This document shows, in pieces, positions 1 through 64,000 of a stretch of DNA of 64,000 nucleotides. The stretch comes from Polytrichum commune (taxonomy: Eukaryota > Streptophyta > Polytrichopsida > Polytrichales > Polytrichaceae). Both the position numbers and the translations under genes were made by a program. Where the stretch lies: assembly GCA_950295325.1 (NCBI GenBank), contig OX485808.1, positions 25,562,527-25,626,526 on the forward strand, written 5' to 3'. The number at the start of each line of letters is the position of its first letter. Within the stretch, counting starts at the first letter, position 1. A model generated the notes under the pieces. It saw only the letters and a list, made by a program, of their open reading frames with translations, searched no databases and was not told the origin of the DNA.

Positions 1-242
1 GGCAGTGAGGGTGGAATTAGAAGCTTAAGAACAAATGAACTGTATTTGGTAGAGCACTTCATAAAGGACAAACTACAGTTAGAGGTCACAAAGGATCAAC
101 AAACAGCTTATTTTCTTTTCAAAATGCTCTTTAAGTAGACTCATTGGCCATTCACACTGTCCCAGGATGCTAGTCTTATTTGATTTCATGCAATTTGGGT
201 GTTAGAGTTTATCTGAGTTGAATTTTTGTGATTTTTCTGCAG

Positions 243-3200
243 GTATTTGCAGCGGTGGGAGCTTGATGCTGCAATCGATGTCCTCACTATGTGCAGTTGT
301 CACTTGTCTCCTGACGATCCACTTCATGCCGAGGTCTTCAATACTTCTTTTCTAATTATGTACAATTTTTTATGCTGTAAAGTGACTTTCTGGCATTAAT
401 TACACCTCAACAAACACCAGTTGTGGCTCTGTGTGTCCTTGTGTCTTAAAAACAGATGGATTCCTCTGCTTCTGACTTAATAAACTGCAATGTTACTGAA
501 TTCATGGCTGTAGGTAGTTCAAAAAAGAAATACTCTCCAGCAATATGGTCGCATTCAACGAGCAGACAACCGTTTTACCCAGTGGCAAGAGGTACTACAC
601 ACAAAATTCCTAGCTTGCTACTGCAATCTCAATTGAGTTATCTTTTAATGTAATGGGACCTTTGGTCAGGTATTGGTCCCCTATGATTTCCATTGCTTGT
701 TTTTGCATACAATACTAATAATCTCTTTTCACTTGTGATGGTGCATGCTTGGAGGCAGTCTTTGAATTTGAGTAAAGAGCAACCTATTTCAATTTACTGA
801 GGGCCAAACTCATTTTAGCACCTCTTGGCATGCTAAATTGAGGTTTACTCACAATGAGCTGATATAGAATGTTCTTAGGTCAAACCTCGACACTGCCTAC
901 AAAGCATGCACCTCAATCTTACCAAACTTGGAAGGTGTTGAATGCAAAACAACTAACACCCAATCTAAAAGACATGCTGAGTTAGAGAATATTTTAAAAT
1001 GTTAAAATTAGGTGATGACTCCTGTATGCTGTTATAAATTAAAATGATGGAGATCCATAGGTTTTACCTCAAATTCTGTAAATGGAATTTGGTGGTTAAA
1101 CTTGATTAACCCTGTTTCTACAGACCTAATATATTTTGGTGTAAACAACTATAAGTGGCAAGAGAATACATAACTTGGTGTATGTGTGTGCAGGTAGAAG
1201 CACTTTGTCAAACTGATCCTGAGGGACTGGCGCTTCGACTTTCGGATAAAGGGGCTGTTTCTGCTGCACTTGATGTGGCGGAATCTTTCAAACTATCGAA
1301 TAATTTACGACGAGAATTGCAAGGTCGCCAGCTCGTGAAATTGCTGACAACTGACCCCATAAGTGGTGGGGGACCTGCGGGTGGTTTACGTTTTCTCAAT
1401 TCCTTGCATCATCCGGAAGATGCATTGCCGGTGGCTATGGCAGCAATGGAGCTACTTCCGAATCTTCAGTCCAAACAGCTTTTGGTACAAACAACTTGGC
1501 TATAAAATGTTATCCTCTAACCCAGCATCACTTCTGGTTGGGAGTTGGTTGTTTTGCATACAACACCTTCCATGTTCAGTGGAGTGAAATTATTGAATTG
1601 TATGCAAAACAACCAATGGAATCATAGGGGATTAACTCCTGATGAAAAGTCCCATGGAGTTAAAGGATATGATTATTAGCATGTGAATTGATGAATGTAA
1701 CTCCAAACTCTCAATTGCAATCGAGCTGAATTGACATAAAAAATTAGGTGTGCTCAATTTAGAAAGCCTCAGCACAAGTGATTGTAGTGGCGTAGTTTTT
1801 TTCAAAATGAGGAAGTGCTTTAACTGGAAGAGTGAGCCTTATGTGAAATTCTGAGCATCATCAGACATTTTCTATAAGTTACCTACTAGCTGATGTTAAT
1901 GTTGTAAGAGCTGTGGTTGATGGAACTTATGCAAAATGTTCTCAACAATTCTCAATTGAGAGGTAGGATTTGGAATCCAGTTAGTATTAGGATTTGTCAC
2001 AAAAATAGTCTTTCTCTTGGCAAGTGAAAACATGTCTTTGCTGTGATTCACTTGGCCTTTTTTGAGGTCAAGCACGACTCAAGGTTTAGTGAACTTTATA
2101 AGGGCTTATAATTTTGGTATGGTTCTAGATTCTTTCTGGAATTCGTTCAATCAGAGTTATCTGCAAACCCCCTCTTTGAGACTCTCTTCTATGAAGAGCT
2201 CGTTTTTTGATTTGGGTGAAACTCTTGGATCCCCTCCAAAAACGTTGAGAGATCTTAAGGATCTAAATTAGGGTATGACCCATGGGACCTGCCATCCTAA
2301 ATCCTAGCTTGGCATATCCAAGGGCAATCCTAGTATAACAAATTAGAAAGCCAATTTGTTTATAGCCTGCCCCGTTCTCTCAGCATGTCAAGTTAAGCCT
2401 TAAGAAAAACTTCTGTTGCTTTATGCATAGGTGACCTTTCAGCCAACTCATCCAGAGTTTGATCTTGAGACTTTACAGGTAACTTTCTTAAATGAGATTT
2501 GAGTTTGATAAAGGACTGCAAATCATTTGTTTGTTTCTGTGGTGTGATATAGGTGCATTTTTTTCTGAAGCGACGAGTGGGGACCCTCACCGAAGAAGAG
2601 CATGCAAGGCTGGATCGTTTAGCTTTGGGTTTGCGCATGTTGGGATCCCTTCCACTGCCATGGCAGCAACGGTGTTCTGCGCTTCATGAGCACCCGCGTC
2701 TTATTCTTGAGACTTTGCTCATGGGGAAGCAATTGCGTGCTGCTTCTCAGGTACAAAAAATATATCAAGGTTGTAATTGGAGTGTTAGGGATAAAATATC
2801 TTTATCAGAGTTGTCTTTTAACTCAATGGGCCTTTTTGGCAGGAGTTGGTCCCTTATACAAAATTCCATTGGTTGTTTTGCATACACTATCAATAATTTC
2901 TTACCACTTGTGGTGCATTCTCTGAAATAATGTTTGAATTTGAATGAAGAGCAACTTTCTGCTGTTCATTGAGGGCCAGACTTATTAGAGCACCTCTTGG
3001 CATGCCTAACCGAGTTTGACCCTCAACAATCCAATGTGGAATGTTCTCTGTTCAAACGTCCACACTATTTCCAAGAATGCACCAAAAGCTTACAGAACAG
3101 GGAAGGTGTTGTATGCAAAGCAATCAACTCCTGACCAAAAGTCATAGTGAGTTAGAGCATAACTCTATTGACCTGATGTCATTTTTCAATGATTTGCACT

Positions 3201-6200
3201 TTAATTAAGTTAGCCCTTAAGTTGGCAGGGGTGTCTTTATTTGGGATACCTACATGACGAATTGTATGAACCCCCAACAAGCATTGAAATAATATTTTAT
3301 TTTGTCTATGATATCGAATCTATATTTAGCACACGCATAAAAAAGAAGTGAAAATGAATTTACATGTGACAATTGTAATTAGGTACATGTGGTATGTATT
3401 TTGAGTCTGAGTCATTTGTACAAGTTCAATCCTTCAAATAATTTAGTTCTACATATTTACATGCTCTGCTCAGAAGAATGCATATGGTAAGTGTGCTAAT
3501 TTTCAGGTAGGGCCACTTTTAACAATTTCAGTTTAAAATATAATGTAATCTTAAATCCCTCCAGAATGGGCCTCTCGGGCCTTTAAGGGTTATTCCAGGT
3601 TTCACCAACTTGGCTTGAGTACATCATTTCATACCCCTCTTTTTTGTATTGCACCCCACTTGGTTTTACTGAAGCTGTAAATTTGATTGCTTTGGCTCCT
3701 TCAGCTTCTCCATACATTTGAAAACCTGCAAGACGATGAGCTTGTGAAACTGTACGCCGCAAAGGCTCTAACTGTGAGCAGTAGTAGCCCTCCTCTCGAA
3801 CGTCGAAGCTCTACATCGACAATTCCTCCCACAAAACCCGTTACTCGAACAACATCAAGTGCACGCTCAAATTTCAACAGTGGACTGAACTCGCTGCAGA
3901 AACGAGCATTTTCGTGGACACAACGAGACTCAGGACACAAAGTTATAAATCAAGATACGAGCAGCCGAAAGCGAAAACTTGTGGGAAACTTGCCACCTTC
4001 TCAAAAAGCAGCATGGGAAGCCTTGGCTGGAGTACCAGAAGATCGGCCGCCCAATACTGGAATTGCTTCTCTCGAGGGCTATGAGCGCCCAGCTCCAATG
4101 GCAATGACTGAGGAATGGGTGTTGACAGGAGACCCTGTAAAAGATGAGGCAGTTCGATCTTCACATCGCTATGAAAGTGCACCGAGCAGCATCTTATTCA
4201 AGGTATGAATGAATGATTTGCACATTTTTTAATCTATTGAACATTTTTTATTTCACAAATGTTATTGTTCAACTTAATGGGACTTTTTATTGGGAGTTGG
4301 TGTTTGATGATTATCCGTTGGTTGTTTTGCACACAACCTTAATAATTCCTTTCTACTTGTGGTGCGTGCTTGGTGGTAGTGGTTGAATTTGAAGAAAGAG
4401 CAACTTAGTGTGGTTCATTTGGGGGCCAGACTCTTATTTTAATGCATTTCCATATTTTATGCACTTTGGTACTCTTGCTTTAACTTCATCAACAACTGTG
4501 GGGCTAAAGATATTTTTGTATTGCTTATGTAGGCTCTCCTTGAATTATGCTCTTCAAAGGAAGTGGCAGTTCAGGCGGCAGTGGAGCTTTGCATAGTCCA
4601 AATCAAGCGGTACCTATCTTCTGAGCAGCTTCCCACTGCTGCCTTCAATGAATCAGCAGAACGAGGGTTCCATGCAGCAGAAACTTTTGTGCAGGTACAA
4701 ATATTGGTTCTCAATTAAACTTATGGTATAAGAGCGATTTTCACCTTGGGGGGGGGGGGGGGGGGGGGCTGATTCTGTTTTTATGGGAAAAAGGAAAGAC
4801 GAAGAATTTCATTTTTGATCAGTCTTGCAGGACATTGGATTGAAGGACTGTGAGTGTGTCTTGTTGTAGCAGCCTTGCAGCCTAAGGAATGCTCCATACT
4901 AAGGAATACTCAAGGTTATTTACTTTGATTAACTGGTTCAATAAGGGTGGGTTTAAACTAGGGTCCTGGTCCAAGGAACTTGAAGTCCAAAACACAGCTT
5001 AATGGACCTTTTGACTCAAGATTGGACCCAAGCTTGAAGGTTGGTTTCTCAAACAATGAGGAGTATATTCTCAAATAGGGAGTGCCGAGATTTTGTGGGA
5101 AATTGGTGCCACATTAGCGCCACTTCAATTTTTCATACTTTGGACTCATCCTAATATAAACTTCTTGGATCCAAATTTTTGCTCTCAAACAATAGGAACA
5201 TTTGATGTTTGAGTTTCTTTAGTTTTTGACCCTAGTGTACATGTACCCTGAAATTGTAGCACAATTGATCTTAGTTTTATAAATGGAGGAAATTTGTTGA
5301 TTGTTCTGTTAATGAGATGCACAGGCACTGCAATATGCTAGAGACGAATTGCGTAAGCTTGTTGGGAAGTCAGAAAAACTTCCAAACAGCCCCAAAACTG
5401 GAGAAGTTGCGGCAACGACCTCAACAGCAACTTTGGAGACAACCACTGCTCCTCCAGATACAGATGCTTCGGATAAAAAGAAACTCGTCAACCTCTCCGA
5501 CACTCTTGAACAAGCGGAAATCTGGCTGAATCGGGTAGAACTTTTGCAGAGCCTGTTTGGGAATTACGTCCCCGCGTCCCTCGATGATTTAGTCACCGAT
5601 GATGCTGCCAAGCGGCTACGAGACCGTTTGATTGAAGAGGAGCGCTTCAATATGGCTATTCACACCTGCCATAAATGCAAGGTAACACACAACAATGGAC
5701 CACAACTTTTGTATTTGATTGTTCTCATTTTTTGACTTGTTTGCATATCAGTCAGTCATTTCTAAGCTGTGGGTTGTGGGTCACCAGATTGATCCAATTT
5801 TGGTGTGGGAGGCATGGGGTCATGCTCTTCTGCGCATTGAGCATTATGCTCAGGCACGGCAGAAGTTCAAGTAAGTGTTGTGCAGTTGCACCATATTCTT
5901 GGAGAAGTGTTTCAACAGGTCTATTTGATCCTGTATTACCCCTAAGCATCCAAGATGCCCCCTCATTCTTGAAGTGAACTTTTTAAATTGGTTGAATACC
6001 TTAATGTTATTGAAAATTTGGGTCCAAATACACAGCCTGCGTGCCATGGGATGCAAATACCTAGTATTTTGATCATCAATGTCACATGTGTGTCTATTTC
6101 TATTCACTTTGACATAAGATCATGTACTAAATAAAACTTCAAACTCATACTATAAAAACGTGATTTTAAGTTTTGGTGAGGTTCATAGAAATTGTGTATG

Positions 6201-8237
6201 TAGGGCATATATTCAGCCCCTTGGTCCTATAGAGGCTAGCAGTGTGATCACAATGTAAGCCATCCATGATAGCACAATCGGCCCCCTTTTGGAATTTGTA
6301 GACATCTTGAATCACCTTCATAAGATATTTCAGCCACAAGTTGACCCTTTTGTTATTTGTATTGCAGGCAATGTTTACGGTTGCACACTGGTGATCCAGC
6401 ACCAATTGTGAGGAAAATAATATATGCTATGGAAGCCGAGCCTCCAGCAGACGTGTTTGGTGCACGGTCCTTGTAAGTTGAGCTGAATTGAAGTGTGTAT
6501 ATATGTTGCTGCAACTTCTAAGCGTCTTTGAGGCCCAATTTGGGCCTCGTCATCCACAAAAACGTGTATAAGAGCTACATTCTTCCATTTTTAGTCAATT
6601 ATGTTGAGCGACCCTATCTAAAATTAACTCAATCTTCCAGGGCACTTTCCAAATCAGTTGAAACCTTGATTTTTTGAAAGATTTGGGTTCAAATACAGAG
6701 TCAGGGTGCCCTTAGATTCAAATACATGCTTAGTATTTTGATTATCAAAGTCACATATGAACATATTTATATTTCATTCTTGACATAAGATAATAATGTA
6801 CTAAATAAAGTTTCAAACTCCTAAATTAAAAAATATATTATTTGAAGAGTTCGTGAGGCTTGTAGAAATTGTGTGTATATGTTGTACATTGGGCACCTAC
6901 ATCCTTTGAGGGTTGAAGGCTTCTTTTTATTGTCTGTATGTTTCACAAATCATGCTACCATCCATATTTTAACATGAGGGCGGTGTTTGTTTGTTGTAGG
7001 TATGCGCATATGGCAAGAAGTGTGTCAACCTCTTCCGATGACTCACTTTCAGCTGATTCTTACCTGACTGTTCTCTATGTCCCGTCTTTCAACAAGCCTG
7101 ACAGATCTCGACGTTCTTCTGAGGATTCTGCAGACAGCCATCAAGCGACAACTACTACTCAGACAAATGGAGACGAGTCTCCTCCACGTAGTCACCTTGA
7201 TGAAATTCGCTATGAAGAATGTGTTCATTACCTGCAAGAGGTTAGACACCCTCATATTAGCCTCTTAACATGTTTTTTGGTTATCATTCAGTCACCATGC
7301 AAATCTCATCCCAAGGGGGTTCTTTCATGTCTTTTATACTGTCCTGCCAATAAAGACACTTTAAGGCTTTTCCAAAAACCAGATTGGGGTTAACTCTGAA
7401 AGGTTAGGGGTCCATTCTGGGCCTCAAGGAGACATATAAAGGGGTTCAAGATTATTTTTTGAAATTGAGCTAAATGTGTCAAAAATGGCCCTATCAAAAA
7501 TTAGCCCATGTATCCTACGCATTAATCCAATTGAACATACAGATATGTAGAATGAATTATAGGGAGATTTGAGCTTGTATAAATGACTGGACTTAGATAT
7601 ATACCATGTATAACTAATCACTGTCATCACATACACTTTTTTGTCACTTCCTCGTTTTGATTAGGTTGTGCTAAATATGGATTAAATACCATAGACCCAG
7701 TAAAGTACTATTTCAATACTTGTTGGGGGTTTCTCCAATCATCAAGTATCCTGTAGAAACACACCCCTGGTCCTTACAGGTTAACTGTTTATACTTCTTC
7801 ACTTATTCAGTACTTCTAAGATGTTGTCCATACTGACAATGCTATGCTGGATGGCAGTATGCACGCCAGGACCTCATGCAGTTCATGTTTCAACACTGCC
7901 GATACAGTGAAGCTTGCACTCTCTTCTTCCCTATTGACAGTGTTCCACCCCCTCCCCTCCCACCTTTACAAAAGCCGGATTCGCTGGCAACAGATTATGG
8001 GTCACTTGATGATCTTTGTGAGCATTGTGTGGCATTCGGGGTTGTCCCAACATTAGAACGTGTTATTAGCGCTCGAGGTGTGGACACTAGCAATCCAGAC
8101 TCACCAGTAGCTCAACATACAGCTGCAGCACTCACTCGAATCTGTACTTACTTTGAGACCCACCGGCACTTCAACCACCTCTACAGGTTCCAGGTAGGAT
8201 ATATTTTACACCAAAACAACAGTCTATCTATCTATGC

Positions 8238-8274
<37 letters not shown>

Positions 8275-11200
8275 TATGTATATGTATGTATGTAATCTAT
8301 GATTGTGGATGTGTTGCCATGTTGAAATTGATGCCCCCTTTACACTAAGGTCAGCAGGCCTAATTTGGCTACTTATCTTAATCGGACACCTCTATTTGAA
8401 TGGTGATTGGTTCGGTGCAGATCTATGATCGGACACCAGAAAGATATGTGTTTACTAAAGATTGGACTGTGTGCTTGAAATTTGTGAACCATTCTAGGCC
8501 CAATAGCCAACATAGTTGGACCAATGGCTTTTTGTCAGTGGACTTAGATAGTTCTTAGCAATTCAAGTTTTGCTCCAAAGCTTTGTGGGATTGATAATGG
8601 CTTCTTCATATACATTTTTGGTTGCACATAAATTTTAACCTCGTGAATCTGAGTTATAAGGCAGCAAACAATAAAAAGTAACTAAATAGTTCCATCTAGC
8701 TTAGAGAGGTTGAGAACTCAAACTTGCTACTTTTTGGGAGTGGACAAGCTTTCATCAACAGCTCAAGCTATTGAGAGCTTGACCAACCTTCAAGCTCTGA
8801 ATAGTTTGAGCATGTGTTAAGTGGCCATGTTTAATGTGAGATATAAGAAGGGAGTGATGCGAAACAAAGAAGAATTTGTGACAAGCCAAAAGAATGCTTG
8901 AATGAAGCCCCATTAGCTTAGGGTCCACAAGCAAATTCTCAAGTTCTTGACAACCCTAAGCTACCTGATCGACTAAGAGCTTGTCAAATATGACCAAGAG
9001 CTCGTTGTAGTTGTGCCACATGGGATCCATCAAGGATTTGCCATCTATTCGTTGTAAGCCCGGTAAAAAGTTCAAGATTTTAAGTTAAAAGCTCAAGTGT
9101 AAAAGTGAATTTGAGTGAAGAAGAATCCACAAGAGGCATCTTTCTGCAAATGAGAAGGATACGTCCTTCAAGCTCTCAACCTCTCTAGTGTAAAGGGAGC
9201 CTGAATTTCAAAGTTGTGTTACTTCTGCTCTCTGATATATTGACTTATGCAGGTGCTGAAGAAGGATTATGTGGCCGCTGGCCTGTGCTGTATTCAGCTT
9301 TACTTGAACTCATCCAATCAGGAGCAAGCATTACGCCACCTGGAACATGCCAAGGTTTGCTGCCCCTTTTTCATTCATCCTTGAAAAGAAATGTAGAATG
9401 TGTTTGAAGTTGTAAAAAATTTCATATTAAGATATTATACCTTTAAAAAAATAGTATTTCGACAGTAATGTGCTTTCTTTCCACTTTTATATAATTTATA
9501 AAGATTTCATTTTCAAATTTTGAAGTTTTTAAAGATAAAATTGTCTACCTGCATTAGATGGAAATTAAGAGAATGAAAGTTTTCTGATCTTAACTCTTGG
9601 ATTAGAGGACAGACAAGTTATTTCCAGTGTATTAAGAGCTGCAAGTAATCATTATTCTGGCAGGTCCATTTTGATGAGGGTCTGTTAGCACGTCAGCAAT
9701 CTGGGGAAGGGACGAAAGGTGTGACTAAAGCTAGCCGTGGAAAACTTCCATCTCAAAAACTTACTGAGGAGGAGCTGATCAAGTTCACTGCTCGAGTCGC
9801 TGTACAGGTATAGGCCAGTTTCACTTGCACTGTAGCAATTCCATTTTGCACTCAATACAAAATGAAGGTGTAGAGGAATGCTCTTCACGGTAGAAGATGC
9901 CCGGGAAAATAAGTTCATGCTCGGGTCCATGGAATACTTGAACATACATGGGTTCGATGGCGTTCAGGATTCTAAATATGGGTCCGCAATAGAGTAATCC
10001 TTGAACTCAATGGGACTTTTTGTTGGGAGTTGGTGCCCTATAATTTTTCATTGGTTGTTTTGCATACAACAACAGTGGTTTCTTTTCCACTTGTCATGGT
10101 GCATGCTTGGAGGTATGGTTAGAATTTGAACAAAAAGCAACCTATTTCGGTTCATTGATGACCAACTTGTCTAAGCACCTGTTGGCATGCCAAAATGAGT
10201 TTGACCCTTAACGAACAGATATAGAATGTTTTTTATTCAAGCCTCCACACTAATCCTCCAAAGCATGCACTGAAAACTTACGCAACATGGAAATTCTTGC
10301 AAAACAATATACTCCCAATCAAAAGTCATGCTCAGTTAGAGGATAGCTCTAATAAAGCTACTCTATTAACTCCTATACCTCTTTGTCAAGGGATTCCATA
10401 AGAATGATCAATTGGGAGCCATGTGCATGCTGCATGTAATTTGTCACATTGGCTCTATTGTTTATGCAAACACTTTTGAGTCCTGTATCCAGTTTTTTCA
10501 GAGCCTTTCTGTGTAGGCTTGGATCAATACAGATTATTAATGAGGCCTATCACTATGGTACAGATAGATGTGGTACGCACTTTTGGTGATGGTGAGGGGC
10601 CACCCTGGAAGCATTCACTGTTTGGAAATCCGGGAGATGCAGACACTGTCAAGTACAATCACTTTCCCACTATATACTACTTGGTGTTTTGAAACTTCTC
10701 TACATCACAAAATATGCAATTGTGAAAGGACATCTATTAGTCATATGGTAGAAAACAGTGAAATAGGTCTTGTATACAAAATTCCTGGGTCAAGGTGGAG
10801 GTTAACTGGGTTATATATGATCTCTTCTAGGACATGATTAGAGATTGGTTATATAAGTGGTCATGAATTGTAGGTTGAGCACTCAATGTGAAGATAAATT
10901 TGTTGGTAGGCATGATGTCATATCATTGAGATCCACTGGATGATAGGTATGCCAAGTATAAACTCTGGATTTGTACTATGCTGCAGGCGAAGGTGTGATG
11001 TTGCAGAGAAGCTTGTGGAAAAGAATTTCGACCTAGCTTTCCAGATCATATATGAGTTCAACCTCACTGGTAATGAGCCCATTGCGGTGCCATTAAAATT
11101 CTTTGTTTCCAACAGAGTGAGATTCCGTGTTTTCTAAAATGAAATGACGATCTGATAAATATCATCAAGATGAATCTGGCTTGACCTTTCTGTGATGTAT

Positions 11201-12282
11201 GATGTATTGCAGCGGTGCATATTTATGCCAGTGTAGCTGCCTCATTGGCGGAGAGAAAGAAGGGCAATCAGCTCACTGAGCTCATGCGAAACATTAAAGG
11301 CACTATAGAAGATGATGATTGGGACCAGGTGTGATGTTTCTCTAACTAAGAATACACTCATATGTGACATTGAGAATCAAAATACTAATTATGTGTTTGC
11401 ATCCAAAAGTACCCAGGTATGTGTGTTTGAGCATGCACAAAAGCTCTTGCATTGATACAAACATCTTATCAAAAGTCTTGTTCACTCCTTGGAACAGGTG
11501 TTGGGTGCTGCCATCAATGTGTATGCATATCGTCACCGAGAACGGCCGACTGGCCTTATTGACAAGCTTTCCAGTAACCACAGGCATGTTCAGCAACAAC
11601 TCCAATTCCCATTGCATCATATTAGTACTATACCACTTTGGGTGGTATATGGATAAACTTTTCTTCCTGGGATGCTTCTATCTCTGTTGATAAGAGACCT
11701 GGTAGCATAATTGAATTGTAGCAGTTTCTTACATTGTGGTGTGATGTGGTGTAATGTGATTGATTCACATTTATGGCACATAATAATAGAGACCTCTTTT
11801 TGTCAGCACCAGCTGACAAAATTCTCTAATCTTCTTCCTTGTACAGGAAAGTATTGGCATGCGTTATTTGTGGACGCTTAAAAAGTGCGTTTCAAATAGC
11901 ATCACGCAGTGAAAGCATATCAGATGTGCAATATGTGGCTCATGTGGTACTATTCCTATCCATTTCAGATACTCTTTTGGTCTGCCTAAGTGGTTGTTGG
12001 ATGATGATTATATGGCCATCATCCCATATCTTGGGTAACATTTGGAGTTTAGGCACATTGGATTTGGAGATAAAATAGTTTTTTCAAATATTTCACATAG
12101 TGTGACGGTGAGCATATGAAAGATCTTGTGAACCTTAGGTTTTTGTTTAAATACTTTGGAGTGACCTTTTTCAATGTTTCTGGTTCTAACAACTTCTCGG
12201 CTTTTGTGGACAGGCGCGGCAGACAGGCTCCCTTGCTGTGGAAGATTTGTGCAAACAGTGGCTGGCATCACATAGTTACTGA
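243..12282 (+). CDS. Zinc-finger FYVE domain protein 26 (spastizin)-like, C-terminal part, 5' end outside window
   Basis: This is the 3' part of a very large gene. Nineteen exons join in one frame without a stop and give the last 1,075 residues: 243-333, 514-591, 1194-1484, 2553-2750, 3705-4202, 4533-4694, 5325-5681, 5788-5870, 6368-6472, 7000-7240, 7858-8193, 9253-9354, 9664-9807, 10564-10652, 10987-11069, 11213-11328, 11498-11583, 11847-11946 and 12214-12282. The product aligns throughout with the plant ZFYVE26-like protein of about 2,500 aa. Landmarks are LRRELQGRQLVKLL (exon 3), LPLPWQQRCSALHEHP (exon 4), LNRVELLQSLFG (exon 7), HALLRIEHYAQAR (exon 8), NFDLAFQIIYEFNL (exon 15) and the C-terminal LCKQWLASHSY. 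Animal ZFYVE26 acts in lysosome and autophagosome recycling and cytokinesis; the plant role is poorly known. The helical repeat-like C-terminus suits a scaffold. All introns are GT-AG except one GC-AG (11584-11846). Introns carry many dispersed repeats. Identification is firm; a few splice ends could shift by one codon. Confidence 0.93.
637..990. repeat. Fold-back repeat family 1, copy 1 (intronic)
   Basis: This is a near full-length inverted repeat. The left arm holds a GGTATTGGTCCCCTATGATT block, then a TTTTGCATACAA block and GCATGCTTGGAGG. The right arm holds their complements (CAAAGCATGCACC, TTGAATGCAAAACAAC). The outer ends are TTATCTTTTAAT and GTTAGAGAAT. It lies in the intron between exons 2 and 3 of the ZFYVE26-like gene and has no coding capacity. 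Confidence 0.7.
1510..1670. repeat. Fold-back repeat family 1, copy 2 (short form)
   Basis: An internally deleted form of about 160 bp. The ends TTATCCTCTAAC and GAGTTAAAGGATA are nearly perfect inverted complements. GGGAGTTGGTTGTTTTGCAT near the left end is mirrored by TATGCAAAACAACC towards the right. Confidence 0.75.
2811..3162. repeat. Fold-back repeat family 1, copy 3
   Basis: Left arm TTTTAACTCAATGGGCC and GGTTGTTTTGCATACAC; right arm GTTGTATGCAAAGCAATC and GTGAGTTAGAGCATAA. GAGGGCCAGAC and the mirrored GTTTGACCCTC flank the centre at CTTGGCATGCC. Intron between exons 4 and 5 of the ZFYVE26-like gene. Confidence 0.75.
3208..3592 (-). repeat. Dispersed repeat family 2, copy a
   Basis: Reverse-oriented copy with termini AGTTAGCCCTTAAGTTGG and GGGCCTTTAAGGGTTA. 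The interior ATATCGAATCTATATTTAGC recurs near 30.87 kb. Lies in the large intron before exon 5. Confidence 0.6.
4262..4440. repeat. Fold-back repeat family 1, copy 4 (left half only)
   Basis: Only the left arm remains (CTTAATGGGACTTTTTATTG, GGTTGTTTTGCACACAACC, GTGGTGCGTGCTTGG). The sequence loses similarity after GGGGGCCAGACTC. Truncated copy in the intron before exon 6. Confidence 0.65.
4748..4768 (+). repeat. Poly-G tract, 21 G
   Basis: Uninterrupted run of 21 G in the intron after exon 6. Its length may be unreliable in the assembly, and it could form a G-quadruplex in the pre-mRNA. Confidence 0.9.
5929..6235 (+). repeat. Dispersed repeat family 3, copy a
   Basis: Shares with the next copy the ordered blocks TTGGGTCCAAATACA, CCTAGTATTTTGAT, GACATAAGATCATGTACTAA and TAGAAATTGTGT. 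Intron before exon 9 of the ZFYVE26-like gene. Confidence 0.6.
6529..6915 (+). repeat. Dispersed repeat family 3, copy b
   Basis: Starts with the palindromic GAGGCCCAATTTGGGCCTC. Carries GTGTATAAGAGCTACATTC, TCCAGGGCACTTTCCAAATC and TTTGGGTTCAAATACAG. It lies one exon downstream of copy a, so the pair flanks exon 9. Confidence 0.65.
7388..7787 (+). repeat. Dispersed repeat family 2, copy b
   Basis: Termini GTTAACTCTGAAAGG and CCTGGTCCTTACAGGTTAAC. It shares GATTTGAGCTTGTATAA, GGTTGTGCTAAATATGGATT and ATACTTGTTGGGGGTT with copy c in FtsZ1. Lies before exon 11 of the ZFYVE26-like gene. Confidence 0.65.
8234..8290. repeat. TA/CA microsatellite
   Basis: TATC, then (TA)n, then (CA)n, then (TATG)n in the intron after exon 11 of the ZFYVE26-like gene. 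Confidence 0.9.
8370..8530 (+). repeat. Dispersed repeat family 4, intronic fragment
   Basis: Diverged copy of the block seen best at 36.05 kb: a Leu-zipper-free, non-coding segment with ATATGTGTTTACTAAAGATT, GGACTGTGTGCTTGAAATTT and TTCTAGGCCCAATAGCCAAC in the same order. Intron before exon 12. Confidence 0.45.
9994..10346. repeat. Fold-back repeat family 1, copy 5
   Basis: Full-length copy in the intron between exons 13 and 14, with ends AATCCTTGAACTCAATGGG and CTCAGTTAGAGGATAG. The centre is at TTGGCATGCCAAAA, itself a perfect palindrome. Confidence 0.75.
11584..11585 (+). other. Non-canonical GC splice donor
   Basis: The exon 17 frame and homology require the splice CCACAG|GCATGT. The next exon starts after TGTACAG at 11847 and completes the Arg codon before KVLACVICGRLKSAF. 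No GT near this point keeps the frame, so this is read as a GC-AG intron of the U2 class. Confidence 0.75.
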
Positions 12283-14164
12283 CAATCTTTCTGTATACTT
12301 GTCTCCTAAATGCACTGGACACTCCAAATGATACGACCTTGTGAATTTAATACCCTTACTGGCACTTTTGTTTCCTGCTGCCACAGCGTAGATAGATAAA
12401 TAGATAGATAGGTAGCACACCATCTTTGGAGTGAGTTTGATGTTCCCAACTGTATAGACATTTTTCTGCGTGCCTAGGCAACCCAATTTGTGTCTGAAAG
12501 AGGATTTTCACTGTCACGCTCATACAAAAAGAAAAGGTTAACAATTGATTCTTTTGTAGCCAATCAAAACATCAAGCAATGGAAACCCAAAAATCAAGTT
12601 TGTGATGGGGTCCCTGTTTTAGTGGATTCCAGATACATGGACGTGCAGATACTGTAAGATTTGAGAGTAATTTAGACATTGTATTTCACATACATTATGG
12701 TATTTTGTTTCCCACAATGAACATGTTCATGGGAATCTTGGTGAGAAGAGAAATAGACTGCACTTTCTGCGAGTCTGGGATCAGTTATAGATTTGTGGTA
12801 CAGTTTGTGATGCACTTTGCAATGTAGGTTGATGTAGATTCTATTCAGAATATCTGCATCATAAACAAGTCAATCTTTGCACAAGTTTTTGCATTTATTT
12901 GTTTTGTAGCATTATAACACTTCCTGTGTAGAAACCAAGCAACCTGATAGGCAAACACATGCTGTGGAAGGAACTCTGCAGGAAACACTACAAGGAACAC
13001 TTGTCGTTAGCAGTGTTATAGATTTGGATACCCCAAATCTTCCTGAAGTGGCTGAGCACCGGAGCTGACGACCTGTGATCCTTGTGGTGAAAGTAGTACC
13101 CTGGATTATCGAGACACACTGATATTTTAATGGATATTTCCAAAAATTGTGTAACTTACTAAGTTTCACACTAAATTTCAAACCTTTTGAAAGACTTCCT
13201 GGATGGTATAGTATCATTTTTTTGGTAATATTTTTATAAGAGGCTGGTATCATAAAATGAGTATAATATGTTTCAATAATAAAATAATGGTAAATGGACA
13301 CGCTAACTTTTAGACAATGTAGTGTTTGGCTGAGTCATTAACTATATATGACTAAGTTAGAAAGATTGTGATCTAAAAGTTAGTTTGAGATGCAGGAGTG
13401 TATACAATCAAAAATTAGTGTAATCTTTTGTAATTAGCGTCTGGTCATATTATATTCTTAACATGCCAGCACGTACTAGAGAAGTCATGTGTCAGGAACT
13501 AACATCATTGCTGTTGTTTCTGAGCTTCTCCCAAATATCACACATCAAGGATATGTCTTCCCTTAGAAAATAAAACCTTTAGAAATTGTAGATGAGATTA
13601 TGCAACGTGGTTGGAAGATGTTGTCAAATCTGGTTTCAAATTTTGAAATCCAAATTCAAAGAAAGGAAGAGTGCTGGAATTACCCCCATGGGTTAGTATG
13701 CACCTCATGGTTTTCCATGAATGCATGGATCAATATGGAACTTGGCCTTTAGGTACATGCCATTCAGGACATCTGAATGTAGATTTTGTATTAACATGAA
13801 CATTATGACCACCATCTCAATGCTCTTGATAATTTGTTTGCAATTGGCCCCGCCGACAACCATAGTTGACGGGTAGAGAGGGGATTATTGTATACGAGTG
13901 TACCTCTCATCCATCCAACATTATAACTTGACCTCCTATAAGTTTGTTGTCCATTCATCTTAAATGATCTTAACAAATTAATTTGGGGTCTTTAAAGCTA
14001 ATTTTAGTGTCAAATCAATTAAAAAGTAACATCCAAATTGCATACTAGGTATTTCAAGGTTTTATGTTGGATGAATGAGAGGTATGCTTGAATATGATAA
14101 TTTTCTCTCTCCTGTTGACAACGACTCGTTTACCCTCACCCTTTTACAAACCTTGGCTCATAAG
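12283..14164. other. 3' region and spacer between ZFYVE26-like and FtsZ1 genes
   Basis: AT-rich DNA after the stop at 12282. The first few hundred bases are probably the 3' UTR. A 53-codon open stretch follows a splice-acceptor-like TTGTTTTGTAG at 12900-12910, but nothing supports its use. No other gene is seen. Confidence 0.6.
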
Positions 14165-14760
14165 CTAGATGTGTTTACTTTGATTACTTGTCTTAATTAA
14201 ATACCTATTTAAGTGGTATGTGGTCATGTGTGGCTCCAAGAATGGATATCGAAAAGAAATGTATTTAAAAGAGATTGGACGATGTATTCAAAATATGATA
14301 ACCATTGTAAGTTCAATGATCAACATAATTGGGGAGGATGCTATATGAACTAGATGACTATCAAGAGGAGGGTGGATGATGAGCTTTGAAGGCAATGAGT
14401 CATCCACCTCCTTATAATAATTATTGATTTTAACCAATATGCTCATGAATGTAAACTATAAGTTTTGAACAAAATGTTGTTTGTATGGACAGATAAAGCA
14501 AAGAGTCATTGGTAGTGCTCTCCACTTGGATGAGCGCCCTGTTGTGACCATTTAATGAGCACAAGAATCTTTATCTTCATAACAAATAAGGGTATTCACA
14601 TGTTATGAGGAAAATGGCTACGGCCTCGATCTGGATTTGCTAACCATCTTGTCATCTTGTACTAATTGCATGTTTCATATCCTTGGAGAAGTGGGCTAGT
14701 CAAGAATAGTAACCATTTACGATCCATCTACCTTATGACAAGAGCATTCAGTACTGTAAA
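14165..14760 (+). repeat. Dispersed repeat family 4, long copy
   Basis: Shares long ordered blocks with 36015-36430: TGTGGCTCCAAGAATGGATA, TCAAAATATGATAACCATTG, TGAGCACAAGAATCTTTATC and GGAGAAGTGGGCTAGTCA. This copy carries about 130 extra bases (around 14345-14480) absent from the other. Confidence 0.65.
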
Positions 14761-15123
14761 ACCTCCCACCCTTATTGAATCATGATATACACAGTAGATA
14801 TTTTGGTCCTTTAGGTGACTTGTTAGCGACCCCCCGAAACACCGGGTTCATATTCACCCGTCACTCACCGGGGTCACCCGTCTCGCCCTGGGCCCCGAGC
14901 ACTCCTCTTAGAGCCTGACCTCCCTTACGCCTGCTCCTTTGTTTTTCCTCGCAATCGTCTCTCCACATTCGGAGAGAACATTCGGCTCCCATCACACTTG
15001 GATGCCATTGCAACTTATTCACATGCACAAATCTTGTGCTATCGTTCCCATTCTACCCGTCTATCCCGTCCAGTTGGCGGCTTCAAGTCTGAGCAGAGCG
15101 GCAGAGAGCAGAAAGAGGAAGAG

Positions 15124-15153
15124 GAGCTCGAGCTGAGCTGAGCTGAGCTGAGC
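15124..15153 (+). repeat. GAGCT pentamer repeat in the FtsZ1 5' UTR
   Basis: About five tandem AGCTG/GAGCT units end 17 bases before the FtsZ1 start codon. A GC-rich stretch at 14825-14910 lies further upstream and may be promoter-proximal. Confidence 0.7.
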
Positions 15154-15169
15154 ATTTTCAAAATTCGGC

Positions 15170-18100
15170 ATGGAGTTGATGATGGCGGGGCTAAGCCCAT
15201 GCCCATCATCTTCATCGACGACCTCTGTTTCCCCATGCCATTCTCATCATCGAGGTAGCATCTCCTCACCATCGCTGCTGCGGAGGACGATGACACAATG
15301 GCAAGCTTCAAGACCTTCCAATACACAATTCTGGGGTGAGAAGCCACAACTGCAGATGTGTAAAATGGAAGAGAGGGAGGGAAGATTTTGGAGAAGGAGC
15401 TTTGTCAGGGCTTTGGGTTCAAGCATTGAGGGCGCTCGTATCAAGGTCATCGGTGTTGGGGGCGGTGGGAACAACGCTGTTAATCGAATGATTGGAAGCG
15501 GAATCCAGGTTCGATTTTCGTTTCTTTGCATTTCTGGACCCCGTACCTTGTATCTTTAGTTGCGAAAAAAATTGCCCAGAAAATGCGAAGGGTGTCGTGA
15601 GCAGCGAAATTTTGTGTGGCGAGCCTCCGGCCCTCGGGGCGGGGACTTTCTCTGTTGACCTTCTGTGGGACAGACTTGACACCCCAGTTTCTGGGAGGAA
15701 ATCCCAGTATAGAGGTTTTTGTATGAATGAGCAATCTGTATGAGCAGGTTGTTTGGAGTGAGGTTTGGCCGGGGGGAGCATTTTGTGTTTTCTTGGATAT
15801 AGCTCTTTAGCAAGTATATTGCTTGAGGCATGAAACCTTTCCTCAGTTACAACTGCGGTGATTCTTGATATTTTTGTGCGACACAAGATCAGTTCATCTA
15901 TGTGTGGACATTGAAAATTTCAAGAAAGCCTGATTTCTCGAGCTATCTAGGATGACAACGACATGACAATTTGTGCTTCGTGCCTTACCCACACATCCTA
16001 CCTCCTAGTGCCATCACTGCCGTTTAGCCGGTATTTCTGTTGTATAGTGAAAAGCATAAACCCCTCTCGAGATGCTATCAGAAAATAAGAGAAAATGGAC
16101 ACATCTTATCCTATGGTTCTTTTTTTCTTTTTCTTTCTTTCGTCCTTTCTTTCATACCGAGTTTTCTGTTGGAGGATGCTCCAGGTCTTTGCTGGCGGAC
16201 TTTGGGTTTTAGGTGTCCGCCATAGATGAAGAAGTTTAGGCCTCATGTATTGTGACTCTAATAGCTTTATGGCATGGGGAAGGCAATATTCAGTTTAGTC
16301 TCGGCTTTCTGAATCTTCATTTACAGAGGTGAGGGCAATCTCTTTGATGAACCACAACGAGAGGAAAAATAAATTGTGGATACAGAAATATGCAATTTGT
16401 GTGATTCTTTCTGTGAAGACAAAGTTGCAAGGTACGTATGGAATGGCTATCAAGGTCTACAAATTCCTCAGATATGAATGGAGGAATTGCTGGTTGTTAG
16501 TTATCCCTGCTATAGAACTATGATTTGACGAATAGGACCCCGTTTGTGTAGCAGAGGAGAATGTTGAATCTGGTGTGTGGATGCTTAAGGTGTTTTGGTC
16601 CTTAAGAATATGGATGACGACAATGGTGGTGGTTTCTACGTTGTATGATCAATTTTTTTCCATAAACACAGTAACAAACCTGGTTAGGGCCTGGAAGTTC
16701 AATCAGCCAGTGTACAAGCAGGGACTAGGTATATCCATGTGAACTTCTCAAAAGTAGTCAGGTGTCATACCTATATTTCTTTATGTACATATGTTTGCTT
16801 AAGACGTTTTCTGTGATTTTTCTGCAGGGTGTTGACTTTTGGGCAATCAACACAGATTCACAAGCGTTGATCCAGTCTGCAGCAACACATCGCATCCAAA
16901 TTGGCGAGGAATTAACACGGGGACTTGGTGAAGTGCACAACTGAACCATTGTTATTTGCAGAAAGTCGGCAAAAAGAAAACTCTTCTCAATTCAAAAGAC
17001 TACTTTGTTGATTACACTCTATATAGATATAAGGCGAGCTATTTGATTACCTGACTCCATGTTAACGAATATTATAAAAGTAAGATGTAAGGAAATGTAT
17101 GATCTTTGTGCAATTTCCATGTATAACTGTTGTTGGAAATGAGTTCCCATCTGGTGCATCTCAAACAATCTTTACTGATTAGAGGCAGTCAGAACGTCAA
17201 CTTTGGTTGGTTATACCCATGCAGTAGTTGATTATAAGTTATCAACCTAGGAATATGTAAGCAATTGGTTCTGGATCGTATAAGCTGTAAAAACCATGAC
17301 TTATTAGAGTTGTCCTTTAACTCAACTTGACTTTTGGTCGGGAGTTGGTTGTTTTTCATACAACCCTTCCATGTTTGGTAAGTTTGTGGTGCATGCTTGG
17401 AGGTAATGTGAAGGTTTGAACGAAGAACATGCTATATTGGTTCATTGAGGGTCAAATCCATTTTGGCATGCCAAGAGGTGCTAAATGAGTTTGGCCCTGA
17501 ATGAAGCGAAATGGGTTGCTCATCATTCAATATCAAACTCTACCTTCGAGCATGCACCACAAGTGGAAAGAAAATTAATGATATTGTATGCAAAGGTACC
17601 AATGGACAACCATAGGGCTCCCGAAAAATAGTCTTTGAGTTAAAGGATAACCAAGCTATGTCGTTGGAGACTGGATGACTTGATTCTATTCTATTTCTAC
17701 ATAATAACAAATTAGGATGTCACCAAAAAGGGACATTGTGGGAGCTCCAATGTGTGTTTATAGTTGAGTTCCCCAGTGAGCAAGAGTTAAATATTCTTCC
17801 CATTTCTGTTGGACACATTAATAATGTTGAATGAAATGTTACTACAGGTACTGGTGGGAAACCCCACCTTGGTGAGCAGGCAGCAGAGGAATCAATAGAG
17901 GCCATCTCTGCAGCTGTGACAGATGCTGACCTTGTGTTCATAACGGCAGGCATGGGCGGTGGGACAGGCTCTGGAGCTGCCCCTGTGGTTGCACGCATGT
18001 CAAAAGAGGCTGGCCACCTCACTGTTGGGGTTGTCACTTATCCTTTCACATTTGAGGGGCGACGGAGAAGCCAGCAAGTAAGCTTGTTTGTTGACATTCT

Positions 18101-18677
18101 CTTTGGAAATGCATTCAGCATGTAAGATAAATGTGTCTTAAATGCTTAGTTTCTGTTGTCTTCCTTGAATTTCAAGTTGGATTTCAGAGTTAGGAGTTTA
18201 TTGGATTTGCAACTGTGATATGAGATTTTGGCAACAATCTGTTTTTTTGAGCTCCCCTGTTTCTGCTATGATTTTTCAAAGTCAAAAATGTCGGAGGCAT
18301 AAAACAACCAAGAACCCATAATGATTATGGTTCTCAACAACTTTTGAGCATGCAGTCCAATCTCTTCTTGACATGTGCCTTATAGTGTCCTTTCATAGAT
18401 CCACACTTAATTGCACTCAAATATAGGTGCCTGGTTGAGATAAGTAACTGAATTAGGCCTTTTTACTTAAGAGAATACTCTGATTGCCTCACACGGTCAA
18501 GGATTCACCACTTTGAATACCACCGACAAGCCTCTAAGGCCAAATTAACCCTTAATGGTCCAAGAGGAGAAGGTTTTTGGATTACTTTCTGACATATTTA
18601 GTTTAAATTGTTTAAAGTGACCCTCTAAAATTATCCTGTATATCATACCCATTATTCCAATTGGAGCATTTATGCAA

Positions 18678-18732
<55 letters not shown>

Positions 18733-20487
18733 AGCTTGTATAATTACCTACATACGACATATATATATATATATATAATCACTGTTAGCACATATGACTT
18801 TATTTTAACTTCCTCTTTTGAACAGGTTGTACAAATATGGATTCAATAATCTGATACTTGTTGAGGGTTGTCCTTTTGTATAAACACATCCCTGGTCCTT
18901 TAAGGGTTAAGTAGGGTAATTCTGGGTGGGAGGGATGCAGGCACTGGAGGCAATAGAGCAGCTGCGAAGTTCAGTGGACACTCTTATTGTCATTCCCAAC
19001 GATCGTCTACTGGATGTGTCTGAAGAACAAACGCCTCTTCAGGATGCATTTCTTCTTGCAGACGACGTCCTCCGGCAGGGGGTTCAAGGCATTTCAGACA
19101 TTATCACTGTAAGGTTTTGTAAGTTTGACAAGTCGTTTGTAGGTTGACAAGTTGCAGCAACAACAACTTCTCTTTTTGTAAAGTACGGGTGTGATTTTTC
19201 TGAAGTATGGGTGCGTGATTTTTTAAAAGTGTTGGTTTATTGTGAGGAGGTTTATTTTTTATTTTCCATTTTTTATTTTTTTATCATATGTTGATTATGA
19301 GTCTGTCTGTCCTTGGTGATGCAGACACCAGGGTTGGTGAACGTGGATTTTGCAGATGTTAAAGCTGTGATGAGTAATTCCGGGACCGCCATGCTTGGTG
19401 TGGGCATGTCTACTGGCAAAAACCGTGCTGAGGAAGCTGCAATTCAAGCAGCATCAGCTCCCTTAATTGAACGCTCTATTGAAAGAGCAACAGGAGTAGT
19501 GTACAATATCACGGGCGGGAAGGACCTCACTCTGCAGGAAGTGAATCGTGTGTCTCAGGTATGCACAAAAGCCTTCCTAATGATATAAACTTCTTGTATG
19601 TGAGGCTTGAATTTTTCTAAAGTGTGCACTTCCTTTGTAACGTAAACCTTAAAGCCTGGATAAGAAGCCCAGTAATTTCTTTTTCAACATGATTAAGGTC
19701 CTGGGCTTAACCTGTACGTCATATATACACAATTTTATGAGCCTCCCAATATTTAAATTCTTATTCTATATAAGTGTTAATAGTGATTTTATATATAGTA
19801 GATCTACTATAATAGTGAATTTCCAATCCATATTCATAGATTTCAAAACCACCTAGTGGATGAGAACCAGTTGTAAGACTCCATAATTCCTGTTAGTAGT
19901 GATGATAAAAATACTGAGTGTTCGTGTGTGTATTCAAGGACACCCATGCTCTATATTTGAACCCAAATCTTCAATAACATCAAAGTATTCAACTGATTTG
20001 AAAAGTGCACTTGAAGAATGAGTTAATTTAGATGGGTCACTTTTGACAAAATGAGCTACAAATGGAAGTATGTAGCTCAAATACACGGTTTTATGCATGA
20101 AGAGGCCCAGATGGGGCCTTTTGGATGGTTAAGGGTTAAGGGCTGGATAAGTAAAGCCTTTTGAGTATATGCATTTGTTTAGTATTTCCATGTGTGTTTC
20201 TAAAGCTCAGGTATCTAAATGAGGTGGGTGGAATTGGGGTGCAGATTGTAACAGGATTGGCCGATCCATCAGCTAACATAATTTTTGGGGCAGTTGTGGA
20301 TGAACGCTACACAGGCGAAGTCCATGTCACCATCATTGCCACGGGCTTCTCACAAACATTGCAGAAATCCCTAGTGTATCCAAAAGCTGAGGTGTTGTCG
20401 AGGGGTGTAGAGTTCGTCCGGAAAGAGCCATCGTCACCCCCACCCTCAAGATTTCGTCAAGGTATTGGGAGCAAGGGGTTTTTGTAG
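15170..20487 (+). CDS. FtsZ1: Plastid division protein FtsZ1
   Basis: This is a tubulin-like GTPase that forms the stromal Z-ring in chloroplast division. Six exons (15170-15508, 16828-16927, 17848-18077, 18941-19108, 19325-19558, 20245-20487) give 437 aa in one frame. Residues 1-80 are rich in Ser, Thr and Arg with few acidic residues, like a plastid transit peptide. The GTP-binding loop [19 protein letters not shown] starts at residue 93. The tubulin signature GGGTGSG is at 183-189, and the T7 synergy loop NVDFAD at 285-290. The core is of FtsZ1 rather than FtsZ2 type ([41 protein letters not shown]). The short tail ends [13 protein letters not shown] and lacks the FtsZ2-type IPEFL motif that binds ARC6, as expected of FtsZ1. 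The ATG is the first in frame. Introns 2, 3 and 5 hold repeats of families 1, 2 and 3. Confidence 0.95.
17309..17651. repeat. Fold-back repeat family 1, copy 6 (in FtsZ1 intron 2)
   Basis: Ends TTGTCCTTTAACTCAA and TTTGAGTTAAAGGATAA pair almost perfectly. The centre TTTTGGCATGCCAAGAGG is palindromic. It shows that the family is not confined to one gene. Confidence 0.75.
18320..18460 (-). repeat. Dispersed repeat family 4, short reverse copy (FtsZ1 intron 3)
   Basis: CTTTTGAGCATGCAGTCCAA, GATCCACACTTAATTGCACT and CAAATATAGGTGCCTGG match the reverse complement of the 36.05-kb copy. It lies next to the family 2 copy in the same intron. Confidence 0.5.
18545..18910 (+). repeat. Dispersed repeat family 2, copy c (FtsZ1 intron 3)
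   Basis: Termini TTAACCCTTAATGGTCC and GGTCCTTTAAGGGTTAA are inverted complements, as expected of a terminal-inverted-repeat MITE. A TA/GA microsatellite has expanded inside it (18678-18728). Confidence 0.7.
18678..18777. repeat. TA and GA microsatellites
   Basis: (TA)12, then (GA)13, then a 40-base spacer and a second (AT)n run ending at 18777, all inside the family 2 repeat. Confidence 0.9.
19703..20150 (-). repeat. Dispersed repeat family 3, copy c (FtsZ1 intron 5)
   Basis: Reverse-oriented copy: TTTGAACCCAAATCTTCAA, CAACTGATTTGAAAAGTGCA, GAAGTATGTAGCTCAAATAC and AGGCCCAGATGGGGCCTT are complements of copy b in reversed order. Confidence 0.65.
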
Positions 20488-21627
20488 TAGTGCAACATCC
20501 TCCAATCCAACATGGTTGTTTGTACGATAGCAGCAGAGTTTTTAAATGATCAATCAATTTTGCACTTCCATTCATACCTTCAGGCGTTAAAATGGCTTCC
20601 TGGTACCATATTCCTAAAGGGAGAGAAGGTTCGCATTCTACTATGGTGGAAATCCACAAAAACTTACTAGAGAAAAGAGAAACTGTGTTTCTAGATGATT
20701 GAGTTTAGTGGACTAGAGAAAATCTTACTGTGTCATTTTTAAATATTGACCTGCAACAATGTAGGGCATTGTCTAAACAAGGGAAAGAAATTCATTAAAC
20801 ATGAGGCAATGTTACATGCTAAAGATTGAAACATAGGATTTGGGTTTTTTGGCCGGAACAGTGAGCATTCACTGGCAGGATGAGACTATTGACTTAGGTA
20901 AACCTGATCATGAAATTACAGGTATACAAATCTAAAGTCTCAGTCAAATCATGTCGTCCACAGCAATGTTCCAGATAGATTTCTCTTTAATTGTAGAAAT
21001 GAGCTTGATATTTTTCACATGAGGAGGGTCTAGTACCACTACACTTTGAGACCACTATGCACCTCAGCAGACGTGTATTTGGTTGTTTTTTTTCATATAC
21101 TCTTTGCTCATTGATGTCACAAGTTTAGAGCTGTCATCATTTTTGTGTCCAAGATCTGAAACAAACCTAGAATAAACTTTCAATTTTGCACAATCTCCAT
21201 TTAGTTGTGTGTCGCACTTGGAGGAGATTATAGGGAGGTTTCTGTTTCACCAATAAGGCAATGGTGGTTGTTGATTATGGCTGCTCTTGCTTGAATCTGA
21301 TCCTCCACCAATCAGCCCTTGGTTTGTAAAGAGTGCATTAAGAATAAGGGTTTGCAGCATGTCAGTTTTCTACAGAATGCTACCAGTGGCCCTTCTTCAG
21401 CCAACTGGTTAAGATACTGAGTTGAGATACTTGCATTCTACTTGCTGCAAAGAATGGGGCTATGTCGCTGCATTGAAAGGTTGACCTTGTTTTGCTTGGG
21501 GAGCATGTGTAGGCAAATTGTGACAGCATTTCTCAAACCCTTTCCCACTTTATCTCCCTCATACTCAAAAGGGGACGAGCCCCTCCACAGTAATGAACAT
21601 CTTGCCCAGATGATCAGAGTCCTTTGT
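20488..21627. other. Spacer between convergent genes
   Basis: About 1.1 kb between the stops of FtsZ1 (+) and the SDP1-like gene (-). It must contain both 3' UTRs and terminators. No ORF, repeat or clear polyadenylation signal stands out. Confidence 0.6.
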
Positions 21628-24600
21628 TTAGTGCTGCTCTAAACAGTACGGAGCAGCATCAATAGAGTTCAATTCCCCCAAAATGTTTCGTGAGTTCGAA
21701 CTTATCAAGTGTGTGTCATGAAACTTTTTCTCTTGATTACAATTATTGCCAGTAGGGCCTTCTAATACGGACATCGGTGAATTGTAACTCCCAGTGTCGT
21801 CCAAGACCTCTTGCTGATCTGCACTTTCTGTACCTGAATATGGGTTGACTGCCATAGTTTCCTCTCGAGATGATTGCAACTCACTCACGCCAATCATTGT
21901 TACCAAGGCGTTGTTGCCATCTGCCCTTCGCATTTCCTCCTTGGAAATGTGGGGAACCATTGGAATGGGATTAGACTCATCCAATTCCCTAGTAGGATCA
22001 ATATTGTGACCCTCCTCACTGATCAAGATGTCACTTGTGAGGAACAAAGGATTATTTCTTGTACATAAACAAAGATGGTCTAGCAGATAGTCATCAGTTC
22101 CCGAGTCGCTTGTGGCGTAGTATCCACGACTCTGCTCTTGGGGAGGCCCATAGTCTCTGGCTTGCGGATCATCTTCTGCCCACAACTGTGGCATGATGGT
22201 TGTCGTAGCCCAGCAGCCATTTTTAAATTGACCTGAGTGATTACTCCTAGGAGAACCTGGGTCATCAAGTGACGGATAGTTGTCCTCTCGACTAGTGCAA
22301 CTCAAGTCTCGAAGTTTGAAGCGGCTCAAACTAGAAATGATTTCGTCCAGCATAAGCTCTATTGAACAGCTTGCTTGAACAGCCGACAATTTGGCCCATG
22401 TACATCTTCGCCCTGCCATAGCTGTCTGCCGAAGATAGTCTGGTGAAGGGTCATTGTTTTGGGCACGGAGCATGGAGATGGCCTGTGCATAATGACAACC
22501 CTGTGAGCTCAATGTGTACAATGTGCTCAACGTCACATCTTGTAAAACAGTAAATTTCACTCATGGAGTTCCAGTTGATGGATTGTTTTGGTGAGCACAT
22601 GAAATCTGGCGTTGTGTTTGCTCGACACTCAGTAGTAGATTACCAACTTGTACCTTGTGAGATCTATCAATCACTCCCAATCCTCCCAACATCTAATTAA
22701 TTCTTCATATTCTGTTAATGAAGAATAGAGACTTTGTTTAGGATACCTGCCTCCTACTCTTAACATAGCAGTGATCACAAGCTCTTCATCTCTAACCTCT
22801 CCCACCAGGTCATACAAGAAGAATAGTGCATGATGTACTTGGTGGATATACCTGAGAAAATGTAATTGGCAAGATGATGTTGATGTCACCCTCCCATCGC
22901 TGAGCATAAAGGTTCGCAAAACCCTGTAGGCTGATTCCCAGGTCCACAAGCTGTGAAAATCGATGCCGTACCTCCTTCTCCACAAACTCTATGAGCTGCG
23001 AGTTGTGTGTACATAACACAGTAAATCATCAGCAACCGGTGGTCCCCATCCCTAAATACTGGTGATCTTGCACCAGATCAGCTCCAGGAGACCTTTAAAT
23101 TTTTCCACATGTCGGTCATTGACAAGAGATAGAACTCTCATTGGCAATTCCCAATGCAATTTTCAGGGTATTGTGTATCAGATGTGTGAACAACTCAACA
23201 ATACCAGAAACACTGTTGTCCTAAGTCTTGTTAGTTTCTTTCTTCAATTCTGGTTATATACCATTTTGATACTGACTTTGGATAACATCTGATGAGTACA
23301 CTCGCCTCAGTCAATTGCTCGAAACATCGGCTATATGGAACAAACCACGTAATCATTTCAAGTAGATGCATGATGCAGAGTAGGTTCGTTTCAATTCCTT
23401 CAGTTGCTACAGATCCCAGTGGCAGAGAAATGACCAGAGTGAGCACTTCGTCTATGTTGGCAAAGAGTGTAATAGGATTCTCACTTTGGTTCCAAGTATT
23501 GAGCGTTTTGGAGCAGAATCTTTGAAGTGTACCCAAGGTGCTAAGTATGGACTGGCCTGACTGATGATGAAATGGTTGACGTTGAAGAGTTCTCTCAGCT
23601 GCTGAAAAGGAATTTCTGCTTCCAAAACTGTGGCTCCCCCTGACCCATTTAAGGTCATCTGTATTCATACGACCAATTCTTCTCAGTTCGTACAATGTAT
23701 AGAAGAATAGCTGAGGCGGAAACTATGAGCATTTCAAGGATTAGCACATTGAGGTATGGGGTGACTCACTTTTGCGGGAGGCACATACGGCGCGATGTTG
23801 CTGTTTCGATCCTTGATCATCAGTTCAGGAGTGGAGAGCAGGCCAAGAGGAGGTGCACAAGACAATGCAGCAGCGCTCCATATGACAACATGCGGGGAGG
23901 TTAGATAGTTTAGAAACTGTGCTGGCTGGTTGCGCCCGACGCAAGCAGGTACCGAGATTCCCAAAACACGACCGGACAATTCATATGCCTCCTCAAAGGT
24001 GAGATCCCCCAAGAGGTCTCGCATGCTTTGTTGAAGTTTTTCAATTTCGTATGGGCTAGCTTCTTGAAAGCGCAAACGATGTGCAGCCACATAAACCGTG
24101 GTCAATTTCTCGTAGAAGCTTTTTGGAGGTGCAGGGTCATCAAATAATACTTGAAGCTCCAATATAGTCCTGGTGGTTGCAAAAGCGGCCACAACGGCAC
24201 CCATATTAGCCCCCACCACCAGGCTGGGAAACAACCGCCTCTCGACAAGGGTTCGGATAACCGAAGAATGGAAAGTTCCAAGTGCAACATCCCCGCTGAA
24301 CACAAGTGCGGTTCGGCCAAATTTCTGCCTTGTCTCGATGAAGAGTGAAAGTTTCTCATCAGAAGTGATCACTTTTGGGTCCATTTGGCATACTGCTTCA
24401 AGGTGTTTTCTGCACATTATCAACAAACCCAAAATGCCTCCATTGTTGATTAACCCTTAAATTTTGTATGCAGGGATGCAATCGTTCATGATAAACTTCA
24501 GTGTCTTCATTGTGGAGTGGAGTTTCAGTACTATGAAATTGCATAAGCTGAGATAGTCCCGAGGAAGGACAGAAATCCCTGAGTTCAAAGATCACACAGT

Positions 24601-25299
24601 TTTTTCCTAGTGAAAAACCTGCACCTGAATGATGTATAAGATTTCTTATGAACGCCTGATGATTGGACAATCGTGTAGATTTCAAGCAAGAACAACTTCA
24701 ACAGGTCTGAAGTGCTTGTACCTGACTTCTTCAATATAGTCTTGAACGACAAGTGGAAGCTGCTGCCTGCCCTTGTGCAACCGAGGGTTGCAGATATTAC
24801 CAAGGTTGCGGGTGAGATCGACACGCAAGGAGAATAACACATCATCAATGGAACCTTGAGTACGTCTCGCCTGAAGCTCCTCAAGCTTCCCGAGAACAAA
24901 TCCTTCATCATACAGCTTCCATTCATTCAGTGCACCGTCCATGTCGAGCATGCTGGCCGCATTAGCCCACTCATCATAAGTGATGGCAGCTCTCATGAGG
25001 TTTGTGTAATGTTTTTCATGAGATATTATCTCCTCTGACCCAGGGTTTCGCAAGTGCATCCGTCTTCGAAGTGTTCCACCAACGACAATGGCCATCACCG
25101 ATAGTGCAAGGATGGGGCTTGAAGTAATGCCAGAGAATTGAGTCCATGTCAATAGCAATAGCAGAAGTAAAAGGAAACCTCCCCCTCGTCGCCACTGTAT
25201 TATCATACCTCGATCCTTTCTTTCAACCAGTTCCGGTGCCCAATTATTTCTGAAATTAATGTACCTACACACAGCAATGTGGACGTGTTTAGTGGCCAA
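21628..25299 (-). CDS. SDP1-like patatin-domain protein lacking the catalytic Ser/Asp dyad
   Basis: Five exons on the - strand (25299-24722, 24409-23770, 23658-23485, 22995-22852, 22500-21628) give about 802 aa, close to plant SDP1/SDP1-like triacylglycerol lipases (about 800-825 aa). Family landmarks are intact: [80 protein letters not shown] and [14 protein letters not shown]. Hydrophobic stretches lie at residues 41-56 and 58-75. SDP1 normally starts seed-oil breakdown at the oil body. Here the lipase motif GxSxG reads GANMG (Asn261 in place of Ser, AAT at 24205-24207). The oxyanion-hole motif GGGxxxG-type segment reads SGDVALG, and the Asp of the DG motif aligns with Ala415. Introns and frame are intact, so this looks like a pseudo-lipase rather than a dead gene. 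Exon 5 may instead begin at 22482 (18 bp shorter). The start is uncertain: Met1, or Met32 at 25206. Confidence 0.88.
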
Positions 25300-25383
25300 G
25301 TGGGAAGTGCTGATTCCATCACATATAAGAATTTAGTACAGCTCTTCTCTATGAAAACTTGTTGGCAACAAGAAGTCTGCTGT

Positions 25384-28204
25384 TTAAATGGAGTCGTGCA
25401 ACATTAGACGTGGAATTTGCACACTGTAAACCAACCTGTTGAGAAGTTGCACAGCCAGCCATCCCAGTATCCAGCTGAAGACTTGGCTTGCCACGGCCAT
25501 CGCCGGGAAGCGCAGGGATGGGTTGTAGGGCCAATACATTTGTGCTATGGGTACTGCCATGATGAGTGCTGCCAGAATCCAAGCTGTTGCAAAAACTGAA
25601 ATCGTTAGAATCTGCATCTTAATATAAACCCTCTGGGGTCTCTGTAAGATGATCTATGTTCCGGGATAACCGACGGCTAGTTCATTATCAGCCGATGGAT
25701 TTCCCCTCATGGCCGGTCCAAATTTCCAACCATCGGATGGCAATCCGACTGTAATTTCAATCCTCCGGCAATTAGCCGATGGACCAAAAAATGTCCCGGA
25801 ATTGTAGTCGATTCTTCTTGTGAGTTACTGGATTTCAGCCGGAAGCATCCAAAGCGCTATTTGTCTGGGGCATCTGATGATGCACTTGAGGAAGTACCCC
25901 AAACCTTAAACTTTTTGAATTATGCAACCTTTCCATGACCAAATCCAATTGCTTCTATGAAGAATTGGGGGACCCTTGGCCTTCAAGCTGTGAAAGCATT
26001 GCTAGGTTCAATTCTTGCCAAGGATATTAACTCTTGAAATTTAAAATTTTGAACATCCCTTTCTTTTCACTTATTCAAGATTTTGTACTAAGAAATGATT
26101 TCTAATAACTTTTCATACATTTTTTAAACAATTAATGCCGATATGAATTCCATTTAATCAGATATTGGCCAATGAAAATATGAAAATATAGGCAATTGGC
26201 CGATTGATTTTACAAAAGACCGGCTCTTGTCGATGTAAATTGGAAAAAATCCGACCCTTCGTAGCAACTACCGGCAATTAGCCACTAAGTCTTCAAAAAC
26301 TTCCCGAACTCTGAAGATGATGAATACGAAGTAACCATTTACTACATGGATTGCAGTCAAATCAACCTTTCATTGTCGTTTGCAGGTGGTTTAAAGCCAG
26401 TTGTGTATCGCCACAAAAAGTGATTCTTTTTAAGGTAAATTTCAGATTTAGAAAATGCGGTGTCTGCAAGATTGGTCAGAGTATTGTTCACATACCAGTT
26501 GTACATGAGCCGTCATCAGTGAGTATGATTGTAGCAGATCCACTTCGAATAGGTACTAAAGAGCCCTCAGCTATTTCGATCATCTTTGAAGCGTAGATTT
26601 GAACTCCTTGCTGAAGCCCGTCTAGGTTGAATTGCACAGTGAGGACCTCCAGTTCAGTACCCAGTTCGTGTACCTGGTAAGAGAACAGACACGGGAAACA
26701 TTCCTCATTATGCAGGCTTCACAAATTGTGCAGCAATCGTATTCATGAACGCTGAAGAGGTAGACTGGAATCCTACTGGAATATAGAGAGAAATTAGCGA
26801 TGGGCTCTCAAGAAGTTTAAAATTCCAATTAAGCCCGACGAATGTAGCAATTCGAAGGTCCAAGAGACTCACCAATGAAGGACGGCACTCAGACAAGAGT
26901 GTCAAAGTTCGACCATGAGTCTGAGCAATGAGTTTAGCTCCATTCAAGTGGTGTCCCGTAATTTTGAGCATGGCCGCTGCAATTTTGACTTACACACATG
27001 TCAGTGACCGCAAGATGATAAACAACCAGAATGACGGCACAAAATAAAATGATCGACTAACTTAACCCTAAAATGTCCTACCAAGTGGTGACGGCCTCAA
27101 AAGAACGACCTAATTACGAAAGCAAGTTGATTGCAGGGCTCCGAGGCCACTTATTGGACGGGACGTCCCTCCACGACTTCAACTGCATAGCCAAAATTTT
27201 CACTTACTTGAAATTGGAGTGGCATTTTCTATGGCCGGAATGTTGTAGTCCTGGAGCTTGATGAGCTCCACTTGGTGAACTGCGCAGCAGGAGATTCAGA
27301 GTTAGACCGAGGTCACGTGTTTCTTTGGATTGTAGTTGTCTTCCGTGGTTTGTATGCCCAGTCTATATCGAGTATTGTTGCGCAATGGTTGCAAAATGCT
27401 TCATAGTAGATTAAAATTACCTCTGTATTCGAGGAAGACGCCCCAGGTATCCACCTGCAAAGTGCACTGAATATCTTCCTCGCTCGCTTCCTGCACCACC
27501 GCCGCGGCCTTGTGCAGGATCCCTTCGTGTGTCCATGAATTCAACTGCACCACTGTCGAATGCTCAAACCTCTCCACTCGCGGTGTGGATCCGAACAGCT
27601 TCTGCATTTTCTCTGCCCAACGCCGAACTTGCCCTTTCAAAACCGCACCCTGGAATACAAGGACCAAGAAACAAGGTAGGCTGGAGCTGGAGCCCTTGGT
27701 GGCTGCAGTCGCACGATGATGTGTCCCTCTGAGGTGGTGGTCATGATCGACACCTTCATCTACATACTCATCATCCATCTCGAGCTCCGACATAGTTTCC
27801 CTGTCTGAGTCTGGATATGCAACTCGACGTCTTCCCTGTGCGTCGGGTTCGGCGCTCATTAGTTCGAGTGGAGGCATCGCAGCCATTGGCACCTCCTCCA
27901 CAGAAAATATACCAACCCCTTCACCTACTTCGGCCCTCCATCCCCGTTTAGCTAAGTCATCGAGCAACTCGTGAAGTTGAGCCTCGTCTCTCTTCACGCC
28001 ATTGATGGCACCAATAGCTGGAACTGCAAGCTCCTCCTTCAGCCATGGAGCATTGTTTTTCCGGCTCCTGCTGCTCGTCTGTATCCATTCCTGTATGCCG
28101 TACTTGTTCAATGCGTACACGAGAAGGAGATGGTAGAGGCCGACTACCACGTTCCAGACGATCATGATGAGGCTAGGCCTCGTCGTAATCACATCCGGTA
28201 CCAT
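25384..28204 (-). CDS. Predicted membrane protein of unknown family
   Basis: I do not recognise the family. Five exons (28204-27421, 27279-27208, 26976-26873, 26673-26496, 25583-25384) join in phase with good GT-AG sites and give 445 aa. Residues 11-32 form one hydrophobic segment (IMIVWNVVVGLYHLLLVYAL). The region at 120-160 is acidic, then His-rich (DHDHHLRGTHHR). A second half of mixed alpha/beta character contains KLIAQTHGRTLTLLSE. Two hydrophobic segments sit at the C-terminus (AWILAALIMAVPIAQMYW and VFSWILGWLAVQLL), so it is probably an integral membrane protein. Its stop lies 84 bp before the SDP1-like start on the same strand, and a donor in its last exon could splice in frame into that gene. 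Intron 4 holds a Pro/Gly-codon-free repeat rich in CCGGCAATTAGCC. Product and exon structure are well supported; function is not. Confidence 0.72.
25658..26309. repeat. Possible TIR element in intron 4 of the membrane-protein gene
   Basis: The ends GTTCCGGGATAACCGACGG and CTTCAAAAACTTCCCGAAC are roughly inverted. CCGGCAATTAGCC occurs at about 25763 and 26269, and GCCGATGG-like words recur. No clear target duplication. It occupies most of the 912-bp intron. Confidence 0.35.
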
Positions 28205-28649
28205 CGTATTATTGTGATTGAGTAACGAAGCTTATAAATGCAGACCTGGTCCCAGCTGCTACCGTCGACTTATCCAGCTCAACCTTGCACCATTGATTCA
28301 TCCACAACAAATTGTCCGTAATCTAAATCTCCTCCAACCACAAGAACCACCGCGCATTGCCATCGATCGACTCCGCGCCATAGTCACCACTCTTCCGATC
28401 ACGTCAAGAATCTCCGCTTCAACTTTTCTAGGTTTTCAAGAAGCTACCACAATCTCTGAAAGTTACAATTCACGGCGCAAGAAAAGGCACGGCACTTGCG
28501 AGAAAACAAGAAACTGGAGGTCCGAGCTATCAATAAGCTGCAGTAAAGATAAGGGAAAACAATTAGCTATGCAAGTACAAACACCCTCACAGGACACAGA
28601 AGTCGACTCCGGCACTCAAGACTTCGAAGAACTGAAACGACATCAATAA
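28205..28649. other. 5' flank of the membrane-protein gene
   Basis: It must hold the promoter and 5' UTR of the - strand gene. A 143-codon + strand ORF (28218-28649) starts 14 bp from the opposite start codon. It is basic and of low complexity, resembles nothing known to me, and is not called as a gene. Confidence 0.5.
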
Positions 28650-29510
28650 AGCTTGGGTATTATAAACCGAAGCCGCAAAGTATACCACCTCAATTTGACA
28701 GACATTCATAAGATCAGCTATGCACCAAGCCTGTGTAGCTTTCACCCCTAACAACACTCCAAACTTATGCACTTGATTTCCTCGAGGTGTATTTCTCCCT
28801 GCAGGATCACGTAGCGCTTCAACTCAACATACAGAATGGTCTAACCGACCACAACCGCACTAAGAACATTGTATCCAACTGCACACCACACAGAACTCGA
28901 CTTTGGCACTCACGAGTTCAGAGAATTAAAGCCACATCAGTTAAGCTATACGCGTTGTAAACCGGAGCAGGAAAGTATTGCCATCTCAAATCGCCAGACA
29001 CTCTTAAGAGTGCAAGATATATGATGATACACAAGCAGCTTCACAATCAAGATTATGTAATAGAGAATTGTCGAAGGAGCCGAGCAGGTCCAATGGCCGA
29101 GGCAATACGTTCTAAGCAGCAATTGACTCAAGCAACATCAAACTAGCGTCTATGTGTTGTAAATCGAAGCAGGAAAGTATTGCCACCTCAACTCAAATTG
29201 CCAGACGCTCTTAAGAGTGCAAGATCTACGATCGTACACAAAAGCAGCTACAGAAGGAAGATTCTGTAAGAGAGAAACTGTCGAAGGAGCTCGGCAGGTC
29301 CAATGGCTGATGCATTACGTTGTAAGTAGCAATTGACTCAAGCAACACCAATGAAGCGTTTATGTGTTGTAAACCGAAGCAGGAAAGTATTGCCACCTCA
29401 AATTGGCCAGACGCTCTTGACAGTGCAAGATGTATGATCGTACACAAAAGCAGCTACACAATGAAGACTCTGTAAGAGAGAAACTGTCGAAGGAGCTGAG
29501 CAATACTTAT
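28650..29510. repeat. Imperfect tandem array, unit about 202-210 bp
   Basis: The core CAGGAAAGTATTGCCA starts at 28968, 29170 and 29380. Each unit also carries a CTCTTAAGAGTGCAAGAT palindrome, GTACACAAAAGCAGCTACA and CTGTCGAAGGAGC. A more degenerate unit with CCGCAAAGTATACCACCTCA lies at about 28672. So there are three good copies and one decayed, 0.45-1.3 kb upstream of the membrane-protein gene. Confidence 0.85.
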
Positions 29511-30084
29511 GGTTGATGCGATACGGTACAGGAATACGTACAATGACTCCTATGGGACAAAGCCACCCTGAGAAGATTTGGCAGTTTGTGAAAGGAGGTG
29601 GAGGGAAGAAGATCTACGGTACTGTAGAGCTGGTGGTGGACTTGCTCCACGGCGCTAACGTCGGAAACACGGTAAGTGAAGATTGAAGAACCGGCTGTTT
29701 GTGTGTGGGGCGGAGTCCCATGAAAGAAGCGGTTGCTTGCTTCCAATCTTGCTTGTCTGTACTGAGGCGCGCCGGTCTACTGAATACTCAGGTGGTTCAG
29801 TCCCTCTCCAGGTGTTGGTGGTGATCGATCCCTTGGTGATGAAGGCAAGCGGACTCCAATGTTGGGATACTTATCAAGGTAGATGGGTCTTCAAATGGTT
29901 ACTTTTTCCCAACTAGCCCACTTCTCCTAGGCTACGAAACACACAATTCGAAACAAGATGGTTAGCAAATCCACTTTCCTTGTAATTTTCAGAGCTCCTA
30001 TCACTATCTTTATGAGCTCCTATTATCAAGGTGAAGACTCCCATGTTCATTAGGTGGTCACATAAGCCCCCCTCCAATTACGTT

Positions 30085-30240
30085 CACTACTGAACCTAGA
30101 ATGGTTATCGTATTTTGAGCACAAAGTTCAATCTCTCTTAGACACATGTTTTTTGGGTATTTGTTCTCAGAGCCACACCTATTCACATGCCACTCAAATA
30201 TTGGTGTCCCTTGAAGATGAGTGACCAACTTAAGCATGTC
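30085..30240 (-). repeat. Dispersed repeat family 4, reverse copy
   Basis: GGTTATCGTATTTTGAGCAC, CACATGTTTTTTGGGTAT, GAGCCACACCTATTCACATG and AAGATGAGTGACCAACTTAA are reverse complements of the 36.05-kb copy in reversed order. Confidence 0.6.
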
Positions 30241-30783
30241 TACCTTATGTGGAAAACGATGTAGTTTCGTATAGAAGAAGACAAGGGCAGTTGACGAGGG
30301 TGTTCATATTTCGTGTTTTGGTTTCCAACCTCTACCATCCGTGTGCAATGAAAATCTTACCCCATGTACGTTTATTGACTGTTGATTCATTTTAAATTAA
30401 TCTTACTAGACTAATTCAGGGCTCTGGTCCCAATTTAGATGTTAAATTATTTGGCTAGGAATCATAATCCCAAGAACCTACTGAGGTAGTAATTGATGTT
30501 TTCATGACCCTCCCTGATGTGGGTATTGTGAATGATTACCGGACATTTATGGATTTATTGGCTTAGGATTTGTGCCACTCAAGTGTGGGGATCCAATGCA
30601 AACCGAACTCCTATAAGTGTATGGTTGATTCATTCATACTTAATCACAATAGACTAAGTCGGGGTCTCTAATGCTCATTTGGGGGCTAAATTTGCTAGTA
30701 CATCCTATAAGGGATTCCCAATGTTTACACCTTCAACTTACTTGGATTGCACAAAATCTTGCCCGAATGAACCATTCCATGAT

Positions 30784-30990
30784 CGGGGTGTGCTTATACG
30801 GGATACATAACAATTTGTACAAACGCCCAACAAATATTGCACCTACAGTTACCTAGTCTTTGATATTGAATCCATATTTAGCACAACCTAGTAAAAAACG
30901 GAAGTGAGATTTTATTAATCTATTTACATAGTAGAATGTATTATAAGTCATGGTTCATGACAATACCACTCACCCTAGAGGGTCCAAGTT
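30784..30990 (-). repeat. Dispersed repeat family 2, copy d (partial)
   Basis: CGGGATACATAACAATTTGT, CCCAACAAATATTGC, ATATTGAATCCATATTTAGC and a degenerate end CACCCTAGAGGGTCC match copy a in order. Intergenic copy, 5' part missing. Confidence 0.5.
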
Positions 30991-31247
30991 CATTACCTAA
31001 GAATGCATGGGCGCCCCAGGCATCTATCATCTTTCTTCTAACATAAAAATCAAGTCATTCCCGAGCCCTCCCATTTGTTCTCACTCCTCTTATGGCTATG
31101 GAAATCCCTATTCCCCCCAAGGCACCTCATGTGGACTCACATACCAAGCGTGAATAAAATTCAAGCATACTTTTAATTGTAAAGAGAGAGAACTGGTTGT
31201 TTTAAAAACTAGAGAAATCATGTAGTTTTAAGGAAGAAAGTTTTATG

Positions 31248-32270
31248 ATCCCATATGACCTATAGGCATTCCCAAAGATTATCATCATGGAACAATTTTG
31301 TTTCCCAACAATGTTGTATACATTACATGTTGTTAACATATGCATTGATAGACTCCATCAACCCAAACGAATTGATTTGGATATCAAGTAATAGGAATGT
31401 ACAAGCACAAGTTTGGCCTTAGGCGGGTTGATCTTGAAGTTTTGATGGGATACATGTTCAAATCATTGTAAAACAACTCTTATGGTCATGTTATATGTCC
31501 ATCCTTCACATACGTTTCATATTTTGTACTGAAAGACTCCGTCCCAGACGATCAGTTCATAAATCAAGTTTTAGGAAGGTCCCATGTCAAGTAGCAATGT
31601 TCTATCCTTAGGCAACTTAATCTCAAAGTTATTATGGGACTCCAGCTTAGGCCTTGGATTCAAGCCACCTTAGATGATTCAATCAATGTTGTGGTGTTCA
31701 TAAGAGTGAGCCCAAAATATTTGGGAAAGTACATGGTTTTTTGAGAAGATAATTATTTGATCATGTGACCTATAGGAGTTTCCTAAGATTGTCATCATGG
31801 AACTATTTCTTTGATTATATTGTTTATATCCTTCAAAAAGACTCCATCATTTATGTTGGAAGACTCCATTCCAAGAAAGTTGGTCCACTACCCAGGTGCC
31901 TGAAAAGTCATTCATTATCTCACACTCAATAATGAACACAATTTGGAGGACCTATGTATTTAGTTTAAGAATCAACAAACATGCGCTTCTAAAAATCAAA
32001 ACTAAACCAGAGTTGGTTTGATTTTGGTTGATGCTTCATCATAGATTTGCGAATGCAACACAAGTTTTGTTGTGCACATCTAATTGGTTAAAGTGGGAGA
32101 ACATTGGAGGAAAAAACCAACAACAAAACAAACACAAACACAAAAACAAACGAATAACACTCCCGGATCTTATGGTGGTATTGCCTATCTAACTTAGTAC
32201 CCCTCACAGGTGATCATGAGTCCATCATCTGTGTTGAAAGACTCCATCCTGAAAAAGCTGATCGGGAGTC
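31248..32270 (+). repeat. Diverged tandem duplication, spacing about 510 bp
   Basis: GTGACCTATAGG followed by TCATCATGGAACTATTT at about 31758 repeats an earlier block at about 31248. A GACTCCATC motif lies at the matching offsets 31351 and 31862. Further GACTCC motifs at 31535 and 32240 suggest a more complex repeat. Confidence 0.5.
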
Positions 32271-32369
32271 CAGACACACCCTCTAAATTCTTCTAGAGTT
32301 TGTCTCTTCGCGACATTGTTTAAGTTTATTTCTGTCATTTTGAACAGTTTCCAGAGTCCATACGGAACA

Positions 32370-32830
32370 GTATCCGGGAAGATTTTTGGACATAATCAGT
32401 TAACATCCTAGTGTCTCCAAGGCTAACAACCCGTTACATATTGACATCTTTTGGGTTTTCTTTATTAGTTTGAGGTATATTATGGTCTGCAATAACCCTA
32501 ATTTACCGGATGACAGTGGAGAGGTACTCAAATCCAAACGGAGGAGTTGGTTTCCAACCTGGTTGTGAAATCTTCTCTCTACTTGACGGAAAAACCAAGA
32601 GCCCACCCACTACAAGGTAAGCGCTAAACTCCACCCTACACTAAGGGGTTCCTTGGGCAGGATAAAGCCAACATGTTCAAATGCATGTCAGATTGCCCAA
32701 CGTTGTATATCATTACAATTATGAGATATATTCTCTAAACTCCTCTAAAATGAGCGGTAGTTTTCGCAAGTCTTGAACTTCAGCCGATTATTTCTCAAAC
32801 TCAAGCGGTTCATCTGTAAGTAGCTGTGGG
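32370..32830 (+). repeat. Dispersed repeat family 5, copy 1
   Basis: GGGAAGATTTTTGGACATAA, ATCCTAGTGTCTCCAAGG, TTATTAGTTTGAGGTATATT, TCTTGAACTTCAGCC and TTCATCTGTAA recur in the same order at 61.45-61.67 kb. Confidence 0.6.
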
Positions 32831-34020
32831 CTCTCCCCAATTCATGGGTACGGAAGTGGGTAAATTTCAACATCTCCACTGCAGTGTAGCAGTTACAGTA
32901 GGCAGTAGCACGGGTCACCCGCATGTTTCATCATCAAATTGGCAAGTCAAAAAGTGTGCGGTTGCTGCAACTACATAAGGGCCACTTCACTACCGAGCCA
33001 AGAGCCGTGACCATGAAATTGTGAGAGCCCAAAAGAAAGTGTCCAAAGGTCGTCCCAACACACCTCCAAAATCATGTAGTGTGAAGTACGTCATATGTGA
33101 CCGGGCCCTCAACCGAATGTTATTTCCATGAATTACGGGCCTTCACATGCGATAAAGAAAAATAAATCAACGGTTGTGAGTGTTCGAAATGCCATGATCA
33201 CTTGGTTTTGTGTTAAGCCTACCTCCGGAAAGTGATTTTTGAAAATAATCCAAGTGACCATTAAACATGATCCATTCGATGCCATGTAGGGATCCATGTA
33301 GGCTTTACATCCATCTTGCATTCACTCACTCCATTGGTCCCTCAAGCGTAGTGTGAAGCGAACTTGGACCGGCTCTGCCTTTTCCACCAATGAGAGTGCT
33401 TGAAGTGCAATGATCATGGGCTCTCAGTCTCGTGTGTGAAATGGCCCTTATAACTTACTTTTCCTAGTCTCAAAACCTGGCAGCATGTCAAATTGGTTGT
33501 TGCTATGTTTAGGTAGAGGGGCTGGAGCGCCCATTCCTTTACAATCGGATGATGTTCATTTCACATTCGATCGGAGCCGCACTTGGCATACATTTATCGT
33601 ATGTGAGTGTTATTCAGTTTGATGATCAATTCTCCAACTTCTACCGATTATCATTACACAACAAAACTTGTGTTGCATTAGAAAATCTATGTTAAAGCAT
33701 TTGACGAAATCAGATTGAGCATTGGACTCTTCCTTATTTAGTTATGGTTATTGAAAGTGTATATTTGTTGACTTTTAAATTAAATACACGTGTCCTCCCG
33801 ATTGTGTTCGTTATTGAGAACGGAGTAGTTGTTGATAAAAGTTACTCCCTCAATGAAACTCCTTGAAACAAACTTCAAGATACCAGAAACTACCATTAAA
33901 CACACATTCAAGGAAATCAACACCATCGCTATACAACATGCCGGATCAATTATTCTACATAAAAGGAAGATAGAAAATAACCAACCCCTACCCCTCGATC
34001 AATAAATAACCTAAAATAAA

Positions 34021-34042
34021 TTATATATATATATATATATAA
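34021..34042. repeat. AT microsatellite
   Basis: A (TA)10 run followed by AATAAAATAA. Confidence 0.9.
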
Positions 34043-34504
34043 TAAAATAAAGAAACAACTTTATTTATAATACATGTCTAGCTCAAAGTGAACACTTGTC
34101 TCAGGAAGAAGGGATAGGGCCGGTTGGTTCTCAACAAATTTTCCTGCCTATGATAGAATCACTAGCAGCACCAAGTCATGTATACCATTATAACGCTCAA
34201 ACAAACTCAAAGGGAATCGAACCCGGACCGTATAGTGGTAGCATAAACGTTCCAACCAACCTTGGAACCATGACTTGGTGTCCTCAAACAAAAGCCAACA
34301 CCAATATATACCCATAAGACTAATCAACACCAATAAGGTTACTAGTACTTAGCCTTAGTTACTAAAGTGTCGATTCCCGAAAGGGGAGAGTAGTCTTCAT
34401 ACAATGGCCCTTTGTCCTATGGGCTCTGGCTCATTGTCGAGACAAACAGACACTCTATTCACGCCGGCCCTTTTAAAAGGGGGCAGGTGTTCATATCTAT
34501 CTTG

Positions 34505-34590
34505 ATAAAAGTTGAAGACCTAGTTCAATCTCTTCTAAACATATGTCTTTATGGTGTCTATGGTCTTAATATTCACCAAACGACACACCA
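34505..34590 (-). repeat. Dispersed repeat family 4, fragment
   Basis: TAGTTCAATCTCTTCTAAAC and ATATGTCTTTATGGTGTCTA match the same part of the family as the copies at 30.1 and 35.0 kb. Confidence 0.4.
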
Positions 34591-35024
34591 ACCAAACATA
34601 GCGGATTGATGAAGAAAAATAATTGAATAACATCCACATATCTTAAGTGTTATTTAGTTTTTTTCATTTTTTTTCATCTTCTATTGAATATAGTACAACC
34701 TAAAATTTATGTTGGATTAACAAAATGTGGATGGAACATCAAAAAGATTGCATTGAAAATTGAACTTCCCCTTATTTACATGTGGTTATCGGAAGTGCAA
34801 GTATGTTGATTCCTTAAGTGAATACAAATTTACCCCCCCCCCTCCCCTTCCCCAAATCGTGTTGACTATTGAGTGTATAGGTTTAGTTGTTCCACTATTA
34901 ACATAGAACCTGCCACCAAAAGGTGGGAGTAGGCCCAAGGCAAAGAGGCGCTTCGTTCAAGCTTCCTTCCTTTTAAAGCCTACGTTAAACTACTATTGTT
35001 GCTTGAGTGTGTAACAATTCATTA

Positions 35025-35135
35025 AACTTGATGGTGTGGTTCAATCTCTTTAAACATGTGTATTTTATAATGTATATTCTAGAGTCCACACCTAACCATA
35101 CAACACTCAAATATAGGTGTTTGATTAACAAACAT
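35025..35135 (-). repeat. Dispersed repeat family 4, fragment
   Basis: GGTTCAATCTCTTTAAACAT, GAGTCCACACCTAACCATAC and ACACTCAAATATAGGTGTTT match the reverse copy at 30.1 kb block by block. Confidence 0.5.
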
Positions 35136-36014
35136 AACCAAATAATAATTGCTTCCTTACATACAGTACACTTTCTTATTCTCAAAGCATGGCATGATAA
35201 TTTGGTTTTTGCTACAATAACTCCTAAAAACCAAGGACTTATTTGTCCATACGAACACATGCCCGTGGCTCCAAATGACCAACCTAGTAGCACCATATGA
35301 CATCCCTAATTTATGGGAGTTGGATAAGGTGATACATGCCCATGATTGCCCAAGGTGGGCCTGAGAAGGTTGGAGGCTTGCCTAATAAATATGTGAATAG
35401 ATGAGGCTACGCCTCAAGGAGTTGAGGGCACATTTCCATGTGTTGATGAAGTGACAAGTCGGTGATAACCACTACATTGGCAAAATTTGGGAGACCCTTT
35501 CACATGGAAGTGTTTGTTAATTCTTCTTGGAAAACATGATTCTAAGAATGGCACAATTATAACATATAGTTGAAGTTTGAGGAGGGAGACTTGACCTTCT
35601 CTGGCCTACAAAATCAGGAAGATTGGTTCTTATTTGAGTAGGAAAACTTGAACTTTATAAACTTGTTGGTGTAGACCCAATATTGTCATGTTTTAGACCT
35701 TTTTTCCATAGTGCAAATATTCTTTTATTCAGAACCTTGCTTGAAATTTTCATAATTTTTTATTTTTATTTTCATGTGTCTAGGATCTCAAGGTATAATA
35801 TTGAATCAATTCAATCGTGCGAATTTTGAAATGGGTAAGTGAGAGGATAGTCACATTCCAAGCAAATATACTCTCTCATATGTTGGCCTTCCTTCCTTCT
35901 CCACATAACAGTGTTCGGCCATCACGATGCTTGAAGATACTGACGAAAGATCTGCCAATGTTCACGAACTATAGTTTGCTTTGGAATGGCTACCACATGA
36001 CATCGCCCTAAGTA

Positions 36015-36430
36015 TAAGGTAGACAACTCTTATTTAATTACCTTTCTTAATTGGTCACTTATGTTTGAGTGGTATGTGGTGAGGTGTGGCTCCAAGAATG
36101 GATACCCAAAAGACATATGTTTGAAAGAGTTGGACTACGTGCTCAAAATATGATAACTATTGTAGGCTCAATAGTGAACAAAAATGGGGGACCTATATGA
36201 CCATTTATTGAGCACGAGAATCTTCACTTCTATAATAGACAAGCTATTCATTTTGAGCTCCAAAAATTGTGAGAAAATTTGGCTACAGTCTCAATTTGGA
36301 TTTGCCAATGATCTTGTACTTAGATTTCATATTCTAGGAGAAGTGGGCTAGTCAGAATTGGGCTAGTGAATCAATTGTTTCATATCCTAGGGCTAGTAAG
36401 AACTGGTAACCATTTAAGACCCATCCACCT
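36015..36430 (+). repeat. Dispersed repeat family 4, long copy
   Basis: The best-preserved member: GAGTGGTATGTGGTGAGGTG, TGGCTCCAAGAATGGATACC, TGCTCAAAATATGATAACTA, ATTGAGCACGAGAATCTTCA and GGAGAAGTGGGCTAGTCA. Its 3' end carries a small internal duplication around GGGCTAGT. Confidence 0.65.
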
Positions 36431-37878
36431 TAAGGCTAGAGTGCTAATGCCTTTGCATCAATTGATGTTTGTTGCACATATTATTAGAGCTGCACTTGAA
36501 ACTTGACATACATCAAAGTTATATGTAAAGTCACTCAAAGAGAGACAAAGCCTTTTTTGAAAAATAAAATCTATTAAGAACTTGCTAGCTCATCGTATAT
36601 TCAAGCCCATTTTGAAAGTCAGGTGAAACTTTTGGAACCTCCTCTTTCTAACACTCAAATTTGGAGAAATTTGTACGATCTAAAATAGGGCATGTGCATG
36701 AGACTTGTTATCCTGGAATCAGGGTCGACTCATGCAAGGCTAGTTTGGCCCACCCATTCTCGTAGAATAAGCTAGAAAACATGTTCTCAGTAGCCCAACA
36801 CCACTCTTTGTGTATGGTGATTCAAGCATTAAAAAAACTTGGATGACTTTGTGTTAAGTCTCATGAACTTGGGAGTTGGGAGTAAACCACCCATGGTTTC
36901 ATCTGCATTACTTTACAAATAATTGTATTAGGTATGGTCTTCCACAAACCGGAGGGTTGGTAGTAAAGGCACACCAAGTCATAGTGTACACTCTGATGAC
37001 ACCTATATCCAGGTGGCAAGAAGACATTGGCAAGAAAGAGAAGCTGCAGTTTCCAGTTCTTGCCAGGTCACCAAGGACATGAAGGAATCCGAATTGATGA
37101 AAGCCATGCAAGCTTACACATGTACAACAGGAACTGTGACTGCAACTTAACTTGAACTGCATGATGGAATTGGAACCTTGGCAGCCTTTGCACAGGCCGC
37201 TGCAAGCTCATGAAAGGGCCAGGGCTGAACTTAATCAAGCTAGAATTGCCATAACCCGTGAAAATAAGGTGATTCGCATTCAAGATCTGGTCTGACAATC
37301 ATGACATAATTTCCCAAGATAGACGAGAAGGATTCATGAAGAATGCAAGTTGTTTCATATTTTTCTGCCCTATACAAAAAATGCTACAATTTTTCAAAGT
37401 GGAAAGTTGTCCAAATCCCTACTCGTTCACTAGATTCTCTCTACACCGAACACGGTAATCCGCATTTCCATACAGAACATTGCTTAAATCGGTTACCCCA
37501 TGAGTACATTAACACTTGACTCCCATTGGTTACACTAAGTGCACATGCATTGAAGTTGCTGCCGAGCCAAGATCGGTTTTAGAAATGGCACTTCACCATT
37601 ATGACGGCGGTCTAGTGCACAGCTAGAGGGTGGTTAACGGGTTATGATATTTCTACGTTAGGTCCTCTTTGAGTTCATGACAGGCGAGGTCAAGGCCTTC
37701 AACATCTGAAGCCAAATCCACACGAAATAAGTTATCAACTCCAACCAAGAAGGGAGGAGTCTCCGACATGGCCCCAACGGAGGAAGCAAATCGGGTTTCC
37801 ATCTTCGTCCAATCCATTTTTTGTCGGGTCTCTGTTAGTTATTAGAATATATACATTTTCTCTCTCTATAAATTTCTC

Positions 37879-38429
37879 TGTCATGTAAATAGCGATCGTG
37901 TGTCATTGCTGCTCGAGTACCAACCACCACTAATAAACAACACTAAAATATAGCAAAATTACACATAAATAATACACCTCGACATAGAAGGAAGAGAGTC
38001 AAACACTCATAAGAGCTCTAAATCTCTATTCAAATGCATACAATGAGTCAAGCTATCTCTTACTCCACCACGGGAGAATCCAAGAGTGTAAGTAGGGGGA
38101 GAAGAACTCAAGATTTATTGCAAAAACATGCAATCTTCACCTCACACAAGCTCTCTCTCCACACATTCACTCACAAGACTTGACTTGGCAAGAATGCCAA
38201 GCCAAGGAGGAGGCTCCTCACTTAGGAGCCTTCATCTCCACAAATAAGATTCATCCATCCAAATCTAAATGGATAAAACCCAACAGATAAGGTGTGGCCG
38301 TTGACGCCGCATACCGTGACAGCTGTCGTGTAAATAGCGATCGCGTGTCACTGCAGCTCCAGTACCAACCACCACTAACAAACAACACTAAAACATAGCA
38401 AAATCACACATAAACAATACACCTCGACA
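37879..38429 (-). repeat. A-B-A repeat module with 106-bp direct end repeats; possible 3' LTR or TRIM
   Basis: Two 106-bp direct repeats (37879-37984 and 38324-38429) start TGTC and end CTCGACA. They enclose a 339-bp block B. On the - strand the outer copy starts TGTCGAGG directly after a purine-rich CTGAGGGAGGCA. That is how a polypurine tract meets a 3' LTR, and it follows the gypsy element's coding part. The two copies differ at about a dozen sites, nearly all C/T. No target duplication, TGG-type primer site or matching 5' LTR was found. Block B recurs at 53284-53630. Confidence 0.55.
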
Positions 38430-38758
38430 TGCCTCCCTCAGCTGACTATGGAGTCCCGCCAAGCAGCTAGGACCAATGCCAATCCAAAGGGTATGGATAA
38501 TGAAAGATTGCTCCGCAACTAACTAATGTAGTAAACGTCATTCCAACGAATTGTAGGTTGGGTGCAATAGGAGCTCCATCCTTAATCGCCTCTGATGTTT
38601 GGCCATCAGATTCCAATGAATTAAATCCACCGCCTCATGTTGATTGCGTCTTTAAGCCATAACTCCTCATTTTCCATTTGGGCATGCACAAGATAATGAA
38701 AACCATATAAGATCATTGAGTACGATTGGTGGAAGCACCAAGTACTGAGAGATCATCG

Positions 38759-38893
38759 ACAGCGAGGACAACTCCACTGTCCAGATGGTAGAGAAGTCAA
38801 GGGTGGCCTCAAACATGCCATGTGTCAACCACATTGACACTGATCACACAAGAGCATAGTAGCCACTCTTTTCTTCTCTCCACACACAAAACA
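38759..38893 (-). pseudogene. PHD finger at the C-terminus of the retroelement polyprotein
   Basis: All eight zinc ligands of a Cys4-His-Cys3 PHD finger are present with canonical spacing: CFVC, eleven residues, CDQC, four residues, HMAC, fourteen residues, CPRC. The usual Trp sits two residues before the last Cys pair (WSCPRC). One in-frame TGA (38825-38827) falls between the second Cys pair and the His, at a variable position. The frame is continuous with the SH3-like tail after integrase, apart from the tandem repeat described next. PHD fingers bind histone H3 tails, so a targeting role for integration is likely but inferred. Confidence 0.82.
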
Positions 38894-38972
38894 TGAAAGA
38901 CCCTTTGGCACGATGGCCAGTTCATGATGAATTATACCCTCAATGGGTAGATGACATGGGGCACAGTTTTTG

Positions 38973-39202
38973 GAATGCTCGCAACACTCCATGACATCAT
39001 TGCCTTCCAACAACAACAAACCACTCGGTGGAATGCTCACAACACGCCTTGCCATCCTTGCCTTCCAACAACAACAAACCACTCGGTGGAATGCTCGTAA
39101 CACTCCCTACCATCCTTGCCTTCCAACAACAACAAACCACTCGGTGGAATGCTCGCAACACTCCCTGTCATCCTTGCCTTCCAACAACAACAAACCACTC
39201 GG
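38973..39202 (-). repeat. 58-bp tandem repeat, four copies, inside the retroelement coding region
   Basis: On + the unit starts GAATGCTC at 38973, 39031, 39089 and 39147 and contains CTTCCAACAACAACAAACCA. The last copy is 56 bp. Three extra units add 174 bp, that is 58 codons, so expansion from one to four copies keeps the frame although a single unit would not. Confidence 0.92.
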
Positions 39203-39349
39203 CAACACCTCCTTTACCCGAATGATAGTGCGCCCCGCCCTGACATTCAATGTCGTAGACACCTCACGTTGGAGATAAACATAATCCCCCTGCCGGAATC
39301 TCCGCAACTGAGGTCGGTAAGCACCACTGCGAATGCGTGCATAACGCAA
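39107..39349 (-). pseudogene. Post-integrase SH3-like segment of the retroelement
   Basis: FRQGDYVYLQREVSTTLNV followed by IIRVKEVLPSGLLLLEGKD resembles the small beta-barrel that follows gypsy integrase cores, before the chromodomain-type position. Here a PHD finger follows instead. The 58-bp array begins inside the GLLLLEGKD part. Confidence 0.7.
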
Positions 39350-40065
39350 TGCTTGGTTGTCTGAACAATCCGTTCAACCAAGTCATCCGCCTCTGGATGA
39401 TCCCGAGAGGTGGTGCGGTGATCTATGAGCGCCTTAGTGCACAACTCTTCGAAAGCACCGAGGAACTCCCTCCCTTGGTCCGTCAATACCTCAGCCGGTG
39501 CTCCAAAACGCGCCAACACACGATCCAAAAAGGCGGCCGCGGCCAAATCTGCAGAGTTTTGGGGTAAAGCAACAAGTTCAATCCACTTGCTAAAATGCTC
39601 CACCATCCACCAACGGCCCTGCAAAGTCCAATGACCAACGGTAGTCCAATCCCATGATAGGTAAGAGCTGTAACTGAGGTGACAAGGTGTTAAAACTAGA
39701 GCTGACTCGGTCACAAACTTCACACCTTCCGACATAAGCAACCACCTGCTAATACATGCCAGGCCATGCAACATTGAATGTGTCCTGCGTATGCTAAAAT
39801 GGCCAAGTTTCTCGTGCATTTGTCGCACCAAAGAGGCCCTCTGATCCGGTCTAGGGACAATACGCCTTGTCCCATCGGACCACAATCGAAATAACAAACC
39901 GTTCTCCCAATAAAACCTTGTTATTCGATGTCCAATCCTATTCCTTTCCATTGCCGAGGTAGACGAAAGAAAGGTTCCATGTTGTAGCTTATACAATACG
40001 GGAAGACCTTCCCATATATCCGCAATAGCTTGAGGTTGATCAATCTCATAATCCGAGCCCTGCAT
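39247..40065 (-). pseudogene. Integrase (zinc-binding and DDE core), degraded
   Basis: The zinc-binding part includes LVRQMHEKLGHFSIRRTHSM (HHCC type). Core landmarks are FSKWIELVALPQNSADLAAA and VLTDQGREFLGAFEELC with the second catalytic Asp. DHPEADDLVERIVQTTKH follows, where the family usually has the Glu region. The region between the zinc module and the core has shifted frame (HLSYSSYLSWDWTTVGHW is a shadow reading), and the last part drifts out of frame. Confidence 0.8.
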
Positions 40066-40336
40066 CGGAGCCTCAACAGCCGCACCAGAAAATAAAGTGA
40101 GGTAAGCAGCCGCGTGTTAACCTGGAACCGCCTCTCGATCACAATCTCCATGCCACCTGGTCCCGGCCAAGTCCTCATCCGAAGGACTTGGATTGCGTGA
40201 GAGTCCATCTGCATCCAGGTTGGTAATCCCAGCACGGTGCACCACCTCAAAGTCATACTCCTAGAACAGCAAAGCCCATATGGCGAGATTACCGGTAAGC
40301 TTATCCGACTCCATGAGCCACCGTAATGGCTGATAA

Positions 40337-40567
40337 TCAGTCACCAAAATAAAGCGCTGACCATAAAGATATGGCCGAAAATGGCAAGAACCCACACCGC
40401 CGCCAATGCCTCTTCCTCATAAGACGAATAATTGGCCTCCGCCGTGTTGTTGCTTCGCGACGCGTAAGCAACAACATACTTCCGGCCAAAGTCATCTTTC
40501 TGAGTGAGAACTGCTCCCAAACCCAATGAGCCCTAGTCCATATGCAACTGGAAAGATTTGGAGACAT
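40337..40567 (-). pseudogene. RNase H domain, degraded
   Basis: GLGAVLTQKDDFGRKYVVAY, then ASRSNNTAEANYSSYEEEAL and AAVWVL are typical of the Ty3/gypsy RNase H core, including the Glu of the YSSYEEE region. A frameshift follows at about 40385, after which the expected FRPYLYGQRFILVTD reading is found in another frame. Confidence 0.8.
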
Positions 40568-40622
40568 CTGGATGTCGAAGCACTGGAGCCGTACCCAGTT
40601 TCTACTTCAACGTCTCAAATGC

Positions 40623-41006
40623 CTATTGTTGCTTACAACCCCAAATCCACGGTTGGTCCTTGCTCGTGAGAATGGTGAGAGGCTTGGCGATCAAGCTAAA
40701 GTTCTTGACGAATCGACGATAGTAATTTGCCAAGCCCAAGAAAACACAAAGTCTCGACACATCGACCGGTGCCGGAATCTTCTGCAAGGCGTCCACCTTA
40801 GCTTGCTGCACTCCAAGACCTCCTTGAAAAATCATATGACCTAGATATGCTAGTCGGTTATGGAAAAACTTGCACTTGCCGTGGTGCAAACGCAATCCCC
40901 ACTGCTGCAACTGTTCTAAAACGGCTTGCAGATGCTTCATATGCTCTTGTGTTGTCCTGCTGAAGATGATCACATCGTCTATGTAACACCGAGCAAAGGG
41001 CAAGCC
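40623..41006 (-). pseudogene. Reverse transcriptase, 3' part
   Basis: Contains the catalytic RCYIDDVIIFS motif and the thumb and connection landmarks KCKFFHNRLAYLGHMI and FLGLANYYRRFVKNFSLIA. Its first codons are separated from the rest of RT by the DNA transposon at 41007-43120. Confidence 0.88.
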
Positions 41007-43120
41007 CACGGGGAGGTCACTTAGTGCATTTTAAAAATGACGTGCGGCATAATATAGGGAGGATTAAAATCATTCGACATAAAAATTATAAAAGAATTCC
41101 AAATAATGAAGGGTCCATTAAAAGTACATAAGCCCATTACAAGTAAAATAGATAGGTATAAAATATGGGCCATTACCTTTTAGTAAAAATAATATAGGGG
41201 CTGAAAATAAGGATCTTAGGATGTATGTTTAGTAAAATCAATTTCGTACGCATGCCTCACGAGGGATAGATGAAAAATTATTCATCATTCACCCAAAAAT
41301 GGATGAAAATGGATGAAATTGGAAGCCTAACTCTATGCCCGACTTCTCTTGGTGGTTTTTCTCCCCTTCTCTTTTGAAACTCTTCAACCCGATCGAAGGG
41401 TGCCCGTTTGTGCAGAACATTTGAGCCTCACCGTTGTGTTTAGGGTTTAGGATTGCTTGTCGTCATCTTCTTCTCCAATCTTGTGTAGAGTTTTTTAGCC
41501 AGACTGCGTGGTCTGATGCGGAAACCTTGAAGAGCAGGTCTGAAACGATCCACAGAGATTAGTGATCATTGAATGACGTGGTTATTCTGATTGTTAGTCA
41601 GTTTCTACTCCCGAGCTTTGCATGAACTAAGCATAGCGCATGCTTGTTGTCCTCCTATTCTCCAATCTTGTGTCGATGTTTTCACTAGGCTGAATTTTAT
41701 GATGCGAAAGCTCGCTTGCCTCGCCCTCCCACTTTTGTAAAGGAGAGTAGTGATTACCTTCAACACTTGAGTTTGCGTTTTTTGGCCTTTCAATCATTGA
41801 CGCCCCGGCCCTCCCTCTCATCAGTCCCTCTCCTTTCTCTTCCGCCTGCTTGGGGAGCACCCATTGCAATTTCCTCTCTTTCTCTCTCTCTCTTCATTAG
41901 ATGTTTTTTCTGCACATGGAGAAGAGCAGACGACGAAATCATTAGTAGCAACGGCGGCAGAGGCATCAAATGCTATGTCTGTTTACATGTTGAGAGGAGG
42001 GTTGCAACAAAATTAGGTTCTCAATGTTTTTCTATCCAAAGATAGATTAGCAAGAATTAAACATAGTATTCATTTCAACAACCATGATAATTGTCTCCAA
42101 GCAAGATCTTCATGTGGATCAAGATTGTTATGTATAGGATCTGATTGTGGGGTGCATTTTGTCCAACGAAGCACAACAATGCTATTGTCAAATGTAAAAT
42201 CCGTTGCCAAACGAAAAAGGGGACGTTCAATGACTGATGTTAAAGCTGGAAATGCTACTAACATATTGAACGGAGTAGATTCCAGTTCATGGTGGGTGGG
42301 TAGGATGCAAGCTATGCGGCGGCACAATGGGAAACAATTTGGAGTACTTAGGCAAGCAGTTGACCTCCTTGCTCGAACGGAGGAATTAGGGAGGAGAAAT
42401 CCTAATAATCCCCACATCAAAGTAATGTTGCAATATTATAGAAAATATCCAGGCTATAACAAATTTAAGTATGATCACACGGATAGCAAATGGATTGATG
42501 TAGATTGCATTATATCTACATTAACCATGAGTTACAATTCTACAAATGAGGTGTACACTCTTGATAGGAATGATTCAGAGCAACTATCCAAGTTTGTGAC
42601 AGAACGAACTATATAAGATTCATGACCAAGCTTAAAGTGTTTCACACTGTATGGTTTTGGTCTTCACTAGCATGTAAAGTGATTTTGAATCAAGAATTTT
42701 TATGGAGCGGGTATTGTATTTGTGAACACACACACAATCTTGTTGTGTTTGTAAACACACACTCAATCATGTTGTATTCCATCCTAAGTCTTCTTTTTGT
42801 ATTTTCACTTTAAGTTTTTGTACTTGGTTTTTGTATGGTACGTAATTTTTATATTTTTTTGTTGCCATGCTTTTTCCATCACTTTTGCATTGCATACATT
42901 CTTAAATTTAGTTTTTTTAATTAAAAGGAATATAGACTACAAAAAATTTCAATGACATGGGCATTATAAGTAATGGTAGGGTACAAAAAAATAGGCCATT
43001 TTAGAATATTATGTAATTATAGGGAGTTTTTAATTCGTGCCTTGGAGGTAAATAGCCCCTAAACAAATACCCCTCTGCCGCACGTGGTACACAAAAATCC
43101 TACTGAGTGACCTCCCCGTG
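41007..43120. mobile_element. DNA transposon with TIRs and 8-bp target duplication, inserted in the RT gene
   Basis: GGCAAGCC is duplicated at 40999-41006 and 43121-43128. The ends CACGGGGAGGTCACTTAGT and ACTGAGTGACCTCCCCGTG are inverted repeats with one mismatch in 19, and ACGTGCGGCA recurs about 35 bp inside both ends. The length is 2,114 bp. An 8-bp duplication suggests the hAT superfamily, but the CACGGG termini are not typical and no transposase is recognisable, so it is probably non-autonomous. It lacks in-frame continuity with its host. Confidence 0.9.
42029..42616 (+). CDS. Unidentified ORF inside the 2.1-kb transposon, possibly a captured exon
   Basis: The reading frame is open from an acceptor-like CAAAATTAG ending about 42018 to TAA at 42616; an ATG-initiated form starts at 42125. 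The product is basic and non-repetitive (VAKRKRGRSMTDVKAG, FGVLRQAVDLLARTEELGRR, SKWIDVDCIISTLTM). A CT-rich tract ending in TTCATTAG near 41900 suggests further introns upstream. I do not recognise it as a transposase. It may be a host gene fragment carried by the element, or a diverged element protein. Confidence 0.4.
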   Translation, partial: FLSKDRLARIKHSIHFNNHDNCLQARSSCGSRLLCIGSDCGVHFVQRSTTMLLSNVKSVAKRKRGRSMTDVKAGNATNILNGVDSSSWWVGRMQAMRRHNGKQFGVLRQAVDLLARTEELGRRNPNNPHIKVMLQYYRKYPGYNKFKYDHTDSKWIDVDCIISTLTMSYNSTNEVYTLDRNDSEQLSKFVTERTI

Positions 43121-43490
43121 GGCAAGCCAGAGAGGCCCTGGTCCATCACCCTTTGAAACTCAGCAGGTGCATTCTTCAAGCCAAATGGAAGAAATTTCCA
43201 ATGGTAAAATTGATCATTCCCATCTTGATCAACTCCCCAGAATGCGGTTTTCACCTGATCTCCCACAAGTAATGGAAGTTGGTGATAGCCGGATCTCAAA
43301 TCCAAGGTGCTAAATACTCGAGAAAATCCAATGGTATCGAACAATTCCTTCGGGATTGGCATGGGATATCGATCCGACTTGGTCTTCCGATTAACTGGAC
43401 GGTAATCCCCGCACATCCGCTTCTCCGTTCAATTGCCAAAGATATCATTCTTTGATGGCATAACCGTAGCACAAGCATATTTCCCGTTGG
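43121..43490 (-). pseudogene. Reverse transcriptase, 5' part
   Basis: CGDYRPVNRKTKSDRYPMPI, STLDLRSGYHQLPL, VKTAFWGV and FLPFGLKNAPAEFQRVMD are the fingers and palm motifs of Ty3/gypsy RT, including the first catalytic Asp region (TLDLRSGYHQ). A frameshift lies just upstream of CGDYRP. The frame resumes in the 40.6-41.0 kb segment on the far side of the insertion. Confidence 0.9.
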
Positions 43491-44119
43491 AAAGTTCGAT
43501 TAACCTTGCTGCCAAGAGCTCTCGACAACGAGCCTGAACGCCAATCTGGTCGGAAACACTGAGCCTATAAGGTCTTTGAAAAATGAGATGGTCATCCTCC
43601 AACTGAATGTGGATGGGTTTTCCTTTTTAACCTTCAACACCATGAAGGCTAAAAGCAAAACATCTACGGTACAAGCGAATAAATACTCGTACTTTTCGTG
43701 CCTCAGCACCAGTGAGATGAGGGCCTAATTCCAATGGCCAATCATCAAACTTTGTGGTCTTCCTCTCCACCAAAGGGGAGCCACCTGGTGCTAGCACAGA
43801 CTCTAACTACTAATGAGAGGAGGAGGCATTAACCATGCCCCCAACCTCCGTGCTAGCAATAGAGTCTATCCCCTCTTCATCACCACCAATATGTGATGAT
43901 GAAGCCACCACCGGAGGTGAAGAAGCCAAAGCAGTTTAAATCCGTTGACTTCGGAGCTCCTCCATCACCTGCTGCTTAAATCGAAAGATTCGTTCGGCTT
44001 CTCCAACCATGACCTCAATTCCCTCCTCCATGGACATGGACCGATGTGCCCCATGACCAAAATCCTCTGCTCCCAGAGACAACAAGTGGTCACCATGATG
44101 TCGTTGCAATGTAAGGCAT

Positions 44120-45391
44120 AAACCAACAGTCCACATCATGGTATGAAGATCCATGGCTTGGCCCAACACGAAGCGTCGTTGGCCCTCAGAAAAGCTAGGA
44201 GTTGCGGTGGTGCCAATGCGGAATCCCATGGCACGCTCCCGTTCGTCGGCCAATGGTTCGGTGTGGGTTTTGGCATGAGCATCCCACACCATACCCGGCC
44301 CCCGATTGCGGAATGCAAATGACTGTGGAAACGTCATAAAGGTGGAAAAAGACCCGCCGTGGTGCCCCCACTTTGTTGACCAATGCCAACGGGGGTAAAT
44401 TATCTCGAACAATCGGCAAAGAGGTCCGGTGCAGATCCAAAATGTCATCCATCTTCTAAGCAAAAGGTGGAGGCACTGTAGAAAATGTTGCAGCCAAAGT
44501 AGATGACGGTGCGAGGTTGGTCCAAATCCACCGAGGCCGGTGGACATAGGAACCAATACTCGTGGCATCCACAAAAATGAGATCTCCAAGGTGTTGATGA
44601 ACATAATGACTGCCTTCCAATACCTTGTCCCGAGAGTCTCCCAACAAAGGTACATTCTCGAAGATATACCTTGGAGGGGAAGGCTGGTGGGAAAACCACC
44701 ACTGCATGAGGTGGATGAGTTCCCAAAATAGACTAAACTTGGGATCCTCTAAACCGCGGCCTGCTCCAGCACGTGAATGGCCTTGGCATGGCCATCCCGC
44801 AATCACCATATCCACCGGACCCAAGTGTCGTTAGTCGGCCTCACTAATGAATGTGAAATCACGAGGGAGACGTGAAAAACACCCACGAATGGCATTCGGT
44901 TGTAATTGTTGTGGGTACAACACCATCAACTGGTAAAGATGATGACGAGCCACACGGGTGGACACTTGAGAGTTGTCCACATAAACATACTGTCTGACCG
45001 TGACGCCAACCTCCAATACGGCCGCTAAGCCCGTGCCGATGCCCCCAAACAATTCCACCAAAGTGATCTCCGCGTCTGGCGGGCGCCACAAAATGGGGTG
45101 TGCCAACGCCGATGGGCTATCCGGTATGACCGGGTTCATTGAGGCGAGAGAGAGGACAATGTCCTCACATCGCCGGAATAGCTCGGCGGAATCGCGGCAA
45201 GGAGGATGAGGATCCTGGGAATGGCACACCAATGTACTGTGAGGTGCCATCTCTCGTTGTTCCTCAACACTTGTCATAAATGCTAACGATTCCTCCAATA
45301 ATGCGGCACCATAAGGCAATGTGTCCACAATAGCACCACATCCAAAAACCATGGATAATAGTGCTATGGTCGCGGCCACCGTAAATGCCAC
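44120..45391 (-). pseudogene. C5-cytosine DNA methyltransferase domain within the retroelement pol
   Basis: Cytosine methyltransferase motifs occur in order. Motif I is VELFGGIGTGLAAVLEVG near 45060-45007. Motif IV is IAGWPCQGHSRAGAGRGLED with the catalytic Cys near 44785. Motif VI is YIFENVPLLGDSR near 44665, motif VIII is VHRPRWIWTN near 44545, and a motif IX/X-like region is FVLGQAMDLHTMMW near 44172. Such enzymes methylate cytosine C5 with S-adenosylmethionine. An in-frame TAA at 44831-44833 separates motifs I and IV, and a frameshift separates VIII from X, so this copy is inactive. The domain lies between protease and RT. The PCQ form and motif layout differ from plant DRM enzymes. Identification is strong; the subfamily is not resolved. 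Confidence 0.87.
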
Positions 45392-45694
45392 AGGAATAAG
45401 TTCTCTACGGCCGTCTCCAGCCGACCAACCCAGTCAGATCCAAGCCTCCTCAGTCCAGTTGTCCAAACCAAAACCAAGGGAATAAAGTGCTTATTGACCA
45501 ACTAAAATATCATAGTTGGTCGTATATATCACTACACACCTGAAAAAATGAGGTGCGGGTGGACCTCCAGGCTTCACTCAGAAGCTAAGCTGTAATGGCC
45601 CCCAAGTATAACCCGTGGTCCCCTCCACGTGACCAATGGATGTGACAATGGTGAATGGACATGGAGCCAAATCTTCGGCCGCCAACCCCAACTC

Positions 45695-46912
45695 CTAGGT
45701 AAACCTCTTGCTGATCATAAGCAGTTGTGCCCCTAAATCCATCATCACACAACGGGTAGCAACCCGAGTGGCATTGCCCCTAGTCCGACTGACCACCAAA
45801 ATGCTAAAATCATTCACCATACGTACAACGCCAGGTTGGATGTCTAGACACTCGCGAGTAGGTCGAGCAGTGACATCTAAGAAATAAGTTGCGCCCGAGG
45901 AGGTTAGTAAATCATAAAATGAGGTAGGTTCTTGGTCATCCAAGGTGTGTGCATAAAAAAACGCAATGGGCTCTCGTGCAAGCCTCGCTCGTTGTCTAGC
46001 CGCTGCCTCCGGATCCTTCGTGGTAGGAAAGTCAGCGGGGGCTTGAGCCACAGTCAAAGAAGACGGGGATGTCTTTCCTTCCAAAATCCTACCTGCTAGG
46101 TAAAAAACCTTAGCGGGTTGGATGTCGGATGACAACCAATCCATCGATGTGAACAAAAGGGTGTGCAACACTTTGGATGCCAAAGTGTGCACCATGTCAG
46201 TCGCCGGATTCAAGGCCTCCAAGCTCGAATTACAACCACTGACAAATTGGATAGCATCTGCCAATCCAAAACATAATGGCAGACGGGCCTGGCCAATATG
46301 ATCCGCAGGACCATTGTCCCGAGCTCGTAAGCTATCCACAGACTCCCCTGTGGTCGAGGGCATGGCTCGTGACACGGATTGAGCCCGTGTCACCGCTGCG
46401 GAATTCATCATTTGCCCTGAGGCTCTGAATATATAATAATCCGGAATGAAAGAACTAGCCTTAGCGGCGGAGGAGGACGGTAAGTCCAAGATTTGGCCGG
46501 ATGACGCCAAAATTTTGAACCTCTCCTCCAATGCTCCAATTTTTGCCTCCAACGTTTTTTTCCGATCGGAAGAATGACGTTTATCTGGATGGAGAGCAAA
46601 GCAGTTCTTCACCACGTGATTGTTCCGCCCACAATGGGAACACGTCAACTGCTTGGGTAAATGGTTACCCGCCCTCTTCGTTGAATTCTTAGTGGGAACA
46701 TATGGTTTCCGCTTCGGATTACCTACGGTTTGGGCTTGCCTTTGCTTCGAAGGACAATCCATCTTAGCGTGGTCCGCCTGCCCACAAGACCAATAATGCA
46801 AGGTCTTGTCTACCTTTGTCTGTGCCAATCCCGCAGCCACAACCGAAACCTTCCGGGATTTGCTAGAATACACTAGCATGAGCACTAAGTCAGTGGTGTC
46901 GTGTTGACACAA
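45695..46912 (-). pseudogene. Gag nucleocapsid and aspartic protease segment
   Basis: The segment has two zinc knuckles. The second is canonical (CSHCGRNNHVVKNC). The first reads YWSCGQADHAKMDC with Tyr where the first Cys belongs. A helical LEAKIGALEERFKIL follows. The segment ends in the protease start CVMMDLGAQLLMI at about 45748-45710, where the usual D-S/T-G-A reads D-L-G-A. TAG at 45695-45697 follows, and the same frame stays open beyond it. Nucleocapsid packages element RNA; the protease would process the polyprotein. Confidence 0.8.
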
Positions 46913-46924
46913 AACACGATTACA

Positions 46925-47560
46925 TTACTCAATAATGGAAAAAACCTCTTCAAGTGTCGCCCGACCATCATAATCCATTATGATCCTGGGCAGCGCTAAG
47001 TCAATGAGGCGTTTGTCAATCTTTGATAAAAAAAACCTTCACCAACTGGCTTCTTGCGAAAACACCTCCAGATTCCCTGGCAAACCTCGCCAACCTCGTG
47101 TACATGGTACGAGATGTGCCCTCTTACTCCCGTTGAAAGTCCCGGATACGTTGCATTTGATCTTAGCGGAAACCTCCATATTCCTCCTCCAAATGGAGTT
47201 GGAATTCATGTAGAGCATCAAAATCTGGCGGAGCTCCTAAAAAAACTAATGCCGCTTGAGTAGCCTGGGCATAACGAGAGACTGGAAGAATTGGGCTCGA
47301 TGTACTTGCTGCGGCGGGAGCATGACCTTTAGCCTTGGGTTCACTAGGAGAAGCTCCCTCCACATCCACCACATATACTCCCTCTGGCACCCTCCGTCTC
47401 AACCTCAAGAACGGCCATCAAACTAGAAGTTGCGCCTTCCTTCAATGCGGATACCAACTCAATATGTGTCTCCCAGTACCGCTCCACATGGCGCAGCTCC
47501 ATCCACTGAGCCTCCGTCCATTGTTCATAAGTCTGGAGCGCCTCGTGCTCCAAATATTGA
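46925..47560 (-). pseudogene. Gag capsid region, broken
   Basis: Gag-like helical pieces lie in two frames: ALQTYEQWTEAQWMELRHVE, VSRYAQATQAALVFLGAPP and IDLALPRIIMDYDGRATLEE. TAA at 46925-46927 separates the last piece from the zinc-knuckle segment. The weak conservation is typical of gag; position and order support the call. Confidence 0.6.
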
Positions 47561-48159
47561 GGCAGTAGCTTGAACGCATACCGGTCATTAAAACTACTAT
47601 TGCGTTGACGTTTCTCCCTTATTTATGTCCTGAACCAAATTTTCCAATCTTACAGGGAAATGGTCCCCGCTCGACCGGAAAATCGGTATCGGATGCCATC
47701 TCGTGTGTCCTCCTTCATCTCGTCAAAGAATCCCACCCAAAGGATGTGAGACCGAATGGCAGTCCCTCACGCCGAAGTAGGCTGAAAAACCTCGTCGGGT
47801 GCTACCACTGGTTCAACGTCCAAGAGGTCCGAGAATCAACCTTCCGATGATGCCGGAGATGGAGAACGATAATGTTGGCTCCGAGTTGTAATCATAAACC
47901 CGCAATGGGTTCAACCAGTGGAACTAACAACCTAAACTAATGTAGTGTCAAGGGAAAGGGTCAAAAGGTGAAATGCAACCTACACCTGCAAACACCACCA
48001 AACTTATGGTCTGTTGATCATCAATCTAGCCTCACCATAAGGGAATACAAGGACCGCCCACTTGGTGCATAAATAAAGGTCCCGTCGGTCATTATTTTGA
48101 CCTCACCCCCACAATACCCTATCATAAACTAATACAACAAGTGTGGGAGTCCAAATTTG

Positions 48160-48829
48160 ACGGAAATACGGAAATACGGAAATACGGATCCATTTTCCGT
48201 ATTTTTGCTTACCTTAGTGAGGACAATAAGGTCTCTTAGGTTAAAATTTAGGGTACTGGGAATTAGGGCGATCTAAATCCGTCTTACACGATAAAAAGAA
48301 GAAAAAAATGTATGATTACCGGACCGGTAAATTGGATTAGGGGACCGTTTGAACATGGTCCGGACCGCTGGGCCGGACCAAGTAACGGTTATGCCACGTT
48401 CAACTAACGGCCCAGAAGAGGAAAGACAGTTACAACGGACTTATGATGATGGGGGGGGGGGGGGAAGAACGCCGTTGGTAAAACTGTTAATTATACCGTT
48501 GGTAACAACCGCTGGAAAACGGTTGGCAACCGTTTTCCGTTAAACCGAACGGTAACAGGGGAAGGAAGGAGGAAGGATACTTAAGGGTCCCTTCCTTCTC
48601 CTCCCCATTTTTTCTCTCTCTGATCACAAAAGGCAAGTTGTTGAGAGAACGAGTGGTGAGTTTTCCGTCATTTCGAGCCACCAGCAGTTGGATTGCTGGG
48701 ACTCCGCACTTTCCAGTCACCGGCAGTTGGCTTGCCGGGACTCTGTAGCCATTAGCCGGAGCAGAGGGAACCCGGAGGGGAGAGAGAAAGTTTCCGTAGT
48801 CGAGCCGGAAAGTTAGAAGGGAGAGAAAA
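48160..48829 (+). other. 5' non-coding part of the second, gag-only-like element
   Basis: Holds an 8-bp repeat (CGGAAATA three times, 48167-48192) and several CCGTT/AACGG inverted pairs around 48360-48555. A 14-G run starts at 48451, and a TATA-less CT-rich leader follows. A 43-bp tandem pair is built on CACCGGCAGTTGGCTTGCCG (48680-48750). It is probably an LTR and leader, but no matching partner was found. Confidence 0.45.
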
Positions 48830-49728
48830 ATGCCGGAAGCACGGGAAGAGGATCAGAGGGAACCCATCCCGATTCCACTCAAAGCCCTCATCCCTGCAAT
48901 CCCGAGGGAGGATAGGGAGCTGCAGGAGCTCGCGGAAGATCTCCGCGTGATGGGCTGCGCAGGGTGGCTCTCCAAACCTTGGAACCTCCGAGCAGAAGAT
49001 ACCCTCCGAGAGTTCAAATTCGAGAGGGGAAATCAGTGGCTAGGGACAAGGAGGAGGGATCCGGAAAATTGGACTCCGGATACCTAGAATAGGGTCTACG
49101 GGTTTCCTAGGGGGATTGCGGAGGGGTGGGCGGCCGCCGCGACGGCCTGTTCGCCGGGAAATTCAGAGGGGACGCGGATCCGAAGGACAGCTTCCACCCC
49201 GGGAACTGCCGGAACATGAGAGAGCGAAGGGTGTTAGAGTTCCTCCTGCCTATCCTTAACCCGGACAAGCCGAAGCGGATTAGCCTTACCATGGCTAACA
49301 CCCTGTTCGGTGCTATGTCCGGAGTCCGGCCGGTGAACTGGGGGCTAATTATCCAGGAAATAGTAGGGCGGGCCATCCCCCATATTGGCCAGAAACCCTC
49401 CTTCCTCTCCCCCTTCATTTTGCATCTCTACCAGCATTTCGACTGCATCTTGGCAGAGGAGGAGGATCTGCTAACGATAGCGGCGGACGAGGTCGCCTAC
49501 AAGCTCCTTCCGGAAGCCGGAGACCTCGAGACGGAGACATCCAGCGACCCGATCATTCCGGAAGCACCTCCCTCCTCACCCGGGAGCCCGCCGCCCACCA
49601 TCTCGAGGCCACTCTCTCCTCCTCTTCCTCATCATCATCCGGAACCCGGACCCAGCCGGGAGACCACTTGGCGGAATGTGGACCTCGCCGCTTGGGACTT
49701 TCCGGAAAATCCCTTCAAGCGGGTCTAG
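48830..49728 (+). pseudogene. Retroelement gag-like N-terminal region with stop and frameshift
   Basis: The frame starting ATG at 48830 (ALIPAIPREDRELQELAEDL) stops with TAG at 49085-49087. Beyond a frameshift near 49125 the protein continues as RRDGLFAGKFRGDADPKD and RISLTMANTLFGAMSGVRP, followed by VNWGLIIQEIVGRAIP, then a Pro-rich end. It stops with TAG at 49726-49728. This kind of sequence is common in plant LTR elements without pol, as I recall it; no motif proves the family. Together with the next ORF it probably formed one long protein. Confidence 0.55.
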
Positions 49729-49734
49729 GAGGGG

Positions 49735-50868
49735 ATGGAGGATCTTCAAAACCAGTACTACCGGTTGGAGCACATCGTCCGAGGAGCAAACCAGGCCTTG
49801 GACGACTGCGGACCCGGAAATATTCTCCGGGAGTTGGCCAAGAGAGCGGACCGGAAGGAGCTTGAGCAGGTCAAGACGGAGAATGCTCACCTCACCGCGC
49901 AGGTGGCAGCCATGACTCAGGAGCTGAGTCAGAAGAGCGAGGAGATCCGGAAGTACCACGCGGAGCAGGCAGTGGTCTTCAGTCGGATCCGGGAGTTGGT
50001 GGGGCATCCGGCGAAGATCGTCAACAAGGCGCATCTCTACGACCGGATGATGGAGTCCGGAGAACCCGCTTCCGCTAGGCAGACCCTCCCCATCCTCGTG
50101 AAGTATTCACGGACGATGAAGGATCTCATGGCGGAAATCCAGAAAATGGTTCCGCCAAGCGGAACACCCCAGCGAGTACTCTATCCGGGCCCGCCTGGAT
50201 CACCAACCGGAACCCTCTATGAGGTGGTTGGTGAAGTGGCCCTGGTTGAGAATCCGCCGACGTCTGCAGGACCCAGCCAGCAGGGAGGCGGCTCTCGGCC
50301 TAGTAGTTCCGGAGGGGCTCCGGACAGGGTCCGTTCTCCACAGGTGAGGAGGAAGAGCACTGGGTCCGTTCAATCCGGACGAGGCCAGTCCCCTGTTCCA
50401 CGGACCTCGGATCAGTCCCGGACTCCGGATAGGGTTAGGACGCCAATTCGGCACCAAACTTCGGATCGGGAGGCAACTCCGAGTAGGGGTAAGACCCCTA
50501 TGACTCAAGCCTCACCGTCTTCTCCTCCGGACTGCCAAATGGTTAGTCCATTCCGTCCGCCACCTTCAAGAGCGGCCTCCAACAGGGATCCGCGGACTGC
50601 TTCGATCTCGGGCGGGCAGAATCTGGAACAGCGTACCGGAAGCGACCCTTCTCCGGTCCGGAGCATTCGGAAGGGGAGTACAGTTTCCGGAACCCCAGGG
50701 ACTGAGAGAACCTCGGACTCGGAAGATGAGATTGCCCCTTCTCCGAACATGAGGAGGATGCTTACGCGGCTGCAGAAGGCATCGCCGGGAGGCGGCTCAT
50801 CTGCCGTCAGCGGACTAGGCAACCATTCGAAGGAGGGATCGGCTCCGAAGAAGCCCCGCTCTTCTTAG
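49735..50868 (+). CDS. Coiled-coil, Ser/Pro/Arg-rich gag-like protein, C-terminal part
   Basis: 377 codons are open from ATG to TAG, in the same frame as the preceding segment and only two codons after its stop. A natural readthrough or a single mutated codon would join them. Residues 1-90 form a coiled coil (ADRKELEQVKTENAHLTAQV). Residues 150-370 are low complexity, rich in Ser, Pro, Arg and Gly, with repeated RTPDRVRTP-like units. The ORF contains at least ten CCGGA words in its last 830 bp. No pol, protease or zinc knuckle accompanies it, so the element would depend on others. A silent host gene is a less likely alternative. Confidence 0.5.
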   Translation: MEDLQNQYYRLEHIVRGANQALDDCGPGNILRELAKRADRKELEQVKTENAHLTAQVAAMTQELSQKSEEIRKYHAEQAVVFSRIRELVGHPAKIVNKAHLYDRMMESGEPASARQTLPILVKYSRTMKDLMAEIQKMVPPSGTPQRVLYPGPPGSPTGTLYEVVGEVALVENPPTSAGPSQQGGGSRPSSSGGAPDRVRSPQVRRKSTGSVQSGRGQSPVPRTSDQSRTPDRVRTPIRHQTSDREATPSRGKTPMTQASPSSPPDCQMVSPFRPPPSRAASNRDPRTASISGGQNLEQRTGSDPSPVRSIRKGSTVSGTPGTERTSDSEDEIAPSPNMRRMLTRLQKASPGGGSSAVSGLGNHSKEGSAPKKPRSS

Positions 50869-52150
50869 CTTAGAATGGCAGATTAGTTAGGTAGAATAGA
50901 GGTAGGAAGGTAGGACTTAGAAGTTTTTGAAGAGGAGGGATGAAATTCTCCCTTGAGTATGTTAGCGGAAAACCCGGATCTTGATCCGGGAAATCCAGGA
51001 GAACGGATACAATTAGGGTTTTCCTTAGGGGCGGCCGCCTGGGCCGCCACCCTCAGGTTAGGGATTTTAGGGCCTCTACTTAAGGCTGAATAAGGAGTTG
51101 GGGAAGGGTTCCTTCTCCATTGTTGTATTTCGATTGCTCCTACTCTAATAAATTACTTGGTTTCTCACTCCTTGACTTTCCTTGATTGATGTTTGCGTGG
51201 ATGATCCGGAGATCGTTAGCGGAGGAGAGAGAACATGAGGGATAGGAGTTCCGGATAGGACATGGGAGAGGAGACCCGGATCTGATCCGGTTACTGCCTT
51301 GTAGATCCTCTGTGTGTGTAGTGGGAGGGAAACCTCACTAGCCCGGATGATTGAGTAACGTCTAGGTGGGATAGCCGCTGGGAGGATTGGGTGAGGTCCG
51401 GAAGGGATCCGGACTCACGCCAATCTGATCTTCTGAAGAGGTCCCACCGCCCTTAGACGGATCAATCCGGGAGGTGGTACGGATCGCCCAGTTAGCTCAG
51501 ATTGAGTAGAATCCAAGGTAGAGGTAGTCGGATAGATCTGTCGGAAAGAGAAGGGAAGGACCGGATCAGTAAGGGTTTCGGGTTGGAGGCCACCTCAGGA
51601 ATGTAGTGGAAGAGATCCTCATTGTTCCGGATGTCTGGGTAACGTCCAGGTGAGATAGCCATGGGGAAGATTGAGCAAAGGTCCGGAAGTTATCCGGAAT
51701 TGCGCCAATCCGATCTTCTGAAGAGGTCTCATCGCCGGAGGACGGGACAATCCGGAAAGTGGTACGGGTCACGCACTTCACCCGTCGAGTCAGATCTCCG
51801 GTTGGAACCCGGACTCCTCTAGTCACTGTGGTCCTAAGAAATAATCCGGATCTCTCTGCGTGACCTGCCAGGACGGATCTGATCAATCCGGATTGATTGT
51901 GAGGGAGTTTCCGGATTCTAATCTTACAAAGGACGTCTTCGCCGGAAGGAACCACCTATTCTAGAGGGCAGACGTAGAGGGGTGAGTTAGCGTTATAATT
52001 AGGACCTAGAGGCACAATCCGGAAAGGCACTCTCCGGAAGAAGACGAAGAGTATCCCAAAGACCAAAAATCCAGAAATTAGGATTTCCGGAAATTTGGCT
52101 AAGGAAGAGGAGATAAGCAGGAACGGAAGGTTCTAAACCTCCTACACTTC
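50869..52150 (+). other. 3' non-coding part of the gag-only-like element
   Basis: CTACTTAAGGCTGAATAAGG and CTCTAATAAATTAC at 51075-51155 could be a promoter and polyadenylation region of a 3' LTR. Downstream CCGGA occurs more than twenty times in about 1 kb. A diverged 285-bp duplication lies inside. Confidence 0.45.
51341..51910. repeat. Diverged tandem duplication, offset about 285 bp
   Basis: GATCTTCTGAAGAGGTC at 51427 recurs at 51712. The surrounding blocks GAGTAACGTCTAGGTGGGAT, GGTCCGGAAGGGATCCGGA and GGAGGTGGTACGG have counterparts in order. Confidence 0.8.
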
Positions 52151-53283
52151 ACAGAATCCCTGGACGATACTAGGGTCATCCGGACAAAATCGGATTAGGC
52201 ACTTAAAAACGCCGATCCGGATATGTTGGTGTTCGCGTGTTCCCACAACAAGAAATTGGCGAATGCCGACAACTGCCAGCAATACAGCCCGCCACAGGGA
52301 AGGTACCAAAACAAAATACAGAAAACAATGCACTTTTGAACACTGGATTATCTTCCCCAAACAACACTTAAGCATAAATAGGAATTGACCGCATCCAACC
52401 GGCACCCGCCTGCGGTTGGTGGTAAAAAATGAAGATTTCCTGTTGCCATGAAAAGAAAATAGCACCTATGCACATCTCTCATTCCCCCATTATTATCTAA
52501 GAATCTCTCTTTACAACAATGTCGGGAATATATGTTGATAAATACAATTTGAACCTATAACAATTTATTTTAGGCCGAACGGAAATTCCACATGCCACCC
52601 AATGTCCAATAGCACCCCCTCGGAAATTTTGTTCAGCACAACTCTGAAAAGAAATCCCAAGTACCTTAATATTTTATAAGAGCTTTGGGTTTTCTACCTT
52701 GTGTACTTGATTAATGAATACAAAGTTTCCGCCAAAATTCATCTTCCTCAATCCCCATGAAATTAATCTCTTAGAGAGAGAAAAAATTAGAAGTTGAAGC
52801 AAACATAAAATAAATAAACAATTTAATTAAAATTTAAAGAACCGGTTTTAATTCATTAATTAGAAAGAACACTAATAATAATTAAATAAACAGATAGCCC
52901 GGGAGGAGCTAGGGGGCTCTGGTTCCCAGAGAGCTCTTCCCCCCCCCCCCTCTTTTTTTATTCGATTTTTTTTGTGATTGTTTGATTCAAATCTTCTCTT
53001 TAGAATCACAACTCCGCTTCCAAAGATCAATGTCTCAAATTCAAGCTTGAATGTGAGCAAAATAACACGAAATTCCGTGGAAAATTCAAGGATTTCTCAC
53101 CACACTTCAATTTGATGTGACATTCACAAGAAAATATTTTTCTTCTTGTTGTTTCAACAATCCGCGGCTTTCTCCGCTCCAAAACTCCAAAACTTTGTCG
53201 TTTCTTACCCCCACGCGTCCCCTTGCGCGTTAAATGTCAAGAAGAAAAAAAAAACAAAATAGAAAAATGAAGCATTCTTGCCA
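52151..53283. other. AT-rich intergenic DNA
   Basis: No gene seen. A C-run at 52939-52950 and purine-rich stretches are the only notable features. Confidence 0.6.
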
Positions 53284-53630
53284 AGTGAGAAAGAAGAGAG
53301 TCAAACACTCATAAGAGCTCTAAATCTTTTTTCAAATGCACACAATGAATCAAGCTATCTCTCACTCTACCACGGGAGAATCCAAGAGTGTAAGTAGGGG
53401 GAGAAGAACTCAAGATTTATTATAAAAACATGCAATCTTCACCTCACACAAGCTCTCTCCACACACTCACTCACAAGACTTGACTTGGCAAGAATGCCAA
53501 GCCAAAGAGGAGGCTCCTCACTTAGGAGCCTTCATCTCCACAAATAAGATTCATTCATCCAAATCTAAATGAATGAAACCCAACGGATAAGGTGTGGCCG
53601 CCGACGCCGCATACCATGACATGTTGTATA
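53284..53630. repeat. Repeat block B, second copy
   Basis: Matches 37988-38323 over about 335 bp in the same orientation, with some 18 differences by eye. Nearly all of these are transitions. It starts after TGCCAAG|TGAGAAAGAAG and ends ATACCATGACA, so TG...CA ends are possible. The 106-bp repeats that flank the first copy are absent here. Confidence 0.85.
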
Positions 53631-55018
53631 AAGGGGGTTTTAGTTCATAGTGAGTTGTTCATACACGTCCTTTAGGTTTTGATAAAGAGTCTACCATCGG
53701 CTAAAGTATCCACAATCTTATGAGGGATTATTATTATTATTACTACACCTTTATTTTAGTAAACTTGGATAGTCATCCAAACGCTAAGGAAGCATTGCAA
53801 GAAGAGGAACAAGAGTTTATTTGCAAATTAACAAGGACAAGATTGGGAATTTGGAATCAATGAACACCATGTAAACACGTCATGTTCTCCATAACATGAT
53901 TGTGACTACACGGTGGAGTTGGCATGCTATTACAAAGTGTTTATCAAAGGAAGGTTATATGTCTTGCTCTTTGACCCCCCCCCCCTAACTTTCCAACCAC
54001 CACCACAAATCTTACTCCAAAATTAGCATTGAAGACCCTCAAAATTATATACTTTGCAAGGTCCTTGCGAGGTCTGATTGGGATAAAACATCACAAACCT
54101 ATAGGGGATAGGTATTGCACCTAACTGTTTTCTTAATAAATATGAACAACAATTCATGTGGCAAAAGCATTGCAAGAAGAGAACCTACAATTTCTTTCCA
54201 AATTATCAAGGGCATGATGTGTCTCATAACATCATTGTGACTACATGATGAAGTTTAAACATGTTTCTTATGTCTTGCTCTTTGAGTTGGGTCCTCACTA
54301 AACTTACCTAAGATGAAATTGCACTTGACTATATTATCACACAAATAATACTATCTTCTAGTTGATTCAAAATCAACCCTGGAGGATGGGCTCTTCATAC
54401 CACGTGTGATCTAATGTGAGTGTAAAGAGGGGTAGTATTTGAGGCATTAGCATACATAATGCACATAAAACAAGGGGGGGGGGGGAGGGTCTGTAGTGTG
54501 TGCAAATATTGAGGTTGTTGAGGATTTTAGAGTAGATGTGGGTGTACAAAAGGGGGTCCTAAAGTTTGACATATATGTGTTAGTTTTATCCAATTTACGT
54601 TATCAATGACATATGTTCTAGGATCATATCATTATAAGTTACATCTTATGAATGAAAAACCTTTAGTTTCTTTCCTATTGGAAAGTGAAAGTGGATTTTA
54701 TATATGTGATAAAAATCTATCAAATTTATGACGCGTATTTGGTGTATGTTGTGGAGGCATTTATCATATCAAATTGAAAACCTTTCATGTGTCTATCACC
54801 TAGAATAACATTAGTACGTAAACCTTTGATTTTCTCCATGAATTTCTTGTATGTAAGGGATTTTATTTCACAATCATTTGTGCACATCATTTAGAATTCC
54901 AATGAAGAGTCCACTGCCCGGAAAATCAACAAGAATGACTTTGAGTTAGTCTAATAAGACCCAATTGACATGAATTCACCACAACCCATGGAGACAATGT
55001 TTTAGTAGACCCCTTTAC
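53631..55018. other. Intergenic DNA without recognisable genes
   Basis: Only short unsupported ORFs and homopolymer runs (C at 53976-53985, G at 54473-54485). Looks like old repeat sequence. Confidence 0.6.
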
Positions 55019-55022
55019 CTTA

Positions 55023-55518
55023 GGGGCGGTTTACACTATGGACCATGAAGTCGTCCCACTTAAGAGGCCTATTTTGCGTGGGACGACTTCATGGGACGAC
55101 TTCCATGGTCCGAGTTACTAAAATATTAGTTTTCATGGTTTGTGGGCCCTTCACTAGGTGTAAACCGAATGTGGACCATGAAGAATGACCATGCACCAAA
55201 AAGTGGAGTCATTAACTAAGTTGGAAAAAGAATCATTAAAAAAATCCCAAAAAATCATTAAAACGGCATTTTTTTGACATGGGCCCTTGCTATTTTTCCT
55301 AGACCACCTCTTTTGCTTGTCCCAACGGAAAACCCGTTGGACCATGGCAGTGGATAGAGTAGGCTTAAAAAAACAAATTTGTGGACCTCAACCTCCGTGG
55401 TCACTCTGCCATTTTTTCCTTGGTGTAAACCCAAGTCGTCCCGGGACGACTTCAACGTCCAATCACATCGCTTAGACGGCCGTGGGACGACTTCATGGGC
55501 CATAGTGTAAACCGTCCC
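55023..55518. mobile_element. Tourist/PIF-Harbinger-like MITE
   Basis: 496 bp flanked by TTA on both sides (55020-55022 and 55519-55521). The terminal inverted repeats match at 35 of 37 positions, beginning GGGGCGGTTTACACTATGG at the left and GGGACGGTTTACACTATGG on the complement of the right. The subterminal parts hold at least six GTCGTCCC/GGGACGAC words, including an internal AAGTCGTCCCGGGACGACTT palindrome. No coding capacity. A TTA duplication with G-rich ends fits PIF/Harbinger. Confidence 0.88.
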
Positions 55519-55521
55519 TTA

Positions 55522-58500
55522 GTTAAGATTGATGGGGGCCAAGCTCAAAGAGCCAAAAAAACATTCAGCCGTGGCCCTCATCAAGTGCTTCTTGATACAT
55601 GAGCCAACTTTCCCAAAAGGCATATCAAACCAACTATTTCTTGCTACGTCAATGTCTTACCCTCTCTTCGCTACCACAAACTTATCTACCTATTTATGTA
55701 GTTGAAATTCTGAGAAGTTCAATTCTGTTGAAATCGCAGAGCATAAGTGTTATCTCCCTTTTCATGAGTTTATTGAAGTCAAATTTTGAAGTGGGAAACT
55801 ACATGGTACTTGTGATGTGGGCAGTGTTAACTATTTTTTGTTGTAAACGACAAATTGAATAGTCCTATTAGTGTGGGTGGAAGAGTAGTGTGGAAATTGT
55901 TAATGTGGGCCACTCTAATTTTCTAGGAGGAGTGGAAATATTCTGAGTCCAAGACCCTACGTCTTTCCCTCTATCTTCTTTGAGAGTTCCGACCAACATC
56001 ATACATGATACACGATAATTACCTTGTCTCAAAGTAGCATAAAATAGATTATTTATCCACATCAATTTCCAATAAAAAAAATTGTTGTGGTCCACACTAA
56101 ATTCAAACAAGAGATCCGGTGTTGGTTGAAAATGGCCTACACTGATGTGACCTACATTACATTCTCATTATGAAAATTGGTTTGGACCGTAACAACATCT
56201 AGAAGTTGTTACGGTCCACACTTATAAGACTATCTAGTGTACCTAATACATCTGCCATGGTTTAATTTGTTTATTGTTATCTTCTTATGAAACCAAGGGG
56301 ACATGTGACCACCTTGCTAATTTTACTGTCAAGTAAAGAGAAGATTTCATGGCTGGTTATCAAACTGCCAACCACTCCATTCGATTTTGGGTACACGTCC
56401 ACTACCATCCGGTAGTTTTGGGTCATCTTGGACCTATAAGCGCACGATTTGAAGCCGGCAACTATGGTGATTTTTGGTTCCACAGATAGTGGTAATACAG
56501 CTCAAGAGTGCACGTAGTCTAGTGCATGTGAGTTACATCGCTAAGCTAAAACTTAGGTCTCAACCAGGTCCAGGTCCAGTGTTTCACTGCTTGTGAGTAT
56601 TAGGATGATATTGTTTCCTTACTTAGTCCAGGTCCGGCAATTACTGTAAGCAGCATTGTTTCTTACTAAGTCCAACACGCAACAAGGCCGGCCGAGTGTG
56701 GAATACAAAGCATTTTGCCACATTGGCTCACCTTTCGAGATGGACGGTTTGTGTACCAAGTCTTTTTGCAGGTGTGGAATCCATCAACAGTAGGGTGGAG
56801 AGAGAGAGCTGGGCCAACCAAAGTGTACGTGATATTACGGAGTTTTGTAGCGTTAACATGGATGCGTGATACTATAGAATTAGTGTAGCATGTGGCACTA
56901 TGGAATAACACAAAGGAGATGTGAGGACAATTTGAATTTGTTCTTCCGTCACCTACGCTAGTGTGGTCCACTCCACTTGACCGTCCCAGACGATGTGGCG
57001 GACGCATGCACCAACATTCAACAAGTGGCATAAGAAGAAGAAGAAGAATAAGGATAAGAAGGCGACACTCCACATGTTGACACATGGCGCAATGCGAGGG
57101 TGTGGGTTGACTTCTTTGGTGGTTTGCATTAATGACAAATCTTGTGATATAAGGGAGAGAAATGTGACAATAAGGAGTGAGATTTGAACCACGAACATCC
57201 GTTCCCTAGGGTTTTGGGATATTAGAGAGTGTGTGACAGTATGGAGGTTGATATTATGGAGTTTAGAGTGTACTTGCAAAATGATGATAATGCCCCCTGA
57301 TGTAAATGGCTTGAATCTTATTTGGAGGGTTTTATGTTTTATTTTTGGATATTATCTTGATTCTTATATTTATTTAATTTAAAGTTGATCAAGTAAAATG
57401 AAAGTGGCCTTTGAAACTTGGGCGAAAGCTTGACCTAATGTTCCTGATGTTTTTATTCTGAAGAAAATTAAGGGACAAAAACACTATAACACATGATGGA
57501 TGCATTCATCCACCAAACGGAGTTTGCACAACCTTTCAACATCAACATAATTTTGCACTATTTATAAAAAAAATCAGTTGTGAATGTCCAAGCCATTGTG
57601 AATGTGGGTCCTAAGCATGTTACGTCCACTATATCAACAACTACAATAGTGAGGCTTCTTTGGAAGTCCTTTATGATTCTTGCGCTTGAAATGTGTGGCA
57701 TTTTAAAAGCATATTCACCAATCCCTCCAATTCTTTTTGACATCATCAATTTTGGAGGTTTTTCAAGGTATGATGACATTTTTGTCCTTTTATTTATAAT
57801 CAAAATTGCTCAATGTTGATCAATAATATTCTAGAGGGCATCTCTTTAAAGGTTTTAGCTAGGTAGATGTACTCATCCCCCTCCTACCTTTGATTGGTCA
57901 TCCCCTCCTAAGAGAAGCCTTGGTTTTAATAATCAGTAGACAACAAATAATTGTACATTTATTGGTGAGACAACCATGTCACCTCACCTGATAAAACTCA
58001 AATAGTTGAGATAGCACGCGAATTTTACCCAGTCCTATGGACATGCTCTTAGATGGTGTCTTGTGAAGGCCAAAATCCCAAGTAAAAATGTGACCCTATT
58101 GTGGAGAGTTATTGGCCCACAAACATATATGACCGCTAGATCAAGTCAAAATTGTCTCATTTGGTTAGCAATTGCGATTCACAAAGACTAAGGATGATAA
58201 ATATAGTATTAGTACGTTGTCTAATCGTACTCTATTACGTGTCTAATTGGTGTCCATTCTTGAGCAAAAGCCTCGCATATAGCACTCAAATACATGTGTC
58301 CGCTTAAGAAGAGTGACCGCACAACCCGACTTATCTTAAAGGCATGGTTTTTGTTGGGAGTTCGAACTGGAATGTTTACATCAGCACAACACATGTCACA
58401 CATTTGTGGGTCATGAAAACATCCTAGACATTCCAATTCTTGACATTGGTGCAAAAACCTATTTTAACTATTTTATACACTTCCCTTATCCGCTTTCTAG

Positions 58501-61449
58501 AATTGCAACATGTGAAGCCAAAGTCCTATGCACGTGTTTCTATACTCAACCTAACTGAGACTAATGCATATAACATGAAGCCACCGAAATTTTATTTGAC
58601 CGGCTTATTTAGATGTTAATCTCCCAGGAACTTCGGCGAACTCTAGGGCCGCCCATTTTGAGAGTGCCAAAAAGTGAGACGAATCCCAAGACGTTGGAAT
58701 CAAAAGTGCTACCATGTAGACATCCATATCTACCGCAAGTGAACCTTTTTTGGGGACCCGTGCAAAGGATTTGGTCTGAACTTCAAGGTTCCGAGCACTC
58801 TCATGGGTGGATAATGTCGGGATTGGGGATGTAACTTAGCGGTCCTTCAATATCAGCTTTCAAGCAGTATTCTTGAACTGACGTTCGGTTAAATTACCTA
58901 AAGAGTGAGTCTAATTCAAGGATTGGTTTAGAAAGTTGAATGTGTCTACTCATTAGAGACGTGGGTGAGCCATCAACTTTGATTGTGCCATACGTGAAAT
59001 GTACAGTTACATGGTTCAAGGTAAGCTGCACTTCAGACAAACTCTAATCAACCAACAAACAAACCATTTATATACGAGTCCCAAGAACACATGTGCTTGA
59101 GTTAGCTTCCACGAAGGTTTTGATGCAAAGGGGATCCACCAGGCTGCCAGAGTCCCCATTTGCGTTTCAAAATGGTGAATATCTACATCCAGTATCTTTC
59201 TGGACACATACATATGCGCATTATGTGCGTACCCAATATTAATTGTAAAAAAATTCTCAGAGTTTTTGTGGTGGAAAAACTTATCCCAAAAGCTTCACCC
59301 AACTTTCAAAATAGCTCCAATACACAACGAGCTAACAAGCTCGTAGTAGAAAGTTTTCTCAAAAAGTGTTCAAACCCACAGTTTTCGTCCCTCTTTCAGA
59401 GACTTTACATATAATTCCAATGTAGAGGAACACATGCACCTCTACTCTCTGTGGTTCCATGAATGCTCATGGGATCACTCAAGAGGTTTTAAAAAACCAC
59501 ATGGAACAAAATGTAAGGTCCCATATAATCTTTGCACTTGATTAATTTGAAAGTACATCAAGTCTGGGAATCTCATTTAAAGAATATATGCAAAATATGA
59601 TAGAAGTATCCATCACAATTTTTGCGTATTCTAATTATACATGTATCATTTATAGCCCCCGAAAGTATCCTTTTGTTGCAGGCGGTATAAACAAAATACA
59701 CATAGTGCACCCCGATGCATGAATGTTTGGAAGTTGGCAGTTGGTGCGTGGTTACCACTTGTGACAAGAAAAAACACTATCAATATCACATTCTTCATAA
59801 AACTAAGGGACATGGCATATAGAATGCTCAAGAGTTGAATTGGCATGCCAGTTTTATGAGAGTTGAAGGATGCACCCTTGGGGATGCACTCATTGTTAGA
59901 GTTGGGAATCACGTGAGTACATGATCATGAAATAAATGCCCCTAATGTACAAGATTGTTTCCTCCTAAAAATGATAAACATACAAATATGTAGCCAGAAA
60001 ATCCCCTCGAATTCATACACAAGTCGAAAATAAATTATTCATATAGACCCCCATGATATGTATACGCCAAAAAGATGATATGAAAAATATGGCTCAAATA
60101 CTCTTAACAAGACATATTTATTTATCATTGATGAAATGATTGAACACTCATTCATCCATTGGTGTAACTCATACAAATTTGATTTTAGATTATAAATCAT
60201 TATAGCCAATGCAATGCAATGACTTCATTTGGACCTCTTGTAGATTACCCACTTGATTATAATTGACTATGGGCCTAAAGGTGGAGATACAACTTGAATT
60301 ATATGAATACTACGCCTAGTATATTTATAAAGCTAGAATAAAGAATACCCGTACCTTATGTATATTTTGTAACCTAGGCACAAATAATACCCATTTTGTG
60401 CACCCACGTGGGTCCATATAGGCCACATTGAGTGCACCCCCCAAGTATGCACCAGAGGAATACTGTGACTTGGTAAACCAAGTGGCCGTGGCTTGTGGTT
60501 GGCGTTTCTCTTGTTTTGTGAGTTCTAGGGTGCATGGTAAAAAAACATGGCATCATATGGACCGAAGCCTTGGATAGCTTGCATAATTGTGTGTAGAGCA
60601 TTGGGTGATCAAAATAAACTTTTGGAACATTATACACATTAGACTTCATGCTCTGGAAAACTGATTAGTTAGAGAGATGTTTTTTGAGATTATTTTCTTC
60701 TCTCAAACTCATGCACTTAAACATGTTCCAAAAAGTTTAAGAAGCATCATGATATCCAACTGAGACTAGCCTTAACCAATGTTGGACTAGTAAATAGGTG
60801 ATTAACATGGTATCAAATATCAACATGAATAATGACATCAAAAAACCTACATGGAGGTATCAAAATTGTAATACTAGTTAAATATTAATATTCAATAGGT
60901 ATCTCAGTTGAGGGAATTCTTATTTGGATCTATATATTTCTGAACCATATTGGTACTAGGGCAATTTTCACCTCACACTTGTCCAATGGGGCTACAATTA
61001 ACACAAAATTTTCTGCAACTCATTCAAGAATAATGTGAATTCCATTTGTTTAATTGCATAACTTGATTCACAAAAAGTAAGAGACTGTGTGAATGTGACT
61101 CAATACTAAATTCTCCCACTTTTCTCGTGCCTTGATAAACTATGATTCTGTAACTCTATACCTGTACAACCAAGTTTAATGGCTTTGAACTTATTCAAAG
61201 AGGTAAACTTATGATGCACGGTTCCGGTGCAGTTGGTGACTTCTTGGGCACTCTTCAAATTGCAACAGCCCTGGAAATAGAGAAGCCATGGATCCTGTTC
61301 TTTGTGGATAACTTACAACAACACTGGAATCTCATGAAGAATGAATTGGCTCTCAGGTCACACCCCCCTCACACACTTCAACTATTGGCTCTGTCCTAGT
61401 AGAGCTAGTGCAGAGGAGCTTTTGGTTCCCTTTTATTCCTCATTCATAT
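55522..61449. other. Gene-poor intergenic DNA
   Basis: About 6 kb of AT-rich sequence. ORFs are short, overlap on both strands and lack domain-like composition. A family 4 fragment lies at 58.2 kb. I see no RNA genes. Confidence 0.55.
58215..58345 (-). repeat. Dispersed repeat family 4, fragment
   Basis: AGCACTCAAATACATGTGTC and CGCTTAAGAAGAGTGACCGC correspond to the CACTCAAATATTGGTGTCCC part of the 30.1-kb copy. Confidence 0.4.
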
Positions 61450-61670
61450 CATAACAGAGTCTGGGGAGATTTTTGGGCATAAACGGTCAAGATCCTAGTG
61501 TTTCCAAAGTCCAACCCCTTACTTTGGATAATCGATTGTTCTTTCGCTTTGTCATCTTTCGCTTTTTCTTTATCAGTTTGAGGTATATTCCCCAAATTCC
61601 TCTAAGTTGATGGGCAAATTTCCTGAAGTTTTGAACTTCAACCACTTCATCTGTAACTGGCGTTTAGTTT
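61450..61670 (+). repeat. Dispersed repeat family 5, copy 2
   Basis: GGGGAGATTTTTGGGCATAA, ATCCTAGTGTTTCCAAAG, TTTATCAGTTTGAGGTATAT, GTTTTGAACTTCAACC and CACTTCATCTGTAA follow the order of copy 1 with part of the middle missing. Confidence 0.6.
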
Positions 61671-61930
61671 TCCTTGTTCGTTGGTTCATGAATTTGTTCC
61701 TGATTGAAAGTATGTGGATGAATGTAGAAACTAGATAATTAATTTTGTTGCCACAAAGTTAACTTAATATAACTCGAAATTCATTTAAGAAATTACATAG
61801 AATTATCTAGAACTTAAGTTACCTTTCACTCTTAAGATAAGCATCCCATGGGGGGAGCTATAAACATCACACATTTTTACTCTCCTTAGCATATTACAAC
61901 ACAATAACTTTCAACCAATTATCAATATTT

Positions 61931-62206
61931 CTAATGGGCATAGCACCTTGTTTGATTTGAAAAGATGTTGACGGCTTGAACATCTGAGGTGATGAGGGGT
62001 TTATAGTGTCTGGCCCACCTTCCTGGAATTAAAATTACGTAGGCTTCTTCGATCACAAAAATAATGTGTTGCGGTACAACATGATAAACATCACCGGGAA
62101 CCAAAATGTCTAAAATACCACTAGAAACTTTCAATGATAGATCTGGATGAAGACACAACTTGGACAGCTCCGACTTCCACAATGTTTGGAACTCATTGGC
62201 AGACAT
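61931..62206 (-). CDS. Unidentified 91-codon ORF with protein-like composition
   Basis: Starts ATG at 62206. The residues LWKSELSKLCLHPDLSLKV, PGDVYHVVPQHIIFVIEEAY and PGRWARHYKPLITSDVQAV look like a folded protein rather than random translation. I do not recognise the family. It may be an exon or a fragment of a transposon or host gene; no neighbouring exon was convincing. Confidence 0.3.
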   Translation of the reverse strand: MSANEFQTLWKSELSKLCLHPDLSLKVSSGILDILVPGDVYHVVPQHIIFVIEEAYVILIPGRWARHYKPLITSDVQAVNIFSNQTRCYAH

Positions 62207-64000
62207 TTAAATGCATTGAGAACAAGGAAGATGATTTACAAACATCAAGAAGGTAATGATGGAACTTACCAACCCGGGGTGGCAACACTTGTATAAGAAG
62301 CAAGGGTCACCAGCTTAAGAAGACAAATTGAAACTGAAATTTATAATATAGAAATGTATAATAACCTTATCATAAGTTATAATAAGATATTTGAAGAAAA
62401 GAGTTGCACCTATTATTTCTAATAAGTTATAAATGAGAATATGCTTACCATGTTACTTGAAACTTAGAATGCTCAATCCATTTGAAGTTACTTGAGTTTT
62501 ATGCGAGTTCGATGTACACCTACAATCATTTAGCTGGGTAGAGCACACATAAAGTTCGGAGTTGGACATTATCAAGCACTCAAATCTAATGGATTATTAC
62601 GACAACAACTAGGAGTGCAAATGCAAATTGATATCCATTTGCAAATCCAAAGTTATGGTTTGATTCTTTTGCAGATTGATGAGATTAGATTGTTATCTCC
62701 AACCTCCTTTTTGCCAACTAAAAAGTAGAGATGAGACAAAGATACCATAATCATCTATAATATGATATAATGCTTGTTTGTGGAGATTTTCTTAAATTGG
62801 AATCGAAAGGTGTTTAATCCTAAATGAAGAGAAAAAACTTGACAAACATGAGTTGTGAAGGTACGTAAGAAGATACACCTATGAACTCAACTCTAAAGCT
62901 TCATAAGAGAAACAACTTGGGAAGAGCTTATCATGTTTAGAGGTAATGAATCATGAGAACTTGAAAGTTCTCATGCTTGCTTCATGAGTTGTTTCATGCA
63001 AAATTTGGTATTTTGTTATAATTGTTTATGCTTCAATCAAGGACTCATGTATTGCTACATAATCTAGACTTGTTAGGGACATAATCTATTACTCAAGTAG
63101 TTGCCCATTTCACCGCCCACACATAGGTCACACAAAACACCAACAACACCAACACTAATGCAAGCCCAAGCCCCCTCGCGACCCTCAAACCCTAGACCCT
63201 AAACCGTGCCCTAAGTCTTTCTAGAAGCTACCCTTCACATCCATTTTCAAAAAAAAAATCAATTTTTTTAATATAATTTTATAAATTCTAAGAAAGAAAA
63301 TATTAAGGTAGGGGGTTTGGACAATGACCCCCGCATAAGAAAACTACTTATAATAAGTTCTAAAATTATTTTGGAGGTCCATTTTTTTTTTTATTTGAAC
63401 ATTTATGGTGTCATTGGATTCCTCTCAATAACCTCTTTCTACACATGTTGTTTGTCTTTACATAATAACAAATTGTAAACACTTAGATGCATTAGAAGGG
63501 AATAATAAGGGGTTGTCTTTGAACGAATTGAAGAGTTGCCGCCCCAAGCTTACGAAGAATGTCTACATCTACTAAATTAACATTGTAGGCTCAACATGTT
63601 GAAGCATCTCATCCAAGCCTAGCTGCTTAAGCATGACCAGTGGCATCCTCCATAACCTCTGAAAGTCCGCAAGATGGCCAATTACAAGGGAATGAAATTC
63701 ATTTTAAAGACTAGGAAGTGAAAAGGCTTGTGGGACTAAAAATATATCAAGATGACAAACTAGCTTAAACCCTAGAGTGGCAAAGTGTGGTAGCATCCAT
63801 GATAGAAACAATAATATTGACTTGATGGTCCAATTGAAAAGAAGACTTGAGACTCCATAATACCACATTCTCAAATAGTGATTGAAATTTATGTTGAATG
63901 AAGTTATATATAAGGGACACTCTAGCACAAAGTTTGCCTCATTTTCAATTGCATTATAAGAGCAAAAGTGGCATAATCTTATTATTTATAAACATAAGGA
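62207..64000. other. AT-rich intergenic DNA to window end
   Basis: No supported gene. A TTTAGGG-like or CCCTAAA word pair occurs once at 63189-63203 (ACCCTAGACCCTAAACC), too short to be a telomeric tract. Confidence 0.55.

Follow-up and report, generated by a model that had tools for sequence, protein, structure and literature searches.

The analysed window, a stretch of 64,000 nt from Polytrichum commune, contains a decayed Ty3/gypsy retrotransposon copy on the minus strand, which spans positions 37879–53621 including later insertions and whose ends were matched to the termini of young copies. The copy begins with the 5′ terminal repeat a1 (about 53288–53621). It continues with an ORF1 region of broken frames comprising gag, zinc knuckles, protease (PR), linker and methyltransferase (MT) (43813–47908, by alignment to the young copy L063), and with a likewise broken ORF2 for reverse transcriptase (RT), RNase H (RH), integrase (INT) and a PHD finger (38756–43806). 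It closes with the internal terminal repeat b1 (38323–38430), the terminal repeat a2 (about 37986–38321, matched to a1 and to the young copy) and the 3′ terminal repeat b2 (37879–37985, matched to b1). Repeat a, about 340 bp long, thus stands at both ends with 93% identity between a1 and a2, and the 108-bp repeat b flanks the second a on both sides; b1 is 92% identical to b2 and 94.5% to the young copy. The same order of gag, zinc knuckles, a protease-like stretch, MT, a two-part RT, RNase H and integrase was obtained on the minus strand by six-frame reading and Pfam, with gag and zinc-knuckle matches below threshold. The aspartic protease region was placed approximately at 45416–45865 by alignment to residues 681–830 of L063 ORF1, and its motif reads VMMDLGAQ as opposed to VMMDSGAQ in young copies. 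ORF2 was delimited by tblastn of L063 ORF2 and by Pfam (RVT_1, 1.6e-12 and 1.5e-12; rve, 4.2e-10). Its integrase is partly deleted, and the PHD finger at its C terminus (38758–38895) corresponds in tblastn to residues 934–1035 of L063 ORF2. The flanks of the window copy, TGTT and TCTC, do not form a 4-bp target-site duplication.

A preliminary description of the window had proposed a C5-methyltransferase at 44120–45391, between the protease and RT of a gypsy polyprotein. The domain itself was confirmed by a PF00145 match of 37.3 bits (cut-off 22, E 2.8e-9), which spans only the surroundings of motifs IV to VI. As had been claimed, motifs I, IV (PCQ), VI (ENV), VIII (RPRW) and X (LGQAMD) are legible in this order on the strand of gag and RT, with RT directly downstream. 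This is the minus strand, which also carries PR and INT; motif X lies in a different frame from the others, and RT begins at 43806. Alignment to L063 placed the DNMT3-type domain at about 44044–45106, so that the proposed interval contains most of it, includes part of the linker and ends just short of the domain end. The order protease, MT, RT also held; the MT is, however, not located within one continuous Pol frame but forms the last domain of ORF1 (gag-PR-MT). The whole ORF1 region aligned with that of L063 in one unbroken alignment of 84.9% identity over 4,100 nt. Running through the MT, this alignment excludes a chance resemblance and also, for the window copy, an independent insert with separate ends, which the preliminary description had named as a possible objection. 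Because in-frame stops at 44831–44833 and 44456–44458 and a frame change near 44300–44376 interrupt the MT, the window copy is dead. Transitions at cytosines were found in CG at 57 of 398 sites (0.143) and in CH at 188 of 1,659 (0.113), as compared with 90 of 1,763 A/T sites (0.051). The raised CG and CH values fit ordinary later methylation and silencing by the host; they neither separate the readings discussed below nor indicate a mark made by the element itself.

The window copy has been modified by several further events. A 2.1-kb DNA transposon at 41007–43119, with inverted ends CACGGGGAGGTCACT and a 9-bp flanking repeat GGCTTGCCC, interrupts ORF2 within RT. The 5′ region of the element carries a GC-rich insert (48139–52276, about 54–55% GC) with plus-strand ORFs at 49111–50868, for which Pfam returned sub-threshold matches of coiled-coil type only. 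At 38971–39260, tandem 58-bp copies multiply part of the coding region for the integrase C terminus.

To define the element in less decayed form we used copies from the source genome, which totals 407.8 Mb over 64 contigs; seven contigs, of 42–78 Mb, came up in the analysis. A search with PF00145 yielded 353 candidates, the best 123 of which were scored and lay above the cut-off; 18 of these 123 stood in stop-free frames of at least 1,350 aa. MT matches of 63–100% identity were obtained for the best 120 of 597 candidates. Both MT lists together correspond to 181 distinct places, one of which is a host DRM gene; not every place that only PF00145 detected was confirmed as this element. Ten copies were fetched, selected for long frames. 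Their gag-PR-MT frame was open across the fetched part in 10/10, and an ORF2 of 1,045–1,048 aa was also open in seven. A set of 30 long-frame copies drawn from the MT list showed PR, MT and RT colinear in every case.

We then looked at the MT from the side of the RT. Querying with the L063 RT and RNase H, we scored the best 89 of 3,261 candidates (88–100% identity), a survey that covers close RT relatives of L063 and not the more distant RTs of the genome. For 74 of the 89 an MT match was present at most 6 kb upstream (71 within 2.2 kb, three at 2.3–3.8 kb), when 120 MT rows and 122 of the 123 PF00145 rows were paired with RTs according to position and side, allowing 6 kb and disregarding the MT strand. 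The other 15 were fetched, and each has an MT or a remnant of it upstream; in six (L096, L097, L098, L099, L102 and L106) the match is partial, either through deletions or because the fetched sequence ends there. Among the 89 best-scoring of 3,261 candidates we therefore found no RT relative lacking the MT. The copies thus bear out the claim that the MT belongs to the element, and the younger ones keep its frame open.

Where decay is less advanced, ORF1 and ORF2 lie in one frame, divided by a single TAG, with the MT as the terminal domain of ORF1 on the Gag-PR side and RT in ORF2 past the stop. The TAG is followed by CARYYA in 43 of the 45 copies examined overall, which are not independent counts given their common ancestry. 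All 30 long-frame copies have it (CAATCA in 17, CAATTA in 11, CAACCA and CAGTTA in one each), as do 13 of the 15 copies found via RT, the two misses being one TAG TAATTA and one unreadable site. In the window copy the corresponding context is TAG TAG TTA (43804–43812). CARYYA after UAG is the readthrough context of tobacco mosaic virus, and from its sequence the UAG between ORF1 and ORF2 is probably leaky. ORF2 is closed by a PHD finger, which in two young copies matched PF00628 above the cut-off (E 2e-10 and 1.4e-10); the nearest solved PHD fingers by sequence belong to chromatin proteins such as CHD4, PHF12, KMT2D and plant ATXR5. PR, RT, RH and INT (rve) follow one another in gypsy order, with protease matches in Pfam below the gathering score in the two young copies. 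In ORF2 of two copies no phage-integrase match indicative of a tyrosine recombinase appeared at E 0.01, with rve present, and in ORF1 of two copies Pfam gave no match to ADD or PWWP.

Next, we asked to which family the MT belongs. By sequence it scored 72 bits with DNMT3A and 22 bits with DNMT2, motif X being matched as a weak third segment, and the AlphaFold2 (AF2) model of the L063 domain was closest to DNMT3A in structural alignment (VIA-align). On the basis of predicted fold and sequence, the MT is nearest to DNMT3 and not to the rearranged DRM type. It shares fold and motif order with DNMT3A and DNMT3B, from which it differs in showing only 22–26% identity in the structural alignments and PCQ in place of PCN. 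Its motifs run I-IV-VI-VIII-X, unrearranged, and PCQ and EN are invariant in alignment A1 (24 sequences). Membership in DRM was rejected, as the MT does not have the rearranged order with VI–X before I–IV. A host DRM-like exon was found in the source genome (L095, 965–1555, minus strand), in which, as read by eye, motif X precedes motif I and PCN is present. Direct origin from the host's own DRM was rejected on account of this rearranged order and PCN. The presence of this exon differs from what is stated for P. patens in PMC10952607, namely that orthologues of DRM1/DRM2 are missing, and speaks against a Physcomitrium-like moss as host.

The MT was broken in frame in four of the 30 long-frame copies; of the other 26, five had a stop and 21 had none. 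PCQ, ENV and RPRW were retained in all 26 sequences without frame break, and all five exact motif strings in 21 of them. The 21 stop-free MTs, selected for open frames and forming 210 non-independent pairs, gave a median dN/dS of 0.24 (quartiles 0.19–0.31, maximum 0.56) for the 32 pairs with 0.05<dS<1, and a median of 0.14 for the 108 pairs with dS>1. Between L055 and L063, where dS is saturated, dN/dS was 0.125 for the MT, 0.26 for the preceding linker and 0.53 for the following tail, as against 0.037 for RT, 0.026 for INT and 0.09 for PHD. By this measure the MT is under weaker constraint than RT or INT. Within the L055-type subfamily dN/dS of the whole ORF1 ranged from about 0.28 to 1.5 (28 pairs, dS 0.002–0.04), which is no proof of constraint. 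Overall, differences in the MT between copies look as if they had accumulated under constraint.

The termini of the element are unusual. In nine of ten copies examined the order is a-coding-b-a-b, with a alone at the 5′ end and b-a-b at the 3′ end. The 5′ and 3′ stretches of these nine have only repeat a in common (94.6–100% identity), and repeat b, of 105–110 bp, lies on both sides of the 3′ a. Identical complete LTRs at both ends were consequently not found, the 5′ end carrying only a. L074/L057 showed neither a1 in the fetched 5′ stretch nor a b repeat, and L068/L059 has an additional internal duplication. Nine copies begin with TGTCACG and finish with CACGACA, and a perfect 4-bp target-site duplication surrounds each of the nine copies for which both ends were fetched. 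A GGGGGCA tract stands immediately upstream of b1 in nine copies. In addition, 13–15 nt at the a1 end are complementary to the interior of a in all four copies examined, a count made without a shuffled control. The letters of this complement differ between the two subfamilies, and in the L055-type it starts 6 nt before the a1 end as drawn by BLAST. Self-primed elements such as Tf1 show a comparable complement, and the arrangement suggests self-priming. With a primer site at the a1 end and a polypurine tract before b1, ordinary reverse transcription would yield b...a ends. The insertions have the opposite arrangement, starting with a and finishing with b. If the integrase uses ends inside the LTR, the palindromic b-GC-a junction (GACA-GC-TGTC) would have to open first, in an intermediate that is circular or permuted.

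Taken together, we are highly confident of the architecture, that of a multi-copy Ty3/gypsy element with gag-CCHC-PR-DNMT3-type MT in ORF1, UAG-CARYYA, RT-RH-INT-PHD in ORF2 of the same frame, split repeats and 4-bp duplications.

To find related elements in other species we performed two protein searches, which gave 24 and 71 relatives. Fourteen of the 24 (P0002–P0015) measure 1,252–1,451 aa with 41–59% identity to the searched region, and the sequences of P0002, P0004, P0011 and P0014 contain gag, zinc knuckles, PR and MT. Marchantia polymorpha accounts for four of the 24 (P0016, P0017, P0019 and P0020), in one of which the MT is followed by RT and RNase H, and Calypogeia fissa for one of the 71 (P0035). 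No protein named as Klebsormidium was among the relatives returned. These proteins support the extension to land plants that the preliminary description had put forward. The Marchantia models MARPO_0091s0058, Mp_8g17980, MARPO_0008s0049 and Mp_8g15430 are 35–37% identical to the searched region; as in the present element, Mp_8g17980 has the order gag-PR-MT, and MARPO_0091s0058 has the MT followed by RT and RH. The Marchantia and Calypogeia relatives are filed as 'hypothetical' gene models, Mp_8g17980 also under a 'DNA (cytosine-5' name, and not as an element. A tree of 58 MT rows unites the liverwort proteins and P0030 in one clade, and the window sequence groups with L063-type copies of its own genome. 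Other proteins place the MT differently: P0022 has it between RNase H and integrase, P0024 downstream of RT-RNase H, and P0021 and P0046 upstream of the integrase. The more distant P0021 combines MT, INT and a PHD finger in one protein, and a methylation writer with a PHD reader may be an old pair. P0025 has a C5-methyltransferase upstream of a different RT and also matches Dam adenine methyltransferase below threshold (E 0.0022). P0028, which is closely related to the element protein, is assigned to the bacterial MAG Candidatus Obscuribacterales, probably through misbinning of a contig from a plant or alga. From the IMG/VR viral collection, 46 loci at 24–43% identity were set aside.

Retrotransposons with methyltransferases in dinoflagellates and in the charophyte Klebsormidium, mentioned in part by the preliminary description, are indeed on record in de Mendoza et al. 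(2018, PMC5890265). Among them is a Klebsormidium gypsy element that carries a DNMT3 and has DIRS-like repeats. As described there, KnitGypsy-Dnmt3 of Klebsormidium nitens shares with the present element the gypsy domain set, an unrearranged intronless DNMT3-type domain and DIRS-like repeats; the A-coding-B-A-B order is the DIRS-type arrangement, which the authors also give for KnitGypsy-Dnmt3. Purifying selection on its DNMT is reported as well (PMC5890265). The present element is accordingly of the same kind, a gypsy element with a DNMT3-type domain and A-coding-B-A-B repeats. It is set apart from KnitGypsy-Dnmt3 by description: KnitGypsy-Dnmt3 is said to have its DNMT in the Pol polyprotein ORF, whereas here the MT lies outside the Pol ORF, as the last domain of the Gag-PR ORF, ahead of a UAG that is probably leaky. 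A word search of the main text of PMC5890265 for PHD, readthrough, protease and Marchantia found none of them. SymbioDIRS-Dnmt3 resembles the present element in having DNMT3 beside RT and A-coding-B-A-B repeats but is described in the same text with a tyrosine recombinase and a DIRS-type RT (PMC5890265), in contrast to the DDE integrase found here. Membership in DIRS/PAT was rejected, given rve without a tyrosine recombinase in ORF2 of two copies and 4-bp duplications in nine of nine; DIRS/PAT elements are not known to generate a target-site duplication. As far as the literature was searched, the new features are the MT on the Gag side, ahead of a stop that is conserved and probably leaky, the PHD finger, split repeats combined with 4-bp duplications, the complement suggestive of self-priming, the presence of many open-frame copies in one genome and the liverwort relatives. 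No report of DNMT-bearing gypsy elements in bryophytes was found at the level of titles and abstracts, most subscription papers lying outside the search.

How might the element use its enzyme? We favour a combined explanation, with a probability of roughly 55%, in which an MT made at Gag level is packaged, the RNA primes itself, cDNA is methylated before integration and the PHD finger aids targeting. Translation would mostly end at the UAG, giving Gag-PR-MT as the major and the full polyprotein as a minor product. Given the UAG context, Gag-PR-MT is likely the main product, and the enzyme would then be a bulk particle component, present in Gag-like and not RT-like amounts. The element RNA would prime itself via the 13–15-nt complement between the a1 end and the interior of a. 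The MT would methylate new double-stranded cDNA in the particle before integration, whereby the cDNA would enter the nucleus marked like resident DNA, and the PHD finger would help to select the insertion chromatin. New cDNA is on this view the most likely main substrate, to which we give just under an even chance. More tentatively, the element may unite a writer (DNMT3, in Gag-like amounts through a leaky UAG) and a reader (PHD) in one retroelement whose DDE integrase uses ends inside the LTR made by RT. The earlier suggestion that the element methylates its own copies or host DNA is a conjecture on function.

An unlikely but serious alternative is that the target of the MT is chromosomal DNA of the host around the insertion site, where the MT as writer, together with the PHD reader, would create a compatible chromatin niche or limit further jumps. 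The co-occurrence of PHD and MT in one element, repeated with INT in P0021, and the likeness of the PHD finger to those of CHD4, PHF12, KMT2D and ATXR5 speak for it, but the MT lies on the Gag side of the stop, apart from INT-PHD, which suits a particle component better than a targeting tail. The position in the Gag half would equally suit a domain kept for nucleic-acid binding or particle assembly and not for catalysis, and the Klebsormidium gypsy DNMT3 produced no visible methylation in yeast, a result deemed inconclusive by its authors in the accessible text (PMC5890265). However, PCQ, ENV and RPRW persist in 26/26 unbroken MTs, with PCQ and EN invariant in 24, and we regard a purely structural role as improbable. 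DNMT2 methylates tRNA, and the MT could by analogy methylate the element RNA, which it would accompany if packaged; the same idea has been raised for SymbioLINE-Dnmt (accessible text of PMC5890265). As the nearest family is DNMT3 and not DNMT2 (72 bits for DNMT3A versus 22), this seems a shade more improbable still. Finally, the broken frame of the window copy, and nothing else, could point to a one-off fragment of a host gene or to an assembly error. That reading is already refuted by 120 MT matches in the genome (the best of 597 candidates), the MT upstream of RT in 89/89 scored relatives (best 89 of 3,261) and the relatives in other species, and we give it practically no weight.

DNA methylation is a main route by which plants silence such elements. 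An element that keeps its own methyltransferase of de novo type across species is for this reason a testable paradox: a parasite equipped with the kind of tool that hosts use for silencing parasites. The young open-frame copies and the domain layout provide predictions on packaging, cDNA methylation, self-priming and integration at the internal junction. Mp_8g17980 also serves as a warning for annotation: at least this one Marchantia model, named as a DNA (cytosine-5) methyltransferase, is laid out as gag-PR-MT in the manner of an element protein. Outside the element, the window contains exons of an SDP1-like triacylglycerol lipase gene (23734–25332, minus strand). A search with this lipase gave 47 hits, and in a 26-row tree that used 25 of them the window groups with P0097, P0098 and P0100, outside the named liverworts (53% identity) and the vascular plants, a position that fits a moss or a streptophyte alga, although neither is named among the 47 hits. 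The window branch is long, and the tree program warned of long-branch attraction; P0099, 93% identical to the other exon, stands apart because it covers different columns. Tandem repeats of about 200 bp with 80–83% identity lie at 28929–29525.
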